The translations under genes and the position numbers were made by a program. Under the pieces are notes generated by a model. The model worked only from the letters and a program-made list of their open reading frames with translations. It made no database searches and was not told where the DNA came from. 50,779 nt of DNA, from assembly GCA_947066815.1 (NCBI GenBank), contig CAMSZT010000022.1:1-50779 (forward strand), in the 5' to 3' direction. This DNA is from an uncultured Lachnotalea sp. (GTDB lineage Bacteria; Bacillota; Clostridia; Lachnospirales; Lachnospiraceae). Shown one piece after another: positions 1-50,779 of this stretch. How positions within the stretch are numbered: position 1 is the stretch's first letter; every line of letters begins with the position of its first letter.

Positions 1-1
1 T

Positions 2-745
2 TTTATCGAGTGTTTTGGATATGGTTTTGTGTTGACGGCTTTTCTGATCATCCGCTCCTCCGTCGGACCGGTCGAGTCCGTTGAATTTGTGTTTTCCATC
101 CTCATGGACCGGTCCTATGCCCTCACCCGCATCATCCTCCCGGCCGCTCTCGCGGGCTGTGCTGCCGGAGTGGTGGGGATCTTTATCTGGCGCATCTGGA
201 TCATCCTTTCTACGGGACTCTGGGGCGGCGTCCTCAGCTGTGCCGGGCTGGTCTGTCTGAAGATGAACTTCACGATCGCCGCGACCGCCGCCCTGCTCAT
301 CGCCGTGTTTGGCATTGTCTGCCAGTTCGTGCGGACGGGGAAAGCCAGGAGGAGAGTACAGGAATCCCGGGAACCCTGGCCGGTGCAGCCGCATCAGCCG
401 GAACCGTGGTCCGGGCAGCGGCAGCTGCCTCATCCAGAGCCCTGGTCCGGGCAGCAACAGCCGGTGCAGCCTGAAATCTGGCCTGGTCAGCGGCAGCCGG
501 TGCAGCCGGAGTCCTGGTCCGGACAGCGGCAGCCGTCTCAGCCGGCCCCCTGGTCCGGGCAGCAACAGCCGGTGCAGCCGGAGTCCTGGCCCGGACAGCA
601 GCCGGCTGCGGCTGCGGAGGAAGCCTGGGGAGAAGCGGCGCAGGAGGTGCAGGATGCCGAAGCGGTCCTGTTCTGCAGCCAGTGCGGGAACCGGCTGGGG
701 GAAAACGAGATTTTCTGTCCCGAGTGCGGAAAGAAAGTCCGGTAG
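2..745 (+). CDS. Membrane protein with Pro/Gln/Trp repeats and C-terminal zinc ribbon (5' partial)
   Basis: The reading frame is open to the left edge and the first internal GTG has no ribosome site, so the gene starts outside the window. The visible part has about three hydrophobic segments in its first 110 residues, then a basic stretch, then six 12-residue repeats with one Trp per unit (nt 398-613), and ends in a zinc ribbon, C-X2-C-X10-C-X2-C (FCSQCG...FCPECG). Zinc ribbons of this type are common at the ends of small Firmicute membrane proteins, but the partner or ligand is unknown. The repeat is codon-biased, so other frames are also open through it. A hairpin terminator follows directly. 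I do not recognise the family and assign no function. Confidence 0.7.
   Translation, partial: FIECFGYGFVLTAFLIIRSSVGPVESVEFVFSILMDRSYALTRIILPAALAGCAAGVVGIFIWRIWIILSTGLWGGVLSCAGLVCLKMNFTIAATAALLIAVFGIVCQFVRTGKARRRVQESREPWPVQPHQPEPWSGQRQLPHPEPWSGQQQPVQPEIWPGQRQPVQPESWSGQRQPSQPAPWSGQQQPVQPESWPGQQPAAAAEEAWGEAAQEVQDAEAVLFCSQCGNRLGENEIFCPECGKKVR
398..613 (+). repeat. 36-bp tandem repeat (six units) coding a Trp-containing linker
   Basis: Six consecutive 36-nt units encode 12-residue variants of PESWSGQRQPVQ inside the first gene. Units differ by a few substitutions and keep the Trp, Gly and Gln positions. The repeat links the membrane part to the zinc ribbon, which suggests a flexible extended spacer. 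Confidence 0.8.
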
Positions 746-752
746 AAAACAA

Positions 753-788
753 CCCCGCATGACCGGATGCTGTCCGGATCATGCGGGG
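753..788. terminator. Hairpin between convergent genes
   Basis: CCCCGCATGA and TCATGCGGGG form the outer stem, extended inward by CCGGA/TCCGG with one bulge. Reading leftwards the hairpin is followed by TTGTTTT, so it best fits a terminator for the small minus-strand gene at 814-942. It may also stop the plus-strand gene ending at 745. Confidence 0.65.
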
Positions 789-813
789 GAGATGGTCTGT
801 CGTTTTGACGGCT

Positions 814-942
814 TCATCCGGCTTTTTCGATTTTCGGGAATTTGATCCCCAAAATTTCAGCCAGCGCCTTTAAAGCTTCTTCTTCCGTGCTGCCTTTTTC
901 CGCCTCTCTGTTTAAAAATCTCTGCATTTCTTCCTTCGTCAT
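814..942 (-). CDS. Small acidic protein, 42 aa
   Basis: A 42-residue minus-strand frame starts MTKEEMQRFL and ends KIEKAG. It is preceded by a good ribosome site (GGAAGAGG, about 4 nt before ATG) and by a near-consensus promoter at 1008-1037, and is followed by a hairpin terminator with a T-rich tail. This full set of expression signals makes it more than a chance frame. The protein is charged, has no membrane segment, and is probably helical (KEEMQRFLNREAEKGSTEEE). I do not recognise the family. Plus-strand readings of this stretch look like its reverse complement. Confidence 0.6.
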   Translation of the reverse strand: MTKEEMQRFLNREAEKGSTEEEALKALAEILGIKFPKIEKAG

Positions 943-1007
943 CGGCCTCTTCCTTTCTATAATATATGGTGAAAAACACTTTAGCGGTTCGGATCTATCT
1001 TTAAAGT

Positions 1008-1037
1008 ATTATACTATAAATGATAATGTAGTTGCAA
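1008..1037 (-). promoter_or_regulatory. SigA-type promoter for the 42-aa gene
   Basis: On the minus strand, TTGCAA (1032-1037), an 18-nt spacer and a perfect TATAAT (1008-1013). The predicted start near 1001 leaves about 59 nt of leader. Confidence 0.6.
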
Positions 1038-1059
1038 GGCTTTTGTTGAACATGTTTGA

Positions 1060-1089
1060 TTGCAGTCACCGGCAGTCCTGTGGTATAGT
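1060..1089 (+). promoter_or_regulatory. SigA-type promoter for the DUF2971 gene
   Basis: TTGCAG (1060-1065), an 18-nt spacer and TATAGT (1084-1089). It is divergent from the promoter at 1008-1037. Because it overlaps the upstream in-frame ATGs at 1060 and 1090, it favours the start at 1171. Confidence 0.55.
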
Positions 1090-1170
1090 ATGGATATAGA
1101 CGAGGCATATCCGGCGAAGACGCCGGGCGGTCCGGTGACAGGGGCCGCGGGTGATAGCGGGGGGCGGCGT

Positions 1171-2028
1171 ATGGGAACAGGAGGAGAGACGGATTACGGG
1201 AAGGAGATCCTTTATCATTATACGGATTACCAGGCGCTGGACGGGATCTTGCGCCATGCCGAGCTGCGGGTGAACAATGTCCTGAATATGAACGACGCGG
1301 CGGAGATGAGCCATTTCATGGGCAGCCTGTGCAGCGCGGTGGTGAAGCGGCTGGAGTCGGAGGGGGATCTTGTCCGGGCGGAGAAGGTCCGGGAGCTTTT
1401 TGCGGAGGAACTGGAGAAGGAATTTTTCTATTCGGCTTACGCGGCCTGTTTCTCGCTGTACCGGGATGATGCGGCCCAGTGGGAGCGGTATGGGAACCGG
1501 GGCCGTGGGGTGTGCATTGCCTTCCGGGGAGAATATCTGGAGAAGCTGGCGGTGGGAGAATTGTCCCTGCAGACGGTCTTTTATGAGGATGACATGATGG
1601 AGCATAACCTGGCGAAGGTTTTTTACCGCATCCTGAAGCAGGAGAAAGGAACCCTGGAGAAAAGCGTGCTCATGAAGGTGGCGATGAAGAATGCCTGGAT
1701 CCAGTCGGTGGCGTTCAAGCACCCGTCCTTTTCCTCGGAGCGGGAGGTCCGCCTGGTCCTCTCCCCCTTTGGAAAAGAGTATTTTGACGTAAAGCCCTGT
1801 TACCATATCGCAAAGGAGCGGATCAAAAAATATTATCCGCTGGATCTTCGGGCCATGTGTGAGAAGGCCGGGATCGGTCTGGAGGATCTGGTGGAGGAGA
1901 TCATCATCGGACCGGAATCCACCCAGTCGGAATCAATATTACAGGATTATCTGAAGGACAACGGCCTGAGGCGGCTTTCCGGGCGGGTGTCTCTGTCGGA
2001 CTGCCCTTTAAGGCGGCCGCCGGTCTAG
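1171..2028 (+). CDS. DUF2971 domain protein
   Basis: A 285-residue cytoplasmic protein with the DUF2971 layout: an N-terminal YHYTD segment (about 15-19), LNMNDAAEM (about 38-46), the ACFSLYRDDAAQWERYG block (about 92-108) followed by RGVCIAF, and a later SSEREVRLV segment. These resemble the family's usual 'CFS...D...W..YA...GVCI.F' pattern. The biochemical role of DUF2971 is not established; members often occur near defence or mobile genes, but nothing here supports that. In-frame ATGs at 1060 and 1090 lie inside the promoter, so 1171 was chosen, although its ribosome site (GGGGGG) is not ideal. It is a single gene between two promoters. Confidence 0.7.
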   Translation: MGTGGETDYGKEILYHYTDYQALDGILRHAELRVNNVLNMNDAAEMSHFMGSLCSAVVKRLESEGDLVRAEKVRELFAEELEKEFFYSAYAACFSLYRDDAAQWERYGNRGRGVCIAFRGEYLEKLAVGELSLQTVFYEDDMMEHNLAKVFYRILKQEKGTLEKSVLMKVAMKNAWIQSVAFKHPSFSSEREVRLVLSPFGKEYFDVKPCYHIAKERIKKYYPLDLRAMCEKAGIGLEDLVEEIIIGPESTQSESILQDYLKDNGLRRLSGRVSLSDCPLRRPPV

Positions 2029-2117
2029 GGATCGTTGCATTATTAACGAAGTAATGTGCCGGTCCGCCGGGATTTTGGAGAGCAGGGGGGAATACATCCA
2101 GATCCCGGCAGTCGGAA

Positions 2118-2146
2118 TTGACAGTTTTTTCTTTGTTGTATATAAT
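2118..2146 (+). promoter_or_regulatory. Consensus SigA promoter of the pilT operon
   Basis: TTGACA (2118-2123), 17-nt spacer, TATAAT (2141-2146): perfect consensus in both boxes. The predicted start near 2153 lies just after the in-frame ATG at 2152, so translation should begin at 2209. Confidence 0.85.
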
Positions 2147-2208
2147 AGCTTATGAAATACTGCAGGCCTGCAGAGGGCAAAAGATCAAGGATAGGATGGG
2201 AAACGGCT

Positions 2209-3267
2209 ATGGATGTCATAGAATGCCTGACAGAAGCGACAAAACAGGGGGCGTCTGATATTTTTATCGTGGTGGGACGTCCCATATCCATAAAGGTAAA
2301 CGGAGTCCTGCGGGAGATGGGCGATGGAAGGATCCTTCCGGCGGACGCGAAGGAGTTTATCGAGAAGATCTATGAGTTGGAGGGACACCGGGACATGCAG
2401 CATCTTGAGGAATCCGGTGACGATGATTTTTCCTTTGCGATCCGGGGCGTGTCCCGCTTCCGCGTCAGTGTGTACCGGCAGAGGGGAAGCCTGGCGGCGG
2501 TGGTGAGGGTGATCACCTTTGACCTGCCGGAGCCTTCGGAGATCGGGGTTGGACCGGAGATCCTGGCCCTGTCGGATTATACCAAGGGCATGGTGCTGGT
2601 GACGGGGCCCGCCGGGAGCGGGAAATCGACAACTCTGGCCTGCATCATCGACCGGATCAACGAGACCAGGGAGGGGCACATCATCACCCTGGAGGATCCG
2701 TTAGAGTTTCTCCATTCTCATAAAAAGAGCATCGTGAGCCAGAGGGAGGTGGGGCTGGACACGGGAAGCTACCTGTCCGCCCTGCGGGCGGCCTTAAGAC
2801 AGAGCCCGGATGCCATCCTTCTCGGGGAAATGAGGGATCACGAGACCATCCAGGTGGCGATGACGGCGGCAGAGACCGGGCATCTGGTCCTGTCCACCCT
2901 CCACACCATCGGGGCGGCCAATACCATAGACCGGATCATCGACGTGTTCCCACCGGAGCAGCAGAGGCAGATCGCGGTACAGCTTTCTTCCGTGCTGCGG
3001 TCGGTGGTGTCCCAGCAGCTGGTCCCGACGACGGACGGCCGTCTGACGCCGGCCTTCGAGCGGATGACGGTGAATCCGGCCATCCGGAATATGATCCGGG
3101 AGAGCAAATTCCATCAGATCGACGGGGCCGTGTATACGGCCGGCGGCGGGGAGATGTTCTCCATGGATTCCAGTCTTTTGAAGCTTTATAAAGAGGGGAG
3201 CATCACCGCGGACACGGCGCTGCGTTATGCGTCCAATCCGGATATGCTTTCCAAGAAAATGAAGTGA
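2209..3267 (+). CDS. pilT: PilT-type twitching/retraction ATPase
   Basis: A 352-residue hexameric AAA-like ATPase of the PilT/GspE superfamily, expected on the cytoplasmic face of a type IV pilus-like machine. Visible: Walker A GPAGSGKST (about residue 133), Asp box ITLEDPLEF, Walker B DAILLGEMRD, His box TGHLVLSTLHT, and the AIRNMIRE segment, which matches the AIRNLIRE motif typical of PilT rather than PilB. The ATG at 2209 has AGGATGGG upstream and a perfect promoter before it. It is first in an operon with a lipoprotein, a GspF protein and four small membrane-anchored proteins. No PilB/GspE ATPase is present in the window. The assignment as a PilT-family ATPase is firm; a retraction role here is inferred. 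Confidence 0.92.
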   Translation: MDVIECLTEATKQGASDIFIVVGRPISIKVNGVLREMGDGRILPADAKEFIEKIYELEGHRDMQHLEESGDDDFSFAIRGVSRFRVSVYRQRGSLAAVVRVITFDLPEPSEIGVGPEILALSDYTKGMVLVTGPAGSGKSTTLACIIDRINETREGHIITLEDPLEFLHSHKKSIVSQREVGLDTGSYLSALRAALRQSPDAILLGEMRDHETIQVAMTAAETGHLVLSTLHTIGAANTIDRIIDVFPPEQQRQIAVQLSSVLRSVVSQQLVPTTDGRLTPAFERMTVNPAIRNMIRESKFHQIDGAVYTAGGGEMFSMDSSLLKLYKEGSITADTALRYASNPDMLSKKMK

Positions 3268-3281
3268 TCGGGGAGATGTTT

Positions 3282-4337
3282 ATGGAACGAAAGGGATTTT
3301 GCAGGTTTTTGTGTCTGATCCTCTGCCTCTGCCTGTTTTTGACAGGCTGCGGCGGGTCTTCGGACGATCCGGCGGGGGAACCGGCTTCTGCCCAGATGGA
3401 GGATGCGGGCGTGCCTGCCAGCGGTTCGCCGGGAAAGAAACAGACGGGGAGCGGGAAAACGGGCGGGAGCAGCGGGAAAAAAGCGGATCCGGCAAAGAGC
3501 TCGGAGGAGTCTCCCGCCGGAAACCGGGATAACAAGCCGGTGGCCCTGGTTCCGGAGGCTTCCGGGGAGACGGTCTATGAAAAAGAGCTGGCGGTCATGG
3601 ATGCCTCCCATGTGGAGGACGGCTATGTGATGGTGGAATACCTGGGGAAAGTGGAGAAAGTCAAACTCCAGGTGGAGACGCCGGAGGGGGTCACCTACAC
3701 CTACACCAAGGGAAAGGGGTATGAGGTCTTTCCCCTGACCGGCGGGGACGGGGACTATAAGATCTCGGTCTGGGAACAGCGGCCCTCCAAGGGGGATTAC
3801 TTAAACGTGTTCAGCCAGACGGTCACGGCGAAGATCGCCGATGAGTTTTCCCCTTATCTTTATCCCAACCAATATGTGAACTTTTCGCCGGACAGCAAGA
3901 CGGTGGCCCTCGGGGCCGAGCTGGTCAAGGGGGCGGCGGACGATCTGGACGCCGTCACCAGGATTTTTACCTATATCACGGAAAATATCACCTATGACAC
4001 GGATAAGGCCAAGAGTGTCCAGAGCGGATACCTTCCGGTGGTGGACGAGATCCTGGATTCCGGCACAGGGATCTGCTTTGATTATGCGGCGGTCATGGCG
4101 ACCATGCTCCGGACGCAGCGGATCCCGACCCGGCTGGAGATCGGTTATGCGGGGGAGGTCTATCATGCCTGGATCAGTACCCATATCGACGGGATCGGAT
4201 GGGTCAACGGGATCATCCAGTTCGACGGCTCGGAGTGGCAGCTGATGGATCCGACCTTTGCGGCCAATTCCAGCAGTTCCGCGCTCAAGGAATTTATCAG
4301 TGAGGGCGATAATTACCAGGTGAAATACCTTTATTAG
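3282..4337 (+). CDS. Lipoprotein with transglutaminase-like domain
   Basis: A 351-residue exported lipoprotein. The N-terminus is a basic start, a hydrophobic run and a lipobox LTGC, followed by a Ser/Gly/Lys-rich linker. The C-terminal third has a transglutaminase-core triad: Cys in GICFDYA (about residue 263), His in YHAWIS (about 294) and Asp in MDPTF (about 323). The family includes proteases and cross-linking enzymes, so the chemistry is uncertain. The start at 3282 is chosen for GGGGAG six nt upstream; it lies 14 nt after the pilT stop. Placement between pilT and the GspF gene suggests it acts outside the cell with the pilus-like machine, for instance on a subunit or the wall. That link is inference. 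Confidence 0.8.
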   Translation: MERKGFCRFLCLILCLCLFLTGCGGSSDDPAGEPASAQMEDAGVPASGSPGKKQTGSGKTGGSSGKKADPAKSSEESPAGNRDNKPVALVPEASGETVYEKELAVMDASHVEDGYVMVEYLGKVEKVKLQVETPEGVTYTYTKGKGYEVFPLTGGDGDYKISVWEQRPSKGDYLNVFSQTVTAKIADEFSPYLYPNQYVNFSPDSKTVALGAELVKGAADDLDAVTRIFTYITENITYDTDKAKSVQSGYLPVVDEILDSGTGICFDYAAVMATMLRTQRIPTRLEIGYAGEVYHAWISTHIDGIGWVNGIIQFDGSEWQLMDPTFAANSSSSALKEFISEGDNYQVKYLY

Positions 4338-4346
4338 GGAGGATAT

Positions 4347-5399
4347 ATGGGACAGATATCGAAAAAGCCCCTAAAGGACAGGGAGCTGGCTTCTTTCTGT
4401 GAACAGATGGCGATGATGCTTAAGGCGGGGATCTCTTCCCTGGAAGGAATCTCCATCCTGAAGGAGAGCCTTCAGGACACGGCAGGGCGGGCCATCCTGG
4501 AGGAGGTCTATGAGGAACTGGAGCAAAGCGGGGAGCTTAGCGGAGCCCTCACGAAGACCGGGGTCTTTCCCACGTATTTCCTGAACCTGACGGAGATCGG
4601 GGAGCGGGCCGGAAGGCTGGATGAGGTGTTCTCCTCCCTCGCCGTTTATTATGACCGGCAGGATGCCCTGTCAAAGAATATCAGGAGTGCGGTCACCTAT
4701 CCCTGTGTCATGATCGGTATGATGCTGGCTGTGATCCTGGTGCTGGTGATCCGGGTCATGCCGATCTTCGGCAGGGTCTATGAGCAGCTGGGGACGGAGA
4801 TGAGCGGGGTTTCAAAGAGCATCATGGACATCGGGACCTGGCTTGGCCGCTACAGCCTGGCGATCCTGGTGATCGCCGTCCTTCTGGTGGCCCTGGCCCT
4901 GTATCTGGCTATGACCAAAAGGGGGAGAGGGTATCTGAAGGCCATGGGACGCCGTCTTCCTTTTACAAGAGGGATCTACGAGGCGACGGCTTTAAGCCGT
5001 TTTGCCGACGGTATGGCGATCACTTTGAAGAGCGGACTGGATTCCGACGAGGGACTGGAGCTCTCCGGAAAGCTGACGGACAGCCCCGACCTTCGGGAGA
5101 AGATCGAGGCGTGCCGCAGGAGGACGGCGGAGGGGGAGGAGCTGGGAGCTGCCTTCCAGGAGGCCGGCGTGTTTTCCGGCCTTCATGCCCGTATGGTGAA
5201 CGTGGGGATCCTCTCCGGATCTCTGGATCAGGTCATGGAGCGGGTGGCGGAGCAGTACGCGGGGGAGGCTGACGAGCGGATCTCGAGGACCGTATCCCGC
5301 CTGGAGCCGACGCTGGTCGCCGTCATGTCCATCCTGGTGGGGATGATCCTCCTGTCGGTGATGCTTCCCCTTATGGGTATCATGAGCGGGATCGGCTGA
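4347..5399 (+). CDS. GspF/PilC-family platform protein
   Basis: A 350-residue polytopic membrane protein with two GspF domains. The first starts near residue 10 (ELASFCEQMAMMLKAGIS); the second begins after the central membrane pair (ALSRFADGMAITLKSGL). Hydrophobic segments lie near 125-145, 170-190 and at the C-terminus. Known members form the inner-membrane platform that couples the ATPase to pilin assembly or disassembly. The gene begins 9 nt after the lipoprotein stop with AGGGAGGA upstream. Length matches the lower end of the family (about 350-410). Together with the upstream PilT it defines a type IV pilus/type II secretion-like system. Confidence 0.88.
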   Translation: MGQISKKPLKDRELASFCEQMAMMLKAGISSLEGISILKESLQDTAGRAILEEVYEELEQSGELSGALTKTGVFPTYFLNLTEIGERAGRLDEVFSSLAVYYDRQDALSKNIRSAVTYPCVMIGMMLAVILVLVIRVMPIFGRVYEQLGTEMSGVSKSIMDIGTWLGRYSLAILVIAVLLVALALYLAMTKRGRGYLKAMGRRLPFTRGIYEATALSRFADGMAITLKSGLDSDEGLELSGKLTDSPDLREKIEACRRRTAEGEELGAAFQEAGVFSGLHARMVNVGILSGSLDQVMERVAEQYAGEADERISRTVSRLEPTLVAVMSILVGMILLSVMLPLMGIMSGIG

Positions 5400-5415
5400 G
5401 AAGGAGGTATGAGGT

Positions 5416-5751
5416 ATGGACCGTTTCAGTGACAGAAAGAAAAGGCGTTCGCTTCCCGGTTTCCTGGTTCCGCTCCTTGTGTTCCTTGTGATCTTTTTGT
5501 TCGTGTTCCGGGGGATCGTCTCCATTTCGGATACCACGGCGGAGAAGGAGATGGAGGGGCTCGAGCAGACGGTTTACCGGGACATCGTCCACTGTTATGC
5601 ATCGGAGGGATATTACCCCTCCGGCATCGATTATCTGAAGGAGCATTACGGCCTTACCTGGAATGAGGAGCGGTACTGGATCGATTACCAGCCGATCGGC
5701 TCCAACCTGATGCCGGATGTGACCGTGGTGAAGCGTGGAGGTGCAAGGTGA
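5416..5751 (+). CDS. Small single-span protein, pilin-like
   Basis: A 111-residue protein with a basic N-terminus (DRKKRR), one strong hydrophobic segment (about residues 13-33) and a short external domain containing YYPSGIDYLKEHYGL. The overall form (short positive head, hydrophobic helix, amphipathic helix, 'YP..L..L' segment) resembles type II secretion pseudopilins, but no clear prepilin peptidase site (Gly before a Glu at +5) is visible, so it may remain membrane-anchored. It is in the pilT operon, 16 nt after the GspF gene with AAGGAGG upstream, and overlaps the next gene by 4 nt. Confidence 0.7.
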   Translation: MDRFSDRKKRRSLPGFLVPLLVFLVIFLFVFRGIVSISDTTAEKEMEGLEQTVYRDIVHCYASEGYYPSGIDYLKEHYGLTWNEERYWIDYQPIGSNLMPDVTVVKRGGAR

Positions 5752-6203
5752 GGTTAAAGACGGACTTTCTGTTTACCCTGCTTCTGTTCTGCATATTTGC
5801 CATATCGGCTTTCAGCCTGGTGGTCATCGGGGCCGGCGTCTATGAAAAGAGCGTTTCCTCCATGGAGCGCAATTTCGAGGGACGGACTGCCCTGGCCTAT
5901 GTGGCGGAGAAGGTGAGGCAGAACGATGCGGGAGCCAGTGTCTCCGCCGGGGACGGGATCCTCGAGATCACGACGGGAGATGCGGACGGAAGCTATACGC
6001 TCTATATCTATGAGCATGAGGGATACCTGAGAGAGCTGTTTACCAGGACGGAGCTGCCCTTTGACGTATCGGCCGGGCAGAAGCTCCTGGAGGTGGATGG
6101 CTTTTCGGTATCGGAGAAGGAGGAGGGGCTGCTGGAGATTTCTGCGGCCGGGGAGGGCGAGGAGCCGATCTCCCTGCTCCTTCATCTGAGATCCGGAAGT
6201 TAA
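5748..6203 (+). CDS. Small single-span protein, possibly DUF4860
   Basis: A 151-residue protein starting at a GTG inside the previous gene's last codons (GTGA overlap), which indicates translational coupling. An N-terminal hydrophobic segment (about 8-30) is followed by RTALAYVAEKVRQND and a beta-rich external domain. From memory it resembles DUF4860 proteins that accompany GspF-type genes in Lachnospiraceae; a profile search would settle this. Its TAA stop lies inside the terminal repeat of a 127-bp palindromic element, so the C-terminus may have been set by that insertion. Confidence 0.7.
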   Translation: MRLKTDFLFTLLLFCIFAISAFSLVVIGAGVYEKSVSSMERNFEGRTALAYVAEKVRQNDAGASVSAGDGILEITTGDADGSYTLYIYEHEGYLRELFTRTELPFDVSAGQKLLEVDGFSVSEKEEGLLEISAAGEGEEPISLLLHLRSGS

Positions 6204-6326
6204 GGAAACGCTGATCGGATATCGTTTCCTTAACAGCTCCGGCAGAGGCACACGGATCTGCAAGGGAATATGCCGCTTTGCGGCGCAGATCCGGCGCAGG
6301 AAACGCTTTGATCAGCGTTTCCTTAA
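6200..6326. repeat. 127-bp element with perfect 17-bp terminal inverted repeats
   Basis: The ends are TTAAGGAAACGCTGATC and its exact reverse complement. Each end is also half of a smaller hairpin (AAGGAAACG/CGTTTCCTT on the left, GGAAACGCT/AGCGTTTCC on the right). The middle carries CGGATCTGC/GCAGATCCG enclosing GCCGC-TTT-GCGGC. This nested layout is typical of MITE- or REP-like elements. It sits inside the pilT operon and supplies the stop codon of the gene before it. No coding capacity is seen. Confidence 0.8.
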
Positions 6327-6353
6327 CTGATCATTTCCGAAAGGACGACGGAT

Positions 6354-6827
6354 ATGTCACAGAGGAGGCACAGATCCAGCCTGTTTCTGCTGGAGCTCAT
6401 ACTTGTCATTTTTTTCTTTTCCCTGGCAAGTGCAGTTTGTATCCAATTGTTTGTAAAGGCGCATCTGACGGAGCGGGAGACAGAGGCATTAAACCGGGCG
6501 ATCCCCCTGGCGGAGAGTGCGGCGGAGGCTTATCACAAGGTCTCCGGCCGCCTGGAGGAGCTTGGGACCCTCTTTCCGGAAGGGCGGCTCAATGAGGCCG
6601 GGGACAGCTTTCTGGTCTTTTACGATGAGGACTGGCATCCTGTGGAAGAAGGGGTCTATACCCTTGCCATTGTACCGGCGGAGTCTTCCCCTGACGGAAC
6701 GGACGGGCGGGCCTCAGGTACAGGGCAGACTCTTAAGCGGGCCGTGGTCCGGGTCAGCGGCGGGGACGGAGTCATCTATGAACTCGCGGCCGCCGTCCAG
6801 ATCCCGAGGGCGGTCCCGGCCTCTTAG
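6354..6827 (+). CDS. Prepilin-like protein
   Basis: A 157-residue protein whose N-terminus, RSS|LFLLELILVIFFFSLA, fits a type IV prepilin/pseudopilin: a basic leader, a small residue before the presumed cut, Glu at mature position 5 and a long hydrophobic helix. The residue before the cut is Ser instead of the usual Gly, so processing is uncertain. The rest is a soluble external domain with a likely linker (SSPDGTDGRASGTGQ). The start has AAGGACG nearby. It is the clearest pilin-like subunit of the operon and follows the palindromic insertion. Confidence 0.75.
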   Translation: MSQRRHRSSLFLLELILVIFFFSLASAVCIQLFVKAHLTERETEALNRAIPLAESAAEAYHKVSGRLEELGTLFPEGRLNEAGDSFLVFYDEDWHPVEEGVYTLAIVPAESSPDGTDGRASGTGQTLKRAVVRVSGGDGVIYELAAAVQIPRAVPAS

Positions 6828-6871
6828 AGCAGGAATGCCGCAGTGATCTGACATGGGAGACGGGAGTTTTT

Positions 6872-7405
6872 ATGAGACAGACAGAAAAAAACCGAAATTC
6901 TTCTTTTGGAATGGGGGTGGGGGCCACTTCCATCCTGATGATCTTTGTGCTGCTTTGCCTGGTGGTCTTTGCCATGCTCTCGCTTGTGAACGCCAATGCG
7001 GATAAAAAGCTGAACGACCGGCTGGCAAACAGGACGAAGGCCTACTATGCGGCCTGTGACAAGGCGGAGACCCTGCTGGAGGATCTGGACGGCCATCTGG
7101 AAGAGCTCTATCTGGATAATCCGGAGGCGGAGGATTATTATCAGGCGTGCCTTTCGTATCTGGACGGGGCCGGAGGAGTGGCGGCGCCGGAAAAGGACGG
7201 AACGGGAGTCCGTTTTTCCTTTTCGGTGATCATAAATGACGAGCAGCACCTCTCGGTGACGGCGTCGGTGCCGAAGGAGCCGGAGGCGGGGGGCAGCTAT
7301 TATACAGTCAGGGCCTGGCAGACCATGGCAAGGCAGGCCTGGGAGCCGGATACGAAGCTGCCGGTCATGGAGTCGGAGATGCCGGAACTTTTGATGCCGG
7401 AATGA
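6872..7405 (+). CDS. Single-span membrane protein of the pilT operon
   Basis: A 177-residue protein with a short polar head (RQTEKNRNSSFG), a hydrophobic segment (about residues 15-40, GVGATSILMIFVLLCLVVF), then a helical part (KAYYAACDKAETLLEDL) and a beta-rich tail. This is the form expected of a minor pilin-like subunit, although no canonical cleavage site is visible. It is the last gene of the run before UPF0303 and shares its strand and spacing, so co-transcription from 2118 is likely. I cannot name a family. Confidence 0.65.
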   Translation: MRQTEKNRNSSFGMGVGATSILMIFVLLCLVVFAMLSLVNANADKKLNDRLANRTKAYYAACDKAETLLEDLDGHLEELYLDNPEAEDYYQACLSYLDGAGGVAAPEKDGTGVRFSFSVIINDEQHLSVTASVPKEPEAGGSYYTVRAWQTMARQAWEPDTKLPVMESEMPELLMPE

Positions 7406-7444
7406 CGGAGAAAAAGAAGGCTGTTTTTGGAAAGGAAGAGAAAT

Positions 7445-7924
7445 ATGAAGAAAAAACTGGAGATCTTAGAGAGACAGGAAGAGCTTTTGTGGTTTGATCA
7501 CTTTACCAACGACGAGGGCTGGAAGCTGGGCTGTTATATGGTGAAGAGGGCGCAGGAGCAAGGGATCGCCATTGCCATCCGTATCTGTCTGAACAACGGA
7601 TATACGCTGTTCCAGTATGGACCCTGCGGGACCAGTATCCTGAACCAAAGGTGGATGGAGCGGAAATACAATACGGTGAAGCTTATGGACAGGAGTTCCT
7701 TAAAGAGCCTGTATGTCATGGGCGAGAAGGGGCAGACCCTGGCGGATCACGGGCTGACGGAAGAGCAGTGCGTCCTGTGCGGCGGCGGGTTCCCGATCCG
7801 GGTAAAGGGAGTGGGGAATATCGGCGTGGTGACGGTGTCGGCCCTTCCCCACGAGGAAGATCATGGGTTTATCGTGGACTGCCTTTCCGGATATCTGGGG
7901 ATCGAGGCGCCGAGGCTGCCGTAA
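7445..7924 (+). CDS. UPF0303/HbpS-like (GlcG fold) protein
   Basis: A 159-residue soluble protein resembling UPF0303 (yeast YBR137W-like) within the GlcG/HbpS superfamily, sometimes annotated 'heme-degrading domain'. Visible: WFDHFTNDEGWKLG near residues 20-33, GIAIAIRICLNNGYTLFQY, and a C-terminal GVGNIGVVTVSALPHEEDH. Its function in bacteria is not settled. The ATG at 7445 is chosen for AAAGGAAGAG upstream; an in-frame TTG at 7427 lacks a site. It starts 40 nt after the pilus-like operon and may be read with it, but its product fits no obvious role there. A structured repeat begins 20 nt after its stop. Confidence 0.75.
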   Translation: MKKKLEILERQEELLWFDHFTNDEGWKLGCYMVKRAQEQGIAIAIRICLNNGYTLFQYGPCGTSILNQRWMERKYNTVKLMDRSSLKSLYVMGEKGQTLADHGLTEEQCVLCGGGFPIRVKGVGNIGVVTVSALPHEEDHGFIVDCLSGYLGIEAPRLP

Positions 7925-7944
7925 GCCTTCTAGGACAGTATGTG

Positions 7945-8195
7945 AAAAAATTCTACCTGTGCGGTTGGAATATTGGATTCTGTCTCCGTCAGGGAACAGC
8001 CATTTGAAGCAGACGATAGGTGGATTTTGCAGATTTTGCGAGCATAGCGTCATCGAACCGGCTGACCCGATTTGATGGAGGCAGGTTCGATGACAATAGG
8101 CGGCGCAGCAAAATCAAAAAATCAACGTGTCTGCGAAACTGGCTGCTCCCTGACGGAGACATGAAAAACTTTCAACCGCACAGGTGGAAAAAATT
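7945..8195 (+). repeat. Palindromic repeat family 1, copy A (251 bp)
   Basis: First of three full copies in the window; it fills most of the gap 7925-8280. Ends carry CTGTGCGGTTG and its complement next to A/T runs. Inside are long paired arms (7981-8001 with 8141-8161) and an inner imperfect palindrome containing GCGAGCATAGCGTCATCG. No coding frame is convincing. The right edge overlaps the terminator of the convergent gene at 8281-8922. Confidence 0.85.
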
Positions 8196-8226
8196 GCCTG
8201 TTTTCATGATTGAGATCAGGCAATTT
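8188..8226 (-). terminator. Intrinsic terminator of the phosphoribosyltransferase-like gene
   Basis: On the minus strand a 10-bp stem AAATTGCCTG/CAGGCAATTT is followed by a run of six T. The T run is the A-rich right edge of repeat copy A, so the element and the terminator share bases. Confidence 0.8.
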
Positions 8227-8280
8227 CTTCGGACCAGGGATGATACACAGAACAGAGAAAACAAAGATCTATGTTGTCGC

Positions 8281-8922
8281 CTATAACTTGGAATATCCGT
8301 ATCCGTTTACAAAAGCGTCCAGCTTCTCCCCGTTCTTGCAGAAGGGGCAATTTTCAAATTCGTAGGCCTGGTAGCCGGGAATGTCCCTGACGGTGAAGGC
8401 GGAGACGATGGGGAAGCCCTGGATCACGTCGACGGCGCTGAAGAGAGAGCAGATGGCCGTCACGGTGCCGCCGTAGTAGCGGATGCACTCTAAGCTGCGG
8501 TTGATGGTCTGTCCGGTGGTGGTGGAGGCAAGGAGCAGCAGTACATGCTTGTTCCGGATGGAAGGAGCCAGGTTGTCCCGGAAGATCATCTGGTTGTTGC
8601 TGTTGAACTCCGGTGTGATCACGTAGACGGTCTCGTGGCTGTTGGTGGAGACAAAATCCCGGGCCTCCAGTTCGGAAGCCATGTAGGCGCCCACGACCTC
8701 GCAGCCGTCCATGCAGACGATGGTGTCGATGACGGTGGTGTTGACGATCTTGCCCACCAGGTTTTTGGCGACAGCCGTGGCTTCGCTGCATCTGGTCCGC
8801 AGGCCGGTCACGTCAATATAGTAGTTGACATGGGAATGGCTGGTGGCGAAGTGGCCGTGGATGGCGCGGAGGACAACGGTGTGATCATCTTTTGCATAAA
8901 ATTTCATGACGCGTGATTCCAT
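8281..8922 (-). CDS. Phosphoribosyltransferase-fold protein (orotate PRTase-like)
   Basis: A 213-residue protein with a PRTase-like core: a hydrophobic strand then ASTTTGQTINR, in the position of the PRPP-binding loop (usual form D-D-x-x-T-T-G-x-T). Upstream are VIDTIVCMDGCEVVGAYMA and later YYGGTVTAICSLF. The C-terminus has a CPFC pair that might bind metal. Family members are often annotated orotate phosphoribosyltransferase, but the acidic pair before the loop is replaced by Ala-Ser, so a catalytic role in pyrimidine synthesis is doubtful. ATG at 8922 has AGAGGGGG upstream; it has its own promoter and terminator. Confidence 0.7.
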   Translation of the reverse strand: MESRVMKFYAKDDHTVVLRAIHGHFATSHSHVNYYIDVTGLRTRCSEATAVAKNLVGKIVNTTVIDTIVCMDGCEVVGAYMASELEARDFVSTNSHETVYVITPEFNSNNQMIFRDNLAPSIRNKHVLLLLASTTTGQTINRSLECIRYYGGTVTAICSLFSAVDVIQGFPIVSAFTVRDIPGYQAYEFENCPFCKNGEKLDAFVNGYGYSKL

Positions 8923-8973
8923 AAAATACCCCCTCTGTAATCGTATTTTTAAAATTGAAAAGAATCTGTTTCT

Positions 8974-9002
8974 ATTTTACCGTACATATCGGAAACATGC
9001 AA
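8974..9002 (-). promoter_or_regulatory. Promoter of the PRTase-like gene
   Basis: Minus strand TTGCAT (8997-9002), 17-nt spacer, TAAAAT (8974-8979), about 45 nt of leader. No comparably good plus-strand promoter for prmA was found in this gap. Confidence 0.6.
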
Positions 9003-9058
9003 GAAATAATCTGAAAAAATACAAAGATGGAAATAAAGTTTGGAAAAGGGGAACCCTG

Positions 9059-10015
9059 ATGAAATGGAAGAAATATACCATCGCCACCACGACGGAGGCG
9101 GTGGACCTGATCGGCAGCATGCTGGAGGAACACGGGATCGAGGGGATCGAGATCGAGGATAATGTCCCGCTGACGGAGGCGGAGACAAAGGGAATGTTCA
9201 TCGACATCCTCCCGGAGCTTGGGCCGGACGAGGGGAAGGCGAAGGTCTCTTTCTACGTGGACGAGGGGGCGGAGGACGAGGCGCTTCTTGCGGGGATCCG
9301 GGAGGGGCTCTCGGAGCTTCGGCTGTTCGTGGACGTGGGGGAGGGGACCATCTCCTCCTCGGAGACGGAGGATAAGGACTGGGTCAACAACTGGAAGCAG
9401 TATTTTCATCCCTTTACGGTGGACGACATCCTGATCAAGCCCACCTGGGAGGAGGTGCCGAAGGAGCATGCGGACAAGCTGATGATCGAGATCGATCCGG
9501 GTACGGCCTTCGGGACCGGCTCCCATGAGACCACCCAGCTCTGCATCCGGCAGCTCCAGAAGTATCTGAAGGCCGGGGACCGGGTCCTCGACATCGGCAC
9601 CGGGAGCGGGATCCTGGCCATTGCGGCCCTGAAGCTGGGGGCTTCCTTTGCTTTTGGGACGGATGTGGACGAGAACGCGGTCCGGGCGGCCGGGGAGAAT
9701 GCCCGGGGCAACGGATTTTCAGAGGATGTGTTTGTCCTGGAAGAGGGGGATATCCTGACGGAGGCCGCCCTGCAGGAGCGGGTCGGCGAGGGGACTTACG
9801 ACGTGGCCGCGGCGAACATCCTGGCGCCGGTGATCATCCTGCTTGCGGGGGAGGCGGATCGGTATCTGAAGAAGGGCGGGATTTTCATCACCTCCGGCAT
9901 CATCGACACGAAGGAGGAGGATGTGAAGGCGGCCTTTGGGGCCAATCCGGCCTGGGAGCTTTTGGAGGTCACCAGACAGAAGGACTGGGTATCGGTGACA
10001 GTGAGGAAAAAGTAA
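9059..10015 (+). CDS. prmA: Ribosomal protein L11 methyltransferase
   Basis: A 318-residue SAM-dependent enzyme that methylates ribosomal protein L11. Visible: the N-terminal substrate-binding domain (about 1-120), then DPGTAFGTGSHETTQLC, the SAM site LDIGTGSGILAIAALKLGA, and AANILAPV near the active site. Length matches the family (about 295-320). ATG at 9059 has AAGGGG upstream; an in-frame start at 8906 is rejected because it overlaps the divergent gene and its promoter. The stop is one nt before rsmE, so the two are an operon, an order common in Firmicutes. Confidence 0.93.
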   Translation: MKWKKYTIATTTEAVDLIGSMLEEHGIEGIEIEDNVPLTEAETKGMFIDILPELGPDEGKAKVSFYVDEGAEDEALLAGIREGLSELRLFVDVGEGTISSSETEDKDWVNNWKQYFHPFTVDDILIKPTWEEVPKEHADKLMIEIDPGTAFGTGSHETTQLCIRQLQKYLKAGDRVLDIGTGSGILAIAALKLGASFAFGTDVDENAVRAAGENARGNGFSEDVFVLEEGDILTEAALQERVGEGTYDVAAANILAPVIILLAGEADRYLKKGGIFITSGIIDTKEEDVKAAFGANPAWELLEVTRQKDWVSVTVRKK

Positions 10016-10016
10016 G

Positions 10017-10754
10017 ATGTATCTGTTTTTTGTGGACGGCCGGGAGATCGGGGAGAAGACCGCGAGGATCACCGGTCCGGATGTGAACCATATCAAAAAT
10101 GTGCTCCGGATGAAGCCGGGGGACAAGCTTCGGATCAGCGACGGAGAGCGGCTCTGCTACAACTGCCGGATCGAAGCCTTTGAGGAGGATGGAGTGTTCC
10201 TCTCCCTGCTTTCCAGGGATGAGGACGGCACGGAGCTTCCGGCGAAGGTCGTGCTCTTCCAGGGGCTTCCCAAGGGCGACAAGATGGAGCTTGTGATCCA
10301 GAAAAATGTGGAGCTTGGCGTCTCCCGGATCGTGCCGGTGGCCACGAGACGGTCGGTGGTGAGGCTGGACGAAAAAAAGGCGGAGGCGAAGGTGCGCCGC
10401 TGGAATGCCATTTCCGAGAGCGCGGCCAAGCAGTCGAAACGGACCGTGGTACCGGAGGTGTCCCGGGTCCTGCCCTTTAAGGAGGCGGTGGACCTGGCGG
10501 CGGATTTTGACTGCAGGCTGTTTCCCTACGAGCACGCCGAGGGGATGGAGGAGACGAGAAGGCTCCTCTCCCAGGTGAAGCCGGGCATGCAGGTGGCGGT
10601 CTTCATCGGCCCGGAGGGCGGCTTTGAGGAGGATGAGGCAGCATATGCCAGGGAAAGGGGATTTACCCCCATCACCCTGGGGCGGCGGATCCTCCGGACC
10701 GAGACGGCGGGGATGGCCCTCCTCTCGGCCCTCATGTTCCAGCTGGAGAAATAG
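10017..10754 (+). CDS. rsmE: 16S rRNA m3U1498 methyltransferase
   Basis: A 245-residue SPOUT-class enzyme that methylates N3 of U1498 in 16S rRNA. Visible: N-terminal PUA-like part with HIKNVLRMKPGD, then KGDKMELVIQKNVELGV, and the C-terminal trefoil-knot SAM site FIGPEGGFEEDE followed by LGRRILRTETA. Length is typical (240-250). It begins directly after the prmA stop, with the ribosome site inside the prmA 3' end. It is followed by a cysteine desulfurase gene 87 nt downstream, possibly in the same transcript. Confidence 0.94.
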   Translation: MYLFFVDGREIGEKTARITGPDVNHIKNVLRMKPGDKLRISDGERLCYNCRIEAFEEDGVFLSLLSRDEDGTELPAKVVLFQGLPKGDKMELVIQKNVELGVSRIVPVATRRSVVRLDEKKAEAKVRRWNAISESAAKQSKRTVVPEVSRVLPFKEAVDLAADFDCRLFPYEHAEGMEETRRLLSQVKPGMQVAVFIGPEGGFEEDEAAYARERGFTPITLGRRILRTETAGMALLSALMFQLEK

Positions 10755-10841
10755 GGAACCGGAAAGAAAATGCGGCGTAACGAAAAGGGCGTCGGCCCGG
10801 GGAAGCAGTATGATCGGACGGATCAGGAAGACGAGGAAGCG

Positions 10842-11999
10842 ATGGAAGCATATTTAGATAATTCTGCGACGACGAAGGTGTTTGAGCCGGTAAAAGACAT
10901 TGTGGTGAAGGCCATGACGGAGGATTACGGGAATCCTTCCTCCCTGCATAAGAAGGGAGTGGAGGCGGAGCGTTACGTGAAGGCGGCGGCGGAATCGGTG
11001 GCAAAGACCCTCAGGGCAGCGCCGTCGGAGATCATTTTTACGTCCGGGGGCACGGAGTCCAACAATATGGCCGTCATCGGGGCGGCCAGGGCGATGAGAC
11101 GGGCCGGGAAGCATCTCATCACCACCACCATCGAGCATCCGTCCGTTTCCAATGTGTTCCGGTATCTGGAGGAGGAAGAGGGGTTTTCGGTGGATTACAT
11201 CCCGGTGGATGAAAACGGCCATGTGAGACAGGACGCCCTCCTTGCGGCCCTCCGGGAGGATACCACGCTGGTGTCGGTCATGTATGTCAACAATGAAATC
11301 GGCTCACGCAATCCCGTCGGGGAGATCGGGGCGGTGATCAAGAAAAAAAATCCCAAGACGCTGTTCCACGTGGACGCGATCCAGGCCTACGGAAAGTACC
11401 GGATCTGCCCGAAGCGGGAACAGATCGACCTCCTGTCGGTGAGCGGCCACAAGATCCACGGCCCCAAGGGGGTGGGGTTTCTGTATGTGAAGAGCGGCAC
11501 GAAGCTCCTGCCGGTGGTCTACGGGGGCGGCCAGCAGAAGGGCATGCGCTCCGGTACCCACAATGTGCCCGGCATTGCCGGGATGGGGGAGGCGGCCAGG
11601 CTGATCTACGAGGATCATGAGGAAAAGATACGGGCCATGTACGGTCTTAAAAAGCGGTTCGTGGAGCTGGTGACAGATCTTCCGGGGACTAAGATCAACG
11701 GACTGACCGGGGAGGAGTCGGCCCCCCACGTGGTGAGCGTGAGCTTTGAGGGGATCAAAAGCGAGGTGCTGCTCCACGCCCTGGAGGATAAGGGGATCTT
11801 TGTCTCCTCCGGCTCGGCCTGCTCCTCCAATCACCCGGCCCTCAGCGGGACCCTCCGGGGGATCGGCCTGAAGCGGGAGCTTTTGGACGCAACTCTCCGC
11901 TTCAGCTTCAGCGTCTTTACGACAGAGGAGGAGATCCGCTATACGGCAGAGGTTTTGAAAGAACTGCTGCCTATGCTGCGGAGATATGCGAGGCGCTAG
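10842..11999 (+). CDS. Cysteine desulfurase (NifS/IscS type)
   Basis: A 385-residue PLP enzyme that takes sulfur from cysteine as a protein persulfide. Visible: LDNSATT at the N-terminus, SGGTESNN, HPSVSNV, the PLP-lysine segment SVSGHKIHGPKG, and the catalytic-Cys loop SSGSACSSNHPALSGTL. ATG at 10842 is preceded by GAGGAAG and begins the conserved N-terminus; an in-frame ATG at 10770 would add 24 residues without family support. The next gene is thiI, the arrangement of Bacillus nifZ-thiI, so its likely job is to supply sulfur for 4-thiouridine in tRNA. A wider role in Fe-S assembly cannot be excluded. Confidence 0.92.
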   Translation: MEAYLDNSATTKVFEPVKDIVVKAMTEDYGNPSSLHKKGVEAERYVKAAAESVAKTLRAAPSEIIFTSGGTESNNMAVIGAARAMRRAGKHLITTTIEHPSVSNVFRYLEEEEGFSVDYIPVDENGHVRQDALLAALREDTTLVSVMYVNNEIGSRNPVGEIGAVIKKKNPKTLFHVDAIQAYGKYRICPKREQIDLLSVSGHKIHGPKGVGFLYVKSGTKLLPVVYGGGQQKGMRSGTHNVPGIAGMGEAARLIYEDHEEKIRAMYGLKKRFVELVTDLPGTKINGLTGEESAPHVVSVSFEGIKSEVLLHALEDKGIFVSSGSACSSNHPALSGTLRGIGLKRELLDATLRFSFSVFTTEEEIRYTAEVLKELLPMLRRYARR

Positions 12000-12058
12000 T
12001 ACTGCCTTGCACAGATAACGGTGAATAGCAGTACCTGATATTTGTATCAGGCAGTACC
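11998..12058. repeat. Hairpin in the nifS-thiI gap
   Basis: CTGATA-TTTG-TATCAG forms a tight stem. Outside it, TAGTACTGCC pairs with GGCAGTACC, so two hairpin forms are possible. The left arm begins in the stop codon of the desulfurase gene. There is no T run, so termination is unlikely; it may be a processing site or a small repeat. Confidence 0.45.
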
Positions 12059-12094
12059 AGCACCTAAAAAACAAAAAGACAGGAGGATTGGAGC

Positions 12095-13297
12095 ATGGCA
12101 GAGCGGGAAGGATTATTCCATGCATTTCTGATCAAATATGCGGAGATCGGGATCAAGGGGAAGAACCGGTATCTGTTCGAGGACGCCCTGATGCGTCAGA
12201 TCCGCTTTGCCCTCCGGGGGGCGGAGGGGAAGTTTTCGGTCCGGAAGGAGACGGGACGCATTTACGTGGAGGAGGAGGGCGCCTTCGATCCCGACGAGGT
12301 GACAGAGCGGCTGGGAAGGGTCTTCGGGATCTCCGGGATCTGTCCCATGGTCCAGTTTGAGTATAAAGAGTTTGCGGATATCCGGGAGCGGGTCGTGGAT
12401 TACGCGGGGAGGGTCCATCCGGAAGGGAACTTTACCTTCAAGGTGCAGACGAAGCGGGCCAACAAGGGATTTCCCATGGATTCCAATGAGATCAATGCCA
12501 GGCTGGGCGAGGCCCTGCTGGAAGCGTACCCGTCCCTTAAGGTCAATGTCCATGAGCCGGATGTGTTCTTTTACGTGGAGGTGCGGGAGCGGGTGAACCT
12601 TTATTCGAGGGTACTTCCCGGTCCCGGCGGCATGCCGGTGGGCACCAGCGGGAAGGCCATGCTGCTGCTCTCCGGGGGGATCGACAGCCCGGTGGCGGGG
12701 TACATGACGGCAAAGCGGGGCGTGAGCATTGATGCCGTCTACTTTCATGCGCCGCCCTACACCAGCGAGCGGGCGAAGCAGAAGGTGGTGGATCTGGCGA
12801 AGATCGTATCTCGGTATTCCGGCCCCATGAAGCTCCATGTGATCAATTTCACCGACATCCAGCTCTGCATTTACGACCAGTGCCCCCACGAGGAGCTGAC
12901 CATCATCATGCGGCGGTACATGATGCGGATCGCCGAGGCCATCGCGAAGGAGAGCGGCGCCCTGGCTCTGGTCACAGGGGAGAGCATCGGCCAGGTGGCC
13001 AGCCAGACCCTTCCCAGCCTGGCCTGTACCGGGGAGGTCTGTGACCTGCCGGTGATCCGTCCGGTCATCGGCTTTGACAAGCAGGAGATCGTGGACATCG
13101 CTCTGAAGATCGATACCTTTGAGACGTCCATCCAGCCCTTCGAGGACTGCTGCACGATCTTTGTGGCGAAGCACCCGGTGATCAAGCCCAACCGGAAGAT
13201 CATCCGCCGCTCCGAGGAGAAGCTGGCGGGAAAGATTGAAGAGATGGTAAAGACGGCATTGGAGACGAGGGAGGTCGTCGAGATCCAGGCCCCGTAG
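12095..13297 (+). CDS. thiI: tRNA 4-thiouridine synthetase
   Basis: A 400-residue enzyme that adenylates U8 of tRNA and receives sulfur to make 4-thiouridine; it can also serve thiazole synthesis in some species. Visible: N-terminal ferredoxin-like part (LIKYAEIGIKGKNR), a THUMP domain (about 60-165) and the PP-loop LLLSGGIDSPVAG (about 189-201). There is no C-terminal rhodanese domain, unlike the E. coli enzyme of about 480 residues; such short forms are usual in Firmicutes and rely on a dedicated desulfurase, which is the upstream gene. AGGAGG lies 8 nt before the ATG. Confidence 0.95.
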   Translation: MAEREGLFHAFLIKYAEIGIKGKNRYLFEDALMRQIRFALRGAEGKFSVRKETGRIYVEEEGAFDPDEVTERLGRVFGISGICPMVQFEYKEFADIRERVVDYAGRVHPEGNFTFKVQTKRANKGFPMDSNEINARLGEALLEAYPSLKVNVHEPDVFFYVEVRERVNLYSRVLPGPGGMPVGTSGKAMLLLSGGIDSPVAGYMTAKRGVSIDAVYFHAPPYTSERAKQKVVDLAKIVSRYSGPMKLHVINFTDIQLCIYDQCPHEELTIIMRRYMMRIAEAIAKESGALALVTGESIGQVASQTLPSLACTGEVCDLPVIRPVIGFDKQEIVDIALKIDTFETSIQPFEDCCTIFVAKHPVIKPNRKIIRRSEEKLAGKIEEMVKTALETREVVEIQAP

Positions 13298-13321
13298 TAT
13301 AGGTTTTTTATACAACGAAAA

Positions 13322-13349
13322 AACGGTCCCGCAGTCCTGCGGGACCGTT
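13322..13349. terminator. Bidirectional terminator between thiI and the HPr-like gene
   Basis: A perfect 13-bp stem, AACGGTCCCGCAG/CTGCGGGACCGTT, with a 2-nt loop. Leftwards it runs into TTTTTTCGTTG, a good tail for the minus-strand gene; rightwards the tail is weak. Confidence 0.85.
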
Positions 13350-13399
13350 GCCTGACCGACAGAGAAACTGTCACGGGAGAGAACGGATATAAGTACGTT

Positions 13400-13630
13400 T
13401 TATACCAGATAGGGCTTCAATGTCTCCAAGATGGCCTCCACGTTGTCCTCGGCGTGGATGTTTAAGTCGATGGGCTTCGAAAGATCCAGGCTGAAGATGC
13501 CCATGATGGACTTGGCGTCGATGACGTAGCGGCCGGAGACCAGATCGAAGTCATAGTCATATTTGGTGAGATCGTAGACAAAGGACTTGACCTTGTCGAT
13601 GGAATTTAAAGAAATCTGTACTGTTTTCAT
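13400..13630 (-). CDS. HPr-like protein lacking the active-site histidine
   Basis: A 76-residue protein of HPr size. The second half matches HPr around the regulatory serine (IDAKSIMGIFSLDLSKPIDL) and ends with AEDNVEAILETLKPYL. At the position of the usual GLHARPA loop it reads NSIDKVKSF, so there is no phospho-accepting His. It therefore cannot carry phosphate from enzyme I to sugar EIIs. Bacillus Crh also lacks this His but keeps the serine and acts as a CcpA co-regulator; a similar role is possible here but unproven. AGGGAGTATTCTC precedes the ATG; the gene has its own promoter and terminator. Confidence 0.8.
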   Translation of the reverse strand: MKTVQISLNSIDKVKSFVYDLTKYDYDFDLVSGRYVIDAKSIMGIFSLDLSKPIDLNIHAEDNVEAILETLKPYLV

Positions 13631-13696
13631 GAGAATACTCCCTTCTTTGCTGACGATAAAGTTCTGGAAAGGCTTCCCCCTCTCCGGTTCATTATA

Positions 13697-13725
13697 ATAC
13701 TAGACAGATTCGGGGGAAAAGTCAA
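13697..13725 (-). promoter_or_regulatory. Promoter of the HPr-like gene
   Basis: Minus strand TTGACT (13720-13725), 17-nt spacer, TAGTAT (13697-13702). A nearby TATAAT on the same strand is too far from this -35 box. Confidence 0.55.
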
Positions 13726-13758
13726 GAGGAGATTTTACTAAAAGTGAGGAATCAGGAT

Positions 13759-15180
13759 ATGGAAAACCGGAAAAAGAGGGCGGCCCTGCACAATCTGGGT
13801 TGCAAGGTCAACGCATATGAGACGGAGGCCATGGGCCAGCTTCTCTCGGAGGCCGGCTATGAGCTGGTCCCTTTCGAGGCGGAGGCGGAGGTTTACCTGG
13901 TCAATACCTGCAGCGTGACCAACATGGCCGACCGGAAATCCAGGCAGATGCTCCATCGGGCCAGGAGACAAAATCCCGGGGCGCTCGTCGTGGCGGCCGG
14001 CTGCTATGTCCAGGCACAGGCGGAGGAGATCTTAAAGAGCGGCGCGGCGGATCTTGTGATCGGGAATAACCAGAAGAAGAGGCTTGTAGAGCTTTTGTCC
14101 GCCTGTGAAAAAAAACGGCGGGCGGGAGAGCCGGAGCGGCCTTCTGACGGCGGGGAAAAGAAACGGGGTGCAGGAATGGGAGCGGTCCTTGACATTGCCC
14201 ATGAGAAGGAGTATGAGGAGCTCTCTCTTGTGCGGACGGCGGAGCACACCAGGGCCTTCATCAAGATCCAGGACGGCTGCGATCAGTTCTGCAGCTATTG
14301 CATCATTCCCTACACAAGGGGGAGGATCCGCAGCCGGAGGCCGGAGGATCTTCTGGAGGAGATTCTCCGGCTTGCGGGAGCCGGCTACCGGGAGGTGGTG
14401 CTGACCGGGATCCATCTGTCCTCCTACGGGAGGGATTTTGATCTACCGGTTTCTCTTCTGGAGATGATTGAACGGGTGGCTGAGATTCCCGGGATCGAGA
14501 GGATCCGTCTGGGCTCCCTGGAACCTAGGATCGTCACGGAGGAGTTCGTAAAAGGGCTCTCGGCCATCGGGGAGGTCTGCCCGCATTTTCATCTGTCGCT
14601 GCAGAGCGGCTGCAACCGGACCTTAAAGAGGATGAACCGCCATTATACCACGGAGGAATATGCGGCCTGCTGCCGCCTGTTGCGGAGCTATTACGACCAC
14701 CCGGCCATCACCACCGACGTGATCGTGGGTTTTCCGGGGGAGACGGAGGAGGAATTTTCAGAGACGCTCTCCTTCCTTGAAAAGATCGGATTTTATGAGA
14801 TGCATATTTTCAAATATTCCAGAAGACAGGGGACGAAGGCGGCGGCCATGTCCTCCCAGGTGCCGGAGAAGGTCAAGGCAGAGCGGAGCCGCAGGGCCCT
14901 GGCCCTTTCGGCGAAGCTTTCCGAAGACTTTCGGAAGTATTATGAGGGAACGGTTCGGGAGATCCTCCTGGAGGAGGAGCAGGAGATCGGCGGCAGACGG
15001 TATATGACCGGGTTCACGAGGGAGTATGTGAAGGCGGCCGCGGAGCTTCCGGCCGCAGGGGTTCCCGGCCCCGCGGCGGAAGAGGTGTTTTCTCCGGGAC
15101 AGATCCTTCCCGTCCGCCTTTCCGGCCGGAGAGAGGCAGGCTGGGAGGAACTCCTCTTCGCAGAGCCCCTCATGAAGTGA
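13759..15180 (+). CDS. mtaB: tRNA t6A37 methylthiotransferase MtaB
   Basis: A 473-residue radical-SAM methylthiotransferase converting t6A37 to ms2t6A37 in tRNAs reading ANN codons. The UPF0004 cluster cysteines are in NLGCKVN (about 15), NTCSVT (about 51) and GCYVQ (about 81); the radical-SAM triad is C-X3-C-X2-C in DQFCSYCIIPYTRG (about 174-181). A C-terminal TRAM-like part follows. GCKVN rather than GCxxN of MiaB/RimO supports MtaB. ATG at 13759 was preferred over the in-frame GTG at 13744 because of the ribosome site. Its TGA stop overlaps the left end of repeat copy B. Confidence 0.92.
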   Translation: MENRKKRAALHNLGCKVNAYETEAMGQLLSEAGYELVPFEAEAEVYLVNTCSVTNMADRKSRQMLHRARRQNPGALVVAAGCYVQAQAEEILKSGAADLVIGNNQKKRLVELLSACEKKRRAGEPERPSDGGEKKRGAGMGAVLDIAHEKEYEELSLVRTAEHTRAFIKIQDGCDQFCSYCIIPYTRGRIRSRRPEDLLEEILRLAGAGYREVVLTGIHLSSYGRDFDLPVSLLEMIERVAEIPGIERIRLGSLEPRIVTEEFVKGLSAIGEVCPHFHLSLQSGCNRTLKRMNRHYTTEEYAACCRLLRSYYDHPAITTDVIVGFPGETEEEFSETLSFLEKIGFYEMHIFKYSRRQGTKAAAMSSQVPEKVKAERSRRALALSAKLSEDFRKYYEGTVREILLEEEQEIGGRRYMTGFTREYVKAAAELPAAGVPGPAAEEVFSPGQILPVRLSGRREAGWEELLFAEPLMK

Positions 15181-15429
15181 AAATTTCCATCTGTGCGGAG
15201 GGAGGCTTTGTATGTCTTCGTCGGGGAGCCGCCGCTTGTAGCAGACGATAGGCAGATTTTGCAGATTTTGCGAGCATAGCGTCATCGGATTGGCTGACCC
15301 GGTTTGATGGAAGCCGGTCCGATGACAATAGGCGGCGCAGCAAAATCAAAAAATCAACGTGTCTGTGAAAGCAGCGGCTCCCTGACGGAGACAGAACAGA
15401 CGATTCCAGCCGCACAGGGGAAAATTTTC
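15179..15429 (+). repeat. Palindromic repeat family 1, copy B (251 bp)
   Basis: Same length and orientation as copy A, with terminal GAAAATTT...CTGTGCGG and its complement, and arms 15213-15233/15373-15393. The first two bases are the last two of the mtaB stop. Substitutions relative to copy A are largely matched on the opposite arm. The remaining 15430-15563 holds only the ireB promoter. Confidence 0.85.
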
Positions 15430-15503
15430 CGGCCACCCGCGCTTTTTCGATGATTTTCTGACGGAAAAGACGGGATAATGTGAAGAAACTGGAAGAAAAC
15501 CCC

Positions 15504-15532
15504 TCGACAGGCCGGAAAATTTGTATTAGAAT
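15504..15532 (+). promoter_or_regulatory. Promoter of ireB-ruvX-DUF1292
   Basis: TCGACA (15504-15509), 17-nt spacer, TAGAAT (15527-15532). The predicted start near 15539 excludes the upstream in-frame start at 15480. Confidence 0.5.
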
Positions 15533-15563
15533 AGAAATACAAGCATGTAAGGACGTGAAAAAA

Positions 15564-15827
15564 ATGGGTGATATACACAGAACACAATTTTTTAATCCTT
15601 CCCAGGAGAATAAGATGGAGGCGGGAGAGATCCTGGCGAAGGTCTACGCGGCTCTGACGGAGAAGGGCTACAATCCGATCAGCCAGATCGTCGGTTATAT
15701 CATGTCGGGAGATCCCACGTATATTACCAGCTATCAGAGCGCGAGGAGCCTGATCACGAAGCTGGAGCGGGACGAGATCCTGGAGGAGTTAGTGCAGGTC
15801 TATATTGAAAGCAAGCTGAAGGGTTAA
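15564..15827 (+). CDS. ireB: IreB family regulatory phosphoprotein (UPF0297)
   Basis: An 87-residue small cytoplasmic protein with the family core EKGYNPISQIVGYIMSGDPTYITS and KLERDEILEELV. In Enterococcus, IreB is a target of the Ser/Thr kinase IreK and affects cephalosporin resistance; elsewhere it is widely conserved with an unclear role. ATG at 15564 gives the usual length, with AAGGACGTG upstream. It is first in the conserved three-gene block ireB-ruvX-DUF1292 (Bacillus yrzL-yrrK-yrzB) and ends 9 nt before the chosen ruvX start. Confidence 0.92.
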   Translation: MGDIHRTQFFNPSQENKMEAGEILAKVYAALTEKGYNPISQIVGYIMSGDPTYITSYQSARSLITKLERDEILEELVQVYIESKLKG

Positions 15828-15836
15828 GTGCCGGAT

Positions 15837-16253
15837 ATGCGTATCATGGGACTGGACTTTGGCTCCAGAACGGTAGGAGTGGCTGTCAGCGATCCTCTTG
15901 GGATCACGGCCCAGGGCGTGGAAACTGTGGAGAGGCCGCAGGAGAATAAGCTGAGAAGGACCCTTGCCCGTCTGGAGGAGTTGATCGGAGAATACCAGGT
16001 AGAGAAGATCGTGGTGGGCTGTCCGAGACATATGAACGGAGATTTCGGGGAGCGGGCGGAAAAGTCCAGGGACTTTGCGGAGAAGCTAGCGACAAGGACC
16101 GGCCTTCCCGTCGTGCTATGGGACGAGCGGCTGACCACGGCGGCGGCGGAGCGGGTGCTTATGGAGGCGGGAGTCCGCAGAGAGCGCCGGAAGGACTATG
16201 TGGATAAAATAGCGGCAGTGTTTATCTTACAGGGATATTTGGATTCCCTGTGA
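15837..16253 (+). CDS. ruvX: RuvX/YqgF Holliday junction resolvase-like nuclease
   Basis: A 138-residue RNase H-fold protein. Visible: [19 protein letters not shown] at the start with the first catalytic Asp, [16 protein letters not shown], and [15 protein letters not shown] with the Asp/Glu pair. YqgF proteins act in 16S rRNA 5'-end processing and have been proposed as Holliday junction resolvases. An in-frame GTG at 15828 sits closer to the ribosome site (AAGGG), so the start could be nine nt earlier. Second gene of the ireB block. Confidence 0.92.
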
Positions 16254-16316
16254 TTTCTTTGCGTGCGGATACCGGAAGGAAGCCTGTCAGCGAAACTGAC
16301 GGATATCCGGCGTGCA

Positions 16317-16342
16317 GGCAGGGGAACGAGGCGTTCCCTGCC
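16317..16342. repeat. Hairpin in the ruvX-DUF1292 gap
   Basis: GGCAGGGG-AAC pairs with GTTCCCTGCC around a short loop. Just before it GTCAG-CGAAA-CTGAC forms a smaller hairpin flanked by GCGGATACC and GGATATCC. The gap 16254-16369 therefore looks like another small structured insertion in a block that is usually tight. No gene is seen. Confidence 0.4.
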
Positions 16343-16369
16343 GATCGTACAAAGCAGAAAGAAGGTTTT

Positions 16370-16627
16370 ATGGAAGACAGGATCGTTTTGACCTCGGAGG
16401 ACGGGGAAGAGATTTCCTGCTACGTGCTGGAGGAGACCAGAGTGGCGGGCTGTAATTATGTGCTTGTAGCGACGGAAGAGGAGGGGGACGGCGAGTGCCT
16501 GATCCTGAAGGATATATCGGACGCGGAGGACGCGGAGGCTGTGTATGAGATCGTGGAGGAGGAAAAGGAACAGCAGTACCTGGCACGGATCTTCAACGAG
16601 CTTCTGGAGGACGTGGACATCCGATAG
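16370..16627 (+). CDS. DUF1292 domain protein
   Basis: An 85-residue acidic protein with the DUF1292 pattern: VLTSEDGEEISCYVLEE, then YVLVATEEE, then LIKD-type strand and an acidic tail. It corresponds to Bacillus YrzB and is the usual third member of the ireB-ruvX block, although here it is 116 nt from ruvX because of intervening palindromes. Function unknown. AGAAAGAAGG precedes the ATG. The TAG stop shares its last base with repeat copy C. Confidence 0.88.
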   Translation: MEDRIVLTSEDGEEISCYVLEETRVAGCNYVLVATEEEGDGECLILKDISDAEDAEAVYEIVEEEKEQQYLARIFNELLEDVDIR

Positions 16628-16924
16628 AAAATTTTTAATCTGTGCGGTTGTAATATTGGATCCTGTCTTCGTCAGGGAACAACCATTTGAAGCAGACGAT
16701 AGGCAGATTTTGCAGATTTTGCGAGCATAGCGTCATCGAACCGGCTGACCCGCTTTGATGGAAGCCGGTTTGATGACAATAGGCGGCGCAGCAAAGCCGA
16801 AAAACTGTCACTGGCAGTTTTCCGGCACGCTATGGCGAATCAAAAAATCAACGTGTCTGCGAAACTGGTTGCTCCCTGACGAAGACACACGGAAAACCTT
16901 CAACCGCACAGACGAAAAATTTTA
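16627..16924 (+). repeat. Palindromic repeat family 1, copy C (298 bp)
   Basis: Same orientation as copies A and B, with the longest end match (AAAATTTTT..TCTGTGCGGTTG on both arms) and arms 16664-16684/16867-16887 that are complementary apart from one A/C mismatch. It carries about 45 extra bases on the right inner arm, including GCCGAAAAACTG/CAGTTTTCCGGC. It fills most of the gap 16628-16972; nothing else is seen there except the rnj ribosome site. Confidence 0.88.
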
Positions 16925-16972
16925 AAAGCGTGAAATAAAAGAGTAAAACAGAGAAAGTGAGAGGTGTAATAT

Positions 16973-18676
16973 TTGAGACAAACATCGAAGCAGACAGGAA
17001 GACAGACGGGAAAGCAGGGCAGCAGGACGCCGGGACTCAAGATCATTCCTCTGGGGGGATTGGAACAGATCGGGATGAACATGACGGTCTTTGAGTATGA
17101 GGACAGCATCATCGTGGTGGACTGCGGGCTGGCCTTTCCCAGTGACGACATGCTGGGCATTGACCTGGTGATCCCGGATATCTCATATCTGAAGGAAAAT
17201 GTACAGAAGGTCAAGGGCTTTGTCATCACCCATGGCCACGAGGACCACATCGGGGCGCTGCCCTACGTGCTGGCGGAGCTGAACGTGCCGGTCTATGCCA
17301 CGAAGCTGACCATGGGCATCATCGAGCATAAGCTTAAGGAGCGGGGGATGACCCGTTCGACGAAGCGGAAGGTCATGAAATACGGCCAGTCGGTGAACCT
17401 GGGATGCTTCCGGGTGGAATTCATCCGCACCAACCACAGCATCGCCGACGCGGCGGCCTTCGCCATTTTTACGCCGGTGGGCACCATTGTCCACACGGGG
17501 GATTTTAAGATCGATTACACGCCCATCTTCGGCGACCCGGTGGACCTGCCCCGGTTTGCGGAGCTTGGGAAGAAGGGGGTCCTGGCCCTGATGGCGGACA
17601 GCACCAACGCGATCCGGGACGGCTATACCATGTCGGAGCGGACCGTGGGGAGGACCTTCGACCGGCTGTTCGAGGAGAACAAGGAGCGGAGGATCATCGT
17701 GGCCACCTTCGCCTCCAATGTGGACCGGGTCCAGCAGATCATCAATTCTTCCTATAAATATGGAAGAAAGGTGGTCGTGGAGGGCCGCAGCATGGTGAAC
17801 ATCATCGGCATCGCCACGGAGCTTGGGTATATCCGGATCCCGGAGGGGACGCTGGTGGACATTGCCCACCTGGGCAACTATCCGCCGGAGAAGACAGTGC
17901 TCATCACCACGGGGAGCCAGGGAGAGTCCATGGCGGCCCTCTCCAGGATGGCGGCGGATATCCACAAGAAGGTTTCCATCAGCGCCAACGATGCGATCAT
18001 CTTCAGCTCCACACCTATTCCGGGCAATGAGAAGGCGGTGGCCCAGGTGATCAATGAGCTCTCGGCCAAGGGGGCGAAGGTGATCTTCCAGGACACCCAC
18101 GTATCGGGACATGCCTGCAAGGAGGACCTGAAGCTGATCTATTCCCTGGTGAAACCGAAGTTCGCCCTTCCGGTCCACGGGGAATACCGCCATCTGATGG
18201 CCCAGGCGGAGATCGCCCACGAGATGGGAGTGGCCAAGGACAATATTTTCATCATGCGCTCCGGCAATGTGATGGAGCTTTCCGAGGAGGGCGCCCAGGT
18301 GACGGGGAACGTGACGGCGGGACCGGTACTGGTGGACGGACTCGGTGTCGGCGACGTGGGAAATATCGTTCTCAGGGACCGGCAGAATCTGGCCCAGAAC
18401 GGAATCATCATCGTGGTCCTCACCCTGGACCGCAGAGGCAACCAGCTGATGGCGGGGCCGGATATCGTGTCCAGGGGCTTCGTCTATGTCAGGGAGTCGG
18501 AAAATCTCATGGAGGAGGCCCACTCGGTGGTGGAGGATGCGGTCCGCAGATGCCTGGACAAGCGGGTCAATGACTGGGGGAAGATCAAGGCAGTCATCCG
18601 GGACAGCTTAAGCGACTATATCTGGAAGAAGATGAAGCGCAATCCCATGATCCTGCCGATCATCATGGATATCTGA
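16973..18676 (+). CDS. rnj: Ribonuclease J
   Basis: A 567-residue metallo-beta-lactamase/beta-CASP ribonuclease with endo- and 5'-exonuclease activity in mRNA decay and rRNA maturation. Visible: Lys/Gln-rich head, IIPLGGLEQIGMNM, the zinc motif THGHEDHIG (about 86-94), HTGDFKID, the beta-CASP motif DSTNA, and PVHGEYRH near the C-terminal metal site. The start is a TTG with AGAGGTG upstream; no in-frame ATG fits. It is followed 13 nt later by a short MltG-like gene. Whether it is J1 or J2 cannot be told from the sequence alone. Confidence 0.93.
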   Translation: MRQTSKQTGRQTGKQGSRTPGLKIIPLGGLEQIGMNMTVFEYEDSIIVVDCGLAFPSDDMLGIDLVIPDISYLKENVQKVKGFVITHGHEDHIGALPYVLAELNVPVYATKLTMGIIEHKLKERGMTRSTKRKVMKYGQSVNLGCFRVEFIRTNHSIADAAAFAIFTPVGTIVHTGDFKIDYTPIFGDPVDLPRFAELGKKGVLALMADSTNAIRDGYTMSERTVGRTFDRLFEENKERRIIVATFASNVDRVQQIINSSYKYGRKVVVEGRSMVNIIGIATELGYIRIPEGTLVDIAHLGNYPPEKTVLITTGSQGESMAALSRMAADIHKKVSISANDAIIFSSTPIPGNEKAVAQVINELSAKGAKVIFQDTHVSGHACKEDLKLIYSLVKPKFALPVHGEYRHLMAQAEIAHEMGVAKDNIFIMRSGNVMELSEEGAQVTGNVTAGPVLVDGLGVGDVGNIVLRDRQNLAQNGIIIVVLTLDRRGNQLMAGPDIVSRGFVYVRESENLMEEAHSVVEDAVRRCLDKRVNDWGKIKAVIRDSLSDYIWKKMKRNPMILPIIMDI

Positions 18677-18689
18677 GGAGGAAGCGCTT

Positions 18690-19055
18690 TTGAAGACACG
18701 AATTCTGGGGATGATCGTCCGGTTCATGGTGCTGGCGGCACTGGCCTCCTGCCTGTTTTTGCTGGCGGTCCGGGCCTATGGCTTTGGGAAAGCGGTTTTT
18801 GACGAGCGGGAGGGGAGGGCGAAGAATCCCCGTACCGTGCGGTTTGTGCTGAAGGAGGGGAACACCGTCTCCCAGGTGGCGGATGTCCTGGAGGAGGAGG
18901 GTTTTATCGACGACAGCCTGGTGTTCATCGTCCAGAAATATTTTTATGACTGCGAGCTGGTGCCGGGAGAGTACCGGCTGAATACGAATATGACGGGGAA
19001 GATGATCCTGGATATCCTTTCTGGGGCCGCTGTGGAGACGGAGGAGACTTCATGA
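18690..19055 (+). CDS. Short MltG/YceG-like membrane protein without catalytic domain
   Basis: A 121-residue protein with an N-terminal hydrophobic segment (about 9-30) and a LysM-like part, VRFVLKEGNTVSQVADVLEEEGFID, that matches the beginning of MltG endolytic transglycosylases, ending soon after GEYRLNTNMTGKMILDIL. The catalytic YceG core (about 200 more residues) is absent and there is no trace of it downstream, since trmR starts inside the last codon. In Bacillus the gene at this place (yrrL) encodes full MltG, so this is a position-conserved but shortened form. TTG start with AGGAGG upstream. Confidence 0.78.
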   Translation: MKTRILGMIVRFMVLAALASCLFLLAVRAYGFGKAVFDEREGRAKNPRTVRFVLKEGNTVSQVADVLEEEGFIDDSLVFIVQKYFYDCELVPGEYRLNTNMTGKMILDILSGAAVETEETS

Positions 19056-19759
19056 CGGACGGAAAGCGGCTTTCGGTGTATTTAAATTCCCTGGAACAGG
19101 AGGAGGCCGGGCTTCTCTCGGAGATCGGGGAGGAGGCGGCCGCCTCCTTTGTTCCTGTGATCCGGAGGGAGACGGGCGGTCTTCTGCGGACGCTCCTTGC
19201 CCTTAAGAGGCCGGAGCGGATCCTGGAGGTGGGGACTGCCACCGGCTATTCGGCTCTTCTTATGGGGAGTGCCATGCCGGATGGCTGTACCATCACCACC
19301 ATTGAGAAGGACGGGAAGAGAGTCCGGACTGCCAAGGAGAATTTTCTCAGGGCGGGGATGGAGGGGAGGATCACCTTGTTGGAGGGGGACGCGGCGGAGC
19401 TTTTGCGGTCGCTGGAGCCGTCCTTTGATTTTATATTTATGGATGCGGCCAAAGGGCAGTACCTCCATTTTCTCCCGCAGGTGCTGCGGCTGCTCTGCGT
19501 GGGGGGCGTCCTGGTCTCGGACAACGTGCTGCAGGGCGGGGATATTTTGGAATCCCGGTTTGCGGTGGCCAGGAGGAACCGGACCATCCACGGCAGGATG
19601 CGGCGGTATCTCCATATCCTGACCCATATGGAGGGGCTCAGGACGTCGGTGCTGCCCGTGGGAGACGGGGTGACGGTGAGTGTGAAGACGGGAGAGACGA
19701 AGGAGACAGGGCTTCAGGCCGTGGAGAGGGAGGCCGGGGAAGGCAGGTGTATTTTATGA
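19052..19759 (+). CDS. trmR: tRNA 5-hydroxyuridine O-methyltransferase (TrmR-like)
   Basis: A 235-residue class I SAM O-methyltransferase. Visible: ILEVGTATGYSALLM (SAM motif I, about 66-80), TTIEKD, FIFMDAAKGQY and the metal-linked DNVLQGG. Bacillus TrmR (YrrM) methylates 5-hydroxyuridine at tRNA position 34 to mo5U. The neighbouring U32 gene, whose homologues make the 5-hydroxyuridine, supports this assignment over a generic catechol-type enzyme. It overlaps both neighbours by 4 nt, showing tight coupling. Confidence 0.85.
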   Translation: MTDGKRLSVYLNSLEQEEAGLLSEIGEEAAASFVPVIRRETGGLLRTLLALKRPERILEVGTATGYSALLMGSAMPDGCTITTIEKDGKRVRTAKENFLRAGMEGRITLLEGDAAELLRSLEPSFDFIFMDAAKGQYLHFLPQVLRLLCVGGVLVSDNVLQGGDILESRFAVARRNRTIHGRMRRYLHILTHMEGLRTSVLPVGDGVTVSVKTGETKETGLQAVEREAGEGRCIL

Positions 19760-21075
19760 CCACGAGATATCCGGGAAAAGACGCCGGTGATGCATTGGGT
19801 GCATACGGGCGCAGGGGGAAGGTTTGGAATGAGAGCGGGAGGGCCTCCCGGCCGGAGCTTCTGGCGCCGGCCGGGAGCCTGGATGTCCTTAAGACTGCCA
19901 TCCGCTACGGGGCGGATGCGGTCTATGTGGGCGGGGAGGCCTTCAGCCTCCGGGCCAAGGCGAAAAATTTTTCCATGGAGGAGATGGCGGAGGGGATCCG
20001 CTTTGCCCATGAGAGGGGGCGGCGTGTCTATGTGACGGCCAACATCCTGGCCCGCAGCGGGGATCTTCCTAAGGCGCGCCGGTATTTTGAGGAGCTTCGG
20101 GAGATCGGGCCGGACGCCCTGATCGTCTCGGATCCGGGGATCTTCCAGATCGCGAAGGAGACGGCTCCGGAGCTGGAGCTGCACATCAGCACCCAGGCCA
20201 ACAATACCAACTATGGGACGTACCGGTTCTGGCATGGCCTGGGGGCGAAGCGGGTGGTCTCGGCCAGGGAGCTTTCCCTGGAGGAGCTTCGGGAGATCCG
20301 GCGTGAGATACCGGAGGAGATGGAGATGGAGACCTTTATCCACGGGGCCATGTGCATTTCCTATTCGGGCCGGTGCCTGCTCAGCAATTTTTTCACGGGC
20401 CGGGACGCCAACCGGGGGGCCTGCACCCATCCCTGCCGCTGGAATTACGCGGTCATGGAGGAGAGCCGGCCGGGAGAGTATCTTCCCGTCTATGAAAATG
20501 AGCGGGGAACCTTTCTGTTCAGTTCGAAGGATCTTTGCATGATCGGGCACATCCCAAAGCTCCTGGGGACGGGGATCGACAGCTTTAAGATCGAGGGCAG
20601 GATGAAGACGGCCCTCTATGTGGCGGCAGTGGTCCGGACCTATCGGAGGGCCATCGACGACTGCCTTACGTCGGAGGAACTCTACCGGAGCCGGATGGAA
20701 TGGTACCGGGAGGAGATCGGAAAGTGTACCGTCAGGCCCTTTACCACCGGGTTCTTTTTCGGGGAGCCGGGGACGGACGCCCAGATCTACGACGGAAGCA
20801 CCTACCGCCAGGAGTATATCTATCTGGGCACGGCGGGAGAGGCGCGGGAGGACGGGCGGTTTTTTCTGGAGCAGAAGAATAAATTTTCGGTGGGGGAGAC
20901 GGTCGAGATCATGAAGCCTTCGGGGGAGGATGTGCCTGCCGTGGTGGAGGGGATATTCGATCTTGACGGACGGGCCCAGGAGAGTGCGCCCCATGCCAGA
21001 CAGGAGCTTTTGGTGAGACTCTCCGGGATGCCGGAGAAGGGTGATATCCTGAGGAAGAAGGGCGTTTCTGCATAG
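19756..21075 (+). CDS. U32 family protein, likely tRNA U34 hydroxylation (TrhP-like)
   Basis: A 439-residue member of the peptidase U32 family. Visible: ELLAPAGSLDVLKTAIRYGADAVYVGG (split motif near residue 35), the signature ETFIHGAMCISYSGRCLLSN, and Cys residues in GACTHPCRW that fit an Fe-S site. TrhP homologues are needed for prephenate-dependent 5-hydroxylation of U34. Bacillus has two such genes (yrrN, yrrO) after trmR; here there is one, nearer YrrO/TrhP2 in size. Protease annotation is historical. ATG overlaps the trmR stop (ATGA). Confidence 0.87.
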   Translation: MTTRYPGKDAGDALGAYGRRGKVWNESGRASRPELLAPAGSLDVLKTAIRYGADAVYVGGEAFSLRAKAKNFSMEEMAEGIRFAHERGRRVYVTANILARSGDLPKARRYFEELREIGPDALIVSDPGIFQIAKETAPELELHISTQANNTNYGTYRFWHGLGAKRVVSARELSLEELREIRREIPEEMEMETFIHGAMCISYSGRCLLSNFFTGRDANRGACTHPCRWNYAVMEESRPGEYLPVYENERGTFLFSSKDLCMIGHIPKLLGTGIDSFKIEGRMKTALYVAAVVRTYRRAIDDCLTSEELYRSRMEWYREEIGKCTVRPFTTGFFFGEPGTDAQIYDGSTYRQEYIYLGTAGEAREDGRFFLEQKNKFSVGETVEIMKPSGEDVPAVVEGIFDLDGRAQESAPHARQELLVRLSGMPEKGDILRKKGVSA

Positions 21076-21087
21076 GAAGGGGTAAGA

Positions 21088-21840
21088 GTGAACATACTAT
21101 TTGGAGTGCTTGCGTTGTTTTCAATCGTATATTATGTGGCCATTGTCGTCTATACGGGGCTCAGGGCTTCCTTTTCTCTGTTCTGGCTGGCTCTTTTTGT
21201 GGTTTTTGCGGGGCTCTGCCTGCTGTTTTCCCTGCCCCGGTTCCGGCTGTTCTTAAAAGGACTGCCCATGTGGGTGAAGATACCGGTGCGGACGACCATC
21301 GTGCTTGGTTTTCTCCTGTTTTTCCTGGTGGAGAGCTTTATCGTTTACCATATGTTTGAGCAGCCGCGTGAAGGTCTGGATTATCTGGTGGTGCTGGGCG
21401 CTCAGGTGCGGGGGGAGACGGTTTCCAAGTCCCTTCGCTATCGTCTGGATGCGGCGGTGGATTATCTGGAGGAGAACCCGGAGACCAGGGTGGTGGTCAC
21501 GGGAGGAAAAGGGCCGGGCGAGGACGTGACGGAGGCAGTCGCCATGCGCAATTACCTGGTGGATCAGGGAATCGGCCGGGAACGGATCATCATGGAGCGG
21601 CATGCGACCAACACGGAGCAGAATCTTTCTTACAGCAGGTCCCTGATCGGGGACAATGAAAAGTCGGTGGGTATCGTCACCAACAGCTTTCATGTATTCC
21701 GGGCGGTCTCCCTGGCGGAGAAGGCGGGGTTTGAGCATGTGACGGGCGTCGCGGCTCCCTCGGTCGCCGGGCTTCTGCCCAATATGATGGTGCGAGAGTT
21801 TTTTGCGGTGCTCAAGGACCGACTCATGGGGAATATGTGA
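21088..21840 (+). CDS. YdcF/SanA-like DUF218 membrane protein
   Basis: A 250-residue protein with three N-terminal hydrophobic segments (within residues 1-90) and a DUF218 domain: YLVVLGAQVRGE (about 100-111), RVVVTGGKG, MERHATNTEQNLSYS and IVTNSFHVFRA. Relatives (SanA, ElyC, YdcF) affect envelope integrity, but the biochemical activity is not known. GTG start with AGGAAGGGG upstream, 12 nt after the U32 gene, so it is probably the last gene of that operon. A palindromic element follows 15 nt after its stop. Confidence 0.82.
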   Translation: MNILFGVLALFSIVYYVAIVVYTGLRASFSLFWLALFVVFAGLCLLFSLPRFRLFLKGLPMWVKIPVRTTIVLGFLLFFLVESFIVYHMFEQPREGLDYLVVLGAQVRGETVSKSLRYRLDAAVDYLEENPETRVVVTGGKGPGEDVTEAVAMRNYLVDQGIGRERIIMERHATNTEQNLSYSRSLIGDNEKSVGIVTNSFHVFRAVSLAEKAGFEHVTGVAAPSVAGLLPNMMVREFFAVLKDRLMGNM

Positions 21841-21855
21841 GAGACAGATACTTCT

Positions 21856-21928
21856 GGTGATTGCGAAACTCAAAAATTTGTCGAATATTCTGGCAATATT
21901 TCCGCAATTTCATGTTTTGCAATTACCT
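21856..21928. repeat. Palindromic repeat family 2, short copy (73 bp)
   Basis: Begins GGTGATTGCGAAAC and ends GTTTTGCAATTACC, with AATATT-CTGGC-AATATT at the centre. The left half matches the end of the 210-bp element at 47011-47220, so it looks like a deleted form of the same family. It lies just upstream of the M16C gene. Confidence 0.75.
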
Positions 21929-21960
21929 ATAACTATTTTTAGAGAAGGAGCGGCTTGGAT

Positions 21961-24891
21961 ATGATTTCTGAAGCGTATGAGAGGATCGAGGAGAGGGAGA
22001 TAGAGGAGCTTCACGGGAGGGCGTACCTGCTCCGCCACAAAAAAAGCGGCGCCAGACTGTTCGTTGTTTCCAATGACGACGAGAACAAGGTCTTTACGGT
22101 CGGCTTCCGCACGCCCGTGGAGGACAACACGGGGGTTCCCCATATCATGGAGCACTCGGTGCTCTGCGGTTCTGAGAGATTTCCGGCCAAGGATCCTTTT
22201 GTGGAGTTGGTAAAGGGCTCTCTCAATACCTTTCTCAATGCCATGACCTATTCGGACAAGACGGTCTATCCGGCGGCCAGCGTCAACGACAAGGACTTCC
22301 AGAACCTGATGGACGTGTACCTGGACGCGGTCTTTCATCCTAACATCTATAAAAATGAAAAGATCTTCCTCCAGGAGGGCTGGCATTACGAACTGGAGCA
22401 GGAGGAGGGTCCGCTCACCGTCAACGGCGTGGTCTACAATGAGATGAAGGGGGCGCTTTCTTCTCCGGAGAGCCTTCTGAGCCGTTATACCAGGCGGGCG
22501 CTGTTTCCGGATTCGCCTTATCGGTCGGAATCGGGCGGGGACCCGCAGGAGATCCCGTCTCTCTCTTACAGGCAGTTCTTGGATTTCCACCGGACCTATT
22601 ACCATCCCTCCAACTGTTACATTTATCTCTATGGAAATATGGACGTGGAGGAGAAGCTTGGTTTTCTGGACAGGGAGTATCTGAGCCATTACGAACGGAT
22701 CCGGGTGGATTCGGAGATCCCGCTCCAGAAGGGCTTTGTCACGGAGGGGGTCTACGAGAGGTTTTACCCGATCTCCGAGGAGGAGGAAGCGGCCGGGAAG
22801 ACCTTTCTCTCTGTCAGTATGGTGGTGGGGACGGGCTTAAATCCCAGGCTTTACGTGGCCTTCCAGATCCTGGAGTATGTGCTCCTCACCGCCTCGGGGG
22901 CGCCCCTCAAGCAGGCCCTGATCGATGCGGGGATCGGGACGGACGTTTACGGAGGCTATGATTCCGGGATCCTGCAGCCGATCTTTTCCGTGGTGGCAAA
23001 AAATACGGACCGGGAGAAGCTGGATGCGTTCCTACGGGTGGTCCGGGAGACGCTGGAGCGGCTTGCCTGCGAAGGGATCGGGGAACGGGCCCTGGCTGCG
23101 GGGATCAACTATTTTGAGTTCAAGTACCGGGAGGCGGATTTCGGCTCTTATCCCAGGGGGCTCATGTACGGGCTCCAGTGCTTTGACAGCTGGCTGTATG
23201 ACGAGAGGGATCCCTTCATGCACCTGCAGTATGAGGAAGTCTTCGCCTTCCTCAAGGAGAAACAGGCGGAGGGCTTTTTTGAGGACTTGATTCGGGAATA
23301 TCTCCTGGACAGCCTCCATCAGGCGGTGGTCGTCCTCTCGCCCCAAAAGGGCATGGAGCGGGAGCGGCAGCGGGCGCTCTCGGAGGCGCTTTCGAAAAAG
23401 CTCTCGGCCATGGGACAGGAGGAGAGGCGGGAGCTTATCCGGAAGACCAGGGAATTAAAGGAGTATCAGCAGACTCCCTCTTCCAGGGAGGAGCTGGAGA
23501 CGATCCCCTCCCTCGCCAGGGGGGATATCGGGCTGGAGCCGCTGCCTCTCGGAGGCAAAATGTGTGCGGAGTGCGGGGTCCCGGTCTTTTTCTCGGAGCT
23601 TCCCACCAACGGGATCGGCTATATCCGGCTGGCCTTTGACGTGAGCTTTGTCAGGCGGGAGGACTGGCCTTACCTGGGGCTTCTCCGGTATGTGCTGGGG
23701 CTTCTGGACACGGACAGGCACAGCTACCAGGAGTTTTCCAACGAGGTCAACGCATCCACCGGAGGGATCCAGGTATCTCTCGGCAGCTATCCGTCCCTGG
23801 ACGGGTCCGGGGATTTCCGGGCGGCCCTGGAGCTTAACTCCAAGGCATTTTATGACCGGCAGGAAAAAGCCCTCGGGTTCCTGGAGGAGATCATCCACGG
23901 CTCGGTCCTTACGGACGGAAAGCGGCTCTTCGAGCTCTCCGCGAGGGGCAGGTCCAGAGTCCGGGAGTGGATGGGAAGCTCCGGCCACTCGGCGGCGGTG
24001 GTCCGGGCCGGTTCGTACCACTCCCCGGTCTCGGCCTTCGGGGATGCCACGGCGGGCATGGAGTATTATGAGCTCCTAAAAGCCCTGGAGGCGGATTTTG
24101 AGGGAGAGCGGGAGCGGCTGTTCCGGAAGCTTGAGGAGCTTTGCGGCCTCATCTTCCGGAAGGAGAATCTGTTTGCGAGCTATACGGGGGAGGCCGAAGG
24201 CTACGGTTCCTTTGCGGCTCCTTTCAGGAAGCTGGCGGCCGGCCTTGAGGAGAGCGGGGAAAAGCGGGAGTTTCCTCTGGGAAGGATCTCGCCGGAGCGC
24301 CTTCTCCTCTCCAGAAAGAACGAAGGTTTCATGACTCCCTCCCAGGTCCAGTATGTGGCGAGGAGCGGGAATTTCCTGGAGCAGGGCTATGGGTACACGG
24401 GGGCCATGCGGATCCTCCAGATGGTCCTGAGTTATGATTATCTCTGGATCCAGGTGCGGGTCAAGGGCGGGGCCTACGGGGTCATGAGCGGATTCGGCCG
24501 GAACGGGGACGGTTACTTCGTCTCCTACCGGGATCCGAACCTCAAGAAGACCAACGAAGTCTTTGAGGGGATCCCGGCCTATCTGGAGCAGTTTGAGGTG
24601 GACGAGCGGGAAATGACCAAATATATCATCGGCACCGTCAGCCATATGGACGCGCCGCTCACGCCCCGGACAAAAGGGGCCAGGAACGTGTCCATGTACC
24701 TGTGCGGCGTGACGGAGGAGATGCTGAGAGAGGAGCGGGAGCAGGTGCTTGGCGCCTCGCCGGAGGACATCCGCGCCCTGGCAGGTCCTGTGCGGGCCGT
24801 TCTCGCCGGGGAAAACCTCTGCGTCCTGGGCGGAGATGCCAAGATCGAGGAGGATCGGGAGTTATTTAAAGAGCTGAAGCGGCTTGTCTGA
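21961..24891 (+). CDS. M16C metallopeptidase (presequence protease/HypA type)
   Basis: A 976-residue insulinase-family peptidase. The inverted zinc motif HIMEH (about 61-65) and the following LCGSERFPAKDPFVELVKGSLNTFLNAMT are typical of the M16C subfamily, which encloses peptides in a chamber made of two homologous halves joined by a hinge; length matches (about 970). There is no signal peptide, so it is probably cytoplasmic and degrades small peptides. AAGGAG lies about 10 nt before the ATG at 21961; an in-frame TTG at 21955 is also possible. Single gene before era. Confidence 0.9.
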   Translation: MISEAYERIEEREIEELHGRAYLLRHKKSGARLFVVSNDDENKVFTVGFRTPVEDNTGVPHIMEHSVLCGSERFPAKDPFVELVKGSLNTFLNAMTYSDKTVYPAASVNDKDFQNLMDVYLDAVFHPNIYKNEKIFLQEGWHYELEQEEGPLTVNGVVYNEMKGALSSPESLLSRYTRRALFPDSPYRSESGGDPQEIPSLSYRQFLDFHRTYYHPSNCYIYLYGNMDVEEKLGFLDREYLSHYERIRVDSEIPLQKGFVTEGVYERFYPISEEEEAAGKTFLSVSMVVGTGLNPRLYVAFQILEYVLLTASGAPLKQALIDAGIGTDVYGGYDSGILQPIFSVVAKNTDREKLDAFLRVVRETLERLACEGIGERALAAGINYFEFKYREADFGSYPRGLMYGLQCFDSWLYDERDPFMHLQYEEVFAFLKEKQAEGFFEDLIREYLLDSLHQAVVVLSPQKGMERERQRALSEALSKKLSAMGQEERRELIRKTRELKEYQQTPSSREELETIPSLARGDIGLEPLPLGGKMCAECGVPVFFSELPTNGIGYIRLAFDVSFVRREDWPYLGLLRYVLGLLDTDRHSYQEFSNEVNASTGGIQVSLGSYPSLDGSGDFRAALELNSKAFYDRQEKALGFLEEIIHGSVLTDGKRLFELSARGRSRVREWMGSSGHSAAVVRAGSYHSPVSAFGDATAGMEYYELLKALEADFEGERERLFRKLEELCGLIFRKENLFASYTGEAEGYGSFAAPFRKLAAGLEESGEKREFPLGRISPERLLLSRKNEGFMTPSQVQYVARSGNFLEQGYGYTGAMRILQMVLSYDYLWIQVRVKGGAYGVMSGFGRNGDGYFVSYRDPNLKKTNEVFEGIPAYLEQFEVDEREMTKYIIGTVSHMDAPLTPRTKGARNVSMYLCGVTEEMLREEREQVLGASPEDIRALAGPVRAVLAGENLCVLGGDAKIEEDRELFKELKRLV

Positions 24892-24911
24892 ATTTCTGTG
24901 GGAGGATATTT

Positions 24912-25811
24912 ATGGAAGAAGGAAAAAAGTCAGGCTTCGCGGCCCTGATCGGCCGGCCCAACGTGGGCAAGTCCACGCTGATGAACCATCTGATCGGACA
25001 GAAGATCGCCATCACCTCGGACCGGCCCCAGACCACCAGGAACCGGATCCAGACGGTCTACACCGACGAGAGGGGGCAGATCGTGTTCTTGGACACGCCC
25101 GGCATCCACAAGGCGAAGAACAAGCTGGGGGAATACATGGTGGCGGCGGCAGAGCGGACCCTGAAGGAGGTGGACGTGATCCTGTGGCTGGTGGAGCCTT
25201 CCACCTATGTGGGAGCCGGAGAGCAGCATATCCTGGAGATCTTAAAGCAGGTGAAGACGCCGGTGGTACTCATCATCAACAAGGTGGACACGGTGGAGAA
25301 GCCCCGGGTGCTCACCTACATCGCCGCCTATGAGAAGCTGTATCCCTTCGCGGAGATCATCCCGGTGTCGGCTCTTAAAGGGAAAAATCTGGATACCGTG
25401 CTGGATGTCCTGATGAAATATCTGCCCTGCGGCCCGATGTATTACGACGAGGACACGGTGACGGACCAGCCCATGCGGCAGATCGCGGCGGAAATCATCC
25501 GGGAGAAAGCCCTCCGGTGCCTGAAGGAGGAGATCCCCCACGGCATCGCGGTGACGGTGGAGAAGATGGCGGAGCGGAAGGACGGCATGTTTGACATCGA
25601 GGCGGAGATCGTCTGCGAGAAGGATTCCCACAAGGGGATCGTCATCGGGAAGGGCGGGACCATGCTTAAAAAGATCGGTAGCAGCGCCCGCCGTGACATC
25701 GAGAAGATGACGGAGAGCCGGGTGAACTTAAAGCTGTGGGTCAAGGTCCGGAAGGAATGGCGGGACAATGACCTGTATCTGAAAAATTATGGGTATCATA
25801 AGGACATGTGA
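24912..25811 (+). CDS. era: GTPase Era
   Basis: A 299-residue essential GTPase that binds the 3' end of 16S rRNA during 30S maturation. Visible: G1 GRPNVGKST (about 14-22), G2 region TSDRPQTTRN, G3 DTPGIH, G4 NKVD and a C-terminal KH domain with GIVIGKGGTMLKKIG. Length is typical. GGGAGGATATTT precedes the ATG, 20 nt after the M16C stop. The recO gene follows at 12 nt, an order common in Firmicutes. Confidence 0.97.
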   Translation: MEEGKKSGFAALIGRPNVGKSTLMNHLIGQKIAITSDRPQTTRNRIQTVYTDERGQIVFLDTPGIHKAKNKLGEYMVAAAERTLKEVDVILWLVEPSTYVGAGEQHILEILKQVKTPVVLIINKVDTVEKPRVLTYIAAYEKLYPFAEIIPVSALKGKNLDTVLDVLMKYLPCGPMYYDEDTVTDQPMRQIAAEIIREKALRCLKEEIPHGIAVTVEKMAERKDGMFDIEAEIVCEKDSHKGIVIGKGGTMLKKIGSSARRDIEKMTESRVNLKLWVKVRKEWRDNDLYLKNYGYHKDM

Positions 25812-25823
25812 GGAGGCATTTGT

Positions 25824-26507
25824 ATGTCGAGGACGGCCGGGGAGATCGGGGACAATCTCATAGAGGTGACGGGCCTGGTCCTCTCGGCGTCGTCCGTCGG
25901 GGAATATGACAGGCGGGTGGTGATCCTGACCCGCGAGAGGGGAAAGCTCCACGCCTTCGCGAAGGGGGCCAGGAGGCCCAACAGCCCCTTGATCGGCGGG
26001 ATCCGCCCTTTCTGCTTCGGGACCTTCACCCTCTATGAGGGACGCAGCTCCTACACGATCAAACAGCTCTCCATTTCCAGGGATTTCGGGGAAGTCACCT
26101 CCAGGATGGATCTGGTGTACCTGGGTTATTATTTTCTGGAGTTCGCCGACTATTATTCCAGGGAAAACGGAGATGAGTTTTCGACCTTAAAGCTTCTCTA
26201 CCAGGCCCTCAGGGCCCTTTCCAAAGACAGCCTGGACAACCGGCTGGTGCGCCTTGTCTATGAGCTGCGCATGATGGCCATGAACGGGGACTTTGACGGG
26301 GACTGCTTCCGGAGCCTGACGGGTGCGGCGGCCTATGCCCTGGATTTTATCGTAAACACTCCGGTGGAGCGGCTGTTTACCTTTGCCCTCTCGGAGGAGG
26401 CTTTTGCCGCCCTCTCGGAGGCGGCGGAGCGGAACAGGGGCCGGTACATAAGCAGGACTTTTCGATCAGAAGAGGTGTTCAACAGCATAAACATAACATT
26501 TTCGTAA
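25824..26507 (+). CDS. recO: DNA repair protein RecO
   Basis: A 227-residue recombination mediator that loads RecA with RecF and RecR. Visible: N-terminal OB fold (VTGLVLSASSVGEYDRRVVILTRERGKLHAFAKGARR, described here by residues 14-50), then a helical domain. The C-terminal zinc-binding cysteines of some RecO proteins are absent. Slightly shorter than the usual 240-250. GAGGAGG precedes the ATG. Its end is followed directly by the promoter of the next gene. Confidence 0.9.
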   Translation: MSRTAGEIGDNLIEVTGLVLSASSVGEYDRRVVILTRERGKLHAFAKGARRPNSPLIGGIRPFCFGTFTLYEGRSSYTIKQLSISRDFGEVTSRMDLVYLGYYFLEFADYYSRENGDEFSTLKLLYQALRALSKDSLDNRLVRLVYELRMMAMNGDFDGDCFRSLTGAAAYALDFIVNTPVERLFTFALSEEAFAALSEAAERNRGRYISRTFRSEEVFNSINITFS

Positions 26508-26539
26508 TAAATTCTTCTGTTTTCCATGAAGAAAACATA

Positions 26540-26568
26540 TTGAAAATATCCTCGAAACAAGGTACAAT
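26540..26568 (+). promoter_or_regulatory. Promoter of the 213-aa lipoprotein gene
   Basis: TTGAAA (26540-26545), 17-nt spacer, TACAAT (26563-26568), leader about 23 nt. It may also serve glyQS. Confidence 0.65.
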
Positions 26569-26597
26569 GATAAAAGTCTGTTATGAGGAGGAAGATC

Positions 26598-27239
26598 ATG
26601 AAGAGAAGAACGGCAGGTCTTATGATGGCGGTGGTTCTGGCGGTGACGGCGCTGGCGGGCTGCGGAGGCAAGGTGAAGTTCGAGCCTCAGGCCAGCAGCA
26701 TTTTCGTGAGGAAGGACGGGACCGTAGTCAGCGCGGATATAGAAGATTTTGTGGGGAATAATTACAGCGAAGCGGAGCTGAAAACCTATGTAGAAGACGC
26801 TGTGAAGGAATATAATTCGGAACACGGGGCGGCGGCAGAGGCCTATGTGGACGAGGAGGATGAGGAGGCATCCCTTCCGGTGAAGATCGATTCGCTTACC
26901 GTGGAGGAGGGCGTGGCCTCTCTGCTTTTAGGCTACGAGGGGTGCAGCGATTACCTGGAGTTTACGGGGAATTCCGGCACGGAGAGCGGAGTGAGCCGGC
27001 TGGAGTTTTCCACGGTAGGGGAAACTTCCTTTTCGGGGAATTTTAAAAACGCCAAAGGGGAAGACGTGACCCTGGAGGGAGTGACGAAGAAGGAAAAAAA
27101 TCCTGTCGTGATCGTCGAGGGAGCCGTTACCGTCCAGGTGGAGGGAAATGTCCAGTATGTGAGCGCGGGCGCCGCCCTGGTGGATAAGCATACGGTGACG
27201 GCGAAGGCCGGAGAGGTAACCTATATCGTGTTCAAGTGA
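26598..27239 (+). CDS. Lipoprotein of unknown function
   Basis: A 213-residue exported lipoprotein: KRRTAG head, hydrophobic run and lipobox LAGC, then a mostly beta domain with no recognised motif. The text FVRKDGTVVSADIEDF near residue 35 and a C-terminal GEVTYIVF suggest a compact beta-rich fold. The ATG at 26598 is chosen for AGGAGGAAG upstream. It has a good promoter of its own and precedes glyQS by 78 nt. I cannot name a family. Confidence 0.75.
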   Translation: MKRRTAGLMMAVVLAVTALAGCGGKVKFEPQASSIFVRKDGTVVSADIEDFVGNNYSEAELKTYVEDAVKEYNSEHGAAAEAYVDEEDEEASLPVKIDSLTVEEGVASLLLGYEGCSDYLEFTGNSGTESGVSRLEFSTVGETSFSGNFKNAKGEDVTLEGVTKKEKNPVVIVEGAVTVQVEGNVQYVSAGAALVDKHTVTAKAGEVTYIVFK

Positions 27240-27317
27240 TGCCGGAGGCGTCTTTTCCGCACAGGGCGGGTGGGCGGCGGCATCATGGACGATAAAATAT
27301 GGAGAGGATTGAAACAC

Positions 27318-28706
27318 ATGGAAAAGACAATGGAAAAGATCGTAGCCCTGGCGAAGTCCCGCGGATTTGTATATCCCGGATCGGAGATCTATGGGGGCCT
27401 TGCCAACACCTGGGATTACGGAAATCTGGGCGTGGAGCTCAAGAATAACGTAAAGAAAGCCTGGTGGCAGAAGTTCATCCAGGAAAATCCCTACAATGTG
27501 GGCGTCGACTGCGCCATTCTGATGAATTCCCAGACCTGGGTGGCTTCCGGCCATCTGGGCGGCTTCAGCGATCCGCTCATGGACTGCAAGAACTGTAAGG
27601 AGCGGTTCCGCGCCGATAAGCTGATCGAGGATTATGCCGAGGAGAACGGGATCGTGCTGGAGGGCAGCGTGGACGCCTGGAGCCAGGAGATGATGATGGC
27701 CTATATCCGGGAACACGAGATTCCCTGTCCCAGCTGCGGCAAGCATGATTTCACCGATATTCGTCAGTTCAACCTGATGTTCAAGACCTTCCAGGGTGTG
27801 ACGGAGGATGCGAAGAATACGGTCTATCTGAGACCGGAGACGGCTCAGGGCATTTTTGTCAATTTCAAGAATGTGCAGCGGACCTCCAGGAAGAAGGTCC
27901 CTTTCGGCATCGGCCAGATCGGCAAGTCCTTCCGCAATGAGATCACTCCCGGGAACTTTACCTTCCGCACTCGGGAATTCGAGCAGATGGAGCTGGAGTT
28001 TTTCTGCGTGCCGGACACGGATCTGGAATGGTTCGCCTACTGGAAGCAGTTCTGCATCAACTGGTTGAAGGCACTCGGCATGAAGGACGAGGAGATGCGG
28101 GCCAGGGATCATGAGAAGGAGGAGCTTTCCTTCTATTCCAAGGCGACCACGGACATAGAGTTCCTCTTCCCCTTCGGCTGGGGAGAGCTCTGGGGTATCG
28201 CCGACCGGACGGATTATGACCTGGGCAGACACCAGGAGACCTCCGGCGAGGACATGGGTTATTTTGACGACGAGAAGAAGGAAAAGTACATTCCCTACGT
28301 GATCGAGCCCTCCCTGGGGGCGGACCGGGTGACTCTTGCATTTTTATGCAGTGCCTACGACGAGGAGACCCTGGAGGGCGGGGATGTCCGCACGGTGCTC
28401 CATTTCCACCCGGCTCTGGCGCCCGTGAAGATCGGGGTGCTGCCCCTCTCCAAGAAGCTAAACGACGGGGCACTCAGGGTTTACGAGAAGCTCTGTAAGA
28501 AATACAACTGTGAGTTTGACGACAGGGGAAACATCGGCAAGCGCTACCGGAGGCAGGATGAGATCGGCACGCCCTTCTGCGTGACCTATGATTTCGATTC
28601 GGAGACCGACGGGGCGGTGACCGTCCGCGACCGGGACACCATGGACCAGGTCCGGGTGCCCGTCGAAGAACTGGACGCTTACTTTGCGGATAAGTTTGAA
28701 TTCTGA
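27318..28706 (+). CDS. glyQS: Glycyl-tRNA synthetase, single-chain dimeric type
   Basis: A 462-residue class II synthetase that charges tRNA-Gly. Visible: [20 protein letters not shown] at the start, a zinc-type pair set (CKNCKERF and CPSCGKHDF), motif 2 [32 protein letters not shown], and motif 3 [14 protein letters not shown]; a C-terminal anticodon-binding domain follows. This is the alpha2 form, not the alpha2beta2 GlyQ+GlyS. GGAGAGGATT precedes the ATG. No T-box leader is visible in the 78-nt gap. Confidence 0.95.
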
Positions 28707-28726
28707 GTCTGATTCCGCATAACTTG

Positions 28727-28767
28727 ATTTTCTGCCTGTGCGGTTGTGTATCGCACAGGCGGAAATT
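28727..28767. repeat. Palindromic repeat family 1, minimal copy (41 bp)
   Basis: ATTTTCTGCCTGTGCGGTTG on the left and its near complement ending in CGCACAGGCGGAAATT on the right, with almost no interior. The arms match the terminal repeats of the 251-298 bp copies. It lies 20 nt after the glyQS stop. There is no T run after the stem, so a terminator role is weak. Confidence 0.6.
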
Positions 28768-28879
28768 GATATCATGAGAGTACATCTTCGGCATAAAAGC
28801 GGAGGCCGTATATCTGTGCCCGTGCTTATGCACCGGAGTGTATATAAATGCAACATACAAAAAGGAGAGGAGAAATATT

Positions 28880-29773
28880 ATGAAGAAATTTGCAGCACTG
28901 CTTCTGGCAGGAGCCATGATTTGTTCCCTGGCGGCCTGCGGAGGAGACAAGAAGGAAACAGAGGCGCCGGACGCTACGGCCGCAGAGGCGGCGGAGGAGA
29001 CGAAGGCGCCTGAGACAGATGCGAAGGCCGAGGAGACCACGGAGGCAGGCGGGACGACAGAGGCCGGGACGGAAAGCACGGAGACCAAGGCCGAGGGCGA
29101 GAGCGGCGGAAAGCTCATCATGGCGACGGAAGCCGGTTTTGCCCCCTATGAGTACACCGAGGACGGCGCTACCGTGATCGGCGTGGACGTGGACATTGCC
29201 AACGAGATCGCCAAGGCCATGGGAAGAGAGCTGGAGATCCAGAACATGGATTTTGACAGCGCACTTCTGGCCGTACAGCAGGGCAAGGCGGATTTTGCCG
29301 CCGCCGGGATCTCTGTGGACCCGGACCGGCAGAAGGTGATGGATTTTTCTGTCGAGTATGCGACCTCCAGGCAGGTGGTCGTGGTCAATAAAGAGGCGAA
29401 GCGGGTGGATTCCGTGGATGCTCTGACCGCGGACACGGTGGTAGGCGTGCAGGGCGGGACGGTCGCCGATTTCTACTGCCAGGATGACCTTGGGACAAAG
29501 GACCTCAAGCAGTACAAGAAATTCATGGAAGCGGCCATGGACCTGAAAAATGACCGGATCGACTGCGTGATCATGGATGCCCTTCCCGCCGAGGAGATGG
29601 TGAAGGCCAACGACGATCTGGAGATCCTGGAGGGCGAGGTGTTCACGGATAAGTACGCCATCGCCGTGCAGAAAGGGGATACGGAGATGCTGGAGCAGAT
29701 CAACGAGGTCCTCCAGAAGCTGATCGACGAGGGCAAGATCGAGGAGTTTACCGTCAACCACACGACGAAATAA
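28880..29773 (+). CDS. Polar amino acid ABC transporter substrate-binding lipoprotein
   Basis: A 297-residue family 3 solute-binding protein. N-terminal lipobox LAAC, then an acidic Thr/Glu/Ala linker (about 25-85), then the binding domain: LIMATEAGFAPYEYTEDG, VIGVDVDIANEIAKAMG, DFDSALLAVQQGKADFAAAGISVDPDR and GTVADFYCQ. Ligands of this family are amino acids such as Glu, Gln, Arg, His or Cys; the specificity is not clear here. AAAGGAGAGG precedes the ATG. The permease and ATPase genes follow, giving a complete importer. Confidence 0.92.
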   Translation: MKKFAALLLAGAMICSLAACGGDKKETEAPDATAAEAAEETKAPETDAKAEETTEAGGTTEAGTESTETKAEGESGGKLIMATEAGFAPYEYTEDGATVIGVDVDIANEIAKAMGRELEIQNMDFDSALLAVQQGKADFAAAGISVDPDRQKVMDFSVEYATSRQVVVVNKEAKRVDSVDALTADTVVGVQGGTVADFYCQDDLGTKDLKQYKKFMEAAMDLKNDRIDCVIMDALPAEEMVKANDDLEILEGEVFTDKYAIAVQKGDTEMLEQINEVLQKLIDEGKIEEFTVNHTTK

Positions 29774-29791
29774 GGAATGCGGGGGTAGAGT

Positions 29792-30493
29792 ATGAGCTGG
29801 TTTACAGGTGCCTGGGAAAGGTTCAGTAATGCTTTCCTGGAAAAAGACCGCTACCTGTCTTTTTTGAAAGGCTTCGGCATGACGCTGGAGATCTCCCTCT
29901 TTGCGGTCATTTTAGGCGTAGTCCTCGGCATCCTCCTGGCGGTTGCGAAATATATGGCGGCCAACCATAAAAGCTGCAGGCCTCTGGGATGGATCGCCAA
30001 TGTCTATATCACCGTCATCCGGGGGACGCCGGTCTATGTGCAGATGCTGATCATTTATTACCTGATCCTCACGGCCAGGGGGATCCCGGCCATCGTTTCC
30101 GGCGTCCTCTGTTTCGGGATCAATTCCAGCGCCTACGTGGCGGAGATCATCCGGGCGGGGATCGAGGCCGTGGACCGGGGGCAGATGGAGGCCGGCCGTT
30201 CCCTGGGTCTCTCGGAGATGCAGACGATGAAAGAGATCATCATGCCCCAGGCAGTGCGGAACATCCTGCCTGCCCTCGGCAATGAGTTTATCGTACTGAT
30301 CAAGGAGACGGCCGTCATCGGCGGGATCACCGTCCTGGATGTGACGAAGGCGGCCATGAATGTGGGCGCCAGCAGCTATGATTACCTGACGCCGCTTCTG
30401 ATTGCGGCGGCCATGTACCTGGTGGTGGTCATTATCCTGACAAAGCTTCTCAGCATGCTTGAAAGGAGGCTGGCGAAGAGTGATCGACGTTAA
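29792..30493 (+). CDS. Amino acid ABC transporter permease (HisM/GlnP type)
   Basis: A 233-residue inner-membrane subunit with five hydrophobic segments. The [17 protein letters not shown] start, the [14 protein letters not shown] segment and the EAA loop [34 protein letters not shown] are typical of the polar amino acid uptake family. It begins 18 nt after the binding-protein gene and overlaps the ATPase gene by 14 nt. Confidence 0.93.
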
Positions 30494-31205
30494 GAATCTA
30501 CATAAATCCTTCGGAGACAAGCAAGTGCTCTGCGGCATCGACGAGCATATCGAAAAGGGGGAGAAGGTGGTGGTCATCGGCCCCTCCGGCTCCGGGAAAA
30601 GCACCTTCCTTCGCTGCCTGAACCTGCTGGAGAAGCCCACGCAAGGGTCCATCGTCTTCGAGGGCAGCGACATCACGGCCGCCTCCGGTAAGGAACTGAA
30701 CCGGATCCGCCAGAAGATGGGCATGGTGTTCCAGCATTTCAACCTGTTCCCCCATCTGACCATCCGGAAAAATATCACTCTGGCTCCGGTGAAGCTGGGT
30801 CTCATGAGCCAGGCGGAGGCGGATAAGAAGGCGTCGGAGCTTCTCCTGCGGGTGGGGCTTCCGGAGAAGGCGGACCAGTATCCGGCCCAGCTCTCCGGCG
30901 GGCAGAAGCAGAGGATCGCCATTGTCCGCTCCCTGGCCATGAACCCGGACGTGATGCTCTTCGACGAGCCCACCTCGGCCCTGGACCCGGAGATGGTGCG
31001 GGAGGTTCTGGATTTCATGAAGCAGCTTGCCACGGACGGGATGACCATGGTGGTCGTGACCCACGAGATGGGATTTGCCAGGGAGGTGGGCTCCAGAGTC
31101 CTCTTCATGGACGAGGGCCGCATCGTGGAGCAGAACAAGCCGGAGGAGTTTTTTGCCCATCCGAGGGACGCGAGACTGCAGGAATTTTTGTCGAAGGTGC
31201 TGTAA
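30480..31205 (+). CDS. Amino acid ABC transporter ATP-binding protein (GlnQ type)
   Basis: A 241-residue ATPase. Walker [11 protein letters not shown]-loop [13 protein letters not shown], signature LSGGQKQR, Walker [15 protein letters not shown] and switch His in VVTHEMGFA are all present. The GTG at 30480 gives the family's usual N-terminus ([11 protein letters not shown]) with AAAGGAGG about 10 nt upstream; the gene overlaps the permease end. The operon ends here, 57 nt before a broken DUF4177 gene. Confidence 0.94.
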
Positions 31206-31262
31206 GGCAAAGGCATCGTAAAGGAAAGGCATTGTAAATCAGAAGAAAAGAGGGATCATAAT

Positions 31263-31517
31263 ATGGTTGATTACAGCGACGGATCTACATATTCCACCGC
31301 CTCCGGGCAGAACCTGCACTATGTGGTGCTGTAGGTGACATTAAAAGAAAAGTTCATGGGCACCGGCTCCGGAAATCTGACGGAGCTGGAGGCGGTGATC
31401 AACGACCAGGCGGCCAAGGGTTATCGCCTGCACACGATCACGACCTCCAACGGCGGCAGCAAGGGCCTGATGGGCGGAGACCGGATCCAGGCGACGATGG
31501 TGTTTGAGCGGCTTTAA
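31263..31517 (+). pseudogene. DUF4177-like gene with an in-frame TAG
   Basis: From the ATG at 31263 (AAGAGGGAT upstream) the frame reads 23 codons to HYVVL, hits TAG at 31332-31334, then continues in the same frame as VTLKEKFMG...GSGNLTELEAVINDQAAKGYR to FERL, 61 codons. Both parts fit one DUF4177-type protein of about 84 residues, in which a Glu or Gln codon would be expected at the TAG. This is a single-base nonsense change, or less likely readthrough. Restart from ATG at 31356 is possible but would lack the first strand. A terminator follows, so the gene was once a complete unit. Confidence 0.65.
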
Positions 31518-31539
31518 AAAGAGAGAAAAGGGATGAGAG

Positions 31540-31580
31540 AAAAGCGGGACCTCCGGGAAAATGGACGGCCCCGCTTTTTT
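31540..31580. terminator. Intrinsic terminator after the DUF4177 gene
   Basis: AAAAGCGGG (31540-31548) pairs with CCCGCTTTT (31570-31578), followed by more T. The A run on the left allows action in both directions. Confidence 0.8.
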
Positions 31581-31713
31581 ATGCACACGCCCGTGCAAAG
31601 GAAATATGCCACTGGGGTGGCGCACGGGCGGCGTAGCGAGTAGGGGAAAAGAACTCCCCCACTCGATTGCAAGAAGATGTGAGGCGAAATCGAGGTGTCT
31701 GGGAAGCGGGGCG
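31581..31713. other. Structured non-coding stretch
   Basis: No gene is visible. Three hairpins follow one another: ACGCCCGTGC with GCACGGGCG; CGAGT-AGGGG with CCCC-ACTCG; and TCGATT..., with AAATCGA. It lies between a terminator and the 3' end of the minus-strand lipoprotein gene. It might be a palindromic element or an RNA. Confidence 0.4.
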
Positions 31714-32358
31714 TCAGCGCAATTTCTGGTAGGCCGCCACCCTGCTTTTGGTTATCTGAAGGACAACCCCGTCTCCGGTATATACCATATAAGACTGTAT
31801 TGTTTTTTCCTCCGGCAGTGATTCGTCATAAAATACGAGCATTGGTGCTCCGATCAGATCGCAGATATCAAAATCCATGTTTGAAAAACTGTTTTCCTGT
31901 CCGTCGGCTGGACTCACGTTTTGTTCCGTAATTTCCCATTCGCTGACCTGCATCGCAGTTTCTTTATTTAGTATCCCATTTTCGTAATTTATTTTGCTGA
32001 TGTCCGTGTAGCTTTCATATTCATAATTTTCCCATTGGACCAGTTTGCGGTCAACGGGACCACAAAAGATCCATTCTGTTTCTGTCAATGTGACCACGGA
32101 TTCCCGCAAAAGATTTTTACGATACTCAATCTCTTCCGGTATGTCCGGCACATATTCTTTATAGGGACATACATAATCCACAAATTGATAGTCTCCATAC
32201 CAGTCTGTGCGGGTGGTCATGTCCGGAAATGCAGAGAGCGCCGTTTCTTTTGTTTCTTCCTGAGTGGGGGACTTGGAAGGCATAACGGGTTTTTGCGTGC
32301 TTTTACAGGCACAAAGCATGACGCTCATGGCCGTTATGATAACTGTCATCCGCTTCAT
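31714..32358 (-). CDS. Lipoprotein in an AT-richer patch
   Basis: A 214-residue exported lipoprotein: KRMTVIITAMSVMLCAC, a Ser/Thr/Pro/Lys linker, then a domain with WYGDYQFVDYVCPYKEY and a C-terminal DICDLIGAPMLVFYDESLPEEKTIQSYMVYTGDGV part. I do not recognise the family. The ATG at 32358 has GGAGATT upstream; four residues upstream is another ATG. Codon use and base composition are clearly more AT-rich than neighbours, with many ATT, TTT and AAA codons, which suggests later acquisition. It stands alone between non-coding palindromic regions. Confidence 0.65.
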   Translation of the reverse strand: MKRMTVIITAMSVMLCACKSTQKPVMPSKSPTQEETKETALSAFPDMTTRTDWYGDYQFVDYVCPYKEYVPDIPEEIEYRKNLLRESVVTLTETEWIFCGPVDRKLVQWENYEYESYTDISKINYENGILNKETAMQVSEWEITEQNVSPADGQENSFSNMDFDICDLIGAPMLVFYDESLPEEKTIQSYMVYTGDGVVLQITKSRVAAYQKLR

Positions 32359-32587
32359 GATAATCTCCATTCCGCCGCCAAGTCGGCTGCGTAAATAGTA
32401 AAGAATCTCAACTTTTAGACGCCTTACTTTTTGTTAACTATCGAAAAAATGCAAATATATTAGTGTCATTATGGATTTTCAGAGAATAGAGGTGGCGGTT
32501 TAAAAATTATTCTTCTGTTTTTGGAAATCTTTCTACAATTATACGATATAATACAATAAAAAACAATATAGTTTTATATATTATATC

Positions 32588-32732
32588 TATAGTAAACGAC
32601 AAAAGTATTTGCCGTTTACTATAAGCCCTCCGGGGGATGCGCACGATTTTTGTAAGGTAGATTCTGCGCTTACACGAAGCAAAAATCGGCGCAGCAGACG
32701 CCATAAAGAAAAGATTTATGTCGTCTGCTATA
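32588..32732. repeat. Palindromic element, family 4 (145 bp)
   Basis: Ends TATAGTAAACGACA and TGTCGTCTGCTATA match as inverted repeats at 12 of 14 positions. Each end is also a local hairpin (AGTAAACG/CGTTTACT; GCAGACG.CATAAA/TTTATG.CGTCTGC), and the middle pairs GCGCACGATTTTTG with CAAAAATCGGCGC. The nested layout is like the other families. Confidence 0.65.
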
Positions 32733-32802
32733 AAAATATATTAATTATTGACAGTTTGCAGGAAAACCATTGGAAAATAAACAACAGGGATCATTATGTT
32801 GA

Positions 32803-32831
32803 TTGTAATGCGTTTTTTTCTGTGTTATGTT
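32803..32831 (+). promoter_or_regulatory. Probable promoter of the GH4-ROK genes
   Basis: TTGTAA (32803-32808), 17-nt spacer, TATGTT (32826-32831). A TTGACA further upstream (near 32748) lacks a good -10 partner. No clear catabolite-control site was seen. Confidence 0.35.
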
Positions 32832-32908
32832 ATAGGAAACGGAAAAGTATCTGCTGTGATCGATGGGGATCATGGCATGGTTCATCGTAACAGGAAGGAG
32901 GCAGCATT

Positions 32909-34297
32909 ATGAAACGTGGGATCAAGATCGTGACCATCGGCGGCGGGAGCAGCTATACGCCGGAGCTGATGGAGGGGTTCATCAAACGGTACGGGGAGCT
33001 GCCCGTCCGGGAGATCTGGCTGGTGGACGTGGAGCCGGGAAGGGAGAAGCTCCGGATCGTGGGGGAGTTCGCGGAGCGGATGTGGGAGAGGGCCGGTTAT
33101 CCGGTAAAGGTCCACACGACCCTTGACCGGAGGGAGGCTCTCCCCGGGGCAGATTTCGTGACGACCCAGTTCCGGGTGGGACAGCTCCCGGCCAGGATCA
33201 AGGACGAGCGGATCCCGGACCTCCACGGCATGCTGGGGCAGGAGACCAACGGGGCCGGCGGGATCTTAAAGGCGTTCCGCACCATCCCGGTAATCGGGGA
33301 GATCATCTCGGACATGAGAGAGATCTGCCCGGACGCCTGGCTCATCAATTTCACCAACCCCAGCGGCATGGTGACGGAGGCGGCTATCCGCAGGTTCGGC
33401 TGGAAGAAGACCATCGGGCTTTGCAACGTGCCGGGCATTGCCGAGATGCGGGAGCCGGAGAACCTGGGGCTTAAGCCCGGGGACCTCATCTACCAGTTTG
33501 CGGGGCTCAATCATTTTCACTGGCACAGGGCTTTTGACCGGAACGGGAATGAGGTGACGAAGAAGCTCCTCGCTCACGTCAATGAGAGGAACGGCGGAAC
33601 GCCGGTGAACATCTTCCAGGCGCCCTTCCCGGAGGAACTGCTCTCCTCCATGGGGATGGTTCCCTGCGGCTACCACCGCTATTATTATATGGAAGAAGAG
33701 ATGCTCGTCCACAGCATGGAGGAGTTTAAGGAGGGCGGCACCAGGGCGGAGCAGATGCTTGACGTAGAAAAGGAACTGTTCGAGCTTTACAAGAACACGG
33801 AGCTTAAGGAGAAGCCAAAGCAGCTGGAAAAGCGGGGAGGGGCCTACTACAGCGACACGGCCTGCGAATGCATCAGCGCCATCTACAACAACAAGCAGAG
33901 CCGGATGACGGTGAGCACGGAGAACAGGGGAGCCATCGCCTGCCTGCTGCCGGAATCCGTCGTGGAGGTGACCTGCCTCGTCTCGGCCCGGGGGGCGGAG
34001 CCGGTGGCCTGGGGAACCTTCCCGCCGGCCGCAAGAGGGTGGCTCCAGATGATGAAAGCCATGGAGGAATGCGTGATCGAGGCGGCCGTCACCGGGGATT
34101 ACGGGCTGGCCCTGGAAGCCTTCACCTTAAACCCGTTAATTCGCAGCGGGAGGGAGGGAAAGCGGGTGTTGGACGAGCTTTTGGTGGCCCACGAGAAGTA
34201 TCTGCCCCAGTTTGGGGAGAAGATCAAGGAACTCAAGGCGGCGGGCGTGGAGACGGACGATCCGGTGGTCCGAGAGCTTTTAAGGGAGGGACTGTGA
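32909..34297 (+). CDS. Glycoside hydrolase family 4, probable 6-phospho-beta-glucosidase
   Basis: A 462-residue NAD- and metal-dependent glycosidase. Visible: dinucleotide motif IVTIGGGSSYTPEL (about 7-20), LVDVEPGREK, FRVGQLPARIKDERIP, NFTNPSG (about 147), GLCNVPG with the metal-binding Cys (about 171) and AGLNHFHW. These match LicH/CelF-type 6-phospho-beta-glucosidases rather than the alpha-galactosidase or alpha-glucosidase branches. It would cleave phosphorylated cellobiose or related sugars. AGGAAGGAGG precedes the ATG. The next gene encodes a sugar kinase, which suggests that the substrate is phosphorylated in the cytoplasm. Confidence 0.87.
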   Translation: MKRGIKIVTIGGGSSYTPELMEGFIKRYGELPVREIWLVDVEPGREKLRIVGEFAERMWERAGYPVKVHTTLDRREALPGADFVTTQFRVGQLPARIKDERIPDLHGMLGQETNGAGGILKAFRTIPVIGEIISDMREICPDAWLINFTNPSGMVTEAAIRRFGWKKTIGLCNVPGIAEMREPENLGLKPGDLIYQFAGLNHFHWHRAFDRNGNEVTKKLLAHVNERNGGTPVNIFQAPFPEELLSSMGMVPCGYHRYYYMEEEMLVHSMEEFKEGGTRAEQMLDVEKELFELYKNTELKEKPKQLEKRGGAYYSDTACECISAIYNNKQSRMTVSTENRGAIACLLPESVVEVTCLVSARGAEPVAWGTFPPAARGWLQMMKAMEECVIEAAVTGDYGLALEAFTLNPLIRSGREGKRVLDELLVAHEKYLPQFGEKIKELKAAGVETDDPVVRELLREGL

Positions 34298-34385
34298 CGG
34301 CTTTTTCGGCCGGGAATCTTCCGGGGTGTGATCTTCCGGATCGGGATTTTTCCGAACGGAACCATGAAGAGGAGGTATGGGAAAG

Positions 34386-35363
34386 ATGAACTATTCTATG
34401 GGGATCGATATCGGGGGGACCAAGTCGGCTTACGGTCTCTTTGATGAAAAAATGCAGCTGCTCTATAAAGAAACGCTCCCCTCCGACGAGGCCTTATCCG
34501 GGGAGGGGTTTTTCGGCCGCGTGGCAGAACAGATCGGGAAGTTTGCGGATCAGGCGGAGGCACTTGGCGGCAGCCTCGCCGGCGTGGGGATCGGGGTCCC
34601 CGGTTTCGTGGACTTTGACCGGGGCGTGGTGGGGCGGATCCCCAGTCTTCCGAAGCTGGACGGCTTTGCCGTGGCGGATTTTCTGCGGGGGCAGCTCGGA
34701 GAGGAATTTCCCATTCTGGTGGACAATGACGGCCACTGCGGGGCGCTGGCGGAGTACAAGCTGGGAGCGGGACGGGGGCGGCGGAATATGCTCTACTGTC
34801 CCGTGAGCACCGGCATCTCCACGGGGATGATCCTGGACGGGAAACTGTTCCGGGGCAGCAACGGGGCCTCCGGGGAGAGCGGCCACATGCTGGCGGCGGT
34901 CTCCGGGGAGGAGCGGATCCCCTGCATGTGTGGCAATTCCGGCTGTTTCAATTCCCTCTGCTCCGGGAAGGCCATCGTGAGCCATGTGAGGCGGTGGCTT
35001 GCGGCCGGGGAGGAGAGCATCCTGCCAAGCCTTGCCGGGGGAGCGGAGAAGATCACGGCCAGACATATCAGCGAGGCCTGTGAGAAGGGGGATGCCCTGG
35101 CCGTCCGGGCCGTCGGCCAGATGGCCCACTACATGGCCATGTGGATCTTCAACGTCTACATGCTCCTGAACGTGGACTGCATCGTCTTTTCCGGAGGCCT
35201 CCTCGCCATGGGGGAGAAGCTTTTCGGAAAGATGCGGGAGGAATTCGAGTCCTGCCACACCAACGGTTTCCCGGTGGAATTTAAATTCACGGAGCTGGGC
35301 GAGGATTCCGGGCTCATAGGCGCCGCCTGCCTGTTGTCGGATCAAGTGAGGCCGACGAGATAG
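34386..35363 (+). CDS. ROK family sugar kinase, possible beta-glucoside kinase
   Basis: A 325-residue kinase. Visible: phosphate motif GIDIGGTKSAYG (about 6-17), GVGIGVPGFVDFDRG, the catalytic segment LVDNDGHCGALAEY, GASGESGHM with a metal-binding His, and the ROK zinc knot CMCGNSGCFNSLCSG. The position right after a 6-phospho-beta-glucosidase fits a BglK-like kinase that makes cellobiose-6'-phosphate without a PTS. Glucokinase or another sugar specificity is possible. The ATG at 34386 has AGAGGAGG about 10 nt upstream; an ATG at 34377 is too close to it. Confidence 0.83.
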   Translation: MNYSMGIDIGGTKSAYGLFDEKMQLLYKETLPSDEALSGEGFFGRVAEQIGKFADQAEALGGSLAGVGIGVPGFVDFDRGVVGRIPSLPKLDGFAVADFLRGQLGEEFPILVDNDGHCGALAEYKLGAGRGRRNMLYCPVSTGISTGMILDGKLFRGSNGASGESGHMLAAVSGEERIPCMCGNSGCFNSLCSGKAIVSHVRRWLAAGEESILPSLAGGAEKITARHISEACEKGDALAVRAVGQMAHYMAMWIFNVYMLLNVDCIVFSGGLLAMGEKLFGKMREEFESCHTNGFPVEFKFTELGEDSGLIGAACLLSDQVRPTR

Positions 35364-35414
35364 AAAGGAAACCGGTTTTCTTTCGTATAATTTTTCAAAA
35401 ACACCGGAGAGCCC

Positions 35415-35443
35415 TTGCATTTTCGCCTTATTTTTGCTACAGT
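35415..35443 (+). promoter_or_regulatory. Promoter of the Cys-rich DUF1292 gene
   Basis: TTGCAT (35415-35420), 17-nt spacer, TACAGT (35438-35443), leader about 75 nt. Confidence 0.5.
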
Positions 35444-35526
35444 GGTAGTACCTTGAGAAGGAAGTTCTGCGCTTCCGGCATAACGAGGATGATACCGGCA
35501 GGTAGAAAAAGAGAGGATTTTTGATC

Positions 35527-35928
35527 ATGGCAAAAGAATTTGAGAAAGACTGCACCAGTGCGGGCTGCACCAGCGACTGCAGTTCCTGCGGCTGCGACTG
35601 TGAGCATGGCCTTTTAAACGAAGGCGAGGACGGCCACATGACCGTGACCCTGACTCTGGACGACGATTCCAGCCTGGAGTGCATCGTGCTGACCACCTTC
35701 GAGGCGGCCGGGCGGAATTATATCGCGCTGCTTCCCACCAATCCGCCGGAGGGCGAGGAGGGAGAGGTTTACCTGTACCGGTTTGTGACCGGGCCGAACG
35801 GGGAGCCGGACCTTCAGAATATCGAGGACGACGAGGAGTACGAGGCGGTGGCCGATGCTTTCGACGAGATCCTGGATGCGGCAGAGTTTGACGAGCTGGT
35901 GGAAGAAGAGATGGACGAGGAAGAATAA
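35527..35928 (+). CDS. DUF1292 protein with Cys-rich N-terminus
   Basis: A 133-residue acidic protein. The first 30 residues contain six Cys spaced C-X4-C-X3-C-X2-C-X-C-X-C, a possible metal site. Then comes a DUF1292 domain (MTVTLTLDDDSSLECIVLTTFEAAGRNYIALLP, residues about 37-70) and a long Asp/Glu tail. It is a paralogue-type relative of the DUF1292 gene at 16370 but larger. AGAGGA lies before the ATG; the gene has its own promoter and a strong terminator, so it is an independent unit. Function unknown. Confidence 0.78.
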   Translation: MAKEFEKDCTSAGCTSDCSSCGCDCEHGLLNEGEDGHMTVTLTLDDDSSLECIVLTTFEAAGRNYIALLPTNPPEGEEGEVYLYRFVTGPNGEPDLQNIEDDEEYEAVADAFDEILDAAEFDELVEEEMDEEE

Positions 35929-35933
35929 AAGAG

Positions 35934-35973
35934 ACCGGGCAGGGAAGAACGATCGTCTCCCTGCCCGGTTTTT
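35934..35973. terminator. Bidirectional terminator between DUF1292 and ychF
   Basis: ACCGGGCAGGGA (35934-35945) and TCCCTGCCCGGT (35958-35969) form a perfect 12-bp stem followed by five T. Leftwards the tail is TCTCTTTT, so it can also serve ychF. Confidence 0.9.
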
Positions 35974-35993
35974 GGTCTCATAAGGACCTCTCT

Positions 35994-37091
35994 CTATACA
36001 TTAAACCGGAACAGGATCACATCCCCGTCCTTTACCACGTAATCCTTTCCCTCCAGGCCTACAAGGCCCTTTTCCCTGGCGGCGGCGTAGCTGCCCGCAT
36101 CCAGGAGAGCCTGGTAATTTACCACCTCAGCCCGGATAAAGCCCCGCTCGAAGTCGCTGTGGATCTTGCCGGCGGCGGCAGGGGCTTTGGTGCCTTTTTT
36201 GATGGTCCACGCCCTGGTCTCCTGTTCTCCGGAAGTCAAAAAGCTGATCAGCCCCAGAAGCCGGTAGCTGGCTCCGATCAGCTTGTCCAGACCGGATTCC
36301 GAGAGGCCGAGATCCTCCAAAAACATCTTTTTTTCGTCTTCCTCCAGCTCGGCGATCTCCTGCTCGATCTGGGCGCAGATGACAAAGACCTCGCTGCCCT
36401 GGCCGGAGGCGAGCTCCCGGACTTTGGAGACAAAGGGATTGGAGGCGCCGTCGTCTGCCAGTTCCTCCTCGGAGACGTTGGCGGCGAAGATCACGGGTTT
36501 TCCGGTGAGCAGGTTCAGAGAATGGAGGAAAGCTTCCTCATCCTCGTCGGCCGCCTCATAGGTGATGGCCAGGTTTCCGTCCTCCAGCCAGGCCTTGACG
36601 GACTTTAAGGTCTCCACTTCCTTTGCCAGGGCTTTGTCGTTGAAAGCGCTTCTGGCAGTCTTGGCGATCCGCCGTTCCAGGATCTCTAGGTCGGAGAAGA
36701 TGAGCTCCAGGTTGATGGTCTCGATATCCCGCAGGGGATCGATGCTCCCGTCCACGTGGATGATGTTTTCATTCTCAAAGCAGCGGACCACGTGGACGAC
36801 GGCGTCCACCTCCCGGATGTTGGCCAGGAACTGGTTGCCCAGGCCCTCCCCCTTGGATGCCCCCTTCACCAGGCCGGCGATGTCCACAAACTCGATGACG
36901 GCGGGGGTGACCTTTCTGGACGCGTACAGATCCGCCAGGAGTCCTAAGCGGAAGTCCGGGACGGCCACCACGCCCACATTGGGGTCGATGGTGCAGAAAG
37001 GATAGTTGGCCGATTCCGCGCCGGCTTTGGTCAATGAATTGAATAATGTGCTTTTGCCTACGTTTGGCAGGCCTACGATTCCTAATTTCAT
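35994..37091 (-). CDS. ychF: Ribosome-associated ATPase/GTPase YchF (Obg family)
   Basis: A 365-residue member of the Obg family; YchF prefers ATP and binds ribosomes. Visible: G1 [17 protein letters not shown] (about 4-20), [31 protein letters not shown], a coiled-coil insertion (about 130-200), and a C-terminal TGS domain with [11 protein letters not shown]. Length is typical (363-365). AAAGGAGA lies upstream of the ATG. Monocistronic, with its own weak promoter at 37163 and the shared terminator. Confidence 0.96.
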
Positions 37092-37162
37092 ATATTAAAA
37101 ATCTCCTTTATCATCAATGATCTTTCCTTGGAACAGGAAATCTGAGTTGATCACAGCATTTT

Positions 37163-37191
37163 ACTCTAACATAAAAACACATTTTTTTCAA
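37163..37191 (-). promoter_or_regulatory. Possible promoter of ychF
   Basis: Minus strand TTGAAA (37186-37191), 17-nt spacer, TAGAGT (37163-37168). The rest of the gap 37192-37305 is AT-rich and shows nothing else. Confidence 0.4.
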
Positions 37192-37305
37192 TATATTTCC
37201 CTGTTTAATATAATACACATTGGTACGGACCACGTTATATGGGTGAAAGAAAAGTGGATTTTCACTCCCTGTTATTGGATCATGAAAATAGTACAAGCGT
37301 TTTTC

Positions 37306-39396
37306 TCAGTGCAGATGGATCACATTGGGGGCGGAGGAAAAGGTGAGTACCGAGATCCCCCTTCCTTCCAAAGTTTTTTTCAGCCGCCAGGCATCATAGC
37401 CTCTGTTTTCCTGGAGCAGCCAGCCCGGGGCATCCATGAAAACCGTTCCCGGTGAGAGGACGCCGTAAAAATCAAGAGTGGCTCCCCAGTTGCCGTGATG
37501 GGCGGCCTGGACGTAGTCCGCGTTCAGTTCGTCTCTGTGGCGTGTGAGGAGAGCAATCTCGGCTTCCTTCTGCATGTCGGAGAGAAAGAGCATTTTTTCC
37601 TGTTTTCCTGCGAGAAGGAAGACCATGGAACCATTGTTGCACAGGTCCGCGTCGAGCTCGTCCGTCGTCTCATCCCAGGCATGGAGCACCTGAAGCTTCA
37701 GCCCCAGCAGGTCGAAACATTCATTTTCAGAGACATAGTGGATGTTTTCAAGATCTTTTGTCAGGCGGCGGAATTTTTCATAGACCTCAAACTGGTCATA
37801 GGCCCGCGCGGTTTCCCGGTACCGCTCCTCATTGACCGGCACCGCATAGATCTGATCGATGCGGATATTTCCAGGCTCTTCCAGGATCGCATTGAGGGCT
37901 CCCACATGATCCGGGTGGGGATGGGTGACGATCCAGGCGCTCACGCGGCCGCCGTGCTTTTGGATGATCTCCCGCAGCATGGGGGCGTCGTTCTCATATC
38001 CGCCGTCGATGACGGCCAGATTTCCCTTCTGGTCCTCGAGGGTGTAGCACATGAGCTGCCTTCCGTTTGCTCTGCCGTACCGGGTGACCGTCACAGAGTC
38101 GGCTTTTTTGAAATAGGTTCTGTTCACGGGGCCGGGAGCCTCCCCGCCTTTTTGGACCAGGCGGATCTGGATAGCCTCCAGTCTCTTGGCGTAGCCCTCG
38201 CTGCCGGCCGGCTCCCCGCTTTTGGCCCAGCCAGTCCAGCCGAAGGTCTGGCAGTGGACCCGGTAATAAATATCGTACTGTTCTGCCATGGCTCCGGTCA
38301 GACGGATGCGGATAGCCTCCAGCCGTTTGGCCTCCCCGGTGGTCCCGGAAAGGGCGCCGTCCCTCACCCAGTCCTGCCACCCATAGGTCTGCACGTGGGT
38401 ACAGTACTCCACACTGCCCGCCGTGGTGGAATGATTTTCCAGGCGGATGCGGATGCCCTCCAGCCGTTTGGCCTTTCCGGTGGTCCCGTTTGCCTGTCCG
38501 TTGGAGGACTCCGCCTGCCAGCCGTAGGTCTGCACATGGGTCTGATAGGTGACCTTCTGATTCTCCCGATAAGCGTTTTCGGTATCTCCGGGAGCCTCCC
38601 CGCCCTTTTGGATCAGACGGATCTGGATGGCCTCCAGTCTCTTGGCGTAGCCTTCGCTGCCGGCCGGCTCCCCGTTTTTGGCCCAGCCGGTCCAGTCAAA
38701 GGTCTGGCAGTGGACCCGGTAATAGATATCGTACCGCTCTGCCATGTCCCCGGTCAGGCGGATCTGGATGGCCTCCATCCGTTTTCCCTGCCCCATAGTC
38801 CCGCTTTCTGCCCCGTCTTTCACCCAGTCAAGCCAGCCGTAGGTCTGTACATGGGTACGGTACTCCACACCTCCGGAGAGGGAGGATACCGGATCCAGGC
38901 AGATACGGACAGCCTCCAGCCGTTTCGACTGGCCGTGGGTCCCGCTTTCCGCTCCGTTTTCTCTCCAGTCCTGCCAGCCGAGGGACTGGACATGGGTCAT
39001 ATAGGAGATCCGGGGAGGCTCTGCCCCATAGAGAACTGCTTCTTCCGAGAGGACCGATCTCGATATGGTTTCTCCTATCTCCGGCGCGGTTTCTTCTGCC
39101 TCCGGTATGGTTCCTGCTGTTTTTGGCGGGACATCTCCGTTCCCGGAAGCTGTTTCTTCTATTATAATAGCAGATTCTGTTCCGTCCGCGGCAGGTATGG
39201 TTTCCTCCTCATCCGCCCCTGCGTGGATGTCTGCGGCTCCTGCCGGGGCCGTCTCCCCACCGGCGGGCGTCTCCTGCAGGATCACAGCCTGTGCCTCCCC
39301 TGCCGTCTCTGCCTGAGCGGGGATCCCGGACAGGATGAGGGCAGGCAGGAGCCCGGCGATCATAAAAAATCGTTTGTTCCAGAACCTTTTTTTCAA
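37306..39396 (-). CDS. Secreted ChW-repeat protein with metallo-beta-lactamase domain
   Basis: A 696-residue exported protein. A signal peptide (KKRFWNKRFF, hydrophobic run, PAQA|E) is followed by a Thr/Glu/Ala/Pro-rich linker (to about 130), six ChW-type repeats of about 45-50 residues (each with GWQDW or similar, G..SGT.G..KRLEAI.IRL), and a C-terminal ComEC/Rec2-like metallo-beta-lactamase domain: VIDGGYENDAPML, THPHPDHVGAL (about 489), FLSDMQ and AAHHGNWG. The domain usually acts as a hydrolase on nucleic acid or phosphoesters, but the substrate is unknown. ChW repeats are thought to mediate surface or carbohydrate contacts. TTG start with AAGGAGGAAGC. A long opposite-strand frame is a shadow of the repeats. 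Confidence 0.85.
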   Translation of the reverse strand: MKKRFWNKRFFMIAGLLPALILSGIPAQAETAGEAQAVILQETPAGGETAPAGAADIHAGADEEETIPAADGTESAIIIEETASGNGDVPPKTAGTIPEAEETAPEIGETISRSVLSEEAVLYGAEPPRISYMTHVQSLGWQDWRENGAESGTHGQSKRLEAVRICLDPVSSLSGGVEYRTHVQTYGWLDWVKDGAESGTMGQGKRMEAIQIRLTGDMAERYDIYYRVHCQTFDWTGWAKNGEPAGSEGYAKRLEAIQIRLIQKGGEAPGDTENAYRENQKVTYQTHVQTYGWQAESSNGQANGTTGKAKRLEGIRIRLENHSTTAGSVEYCTHVQTYGWQDWVRDGALSGTTGEAKRLEAIRIRLTGAMAEQYDIYYRVHCQTFGWTGWAKSGEPAGSEGYAKRLEAIQIRLVQKGGEAPGPVNRTYFKKADSVTVTRYGRANGRQLMCYTLEDQKGNLAVIDGGYENDAPMLREIIQKHGGRVSAWIVTHPHPDHVGALNAILEEPGNIRIDQIYAVPVNEERYRETARAYDQFEVYEKFRRLTKDLENIHYVSENECFDLLGLKLQVLHAWDETTDELDADLCNNGSMVFLLAGKQEKMLFLSDMQKEAEIALLTRHRDELNADYVQAAHHGNWGATLDFYGVLSPGTVFMDAPGWLLQENRGYDAWRLKKTLEGRGISVLTFSSAPNVIHLH

Positions 39397-39440
39397 TTTG
39401 CTTCCTCCTTAGATCGATGTCCGCCTGTGCGGCACCTCCT

Positions 39441-39469
39441 ATTATATAAGGAATTTCCCTATCCTGCAA
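39441..39469 (-). promoter_or_regulatory. Promoter of the ChW/MBL gene
   Basis: Minus strand TTGCAG (39464-39469), 17-nt spacer, TATAAT (39441-39446). Confidence 0.7.
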
Positions 39470-39566
39470 TCACCAAAAAAACAGGATTTCTCCGCTGCAG
39501 GATCGGAAGATGCGGGCTTCCTGCCTGAAAATGTCGAAATATGCAGGAAAATGCGACGGAATCCAT

Positions 39567-39595
39567 TTGCCTTTTGACGAAAAATGACTTAGAAT
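39567..39595 (+). promoter_or_regulatory. Promoter of the Spo0E-like gene
   Basis: TTGCCT (39567-39572), 17-nt spacer, TAGAAT (39590-39595), leader about 40 nt. Confidence 0.5.
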
Positions 39596-39642
39596 GACTA
39601 GTAGAAAGGAGACGGTAAAAAAACTACGAAAAAGGTCAGAGG

Positions 39643-39789
39643 GTGCGGAAGTTGAAAAAGAAAATTGAAGAAACAAGACAAAGATTAAATGAAGCCATTG
39701 AAGAACGAGTATCATCGGAGAAGGTTTTAGAACTGAGTCGGGAGCTTGATTTCTTAGTTGAACAGTATCTGGAACAGACCGAAAAGTAA
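39643..39789 (+). CDS. Spo0E-like aspartyl-phosphate phosphatase, 48 aa
   Basis: A 48-residue protein starting at GTG (or TTG at 39652), KLKKKIEETRQRLNEAI at the front and VLELSRELDFLVEQYLE at the end. The S-R-E-L-D core in a two-helix hairpin is the Spo0E family signature; known members dephosphorylate Spo0A-P or related response regulators and delay sporulation. Size matches the family (45-85). AAAGG and GAGGG lie at suitable distances for either start. It has a promoter and a terminator of its own, so it is a separate unit just upstream of mraZ. Confidence 0.78.
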   Translation: MRKLKKKIEETRQRLNEAIEERVSSEKVLELSRELDFLVEQYLEQTEK

Positions 39790-39907
39790 AGGCTTCAGAC
39801 TATGATGAAACCAAAGAGATAGAAGAAAGAGTGCGAGATTCCAGAACATATTCCGGCCGGAGGCGCCGTCGGCGCCGCCAGTCGGATGCCTTGGCAGTGG
39901 AGACGGG

Positions 39908-39947
39908 ACCTGCAGAGCGGACAGCCGCTTTGCAGGTTTCGTTTTTT
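39908..39947 (+). terminator. Intrinsic terminator of the Spo0E-like gene
   Basis: ACCTGCAGAGCGG pairs with CCGCTTTGCAGGT around ACAG with one mismatched step, then TTCGTTTTTT. Confidence 0.8.
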
Positions 39948-40008
39948 GTGTAGGAAAGATTTACGGTTTTGTGTCGAAAACTTTTTGGGAAAAATCATGG
40001 AAATCCCC

Positions 40009-40037
40009 TTGCTATTTCGATTCAAATCCCGTAAAAT
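40009..40037 (+). promoter_or_regulatory. Promoter of the division cluster (Pmra)
   Basis: TTGCTA (40009-40014), 17-nt spacer, TAAAAT (40032-40037). The predicted start near 40044 falls inside the TGG repeat array. Confidence 0.6.
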
Positions 40038-40092
40038 GGTATCAGGTGGTTAAAAAGTGGGTTTAAATGGTGCAAAGTGGTAGATAACTGGG
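40037..40092 (+). promoter_or_regulatory. MraZ operator array
   Basis: TGG(G/T) repeats at 40037, 40047, 40058, 40068, 40078 and 40089, spaced 10 or 11 nt, one helical turn apart. MraZ is known to bind direct TGGG-type repeats with 10-nt spacing just after its own promoter, so this is a probable autoregulatory site. Confidence 0.8.
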
Positions 40093-40100
40093 TGGCACAG

Positions 40101-40535
40101 ATGACAAATCAGTTTATGGGTGAATACAATCATACGATGGACGCCAAAGGGCGTCTTATTGTTCCCGCAAAATTTCGAGAGGCAGGCGGGGACAGATTTA
40201 TCGTGACAAAAGGACTGGACAAGTGTCTTTTTGTGTTTACCCAGGATAAATGGAGTTCTGTCGTGGAAAATGTCAGCCAGATGTCGTTAACTAGTGGAAA
40301 TGCCAGAAAATTCTCGCGATTTTTCATCGGAAGCGCCGGCGAGTGCGAGGTGGACAAGCAGGGCCGGATCCTGGTTCCCGCAAGTCTCAGGACCTATGCG
40401 GGGCTGGAGAAGGAAGTGGTCCTGGTGGGAGTGGGAAGCCGGGTGGAGATCTGGAACCGGGATGCCTGGGAGGATGCCAGCGACTATGACGGGATTGAGG
40501 AGATTGCCGAAGGGCTGGAGGAGCTGAGATTTTAA
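40101..40535 (+). CDS. mraZ: Transcriptional regulator MraZ
   Basis: A 144-residue AbrB/SpoVT-like DNA-binding protein that forms rings and regulates the division cluster. Two repeats of the fold are visible, each with a DAKGR-type element: [23 protein letters not shown] and [18 protein letters not shown] (both described by position, near 5-28 and 77-95). The ATG at 40101 has TGGGTGG just upstream; the usual short form would begin at 40113. First gene of the cluster; rsmH follows 2 nt later. Confidence 0.95.
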
Positions 40536-40537
40536 CG

Positions 40538-41473
40538 GTGGAATTTGAACATAAGTCCGTGCTGCTTGCAGAAACGGTGGAGTACCTGAACATAAAACCG
40601 GACGGCGTTTATGTGGACGGCACCCTGGGCGGAGGCGGTCACGCCGAGGCGGTGTGCAGGAGGCTGTCCGGTTTAGGAAGATACGTGGGGATCGACCAGG
40701 ATGAGGACGCCATCCGGGCGGCTGCGGCCCGCCTGGCCCCTTTCGGGGAGCGTGTGTCCATCGTCCGGGAAAATTACAGTCAGATGGGAGCGGTCCTTTC
40801 CTCCCTCGGGATCCGGGCCGTGGACGGGATCCTTCTGGATCTGGGGGTGTCTTCCTATCAGCTGGATACCCCGGAGCGGGGGTTTTCTTACCGGGAGGAT
40901 GCCGGCCTGGACATGCGCATGGACAGGAGGCAGGAAAAGACGGCGAAAGATATCGTCAACGGTTACAGCGAAGCGGAGCTGTTCCGGATGATCCGGGATT
41001 ACGGGGAGGACCGGTTTGCAAAAAACATCGCGAAACATATCGTGGCGTCCAGGAAGCGGGAGGAGATCCGCACCACAGGGCAGCTTGTGGAGATCATAAA
41101 AGGAGCGATCCCGGCAAAACTGCGGGCCGTGGGCGGCCATCCGGCCAAGCGGACCTTTCAGGCGATCCGGATCGAGCTGAACCATGAGCTGGAGGTGCTG
41201 GAGGAGTCCCTGGACGCGATGATCGGATTCTTAAAGCCGGGCGGAAGGCTCTGCATCATCACCTTCCATTCCCTGGAGGACCGGATGGTGAAGAAAAGCT
41301 TTCGGAGAAACGAAGATCCCTGTACATGCCCTCCGGGCTTTCCGGTGTGTATGTGCGGAAAGGTGAGCAGAGGAAACGTGATCACGAGAAAACCGGTTCT
41401 TCCTTCCGAGGAAGAACTCTCCGATAACAGGCGGGCGAAGAGCGCCAGGCTTCGGGTTTTTGAGCGGGCGTAG
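40538..41473 (+). CDS. rsmH: 16S rRNA m4C1402 methyltransferase
   Basis: A 311-residue SAM-dependent enzyme that N4-methylates C1402. Visible: [13 protein letters not shown], the SAM site [15 protein letters not shown] (about 27-41), [31 protein letters not shown] and the C-terminal [16 protein letters not shown] start. Length is typical (300-315). Conserved second gene of the division cluster. Confidence 0.96.
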
Positions 41474-41504
41474 GTTCACAGACTGCGCCCCAGGGAGGAC
41501 AGGA

Positions 41505-42002
41505 ATGACAGCAAAAAGGAATTTGACAGGACGCAGAAAAGAGGAAGAGTACGGACGGCGGCAATTGTATGTGATCGAAGGAAGTACGGCGAGAGAACTG
41601 GCTCCGAAGGAGATTCCCATACCGGAGGAGCGGTGGGAAGAGGAGGTACGGAAGAAGGCAAGGACCAGGGAGCGGGTGATGCCCATGAGTCCCACCTTTG
41701 TGATGCTCCTGGCCTTTGCCTCGGCGATGATGCTTGCGGTATGTGTCCATTACCTGCAGGTACGGGTGTCTATTTACGGAAAGATCGGGCATATCGAGAC
41801 CCTGGAGACAGAGCTTAAGGAGCTTCGGGATGTCAACGAGTCGGCCAGATCCCGGATCGAGTCGGCCTCCGACATCAGCCGGATCTACCGGATCGCCACA
41901 GAGGAGCTCGGGATGGTATATCCGGAGGACAGCCAGATCATCCGTTACGACAGGACAGAAAGCGAGTACGTGCAGCAGTATGAAAAGATCCCAGAGGAAT
42001 AG
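41505..42002 (+). CDS. ftsL: FtsL-like division protein
   Basis: A 165-residue bitopic protein: a long cytoplasmic head with many Arg/Lys/Glu, one membrane segment (about 63-85, PTFVMLLAFASAMMLAVCV) and a short external coiled coil (ETLETELKELRDVNESARSRIES) ending ATEELGMVYPEDSQII. Position between rsmH and pbpB, and this layout, mark it as FtsL, which forms the FtsL-DivIC-DivIB complex. Longer at the N-terminus than Bacillus FtsL. GGGAGGACAGGA before the ATG. It overlaps the next gene's probable start. Confidence 0.82.
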   Translation: MTAKRNLTGRRKEEEYGRRQLYVIEGSTARELAPKEIPIPEERWEEEVRKKARTRERVMPMSPTFVMLLAFASAMMLAVCVHYLQVRVSIYGKIGHIETLETELKELRDVNESARSRIESASDISRIYRIATEELGMVYPEDSQIIRYDRTESEYVQQYEKIPEE

Positions 42003-44175
42003 AGACGGCCGCGGCCGCAGAAGTTACAGAGACGATCCTGAGAGACGCGGTCAGGAGGAGACGATACGGAATGAGAAGCCCCCGAGGCATTTTCTCAGAT
42101 ATATGAAAAAAAAGCTGGCGCTCACCTTTTTATTGGTGGCGCTGGTTTTGATTGGGCTGACGGTGGCCGTGGGTTTTATCGGGAAAGAAAAGGGAGAGGA
42201 GTACGGGCAGCGGGTGCTTTCCCAGCAGACGGCCTCCTCCGGCGTCATCCCCTTCCGGAGAGGGGAGATCACCGACCGCAACGGCACGGTGCTTGCGTCC
42301 AACGAGCCGGTCTACAACCTGATCCTGGACCCCTCGGTGATCGGCTCCGGTGAGGATATCAAAGGGCCGACTCTGGACCTTCTTGTGGAATGCTACGGCT
42401 ATGACCGGGCCGATCTGGAGAAGCTGATAGCGGATCAGCCGAACAGCCAGTACATCCGCTACACGCTCCGGATGAGCGGGGAGGAGCGGGATAAATTCCT
42501 GGCGAGAGAGACGGAGATCAACGAAAATCTGGAAATCAGGGACAAGATCGACGGCGTCTGGTTTGAGACGGAATACAAACGGATCTATCCCTACTCGACC
42601 CTGGCCTGCGACCTGATCGGATTTTCCTCAAAGGACGGGTCCTTTGGCAGCTACGGGATCGAGCAGTATTACAATGAAAGGCTGGCCGGGATCTCCGGAA
42701 GGACCTACCGCTATATCAACGAGGACTCCGACGCGGAGCAGGTGATCCGGGACGCAGTGGACGGGCAGACCGTCGTGTCCACCATCGACGTGAACCTGCA
42801 GACCATCGTGGAGGAGCAGATCAAAAAATTCAATGAGGAGATCGGATCGAAAAATACGGCGGTGGTGATCATGGATCCCGACAACGGGGAGGTCCTCGCC
42901 ATGGCCTCCTACCCTTATTTTGACCTGAACGATCCCTCCGACCTGACCGCCAGCGGCTATTACACAGAGGAGGCTGTGGCCGCCATGAGCGAGGAGGAAA
43001 AGAAGGACGCCCTGGCGGGGCTGTGGGCCAATTATGTGACCCAGTCCCTCTATGAGCCGGGCTCCACGGCAAAGCCCCTGACCATCGCGGCGGGACTGGA
43101 GGAGGGGAAGCTTGCCGAGTCCAACCGCTATTACTGCGACGGCGGCTGGGACTACGCGGAGGGGAAGCGGATCAGCTGCCATAAGCTGTCGGGCCACGGG
43201 GAGCTGGATCTGGAGGGCGCCATTGTGGAGTCCTGCAACGACGCCCTGATCCAGATCGGCCAGCAGATCGGAAAGGAAGTCTTCTGCAAGTATCAGCCGG
43301 TTTTCGGCCTTGGGACACGGACCGGGATCGACCTGCCCGGTGAGGAGAACGGGATCTTAAAGAAGGAAGAGGACATGTCGGAGATCGACCTGGTGACCAA
43401 TTCTTTCGGCCAGAATTTTGACGCCACGGTGATCCAGATGGCGGCGGCCCACTGTTCCCTGATCAACGGAGGCCATTATTATACGCCCCATGTGGTGAAA
43501 GAGATCCTAAACCCCGACGGGTCCGTGGCGGAGACCATGGAGGGGACCCTGGTGCGGGAGACCGTCAGCGAGAGCACGTCAGAATTTTTAAAGAAAGCCA
43601 TGACGGCCATGGTAGATGAGCAGAGTCCCTGGTCCACGGCCATCCCCGGCTATGAGATCGGCGGAAAGACCGGCACGGCGGAGAAGCTTCCGAGGAAAGA
43701 CCGGAAATATGTGGTGTCCTTCACCAGCTTCCTGCCGGCCAGCGATCCGGAATATTTTATGATGGTGGTCATCGACGAGCCCAATGTGGAGGACCAGTCC
43801 ACCGGCGGCCATGCCACCAATCTGACCCGCTCCCTTTGGGAGGCCGTCATCCCTTATCTGAACCTGCTCCCCACCAGGGATACGGGGGAGACGCCTTCCG
43901 GGGAGACCGCGCCGGAGACACCCGCGGGGACGGCAGAGCCGGCAGGCGGGGAAGCCCCAGAGGGGAACGGAACGCCGGAAAACAGGGAAGCCCCGGAGGG
44001 GAACGGAACGCCGGAAAACGGAGAAGCCCCGGAGGGGAACGGAACGCCGGAAAACGGAGAAGCCCCGGAGGGGAATGAAGCGCCCGGAAACGGGGAGGCA
44101 CCTGAGGGGGAAGCACCCACAGAGGGAGAGAACGGGGCCTACAGCGATGGAATTTTTCAGGGAGACTTTGAATAA
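41980..44175 (+). CDS. pbpB: Penicillin-binding protein 2B-type division transpeptidase
   Basis: A 731-residue class B PBP that cross-links septal peptidoglycan. A basic cytoplasmic head (about 1-40) is followed by one membrane segment (LALTFLLVALVLIGLTVAVG), a PBP dimer domain with GEITDRNGTVLASN, and the transpeptidase: STAK (Ser about 362), SCN (about 418) and KTGTAEK (Lys about 564). After residue 630 comes an unusual tail of 12-residue EAPEGNGTPENG repeats. The start at 41980 overlaps ftsL and has a weak ribosome site; ATG at 42103 just before the membrane helix is the alternative. No PASTA domains. Confidence 0.87.
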   Translation: MKRSQRNRDGRGRRSYRDDPERRGQEETIRNEKPPRHFLRYMKKKLALTFLLVALVLIGLTVAVGFIGKEKGEEYGQRVLSQQTASSGVIPFRRGEITDRNGTVLASNEPVYNLILDPSVIGSGEDIKGPTLDLLVECYGYDRADLEKLIADQPNSQYIRYTLRMSGEERDKFLARETEINENLEIRDKIDGVWFETEYKRIYPYSTLACDLIGFSSKDGSFGSYGIEQYYNERLAGISGRTYRYINEDSDAEQVIRDAVDGQTVVSTIDVNLQTIVEEQIKKFNEEIGSKNTAVVIMDPDNGEVLAMASYPYFDLNDPSDLTASGYYTEEAVAAMSEEEKKDALAGLWANYVTQSLYEPGSTAKPLTIAAGLEEGKLAESNRYYCDGGWDYAEGKRISCHKLSGHGELDLEGAIVESCNDALIQIGQQIGKEVFCKYQPVFGLGTRTGIDLPGEENGILKKEEDMSEIDLVTNSFGQNFDATVIQMAAAHCSLINGGHYYTPHVVKEILNPDGSVAETMEGTLVRETVSESTSEFLKKAMTAMVDEQSPWSTAIPGYEIGGKTGTAEKLPRKDRKYVVSFTSFLPASDPEYFMMVVIDEPNVEDQSTGGHATNLTRSLWEAVIPYLNLLPTRDTGETPSGETAPETPAGTAEPAGGEAPEGNGTPENREAPEGNGTPENGEAPEGNGTPENGEAPEGNEAPGNGEAPEGEAPTEGENGAYSDGIFQGDFE
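43951..44094 (+). repeat. 36-bp tandem repeat in the pbpB tail
   Basis: Four 36-nt units encode EAPEGNGTPENG-type repeats, with a partial fifth unit after. The first three are almost identical at the DNA level, which points to recent expansion by slippage or recombination. The tail is outside the catalytic domain, on the outer side of the membrane. Confidence 0.85.
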
Positions 44176-44203
44176 GCTTTACTAAAAGCCTTCGGAGGGA
44201 GCC

Positions 44204-45952
44204 ATGGTTCCCAATTATACCTATCATCGTTTCAAGATTCTTGTGGTATTTGCCGTATGCCTGGCCGGCTTTGGGATCCTGGCGGCCAGGCTCGGCTATC
44301 TGATGCTGTTCCAGTCCGCCCACTACACGGCTCTGGCGGAAGAACTTCACGAGAGAGAGCGCTCCATCAAGGCGGCCAGGGGGAGGATCTACGACGCCAA
44401 CGGGGTGGTGATCGCCGACAACCGGACGGTCTGTACGGTTTCCGTGATCCACAGCCAGGTAAAAGACGCCGGCGAGGTGGCGGCCGTGCTCTCGGAAAAG
44501 CTGGGGCTCGACAGGGAGACGGTACAGAAAAAGGTGGAGAAGGTGAGTTCCAGGGAGATCATCAAATCCAACGTGGACAAATCCGTGGGGGACGACATCC
44601 GGGCCTGCGATCTGGCCGGCGTGAAGGTGGACGAGGATTATAAACGGTACTATCCATTCGGGAGCCTGGCCTCCAAGGTACTGGGCTTCACCGGCGGCGA
44701 CAATCAGGGGATCATCGGCCTGGAGGTGATCTACGAGGAATATCTGAAAGGGCAGGACGGCATGATCCTGACCCAGACGGACGCCAGGGGCGTGGAGATT
44801 GACGCGGCGGCCGAGGGCCGGGTCGAGCCGGTGGAGGGAAACAGCCTGTACCTGAGCCTGGATATGAACATCCAGAAATTCGTGGAGCAGGAAGCGAAGA
44901 AGGTCATGGAGCAGAAAAACGCAAAACAGGTGTCCGTGATCGTGATGAACCCCAAAAACGGGGAGATCCTGGCCATGGTGAACGTGCCGGAGTTTGACTT
45001 AAACGATCCCTTTACCCTGAACACGGGTGTGGATACGGCAGGTTTGAGCGAACAGGAGCTCCAGGATTTAAGGAACCGGATGTGGAGGAATTCCTGTATC
45101 AACGACACCTATGAGCCCGGCTCCACTTTCAAGATCATCACTTCGGCGGCGGGGCTGGAGGAGGGGGTGGTGACCCTCGACGACACCTTCAGCTGTCCCG
45201 GCTACCGGGTGGTGGAGGACCGGAGGATCCACTGCCACAAGGTGGCGGGCCACGGGGCGGAGACATTTCTGCAGGGGGTCATGAATTCCTGCAACCCGGT
45301 CTTCATAGAAGTGGGGTTAAGGCTGGGGACCGCGAACATGTGTAGATATTTCCGTCAGTTCGGCCTCCTTGACCGGACCGGGATCGACCTGCCGGGAGAG
45401 GCGTCGACCATCATGCACAAGGAGGAAAACATGGGGGAGGTGGAGCTTGCCACGGTCTCCTTCGGTCAGTCCTTCCAGATCACACCCATCCAGCTGATCA
45501 CCACGGCCAGCTCCATCATAAACGGAGGAGTCCGGGTGACGCCCCATTTTGCCGTGGAGGTGAGGAGCAGCGACGGCACGGCCATTGAAAAGCTGGACTG
45601 GGGCGGGGGGAAGCGGATCCTGTCGGAGGAGACCAGCGAGACCATGCGCTACGTGCTGGAACAGGTGGTGGCAGAGGGAACCGGCCACAGGGCCTATCTG
45701 GAGGGCTACCGGATCGGCGGAAAGACAGCCACCTCCGAAAAACTTCCCAGAAGTGAAAACAGATACATCGCATCCTTCCTGGGATTTGCCCCGGCCGACG
45801 ATCCCCAGGTCATCGCCCTGATCACCATCGACGAGCCGGAGGGAATCTACTACGGAGGCACCATCGCCGCCCCGGTGGTGGCGGGGATTTTTGACAATAT
45901 CCTGCCCTATCTGGGGATCGAACGGGAAGAGGCCGCTCAGGAAGCAGAATAA
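44204..45952 (+). CDS. SpoVD-like class B penicillin-binding protein
   Basis: A 582-residue class B PBP with an N-terminal membrane segment (about 10-33), AARGRIYDANGVVIADN, and a transpeptidase domain: STFK (Ser about 307), SCN (about 362) and KTATSEK (Lys about 507). The third motif is KTA, not KTG. Position right after pbpB and before mraY matches Bacillus spoVD, which acts in spore cortex synthesis; a role in division or elongation is also possible. Bacillus SpoVD has a PASTA domain, absent here. CGGAGGGAG precedes the ATG. Confidence 0.83.
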   Translation: MVPNYTYHRFKILVVFAVCLAGFGILAARLGYLMLFQSAHYTALAEELHERERSIKAARGRIYDANGVVIADNRTVCTVSVIHSQVKDAGEVAAVLSEKLGLDRETVQKKVEKVSSREIIKSNVDKSVGDDIRACDLAGVKVDEDYKRYYPFGSLASKVLGFTGGDNQGIIGLEVIYEEYLKGQDGMILTQTDARGVEIDAAAEGRVEPVEGNSLYLSLDMNIQKFVEQEAKKVMEQKNAKQVSVIVMNPKNGEILAMVNVPEFDLNDPFTLNTGVDTAGLSEQELQDLRNRMWRNSCINDTYEPGSTFKIITSAAGLEEGVVTLDDTFSCPGYRVVEDRRIHCHKVAGHGAETFLQGVMNSCNPVFIEVGLRLGTANMCRYFRQFGLLDRTGIDLPGEASTIMHKEENMGEVELATVSFGQSFQITPIQLITTASSIINGGVRVTPHFAVEVRSSDGTAIEKLDWGGGKRILSEETSETMRYVLEQVVAEGTGHRAYLEGYRIGGKTATSEKLPRSENRYIASFLGFAPADDPQVIALITIDEPEGIYYGGTIAAPVVAGIFDNILPYLGIEREEAAQEAE

Positions 45953-45955
45953 CGG

Positions 45956-45984
45956 TTGATTCTTCTTTTAAAAAGTCTTATACT
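45956..45984 (+). promoter_or_regulatory. Internal promoter before mraY
   Basis: TTGATT (45956-45961), 17-nt spacer, TATACT (45979-45984), leader about 55 nt. It would allow mraY-murD-ftsW-divIB to be expressed apart from the PBPs. Confidence 0.6.
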
Positions 45985-46045
45985 GGAACAGTTAAAGAAA
46001 GTTCAGGGGTCTTTGGAGCCCCGGATAAAATACAGGAGTGTCCAT

Positions 46046-47002
46046 ATGAAGTATGCAGCGATTATTTCCGTGTTGATCTCATTTGCCATCAGTGCCCTGC
46101 TCTGTCCGGTCCTGATCCCGTTCCTCCGGAAATTGAAGTTCGGCCAGACGATCCGGGAGGAGGGGCCCAAGGCCCATGCGAAAAAATCGGGGACGCCGAC
46201 CATGGGAGGGCTGGCGATCCTGATCAGTGTCTCCGTGACCAGCCTGTTCTTCGTGAAGGACCATCCGAAGATCATTCCGGTCCTTTTCACCACGGTTGGC
46301 TTCGGGATCGTGGGGCTCCTGGACGATTTTATCAAGGTGGTCTTAAAGCGCTCCGAGGGTTTAAAGCCCTGGCAGAAGCTTTCCGGGCAGCTGGTGATCG
46401 CGGGGATCTTCTGCTATTACCTGGTGACTTCCGACGTGGTGTCTACGGCCATGATCATCCCCTTCACGGGGGGGAAGAGCCTGGATCTCGGCTGGTTTTT
46501 TATCCCGGCCTTTTTTATCATCGTGCTGGGGACAGACAACGGGGTGAACCTGACGGATGGCCTCGACGGGCTCTGCACCAGCGTGACCATCCTGGTGGCG
46601 GTGTTCTTTTCGGTGGTCTCCGCGGGGGAGGGCGGCGGCATCGAGCCGGTGACGGCAGCAGTGGTGGGAAGCCTTTTGGGGTTCCTGGTGTTCAACGCCT
46701 ATCCGGCCAAGGTCTTCATGGGGGACACGGGCTCCCTGGCCCTGGGCGGCTTTGTGGTGTCCAGCGCCTTCATGCTCCGGCTTCCGATCTTTATCCTGCT
46801 GGTGGGCTTTATCTATTTTGCCGAGACCCTCTCCGTCATGCTGCAGGTGACCTGGTTCAAAGCCACCCACGGGAAGCGGCTGTTCCGTATGGCCCCCATC
46901 CATCACCATTTTGAGCTGGGGGGCTGGTCGGAGACCAGGGTCGTGACGGTGTTTTCCACGATCACAGCGATCCTCTGTTTGGTCGCCTACATGGCCCTTT
47001 GA
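46046..47002 (+). CDS. mraY: Phospho-N-acetylmuramoyl-pentapeptide transferase
   Basis: A 318-residue polytopic enzyme that makes lipid I from UDP-MurNAc-pentapeptide and undecaprenyl phosphate. Visible: about ten membrane segments, EGPKAHAKKSGTPTMGG, LLDDFIKV with the Asp pair, DNGVNLTDGLDGL, FMGDTGSLALGG and the terminal IHHHFELGGWSE. AGGAGTGT precedes ATG 46046; an in-frame start at 45956 lies in the promoter. A 210-bp palindromic element separates it from murD. Confidence 0.95.
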   Translation: MKYAAIISVLISFAISALLCPVLIPFLRKLKFGQTIREEGPKAHAKKSGTPTMGGLAILISVSVTSLFFVKDHPKIIPVLFTTVGFGIVGLLDDFIKVVLKRSEGLKPWQKLSGQLVIAGIFCYYLVTSDVVSTAMIIPFTGGKSLDLGWFFIPAFFIIVLGTDNGVNLTDGLDGLCTSVTILVAVFFSVVSAGEGGGIEPVTAAVVGSLLGFLVFNAYPAKVFMGDTGSLALGGFVVSSAFMLRLPIFILLVGFIYFAETLSVMLQVTWFKATHGKRLFRMAPIHHHFELGGWSETRVVTVFSTITAILCLVAYMAL

Positions 47003-47010
47003 TATTAGTC

Positions 47011-47220
47011 AGGTAATTGCGAAACTTAAAATTTGCTGAATATTCTGACAATATTTCCGGGAAAAGCCCTCTGCGCCGTGGAAGCAAGACCAGGGAAGGC
47101 AGGAGGAACTCTTTTCCGAGTGACTTCTGTGGTTCTGGGCTTGCTGGAACGTTTGGCGCTGCAGGCTTTGGACGGACATATTGGCAGAATATTCACGCAA
47201 TCTCGCATTTCGCGATCACC
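47011..47220. repeat. Palindromic repeat family 2, long copy (210 bp)
   Basis: The ends are imperfect inverted repeats of about 48 bp, starting AGGTAATTGCGAAA on the left and, on the complement, AGGTGATCGCGAAA on the right, each continuing to a shared GAATATTCTG..AATAT block. The interior of about 115 bp has no good frame. It lies 8 nt after the mraY stop and breaks the usual tight mraY-murD spacing. Confidence 0.8.
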
Positions 47221-47250
47221 TACTTGATATAGGATAGGAAAGGAGAGACG

Positions 47251-48591
47251 ATGGAGAGAACCATACTTGTGGCGGGAGGCGGCATAAGCGGGATCGGCGC
47301 CGCCGGGATGCTTTTAGACACGGGCGCTTCCGTGATCTTATATGACGGAAATGAAGATCTGGATCAGGAGGCACTGCGGGCGAGGTTTCCGGGAAAAGAG
47401 ATCCGGATCGTGGTGGGAGAGCTTCCGGACGAGGTGATCCGGCAGGTTTCGGCCTGCGTGATCAGCCCGGGGATCCCCCTGAAGGTCCCCTTTGTAAAAC
47501 AGCTTAAGGCGGCCGGAGTCCCTGTCTGGAGCGAGATCGAGGCGGCTTTCCGCCATGGGAAGGGACGGCTGGCGGCCATCACCGGTACCAACGGGAAGAC
47601 CACCACCACGGCCCTGACAGGCCAGATCTTCGGAAATTATTTTGAGAGCAGCTTCGTGGTGGGAAATATCGGGACGGCCTACACGAAAGAGGCCCTTCGG
47701 ATGACGGAGGAGTCCGTCACGGCGGCAGAGGTGTCCAGCTTCCAGCTGGAGACCATCGACACCTTTCATCCCCAGGTCAGCGCCATTTTAAACCTGACGC
47801 CGGATCATCTGGACCGCCATGGATCCATGGAGGAATATATCCGGGTGAAGGAGCTGGTGACGAAGAACCAGACGGAGCAGGATACCTGTGTCCTGAATCA
47901 CGAGGACGAGGTGCTCCGCGCCTTCGGCGAACGCCTTCCGGCCCGGGTGTTCTGGTTTGGCAGCAGGAGACGGATCCCGGGCGGGATCTATCTGGAGGGA
48001 GACTGGATCGTCAGCGAGCTTTCCGGAGAGAGGGAGCCGGTGGTAAAGACAGGGGAACTGCAGATCCTGGGCGTCCACAACTATGAGAATGCCATGGCGG
48101 CCGCGGCCGTCTCCTTCGCTATGGGCGTGCCCATGGAGGTGATCCGAAAGACCCTGCGTGAATTCAAGGCCGTGGAGCATCGGATCGAATTTGTGACGGA
48201 GCAGGGCGGGGTGGCCTACTATAACGACTCCAAGGGGACCAATCCGGATGCGGCTATCCAGGGGATCCGGGCCATGGACCGGCCCACGGTGCTGATCGCA
48301 GGAGGCTATGACAAGGGTTCGGATTACCGGGAATGGCTCCTTGCCTGTAAGGAAAGGGTGAGGGAGCTGATCCTTCTGGGGGCGACGGCAGAGAAGATCG
48401 CCCGGGAGGCGGAGGAGTTGGGATTTACGAAGATCCGCTTCGCCTCCTCCATGGAGGAGGCGGTGGGGCTTGCAAAGGACGCGGCAGAGCCGGGGGACGC
48501 CGTGCTCCTCTCTCCGGCCTGTGCCAGCTGGGGGATGTTCAAAAACTATGAGGAGCGCGGAAGGATCTTTAAGGGATCAGTGCTGCCGTGA
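47251..48591 (+). CDS. murD: UDP-N-acetylmuramoyl-L-alanine--D-glutamate ligase
   Basis: A 446-residue Mur ligase that adds D-Glu to UDP-MurNAc-L-Ala. Visible: N-terminal Rossmann part VAGGGISGIGAAGML, P-loop ITGTNGKTTTTALT (about 110-123), EVSSFQLE, LNLTPDHLDRHG, the EHRIEFV turn and YNDSKGTNPDA. Length is typical (430-460). AGGAAAGGAGAG precedes the ATG. Confidence 0.96.
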   Translation: MERTILVAGGGISGIGAAGMLLDTGASVILYDGNEDLDQEALRARFPGKEIRIVVGELPDEVIRQVSACVISPGIPLKVPFVKQLKAAGVPVWSEIEAAFRHGKGRLAAITGTNGKTTTTALTGQIFGNYFESSFVVGNIGTAYTKEALRMTEESVTAAEVSSFQLETIDTFHPQVSAILNLTPDHLDRHGSMEEYIRVKELVTKNQTEQDTCVLNHEDEVLRAFGERLPARVFWFGSRRRIPGGIYLEGDWIVSELSGEREPVVKTGELQILGVHNYENAMAAAAVSFAMGVPMEVIRKTLREFKAVEHRIEFVTEQGGVAYYNDSKGTNPDAAIQGIRAMDRPTVLIAGGYDKGSDYREWLLACKERVRELILLGATAEKIAREAEELGFTKIRFASSMEEAVGLAKDAAEPGDAVLLSPACASWGMFKNYEERGRIFKGSVLP

Positions 48592-48689
48592 TCTTTGCGG
48601 GAAAACGGCAGGGCGTGACCGTCCCGCCTGTTTCCGGGGCGTGAGGGAGACGGCCGGAGAAGGAAAGCGGAAATCGGAGAGGGCAGAGC

Positions 48690-49841
48690 ATGGCAGATCG
48701 GAAAAAAACACAGCGCCAGATGAAATATTTTGATTACAGCCTGTTAGCAGTGATCGTATTTTTGTGCTGTTTCGGCCTGATCATGGTCTACAGCTCCAGC
48801 TCCTACGCGGCGCAGTTAAAAAGCGGGGACTCTCTGCTCTATCTGAAAAAACAGGGGGGCGCCCTGCTCATCGGCTTTGTCGTCATGATCGTGGTCGCAC
48901 GGATCGATTATCACAATTATGCGAAGGTGGCGGTCCTCGGCTATGTGCTGGCCCTGATCCTGATGGTCCTGGTCAATTTTACACCCCTCGGCATCGAGTA
49001 CAACGGCAAAAAGCGGTGGTTTGGCTTCGGTGAGACCTCTCTTTTCCAGGCGGCAGAGCCGGTCAAGGTGGCGCTGATCCTTTCCATGGCGAGCATGGTG
49101 AACCGGTTTTCAAAGAAGATCGACCTGTGGAGGCTCCAGATCCTCCTGCTGGTGATCCAGGCGCCTCTGATCTTTTTGGTGACGGACAACAACTTGAGCA
49201 GCGGCATCATCCTTCTCGGGATCGTATTCTTGATGATTTTTGTGGCCAGCAGGAAGAAGCTGCGGTTTTTTCTGGCAGTGGCCCTGGTGGTGGGCGCGGC
49301 TGCCGCAGTCACGGTCTTTTCCGACCAGATCATAGAGCTCAAGCTTTTGAAGGAGTATCAGATGGAGCGGATCCTGGTCTGGAAGGATCCCACCCAATAC
49401 GCCCTGGAGGGCGGGCATCAGGTGCTCCAGGGGCTTTATGCCATCGGCTCCGGGGGGCTTTTCGGCAAGGGACTCGGCGAAAGCATGCAGAAGCTGGGGT
49501 TTGTGCCGGAGGCCCAGAACGATATGGTCTTTTCCATCATCTGCGAGGAACTGGGGCTTTTCGGCGCTGTCTGCGTGATCCTTCTGTTCTTGTTCATGAT
49601 CTGGAGGTTCGTGGTGATCGCCAACAATGCGCCGGATCTCTTCGGCGCCATGCTGGTGGTGGGGATCATGGCGCATATCGCCCTGCAGGTGATCCTGAAT
49701 GTGGCTGTTGTGACAAATACCATTCCCAATACGGGGATCACGCTGCCCTTTATCAGCTATGGAGGGACCTCGGTGGTGTTCCTGATGGTGGAGATGGGGG
49801 CAGCCCTCAGTGTGTCCGCCCGCATCAAATTCGAACGGTAA
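48690..49841 (+). CDS. FtsW/SpoVE family lipid II polymerase
   Basis: A 383-residue SEDS protein with about ten membrane segments; SEDS proteins polymerise glycan strands together with a class B PBP. Visible: MVYSSSS in the first part, GKKRWFGFG, FQAAEPVKVALIL, YQMERILVWKDP, GGLFGKGLGES, QNDMVFSIICEELG and ITLPFISYGGTS. Position between murD and divIB corresponds to Bacillus spoVE; whether it serves division, spore cortex or both is not decided by sequence. The gap of 98 nt after murD shows nothing. GGAGAGGGC precedes the ATG. Confidence 0.9.
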   Translation: MADRKKTQRQMKYFDYSLLAVIVFLCCFGLIMVYSSSSYAAQLKSGDSLLYLKKQGGALLIGFVVMIVVARIDYHNYAKVAVLGYVLALILMVLVNFTPLGIEYNGKKRWFGFGETSLFQAAEPVKVALILSMASMVNRFSKKIDLWRLQILLLVIQAPLIFLVTDNNLSSGIILLGIVFLMIFVASRKKLRFFLAVALVVGAAAAVTVFSDQIIELKLLKEYQMERILVWKDPTQYALEGGHQVLQGLYAIGSGGLFGKGLGESMQKLGFVPEAQNDMVFSIICEELGLFGAVCVILLFLFMIWRFVVIANNAPDLFGAMLVVGIMAHIALQVILNVAVVTNTIPNTGITLPFISYGGTSVVFLMVEMGAALSVSARIKFER

Positions 49842-49854
49842 GGAGGCGGGAAAC

Positions 49855-50661
49855 ATGGCCGGCGGGGAAAAAGGGAGAGAGACGCTGCATCTGGACCGGT
49901 ATCGGGAGGAGAAAGCGGAAAGAAAGATAAAAAGACGCCGGAGGCGCCTGATCCGGTGGGGGATCCCGGCGCTTCTCCTTCTGTTCTTTTTTTTATTTTG
50001 CTTAAGCGCCAGGCTGACCGATGTGACCGTGGTGGGGAACAGCCGTTACACGGAGGAGGAGCTGATCTCCATGATCTTTCCAAGGGAGGGGGATTTCAAC
50101 ACCTTCTATGCCCTTTACCGGGAACGGTTCGGGGAGCCGGAGGATATCCCCTTTGTGGAGAAGTACCGGGTGAAGGTGACGGGGCTCCACTCGGCAGAGG
50201 TGACGGTCTATGAGAAAAGCGTGGCGGGCTGCATCGAATATATGGGCTCTTACCTGTATTTTGACCGGGAGGGAGTCATTGTGGAGAGCTCCAGGGAGCT
50301 TTCCGAGAAGGTGCCCCTGGTGACGGGGATCCGGTTCCAGCATATCGTCATGCATAAAAAGCTGGAGGTGGAGGATGAAGGGATTTTTTCGGAGATCCTG
50401 CACCTGTCCCAGCTTCTGGACCAGTACGGGCTGTACCCGGAACAGATGGCTTTTGACCGGGAGCGGAATGTGACCCTCACCATGGGGAAGATCCGGGCCG
50501 TACTGGGGGACGACCGCTATCTGGCAGAAAAGACGTCGGAGCTTTCCGATATGTATCCGGAACTTTCCGGCCGTTCGGGCACCGTATATCTCAACGAGTA
50601 CCGGCCGGATGTGAAAAACCCTTCCTACCCCTTTGTGCCGGACGGAGAGGGCGTCCCATAA
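49855..50661 (+). CDS. divIB: Division protein DivIB/FtsQ
   Basis: A 268-residue bitopic protein: a basic head (KAERKIKRRRRRLIRW), one membrane segment (about 40-58), a POTRA domain (LTDVTVVGNSRYTEEELISM) and a beta domain (VTGLHSAEVTVYEKSVAGCIEYMG) as in FtsQ/DivIB. It works with FtsL in the septal complex. AAGGAGGCGGG precedes the ATG, 13 nt after the ftsW-like stop. It is the last visible gene of the cluster. Confidence 0.88.
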   Translation: MAGGEKGRETLHLDRYREEKAERKIKRRRRRLIRWGIPALLLLFFFLFCLSARLTDVTVVGNSRYTEEELISMIFPREGDFNTFYALYRERFGEPEDIPFVEKYRVKVTGLHSAEVTVYEKSVAGCIEYMGSYLYFDREGVIVESSRELSEKVPLVTGIRFQHIVMHKKLEVEDEGIFSEILHLSQLLDQYGLYPEQMAFDRERNVTLTMGKIRAVLGDDRYLAEKTSELSDMYPELSGRSGTVYLNEYRPDVKNPSYPFVPDGEGVP

Positions 50662-50690
50662 AAAATAGTAGTTTTTTGTGAAAGTAACGG

Positions 50691-50719
50691 TTGATTAATT
50701 TGAAAAAATGCCGTATGCT
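50691..50719 (+). promoter_or_regulatory. Promoter pointing out of the window
   Basis: TTGATT (50691-50696), 17-nt spacer, TATGCT (50714-50719). In related clusters ftsZ follows divIB, so this may drive ftsZ; that gene is not in view. Confidence 0.5.
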
Positions 50720-50779
50720 ATATAACCTGACTTCCGAAGTTAGATGAAAAAACATGGTGCTAAGCCATCGGTCAAAACC

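Follow-up and report, generated by a model that had tools for sequence, protein, structure and literature searches.

A dispersed palindromic repeat of Lachnospiraceae with a covarying, strand-polar core and copy-specific complementary arms

The stretch of DNA analysed here (the window, 50,779 nt), which belongs to a genome designated G000 (97.6% complete), carries three large palindromic elements and raises the question of whether such elements are mobile DNA, structured RNA or something of both. All three lie on the plus strand, where the initial annotation had placed them: copy A at 7945–8195, copy B at 15179–15429, starting at the stop codon of an open frame that ends at 15180, and copy C at 16627–16924, starting at the stop codon of an open frame that ends at 16627. 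Copy A consists of flanking 8-mers (the direct repeat AAAAAATT on either side), a terminal inverted repeat (CTACCTGTGCGG/CCGCACAGGTGG), arms and a core at 8008–8134 (R1, 138.2 bits), whose plus strand carries the G–U polarity described below. The core of copy B occupies 15240–15366 on the same strand (R1, 136.2 bits). That of copy C, at 16691–16864, also on the plus strand, is interrupted by a small extra hairpin that makes the element longer than A and B; R1 matches 16691–16818 (99.3 bits), and the rest, including the 43-nt hairpin-forming insert at about 16796–16838 (plus strand), was read from the sequence. Matches to copy C28 of G010 and copy C45 of G009 extend across this insert. The main arms read GGGAACAGCC/GGCTGCTCCC in A, GGGAACAACC/GGTTGCTCCC in C and GGGAGCCGCC/GCGGCTCCC in B, and the outer end changes from TGTCTCCG/CGGAGACA in A to TGTCTTCG/CGAAGACA in C, both as first reported; in B, TGTCTTCG stands opposite CGGAGACA, leaving one non-Watson–Crick step. 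The three copies fold far better than dinucleotide shuffles (z = −13.1, −12.5 and −11.7, with no equally good shuffle in three runs), and the reverse strand of copy A also has a strong fold (z = −13.6).

The absence of further copies had been named at the outset as grounds for dropping this reading, and copies proved plentiful. A model of the core (~129 nt) gave 50 matches in G000, comprising 40 distinct places (some partial), three of which are A, B and C, and ten opposite-strand readings. Related copies occur in seven of the 11 genomes of the genus, at 0 to 66 matches per genome (G001, G002, G003 and G008 have none), and in 16 of 250 Lachnospiraceae genomes including G000, that is, in 15 other genera. 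One genome of another family carries copies among the 392 searched in the order, and a search of 398 genomes of the phylum revealed no carrier beyond that one. A known Rfam family was ruled out: no model of release 15 exceeded its gathering cut-off for the window elements, which were also searched with E values up to 5, and none matched the cores at 16 loci sampled in other genera, where three matches (a T-box and two tRNAs) all fell outside the cores. Phage or plasmid carriage was likewise rejected: searches for it gave no match, and two exact gapped core patterns were absent from viral contigs.

For the comparisons below we assembled 122 copies from 105 plus 21 matches after dropping two partial and two duplicate rows; this set is a sample of the known copies, with G007 and others only partly represented, and the core of copy C was lengthened by hand to include its insert. 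In an alignment of 28 diverse copies (A5), 34 of 38 core pairs change on both sides and 94.5% of cells are paired, values that lean towards this structure, a model of which guided the A5 alignment. None of 500 shuffles, which leave relatedness in, was as good, and slid versions of the pairing reached 35–45%. The internal loops of the core are conserved across genera. Core polarity was counted in the 108 copies that passed filtering and over pairs found on both strands, a choice of pairs from one strand being biased; among these, G–U mismatches outnumber A–C mismatches by 101 to 15 (columns, 17 to 0), and over the union of pairs the counts are 162:74 (columns, 23 to 5). Similarly, the own-strand core fold is better than that of the opposite strand in 111 of the 122 copies. 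The signal arises from the wider copy set, as the 19-sequence seed alignment A2 shows no polarity in the pairs shared by both strands (11:11). Covariation of the core stems together with this polarity suggests that one strand of the core folds as a single-stranded nucleic acid, and supports selection for a fold there.

These features are also what would be expected of a host-serving RNA, regulatory or involved in processing, that had spread by duplication, with the arms as a variable closing stem. Conserved loops, covariation and polarity all fit such a family, as does gene context: of 89 copies for which genes were called on either side, 67 lie between tandem, 18 between convergent and four between divergent genes, so that most are 3′ of genes. 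The orientation of the core relative to genes is not fixed, however, with 40 distinct tandem copies in sense and 24 in antisense, and core polarity is similar in the two groups (57:25 and 32:15, respectively). Such an RNA would also have to range in number from 0 to 66 per genome among members of a single genus, invert in place and tolerate arms without polarity in the frame of the core, as described next, and we consider it an unlikely explanation.

The arms behave differently from the core. Their sequence is peculiar to each copy or subfamily, and yet the two arms of one copy match closely, with a mean duplex energy of −79.0 kcal/mol compared with −38.9 kcal/mol between arms of different copies (119 copies). 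In 13 pairs of orthologous copies the arms have drifted apart while remaining mutually matched: we counted 34 matched double changes where 3.0 were expected. The count covers those arm positions that align as partners in each of the two orthologues, a restriction that may enrich for matched pairs. Arm changes are thus paired beyond expectation, as the initial annotation had required. In the frame of the core, arm mismatches show no strand polarity (238 G–U and 243 A–C; 116 copies after filtering). In the frame of the tandem flanking genes, however, the ratio is 155:82, and with one copy per locus it is 130:59, with 30 copies against 8 and 12 ties. This gene-strand effect is missing in the core, although it lies in the same presumed transcripts. 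On the gene strand, keto bases make up 0.523 of flanking intergenic DNA and 0.596 of fourfold sites in window genes, so part of the skew may stem from mutational bias rather than selection.

Comparison of orthologous loci revealed that the core is inverted in place at five of 19 (L067/L187, L077/L171, L060/L182, L195/L208 and L095/L091), a count that leaves out unplaced one-flank matches such as L069/L173 and L057/L089. A further candidate, L065/L177, was discarded, L177 being the orthologue of L072. Template switching between inverted repeats has been described as homogenising the arms and inverting the spacer (PMC8604942), and as creating and maintaining hairpins (PMC8794818). The unpolarised matched changes of the arms and the in-place inversion of the core are both recognised footprints of this process. 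Template switching can yield matched arms without selection on a fold, so matched arm changes alone are no proof of RNA and a kept fold does not follow for the arms. The initial annotation, which did not separate core from arms, had taken matched changes on both arms to mean that the folded form is kept; a kept fold finds support in the core, but for the arms the conclusion does not follow, given their 238:243 mismatches, their matched divergence and the five inverted cores.

How the units reach new sites was approached through their ends and their empty sites. Terminal inverted repeats of the CTACCTGTGCGG/CCGCACAGGTGG type are present in the subfamily of A, B and C, and other copies lack these ends while having long inverted arms. 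In a scan of 25 candidates for target duplications, from which six without the end motif were dropped, direct repeats of at least 7 bp flank seven of 19 copies, compared with 56 of 342 controls. Those at A, B, C, L002, L003 and L018 are of 8 or 9 bp, and at L160 (in G010) an inverted repeat takes the place of the direct repeat. The shared ends, these direct repeats, the AT-rich sites and the presence of outer parts without a core at L037, L038 and L039 would suit a conventional DDE-transposon MITE that duplicates 8 bp of its target and carries a hairpin as passenger. That account is doubtful, as it covers only the GTGCGG-ended subfamily while 100 of 116 tagged copies have other arms that reach other genera; moreover, over all copies the direct repeats do not clearly exceed control, and a parent transposon was not found in the four genomes searched (see below).

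Site A is empty in six congeners that match both flanks, and site C in 10 of 10, with flank matches 31–89 nt apart. At site B the sister genome G010 retains an apparent remnant of the right arm, in a comparison of the plus-strand congeners. Empty sites were also found in relatives for L058 (eight genomes), L060 (five), L062 (six) and L056 (one); their best inverted repeats are unrelated and score 4–10, compared with 17–21 for the arms of the filled sites. Whole units, arms included, thus occupy four sites at which relatives have no matching hairpin. These sites bear directly on the proposal that terminator hairpins already in place receive the core in their loops, to which the position of the copies within hairpins, the tracking of gene strand by arm mismatches and a bare hairpin in G004 at L057, resembling the outer arms of G000, all lend some colour. 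As a general rule, insertion into ready-made terminator loops is rejected by the empty sites that lack a matching hairpin, and T runs of at least four past the arms are just mildly enriched (23% of 117 gene-facing sides, 18% of 80 others and 9% of 339 background 18-mers); we regard the proposal as improbable.

The many copies, their presence and absence between related species, the whole units at sites where relatives have no matching hairpin, covariation, polarity, inversion and matched arms together favour a non-autonomous palindromic mobile element that has a strand-polar core, behaves like BOX/ERIC and would be mobilised in trans by a putative enzyme. We give this sequence-based reading a probability of roughly 60%, jointly with two of its parts: that the unit is a conserved ~129-nt core of one strand polarity between two complementary arms free in sequence, and that A, B and C belong to a recently expanded subfamily of these short mobile palindromes, which are about 180–300 nt in length. 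Both initial guesses, MITE or structured RNA, are then partly right. Under the mobile-element reading, a trans-supplied enzyme would recognise the core folded as a single strand, either ssDNA or RNA, and copy or move the unit; during replication, template switching from arm to arm would keep the two complementary despite divergence and flip the core; and units inserted 3′ of genes would have their arms transcribed into mRNA as hairpins, perhaps tuned there. More tentatively, the family could be a structured nucleic acid that spreads selfishly in Lachnospiraceae: one core strand, whether RNA or ssDNA, would signal its own propagation, and the arms would form an informationless cradle, kept matched by template switching, in which the core flips freely while the host, on its own strand, puts the arms to use as mRNA hairpins.

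Known repeats share parts of this anatomy, here compared from published descriptions rather than by consensus sequence for BOX, RUP, SPRITE and ERIC. BOX, RUP and SPRITE of Streptococcus pneumoniae are likewise small, highly paired, apparently non-autonomous intergenic repeats with modular structure and nested insertion, SPRITE lying near gene 3′ ends (PMC3049150). They are defined by shared ends or modules, whereas the present family conserves its core and has mostly copy-specific arms; in-place inversion and strand polarity are unmentioned for them in the sections of that article consulted. ERIC and other prokaryotic MITEs, as described in PMC10969869, are also imperfect palindromes, mostly intergenic with some in 3′ UTRs, with possible effects on mRNA and highly variable copy number among relatives; unlike them, the present family has yielded no parent insertion sequence that shares its ends, its target duplications are at best tentative, and its core is more conserved than its arms. 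Template-switch hairpins similarly show homogenised arms, multiple matched changes and a loop or spacer inverted in place, but the spacers reported are short, up to 7–8 nt in rRNA and a few bp in yeast genes (PMC8794818, PMC8604942), whereas a ~129-nt spacer flips here within a dispersed repeat family. Curated RNA families in Rfam (release 15) resemble the cores in having conserved internal loops within covarying stems, and differ in that the cores match no model. Covariation in long palindromes alone does not prove RNA, and by combining a polar core, arms unpolarised in its frame and in-place inversion, this single element offers a natural test bed for selection on RNA structure and arm copying by template switching, usually confounded causes of compensatory change.

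The family points to a family-wide mobile element with a putative mobilising activity, for which the literature searches returned no description. The elements are too short for a transposase gene of their own. A search of four genomes with the exact end motif found no inward-facing pair around a likely transposase and no parent transposon with the same ends: ten of the 12 inward pairs under 10 kb are at most 315 nt apart, a 5.2-kb pair lies within ordinary coding genes, and a 6.2-kb pair, read at its ends, spans two short elements. Core polarity and the inverted pairs that copies form in G146, G216 and G393 recall REP-like repeats mobilised by a Y1 (RAYT/IS200-type) transposase, an enzyme that acts on single-stranded hairpins of one polarity. 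Y1_Tnp (PF01797) occurs in just two of the 11 genus genomes, G002 (no copies) and G010 (fragments), and is absent from six carriers (G000, G004, G005, G006, G007 and G009); we rejected this mechanism on its absence from the 97.6% complete G000 and consider it highly improbable. An autonomous element between neighbouring copies was discounted as well, the open frames there in G006, G216, G146, G393, G130 and G567 appearing by eye to be ordinary chromosomal ones. The exception, in G130, is a phage-type tyrosine integrase (PF00589) between two inverted copies, whose only relative in a tblastn search of a sample of the other element loci lies at the overlapping locus L127.

The palindromic elements A (7945–8195), B (15179–15429) and C (16627–16924) lie at the positions reported in the initial annotation, and the arm sequences it quoted are present in all three. 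Folding predicted one long hairpin per element, with z between −11.7 and −13.1. Element A is flanked by converging open reading frames, and B and C each lie between same-strand open reading frames, their starts coinciding with stop codons at 15180 and 16627, respectively. The genome bearing the window (contig C22) comprises 3.44 Mb and is 97.6% complete. Matched changes on the two arms had been read as a sign that the fold is kept, in either a MITE or a structured RNA; the observation was confirmed, and the interpretation was upheld in part and sharpened to that of a core that is strand-polar and invertible, enclosed by arms that are free in sequence and change in concert.

A nucleotide search of the same genome returned 60 matches, many to part of the query only. 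The outer part (CCACCTGTGCGG...CCGCACAGGTGG) was also found without the middle at loci L037, L038 and L039, and the middle part, a core of ~129 nt, was also found inside quite different arms. In several copies, among them L016 (1602–1692), L018, L007, L012 and L085, the core is split at GAGCAT/AGC by a third layer, a double hairpin of ~90 nt (GCACTTAGCGACCGTAG... type), apparently one element nested in another. Long matches to the outer part were confined to the genome itself (G000) and the congeners G010 and G009, with a 51-nt match in the congener G004. A first covariance model of the core, built from 19 copies, matched 40 distinct places in G000, some of them partial, and 7 of 11 genomes in the genus, with 5 to 66 matches each when opposite-strand readings are counted. 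Under the stricter filters used for searches over 40 genomes, which make the following counts lower bounds, matches were obtained in at least 16 of 250 genomes of the family sample (G000 and 15 others, each from another genus) and, using a second model built from 28 diverse copies, in at least 11 of 392 order-level genomes, of which ten, G000 included, belong to the family and one, G393, to a different family, and G000 was the sole match among 398 genomes of the phylum sample. At L056, the intact copy is accompanied, ~130 nt to the left of its core, by the apparent degraded remains of an earlier core (CCGCAGACGATAGGAAGGTTTTGC...). Cores occur in inverted pairs ~190–210 nt apart, like paired REP arrangements, at L120 (genome G216) and L112/L128 (genome G146), and a T-box leader (L111:1222–1419, genome G056) is located ~80 nt upstream of a core.

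The copies sit in long hairpins whose arm sequences are peculiar to the individual copy or to its subfamily. Across 119 copies, the mean duplex energy of a copy's own arms was −79.0 kcal/mol, whereas that of a left arm with another copy's right arm was −38.9 kcal/mol; the weakest own-arm duplex of any single copy reached −31.5 kcal/mol. Orthologous copies in G000, G010, G009 and other congeners were identified by their flanking sequence. In 13 orthologous pairs covering 352 arm base pairs, 34 base pairs carried changes in both partners that preserved complementarity, compared with 3.0 expected if the sides were independent; 36 carried a change in one partner, and 4 differed in other ways. Identity between orthologues ranged from 52% to 100% in the inner arms and was mostly 80–99% in the distal flanks. 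The core was inverted in place, with unchanged flanks, at 5 of the 19 loci compared (L067/L187, L077/L171, L060/L182, L195/L208, with one flank only, and L095/L091), where core identity was 89–96% in its own orientation versus 75–81% in the other. At L060, G000 and G010 share one core orientation and G009 has the opposite. Template switching between inverted repeats is described as leaving a double footprint of arm homogenisation and spacer inversion (PMC8604942), and this route is described as able to create and keep perfect hairpins (PMC8794818); the loops inverted in these accounts are short, so that applying them to a spacer of ~129 nt is an extrapolation.

The core itself appears to retain a fold. 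Among 28 diverse copies, 34 of 38 core pairs showed changes in both partners that maintained pairing, and 94.5% of cells paired, in an alignment that was fitted to a model of the same structure and leans towards it. None of 500 shuffles reached any of five covariation measures, and pairing fell to 35–45% when the partner was slid by 1 to 3 columns. When 19 copies were aligned with MAFFT, both partners had changed in 18 of 38 pairs. Internal loops are kept across genera (GATAGGMAG facing AACGTG, and CGAGCATAGC facing ATAGGCGRCGCAG), the stems between them differ widely, and many copies outside the genus carry an apex of the TGAGCC...GGCGAGTTTGC type.

Whether one strand is the one that folds was assessed from mismatches, since G-U is better borne than A-C in a single-stranded fold and A-C is the G-U of the other strand. 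Among 108 distinct copies aligned with MAFFT, core pairs found by RNAalifold on both strands held 101 G-U and 15 A-C (17 versus 0 columns), and the union of pairs from both strands held 162 and 74 (23 versus 5 columns). The ratio was 19:6 in G000, G010, G009 and G004 (union 93:53) and 38:8 in G007, G006 and G005 (union 50:8), and in 111 of 122 copies the core's own strand folded better than the opposite strand. Counting against polarity, the 19-copy seed alignment alone gave 11:11. The core was polar in its own frame whatever the gene direction (sense 57:25, antisense 32:15, convergent 25:14). Read in the frame of the core, arm mismatches were non-polar (238 G-U versus 243 A-C, 116 copies), and they were polar in the frame of tandem flanking genes (155:82), as called by a custom codon-usage script rather than a standard gene finder. 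With tandem genes, the arm ratio was 82:46 beside a sense core and 36:73, in the core's frame, beside an antisense core. Counting one copy per orthologous locus, it was 130:59 in the gene frame, with 30 copies for, 8 against and 12 ties. The arms and the core therefore answer to different strands; mutation may contribute to the gene-strand bias of the arms. G-T is also better tolerated than A-C in DNA, so polarity alone fits RNA and single-stranded DNA alike.

Orthologous sites lacking the element point to movement. Element C was missing in 10 of 10 congeners, with flank matches 31 to 89 nt apart. Element A was missing in all six congeners matching both flanks (G002, G004, G005, G006, G007 and G010; gap 102 to 129 nt), and in G010, G004, G006 and G007 more is absent there than the element itself. 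At the B site, G010 retains an apparent right-arm remnant, and no element was seen by eye in G001, G004, G005, G006 and G007. Units were likewise absent at L058 in 8 congeners, L060 in 5, L062 in 6 and L056 in G005. Where the unit is absent, the highest-scoring inverted repeats reached 4 to 10 and bore no relation to the arms, which score 17 to 21 at filled sites; the arms therefore either travelled in together with the core or arose at insertion. The sole contrary-looking case is L057, where a bare hairpin in G004 matches the outer arms. Each of A, B and C is bordered by a direct repeat of 8 or 9 bp, and across 19 copies direct repeats of 7 bp or more showed a weak excess (7 of 19 versus 56 of 342 in a control sharing their AT-rich flanks).

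The exact end motif formed 12 inward pairs within 10 kb in four genomes. Ten were at most 315 nt apart; of the others, one of 5.2 kb is situated in ordinary coding genes and one of 6.2 kb encompasses two short elements. Y1 transposase was absent from 6 of 7 carrier genomes of the genus, with fragments in G010, the family had no match in phage and plasmid collections, and two exact core patterns had none in viral contigs. The lack of a recognisable parent among end-motif pairs of up to 5.2 kb, together with the absence of Y1 from most carriers in the genus and of any phage or plasmid match, suggests that the element would be moved by a candidate enzyme supplied in trans. In genome G130, a phage-type tyrosine integrase gene (PF00589; L279:2417–3385) lies between two inverted core copies; it has no relative among the other loci collected.

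In titles and abstract openings of the papers retrieved on intergenic palindromes, MITEs, REPs and mobile or structured RNAs of Lachnospiraceae and Clostridia, no description of this family was found, and one may still be published. The nearest kinds, as far as those sources describe them, are the BOX, RUP and SPRITE repeats (PMC3049150) and MITE/ERIC repeats (PMC10969869). By its behaviour, the family resembles a BOX/ERIC-type palindromic mobile repeat, a likening that assigns it to no named family. What appears new is the division of labour between a conserved, polar, invertible core and the concerted, free-sequence arms around it. The window also holds a second dispersed inverted repeat of the AATATT..GGAAATATTG type (47002–47230 and 21884–21928), of which a ~114-nt unit from the L062 flank matches numerous further sites in G000, G009 and G010, as well as six copies of a ~102-nt unit spaced mostly by 141 nt (38158–38997) and two arrays of 36-nt repeats (385–636 and 43914–44093).
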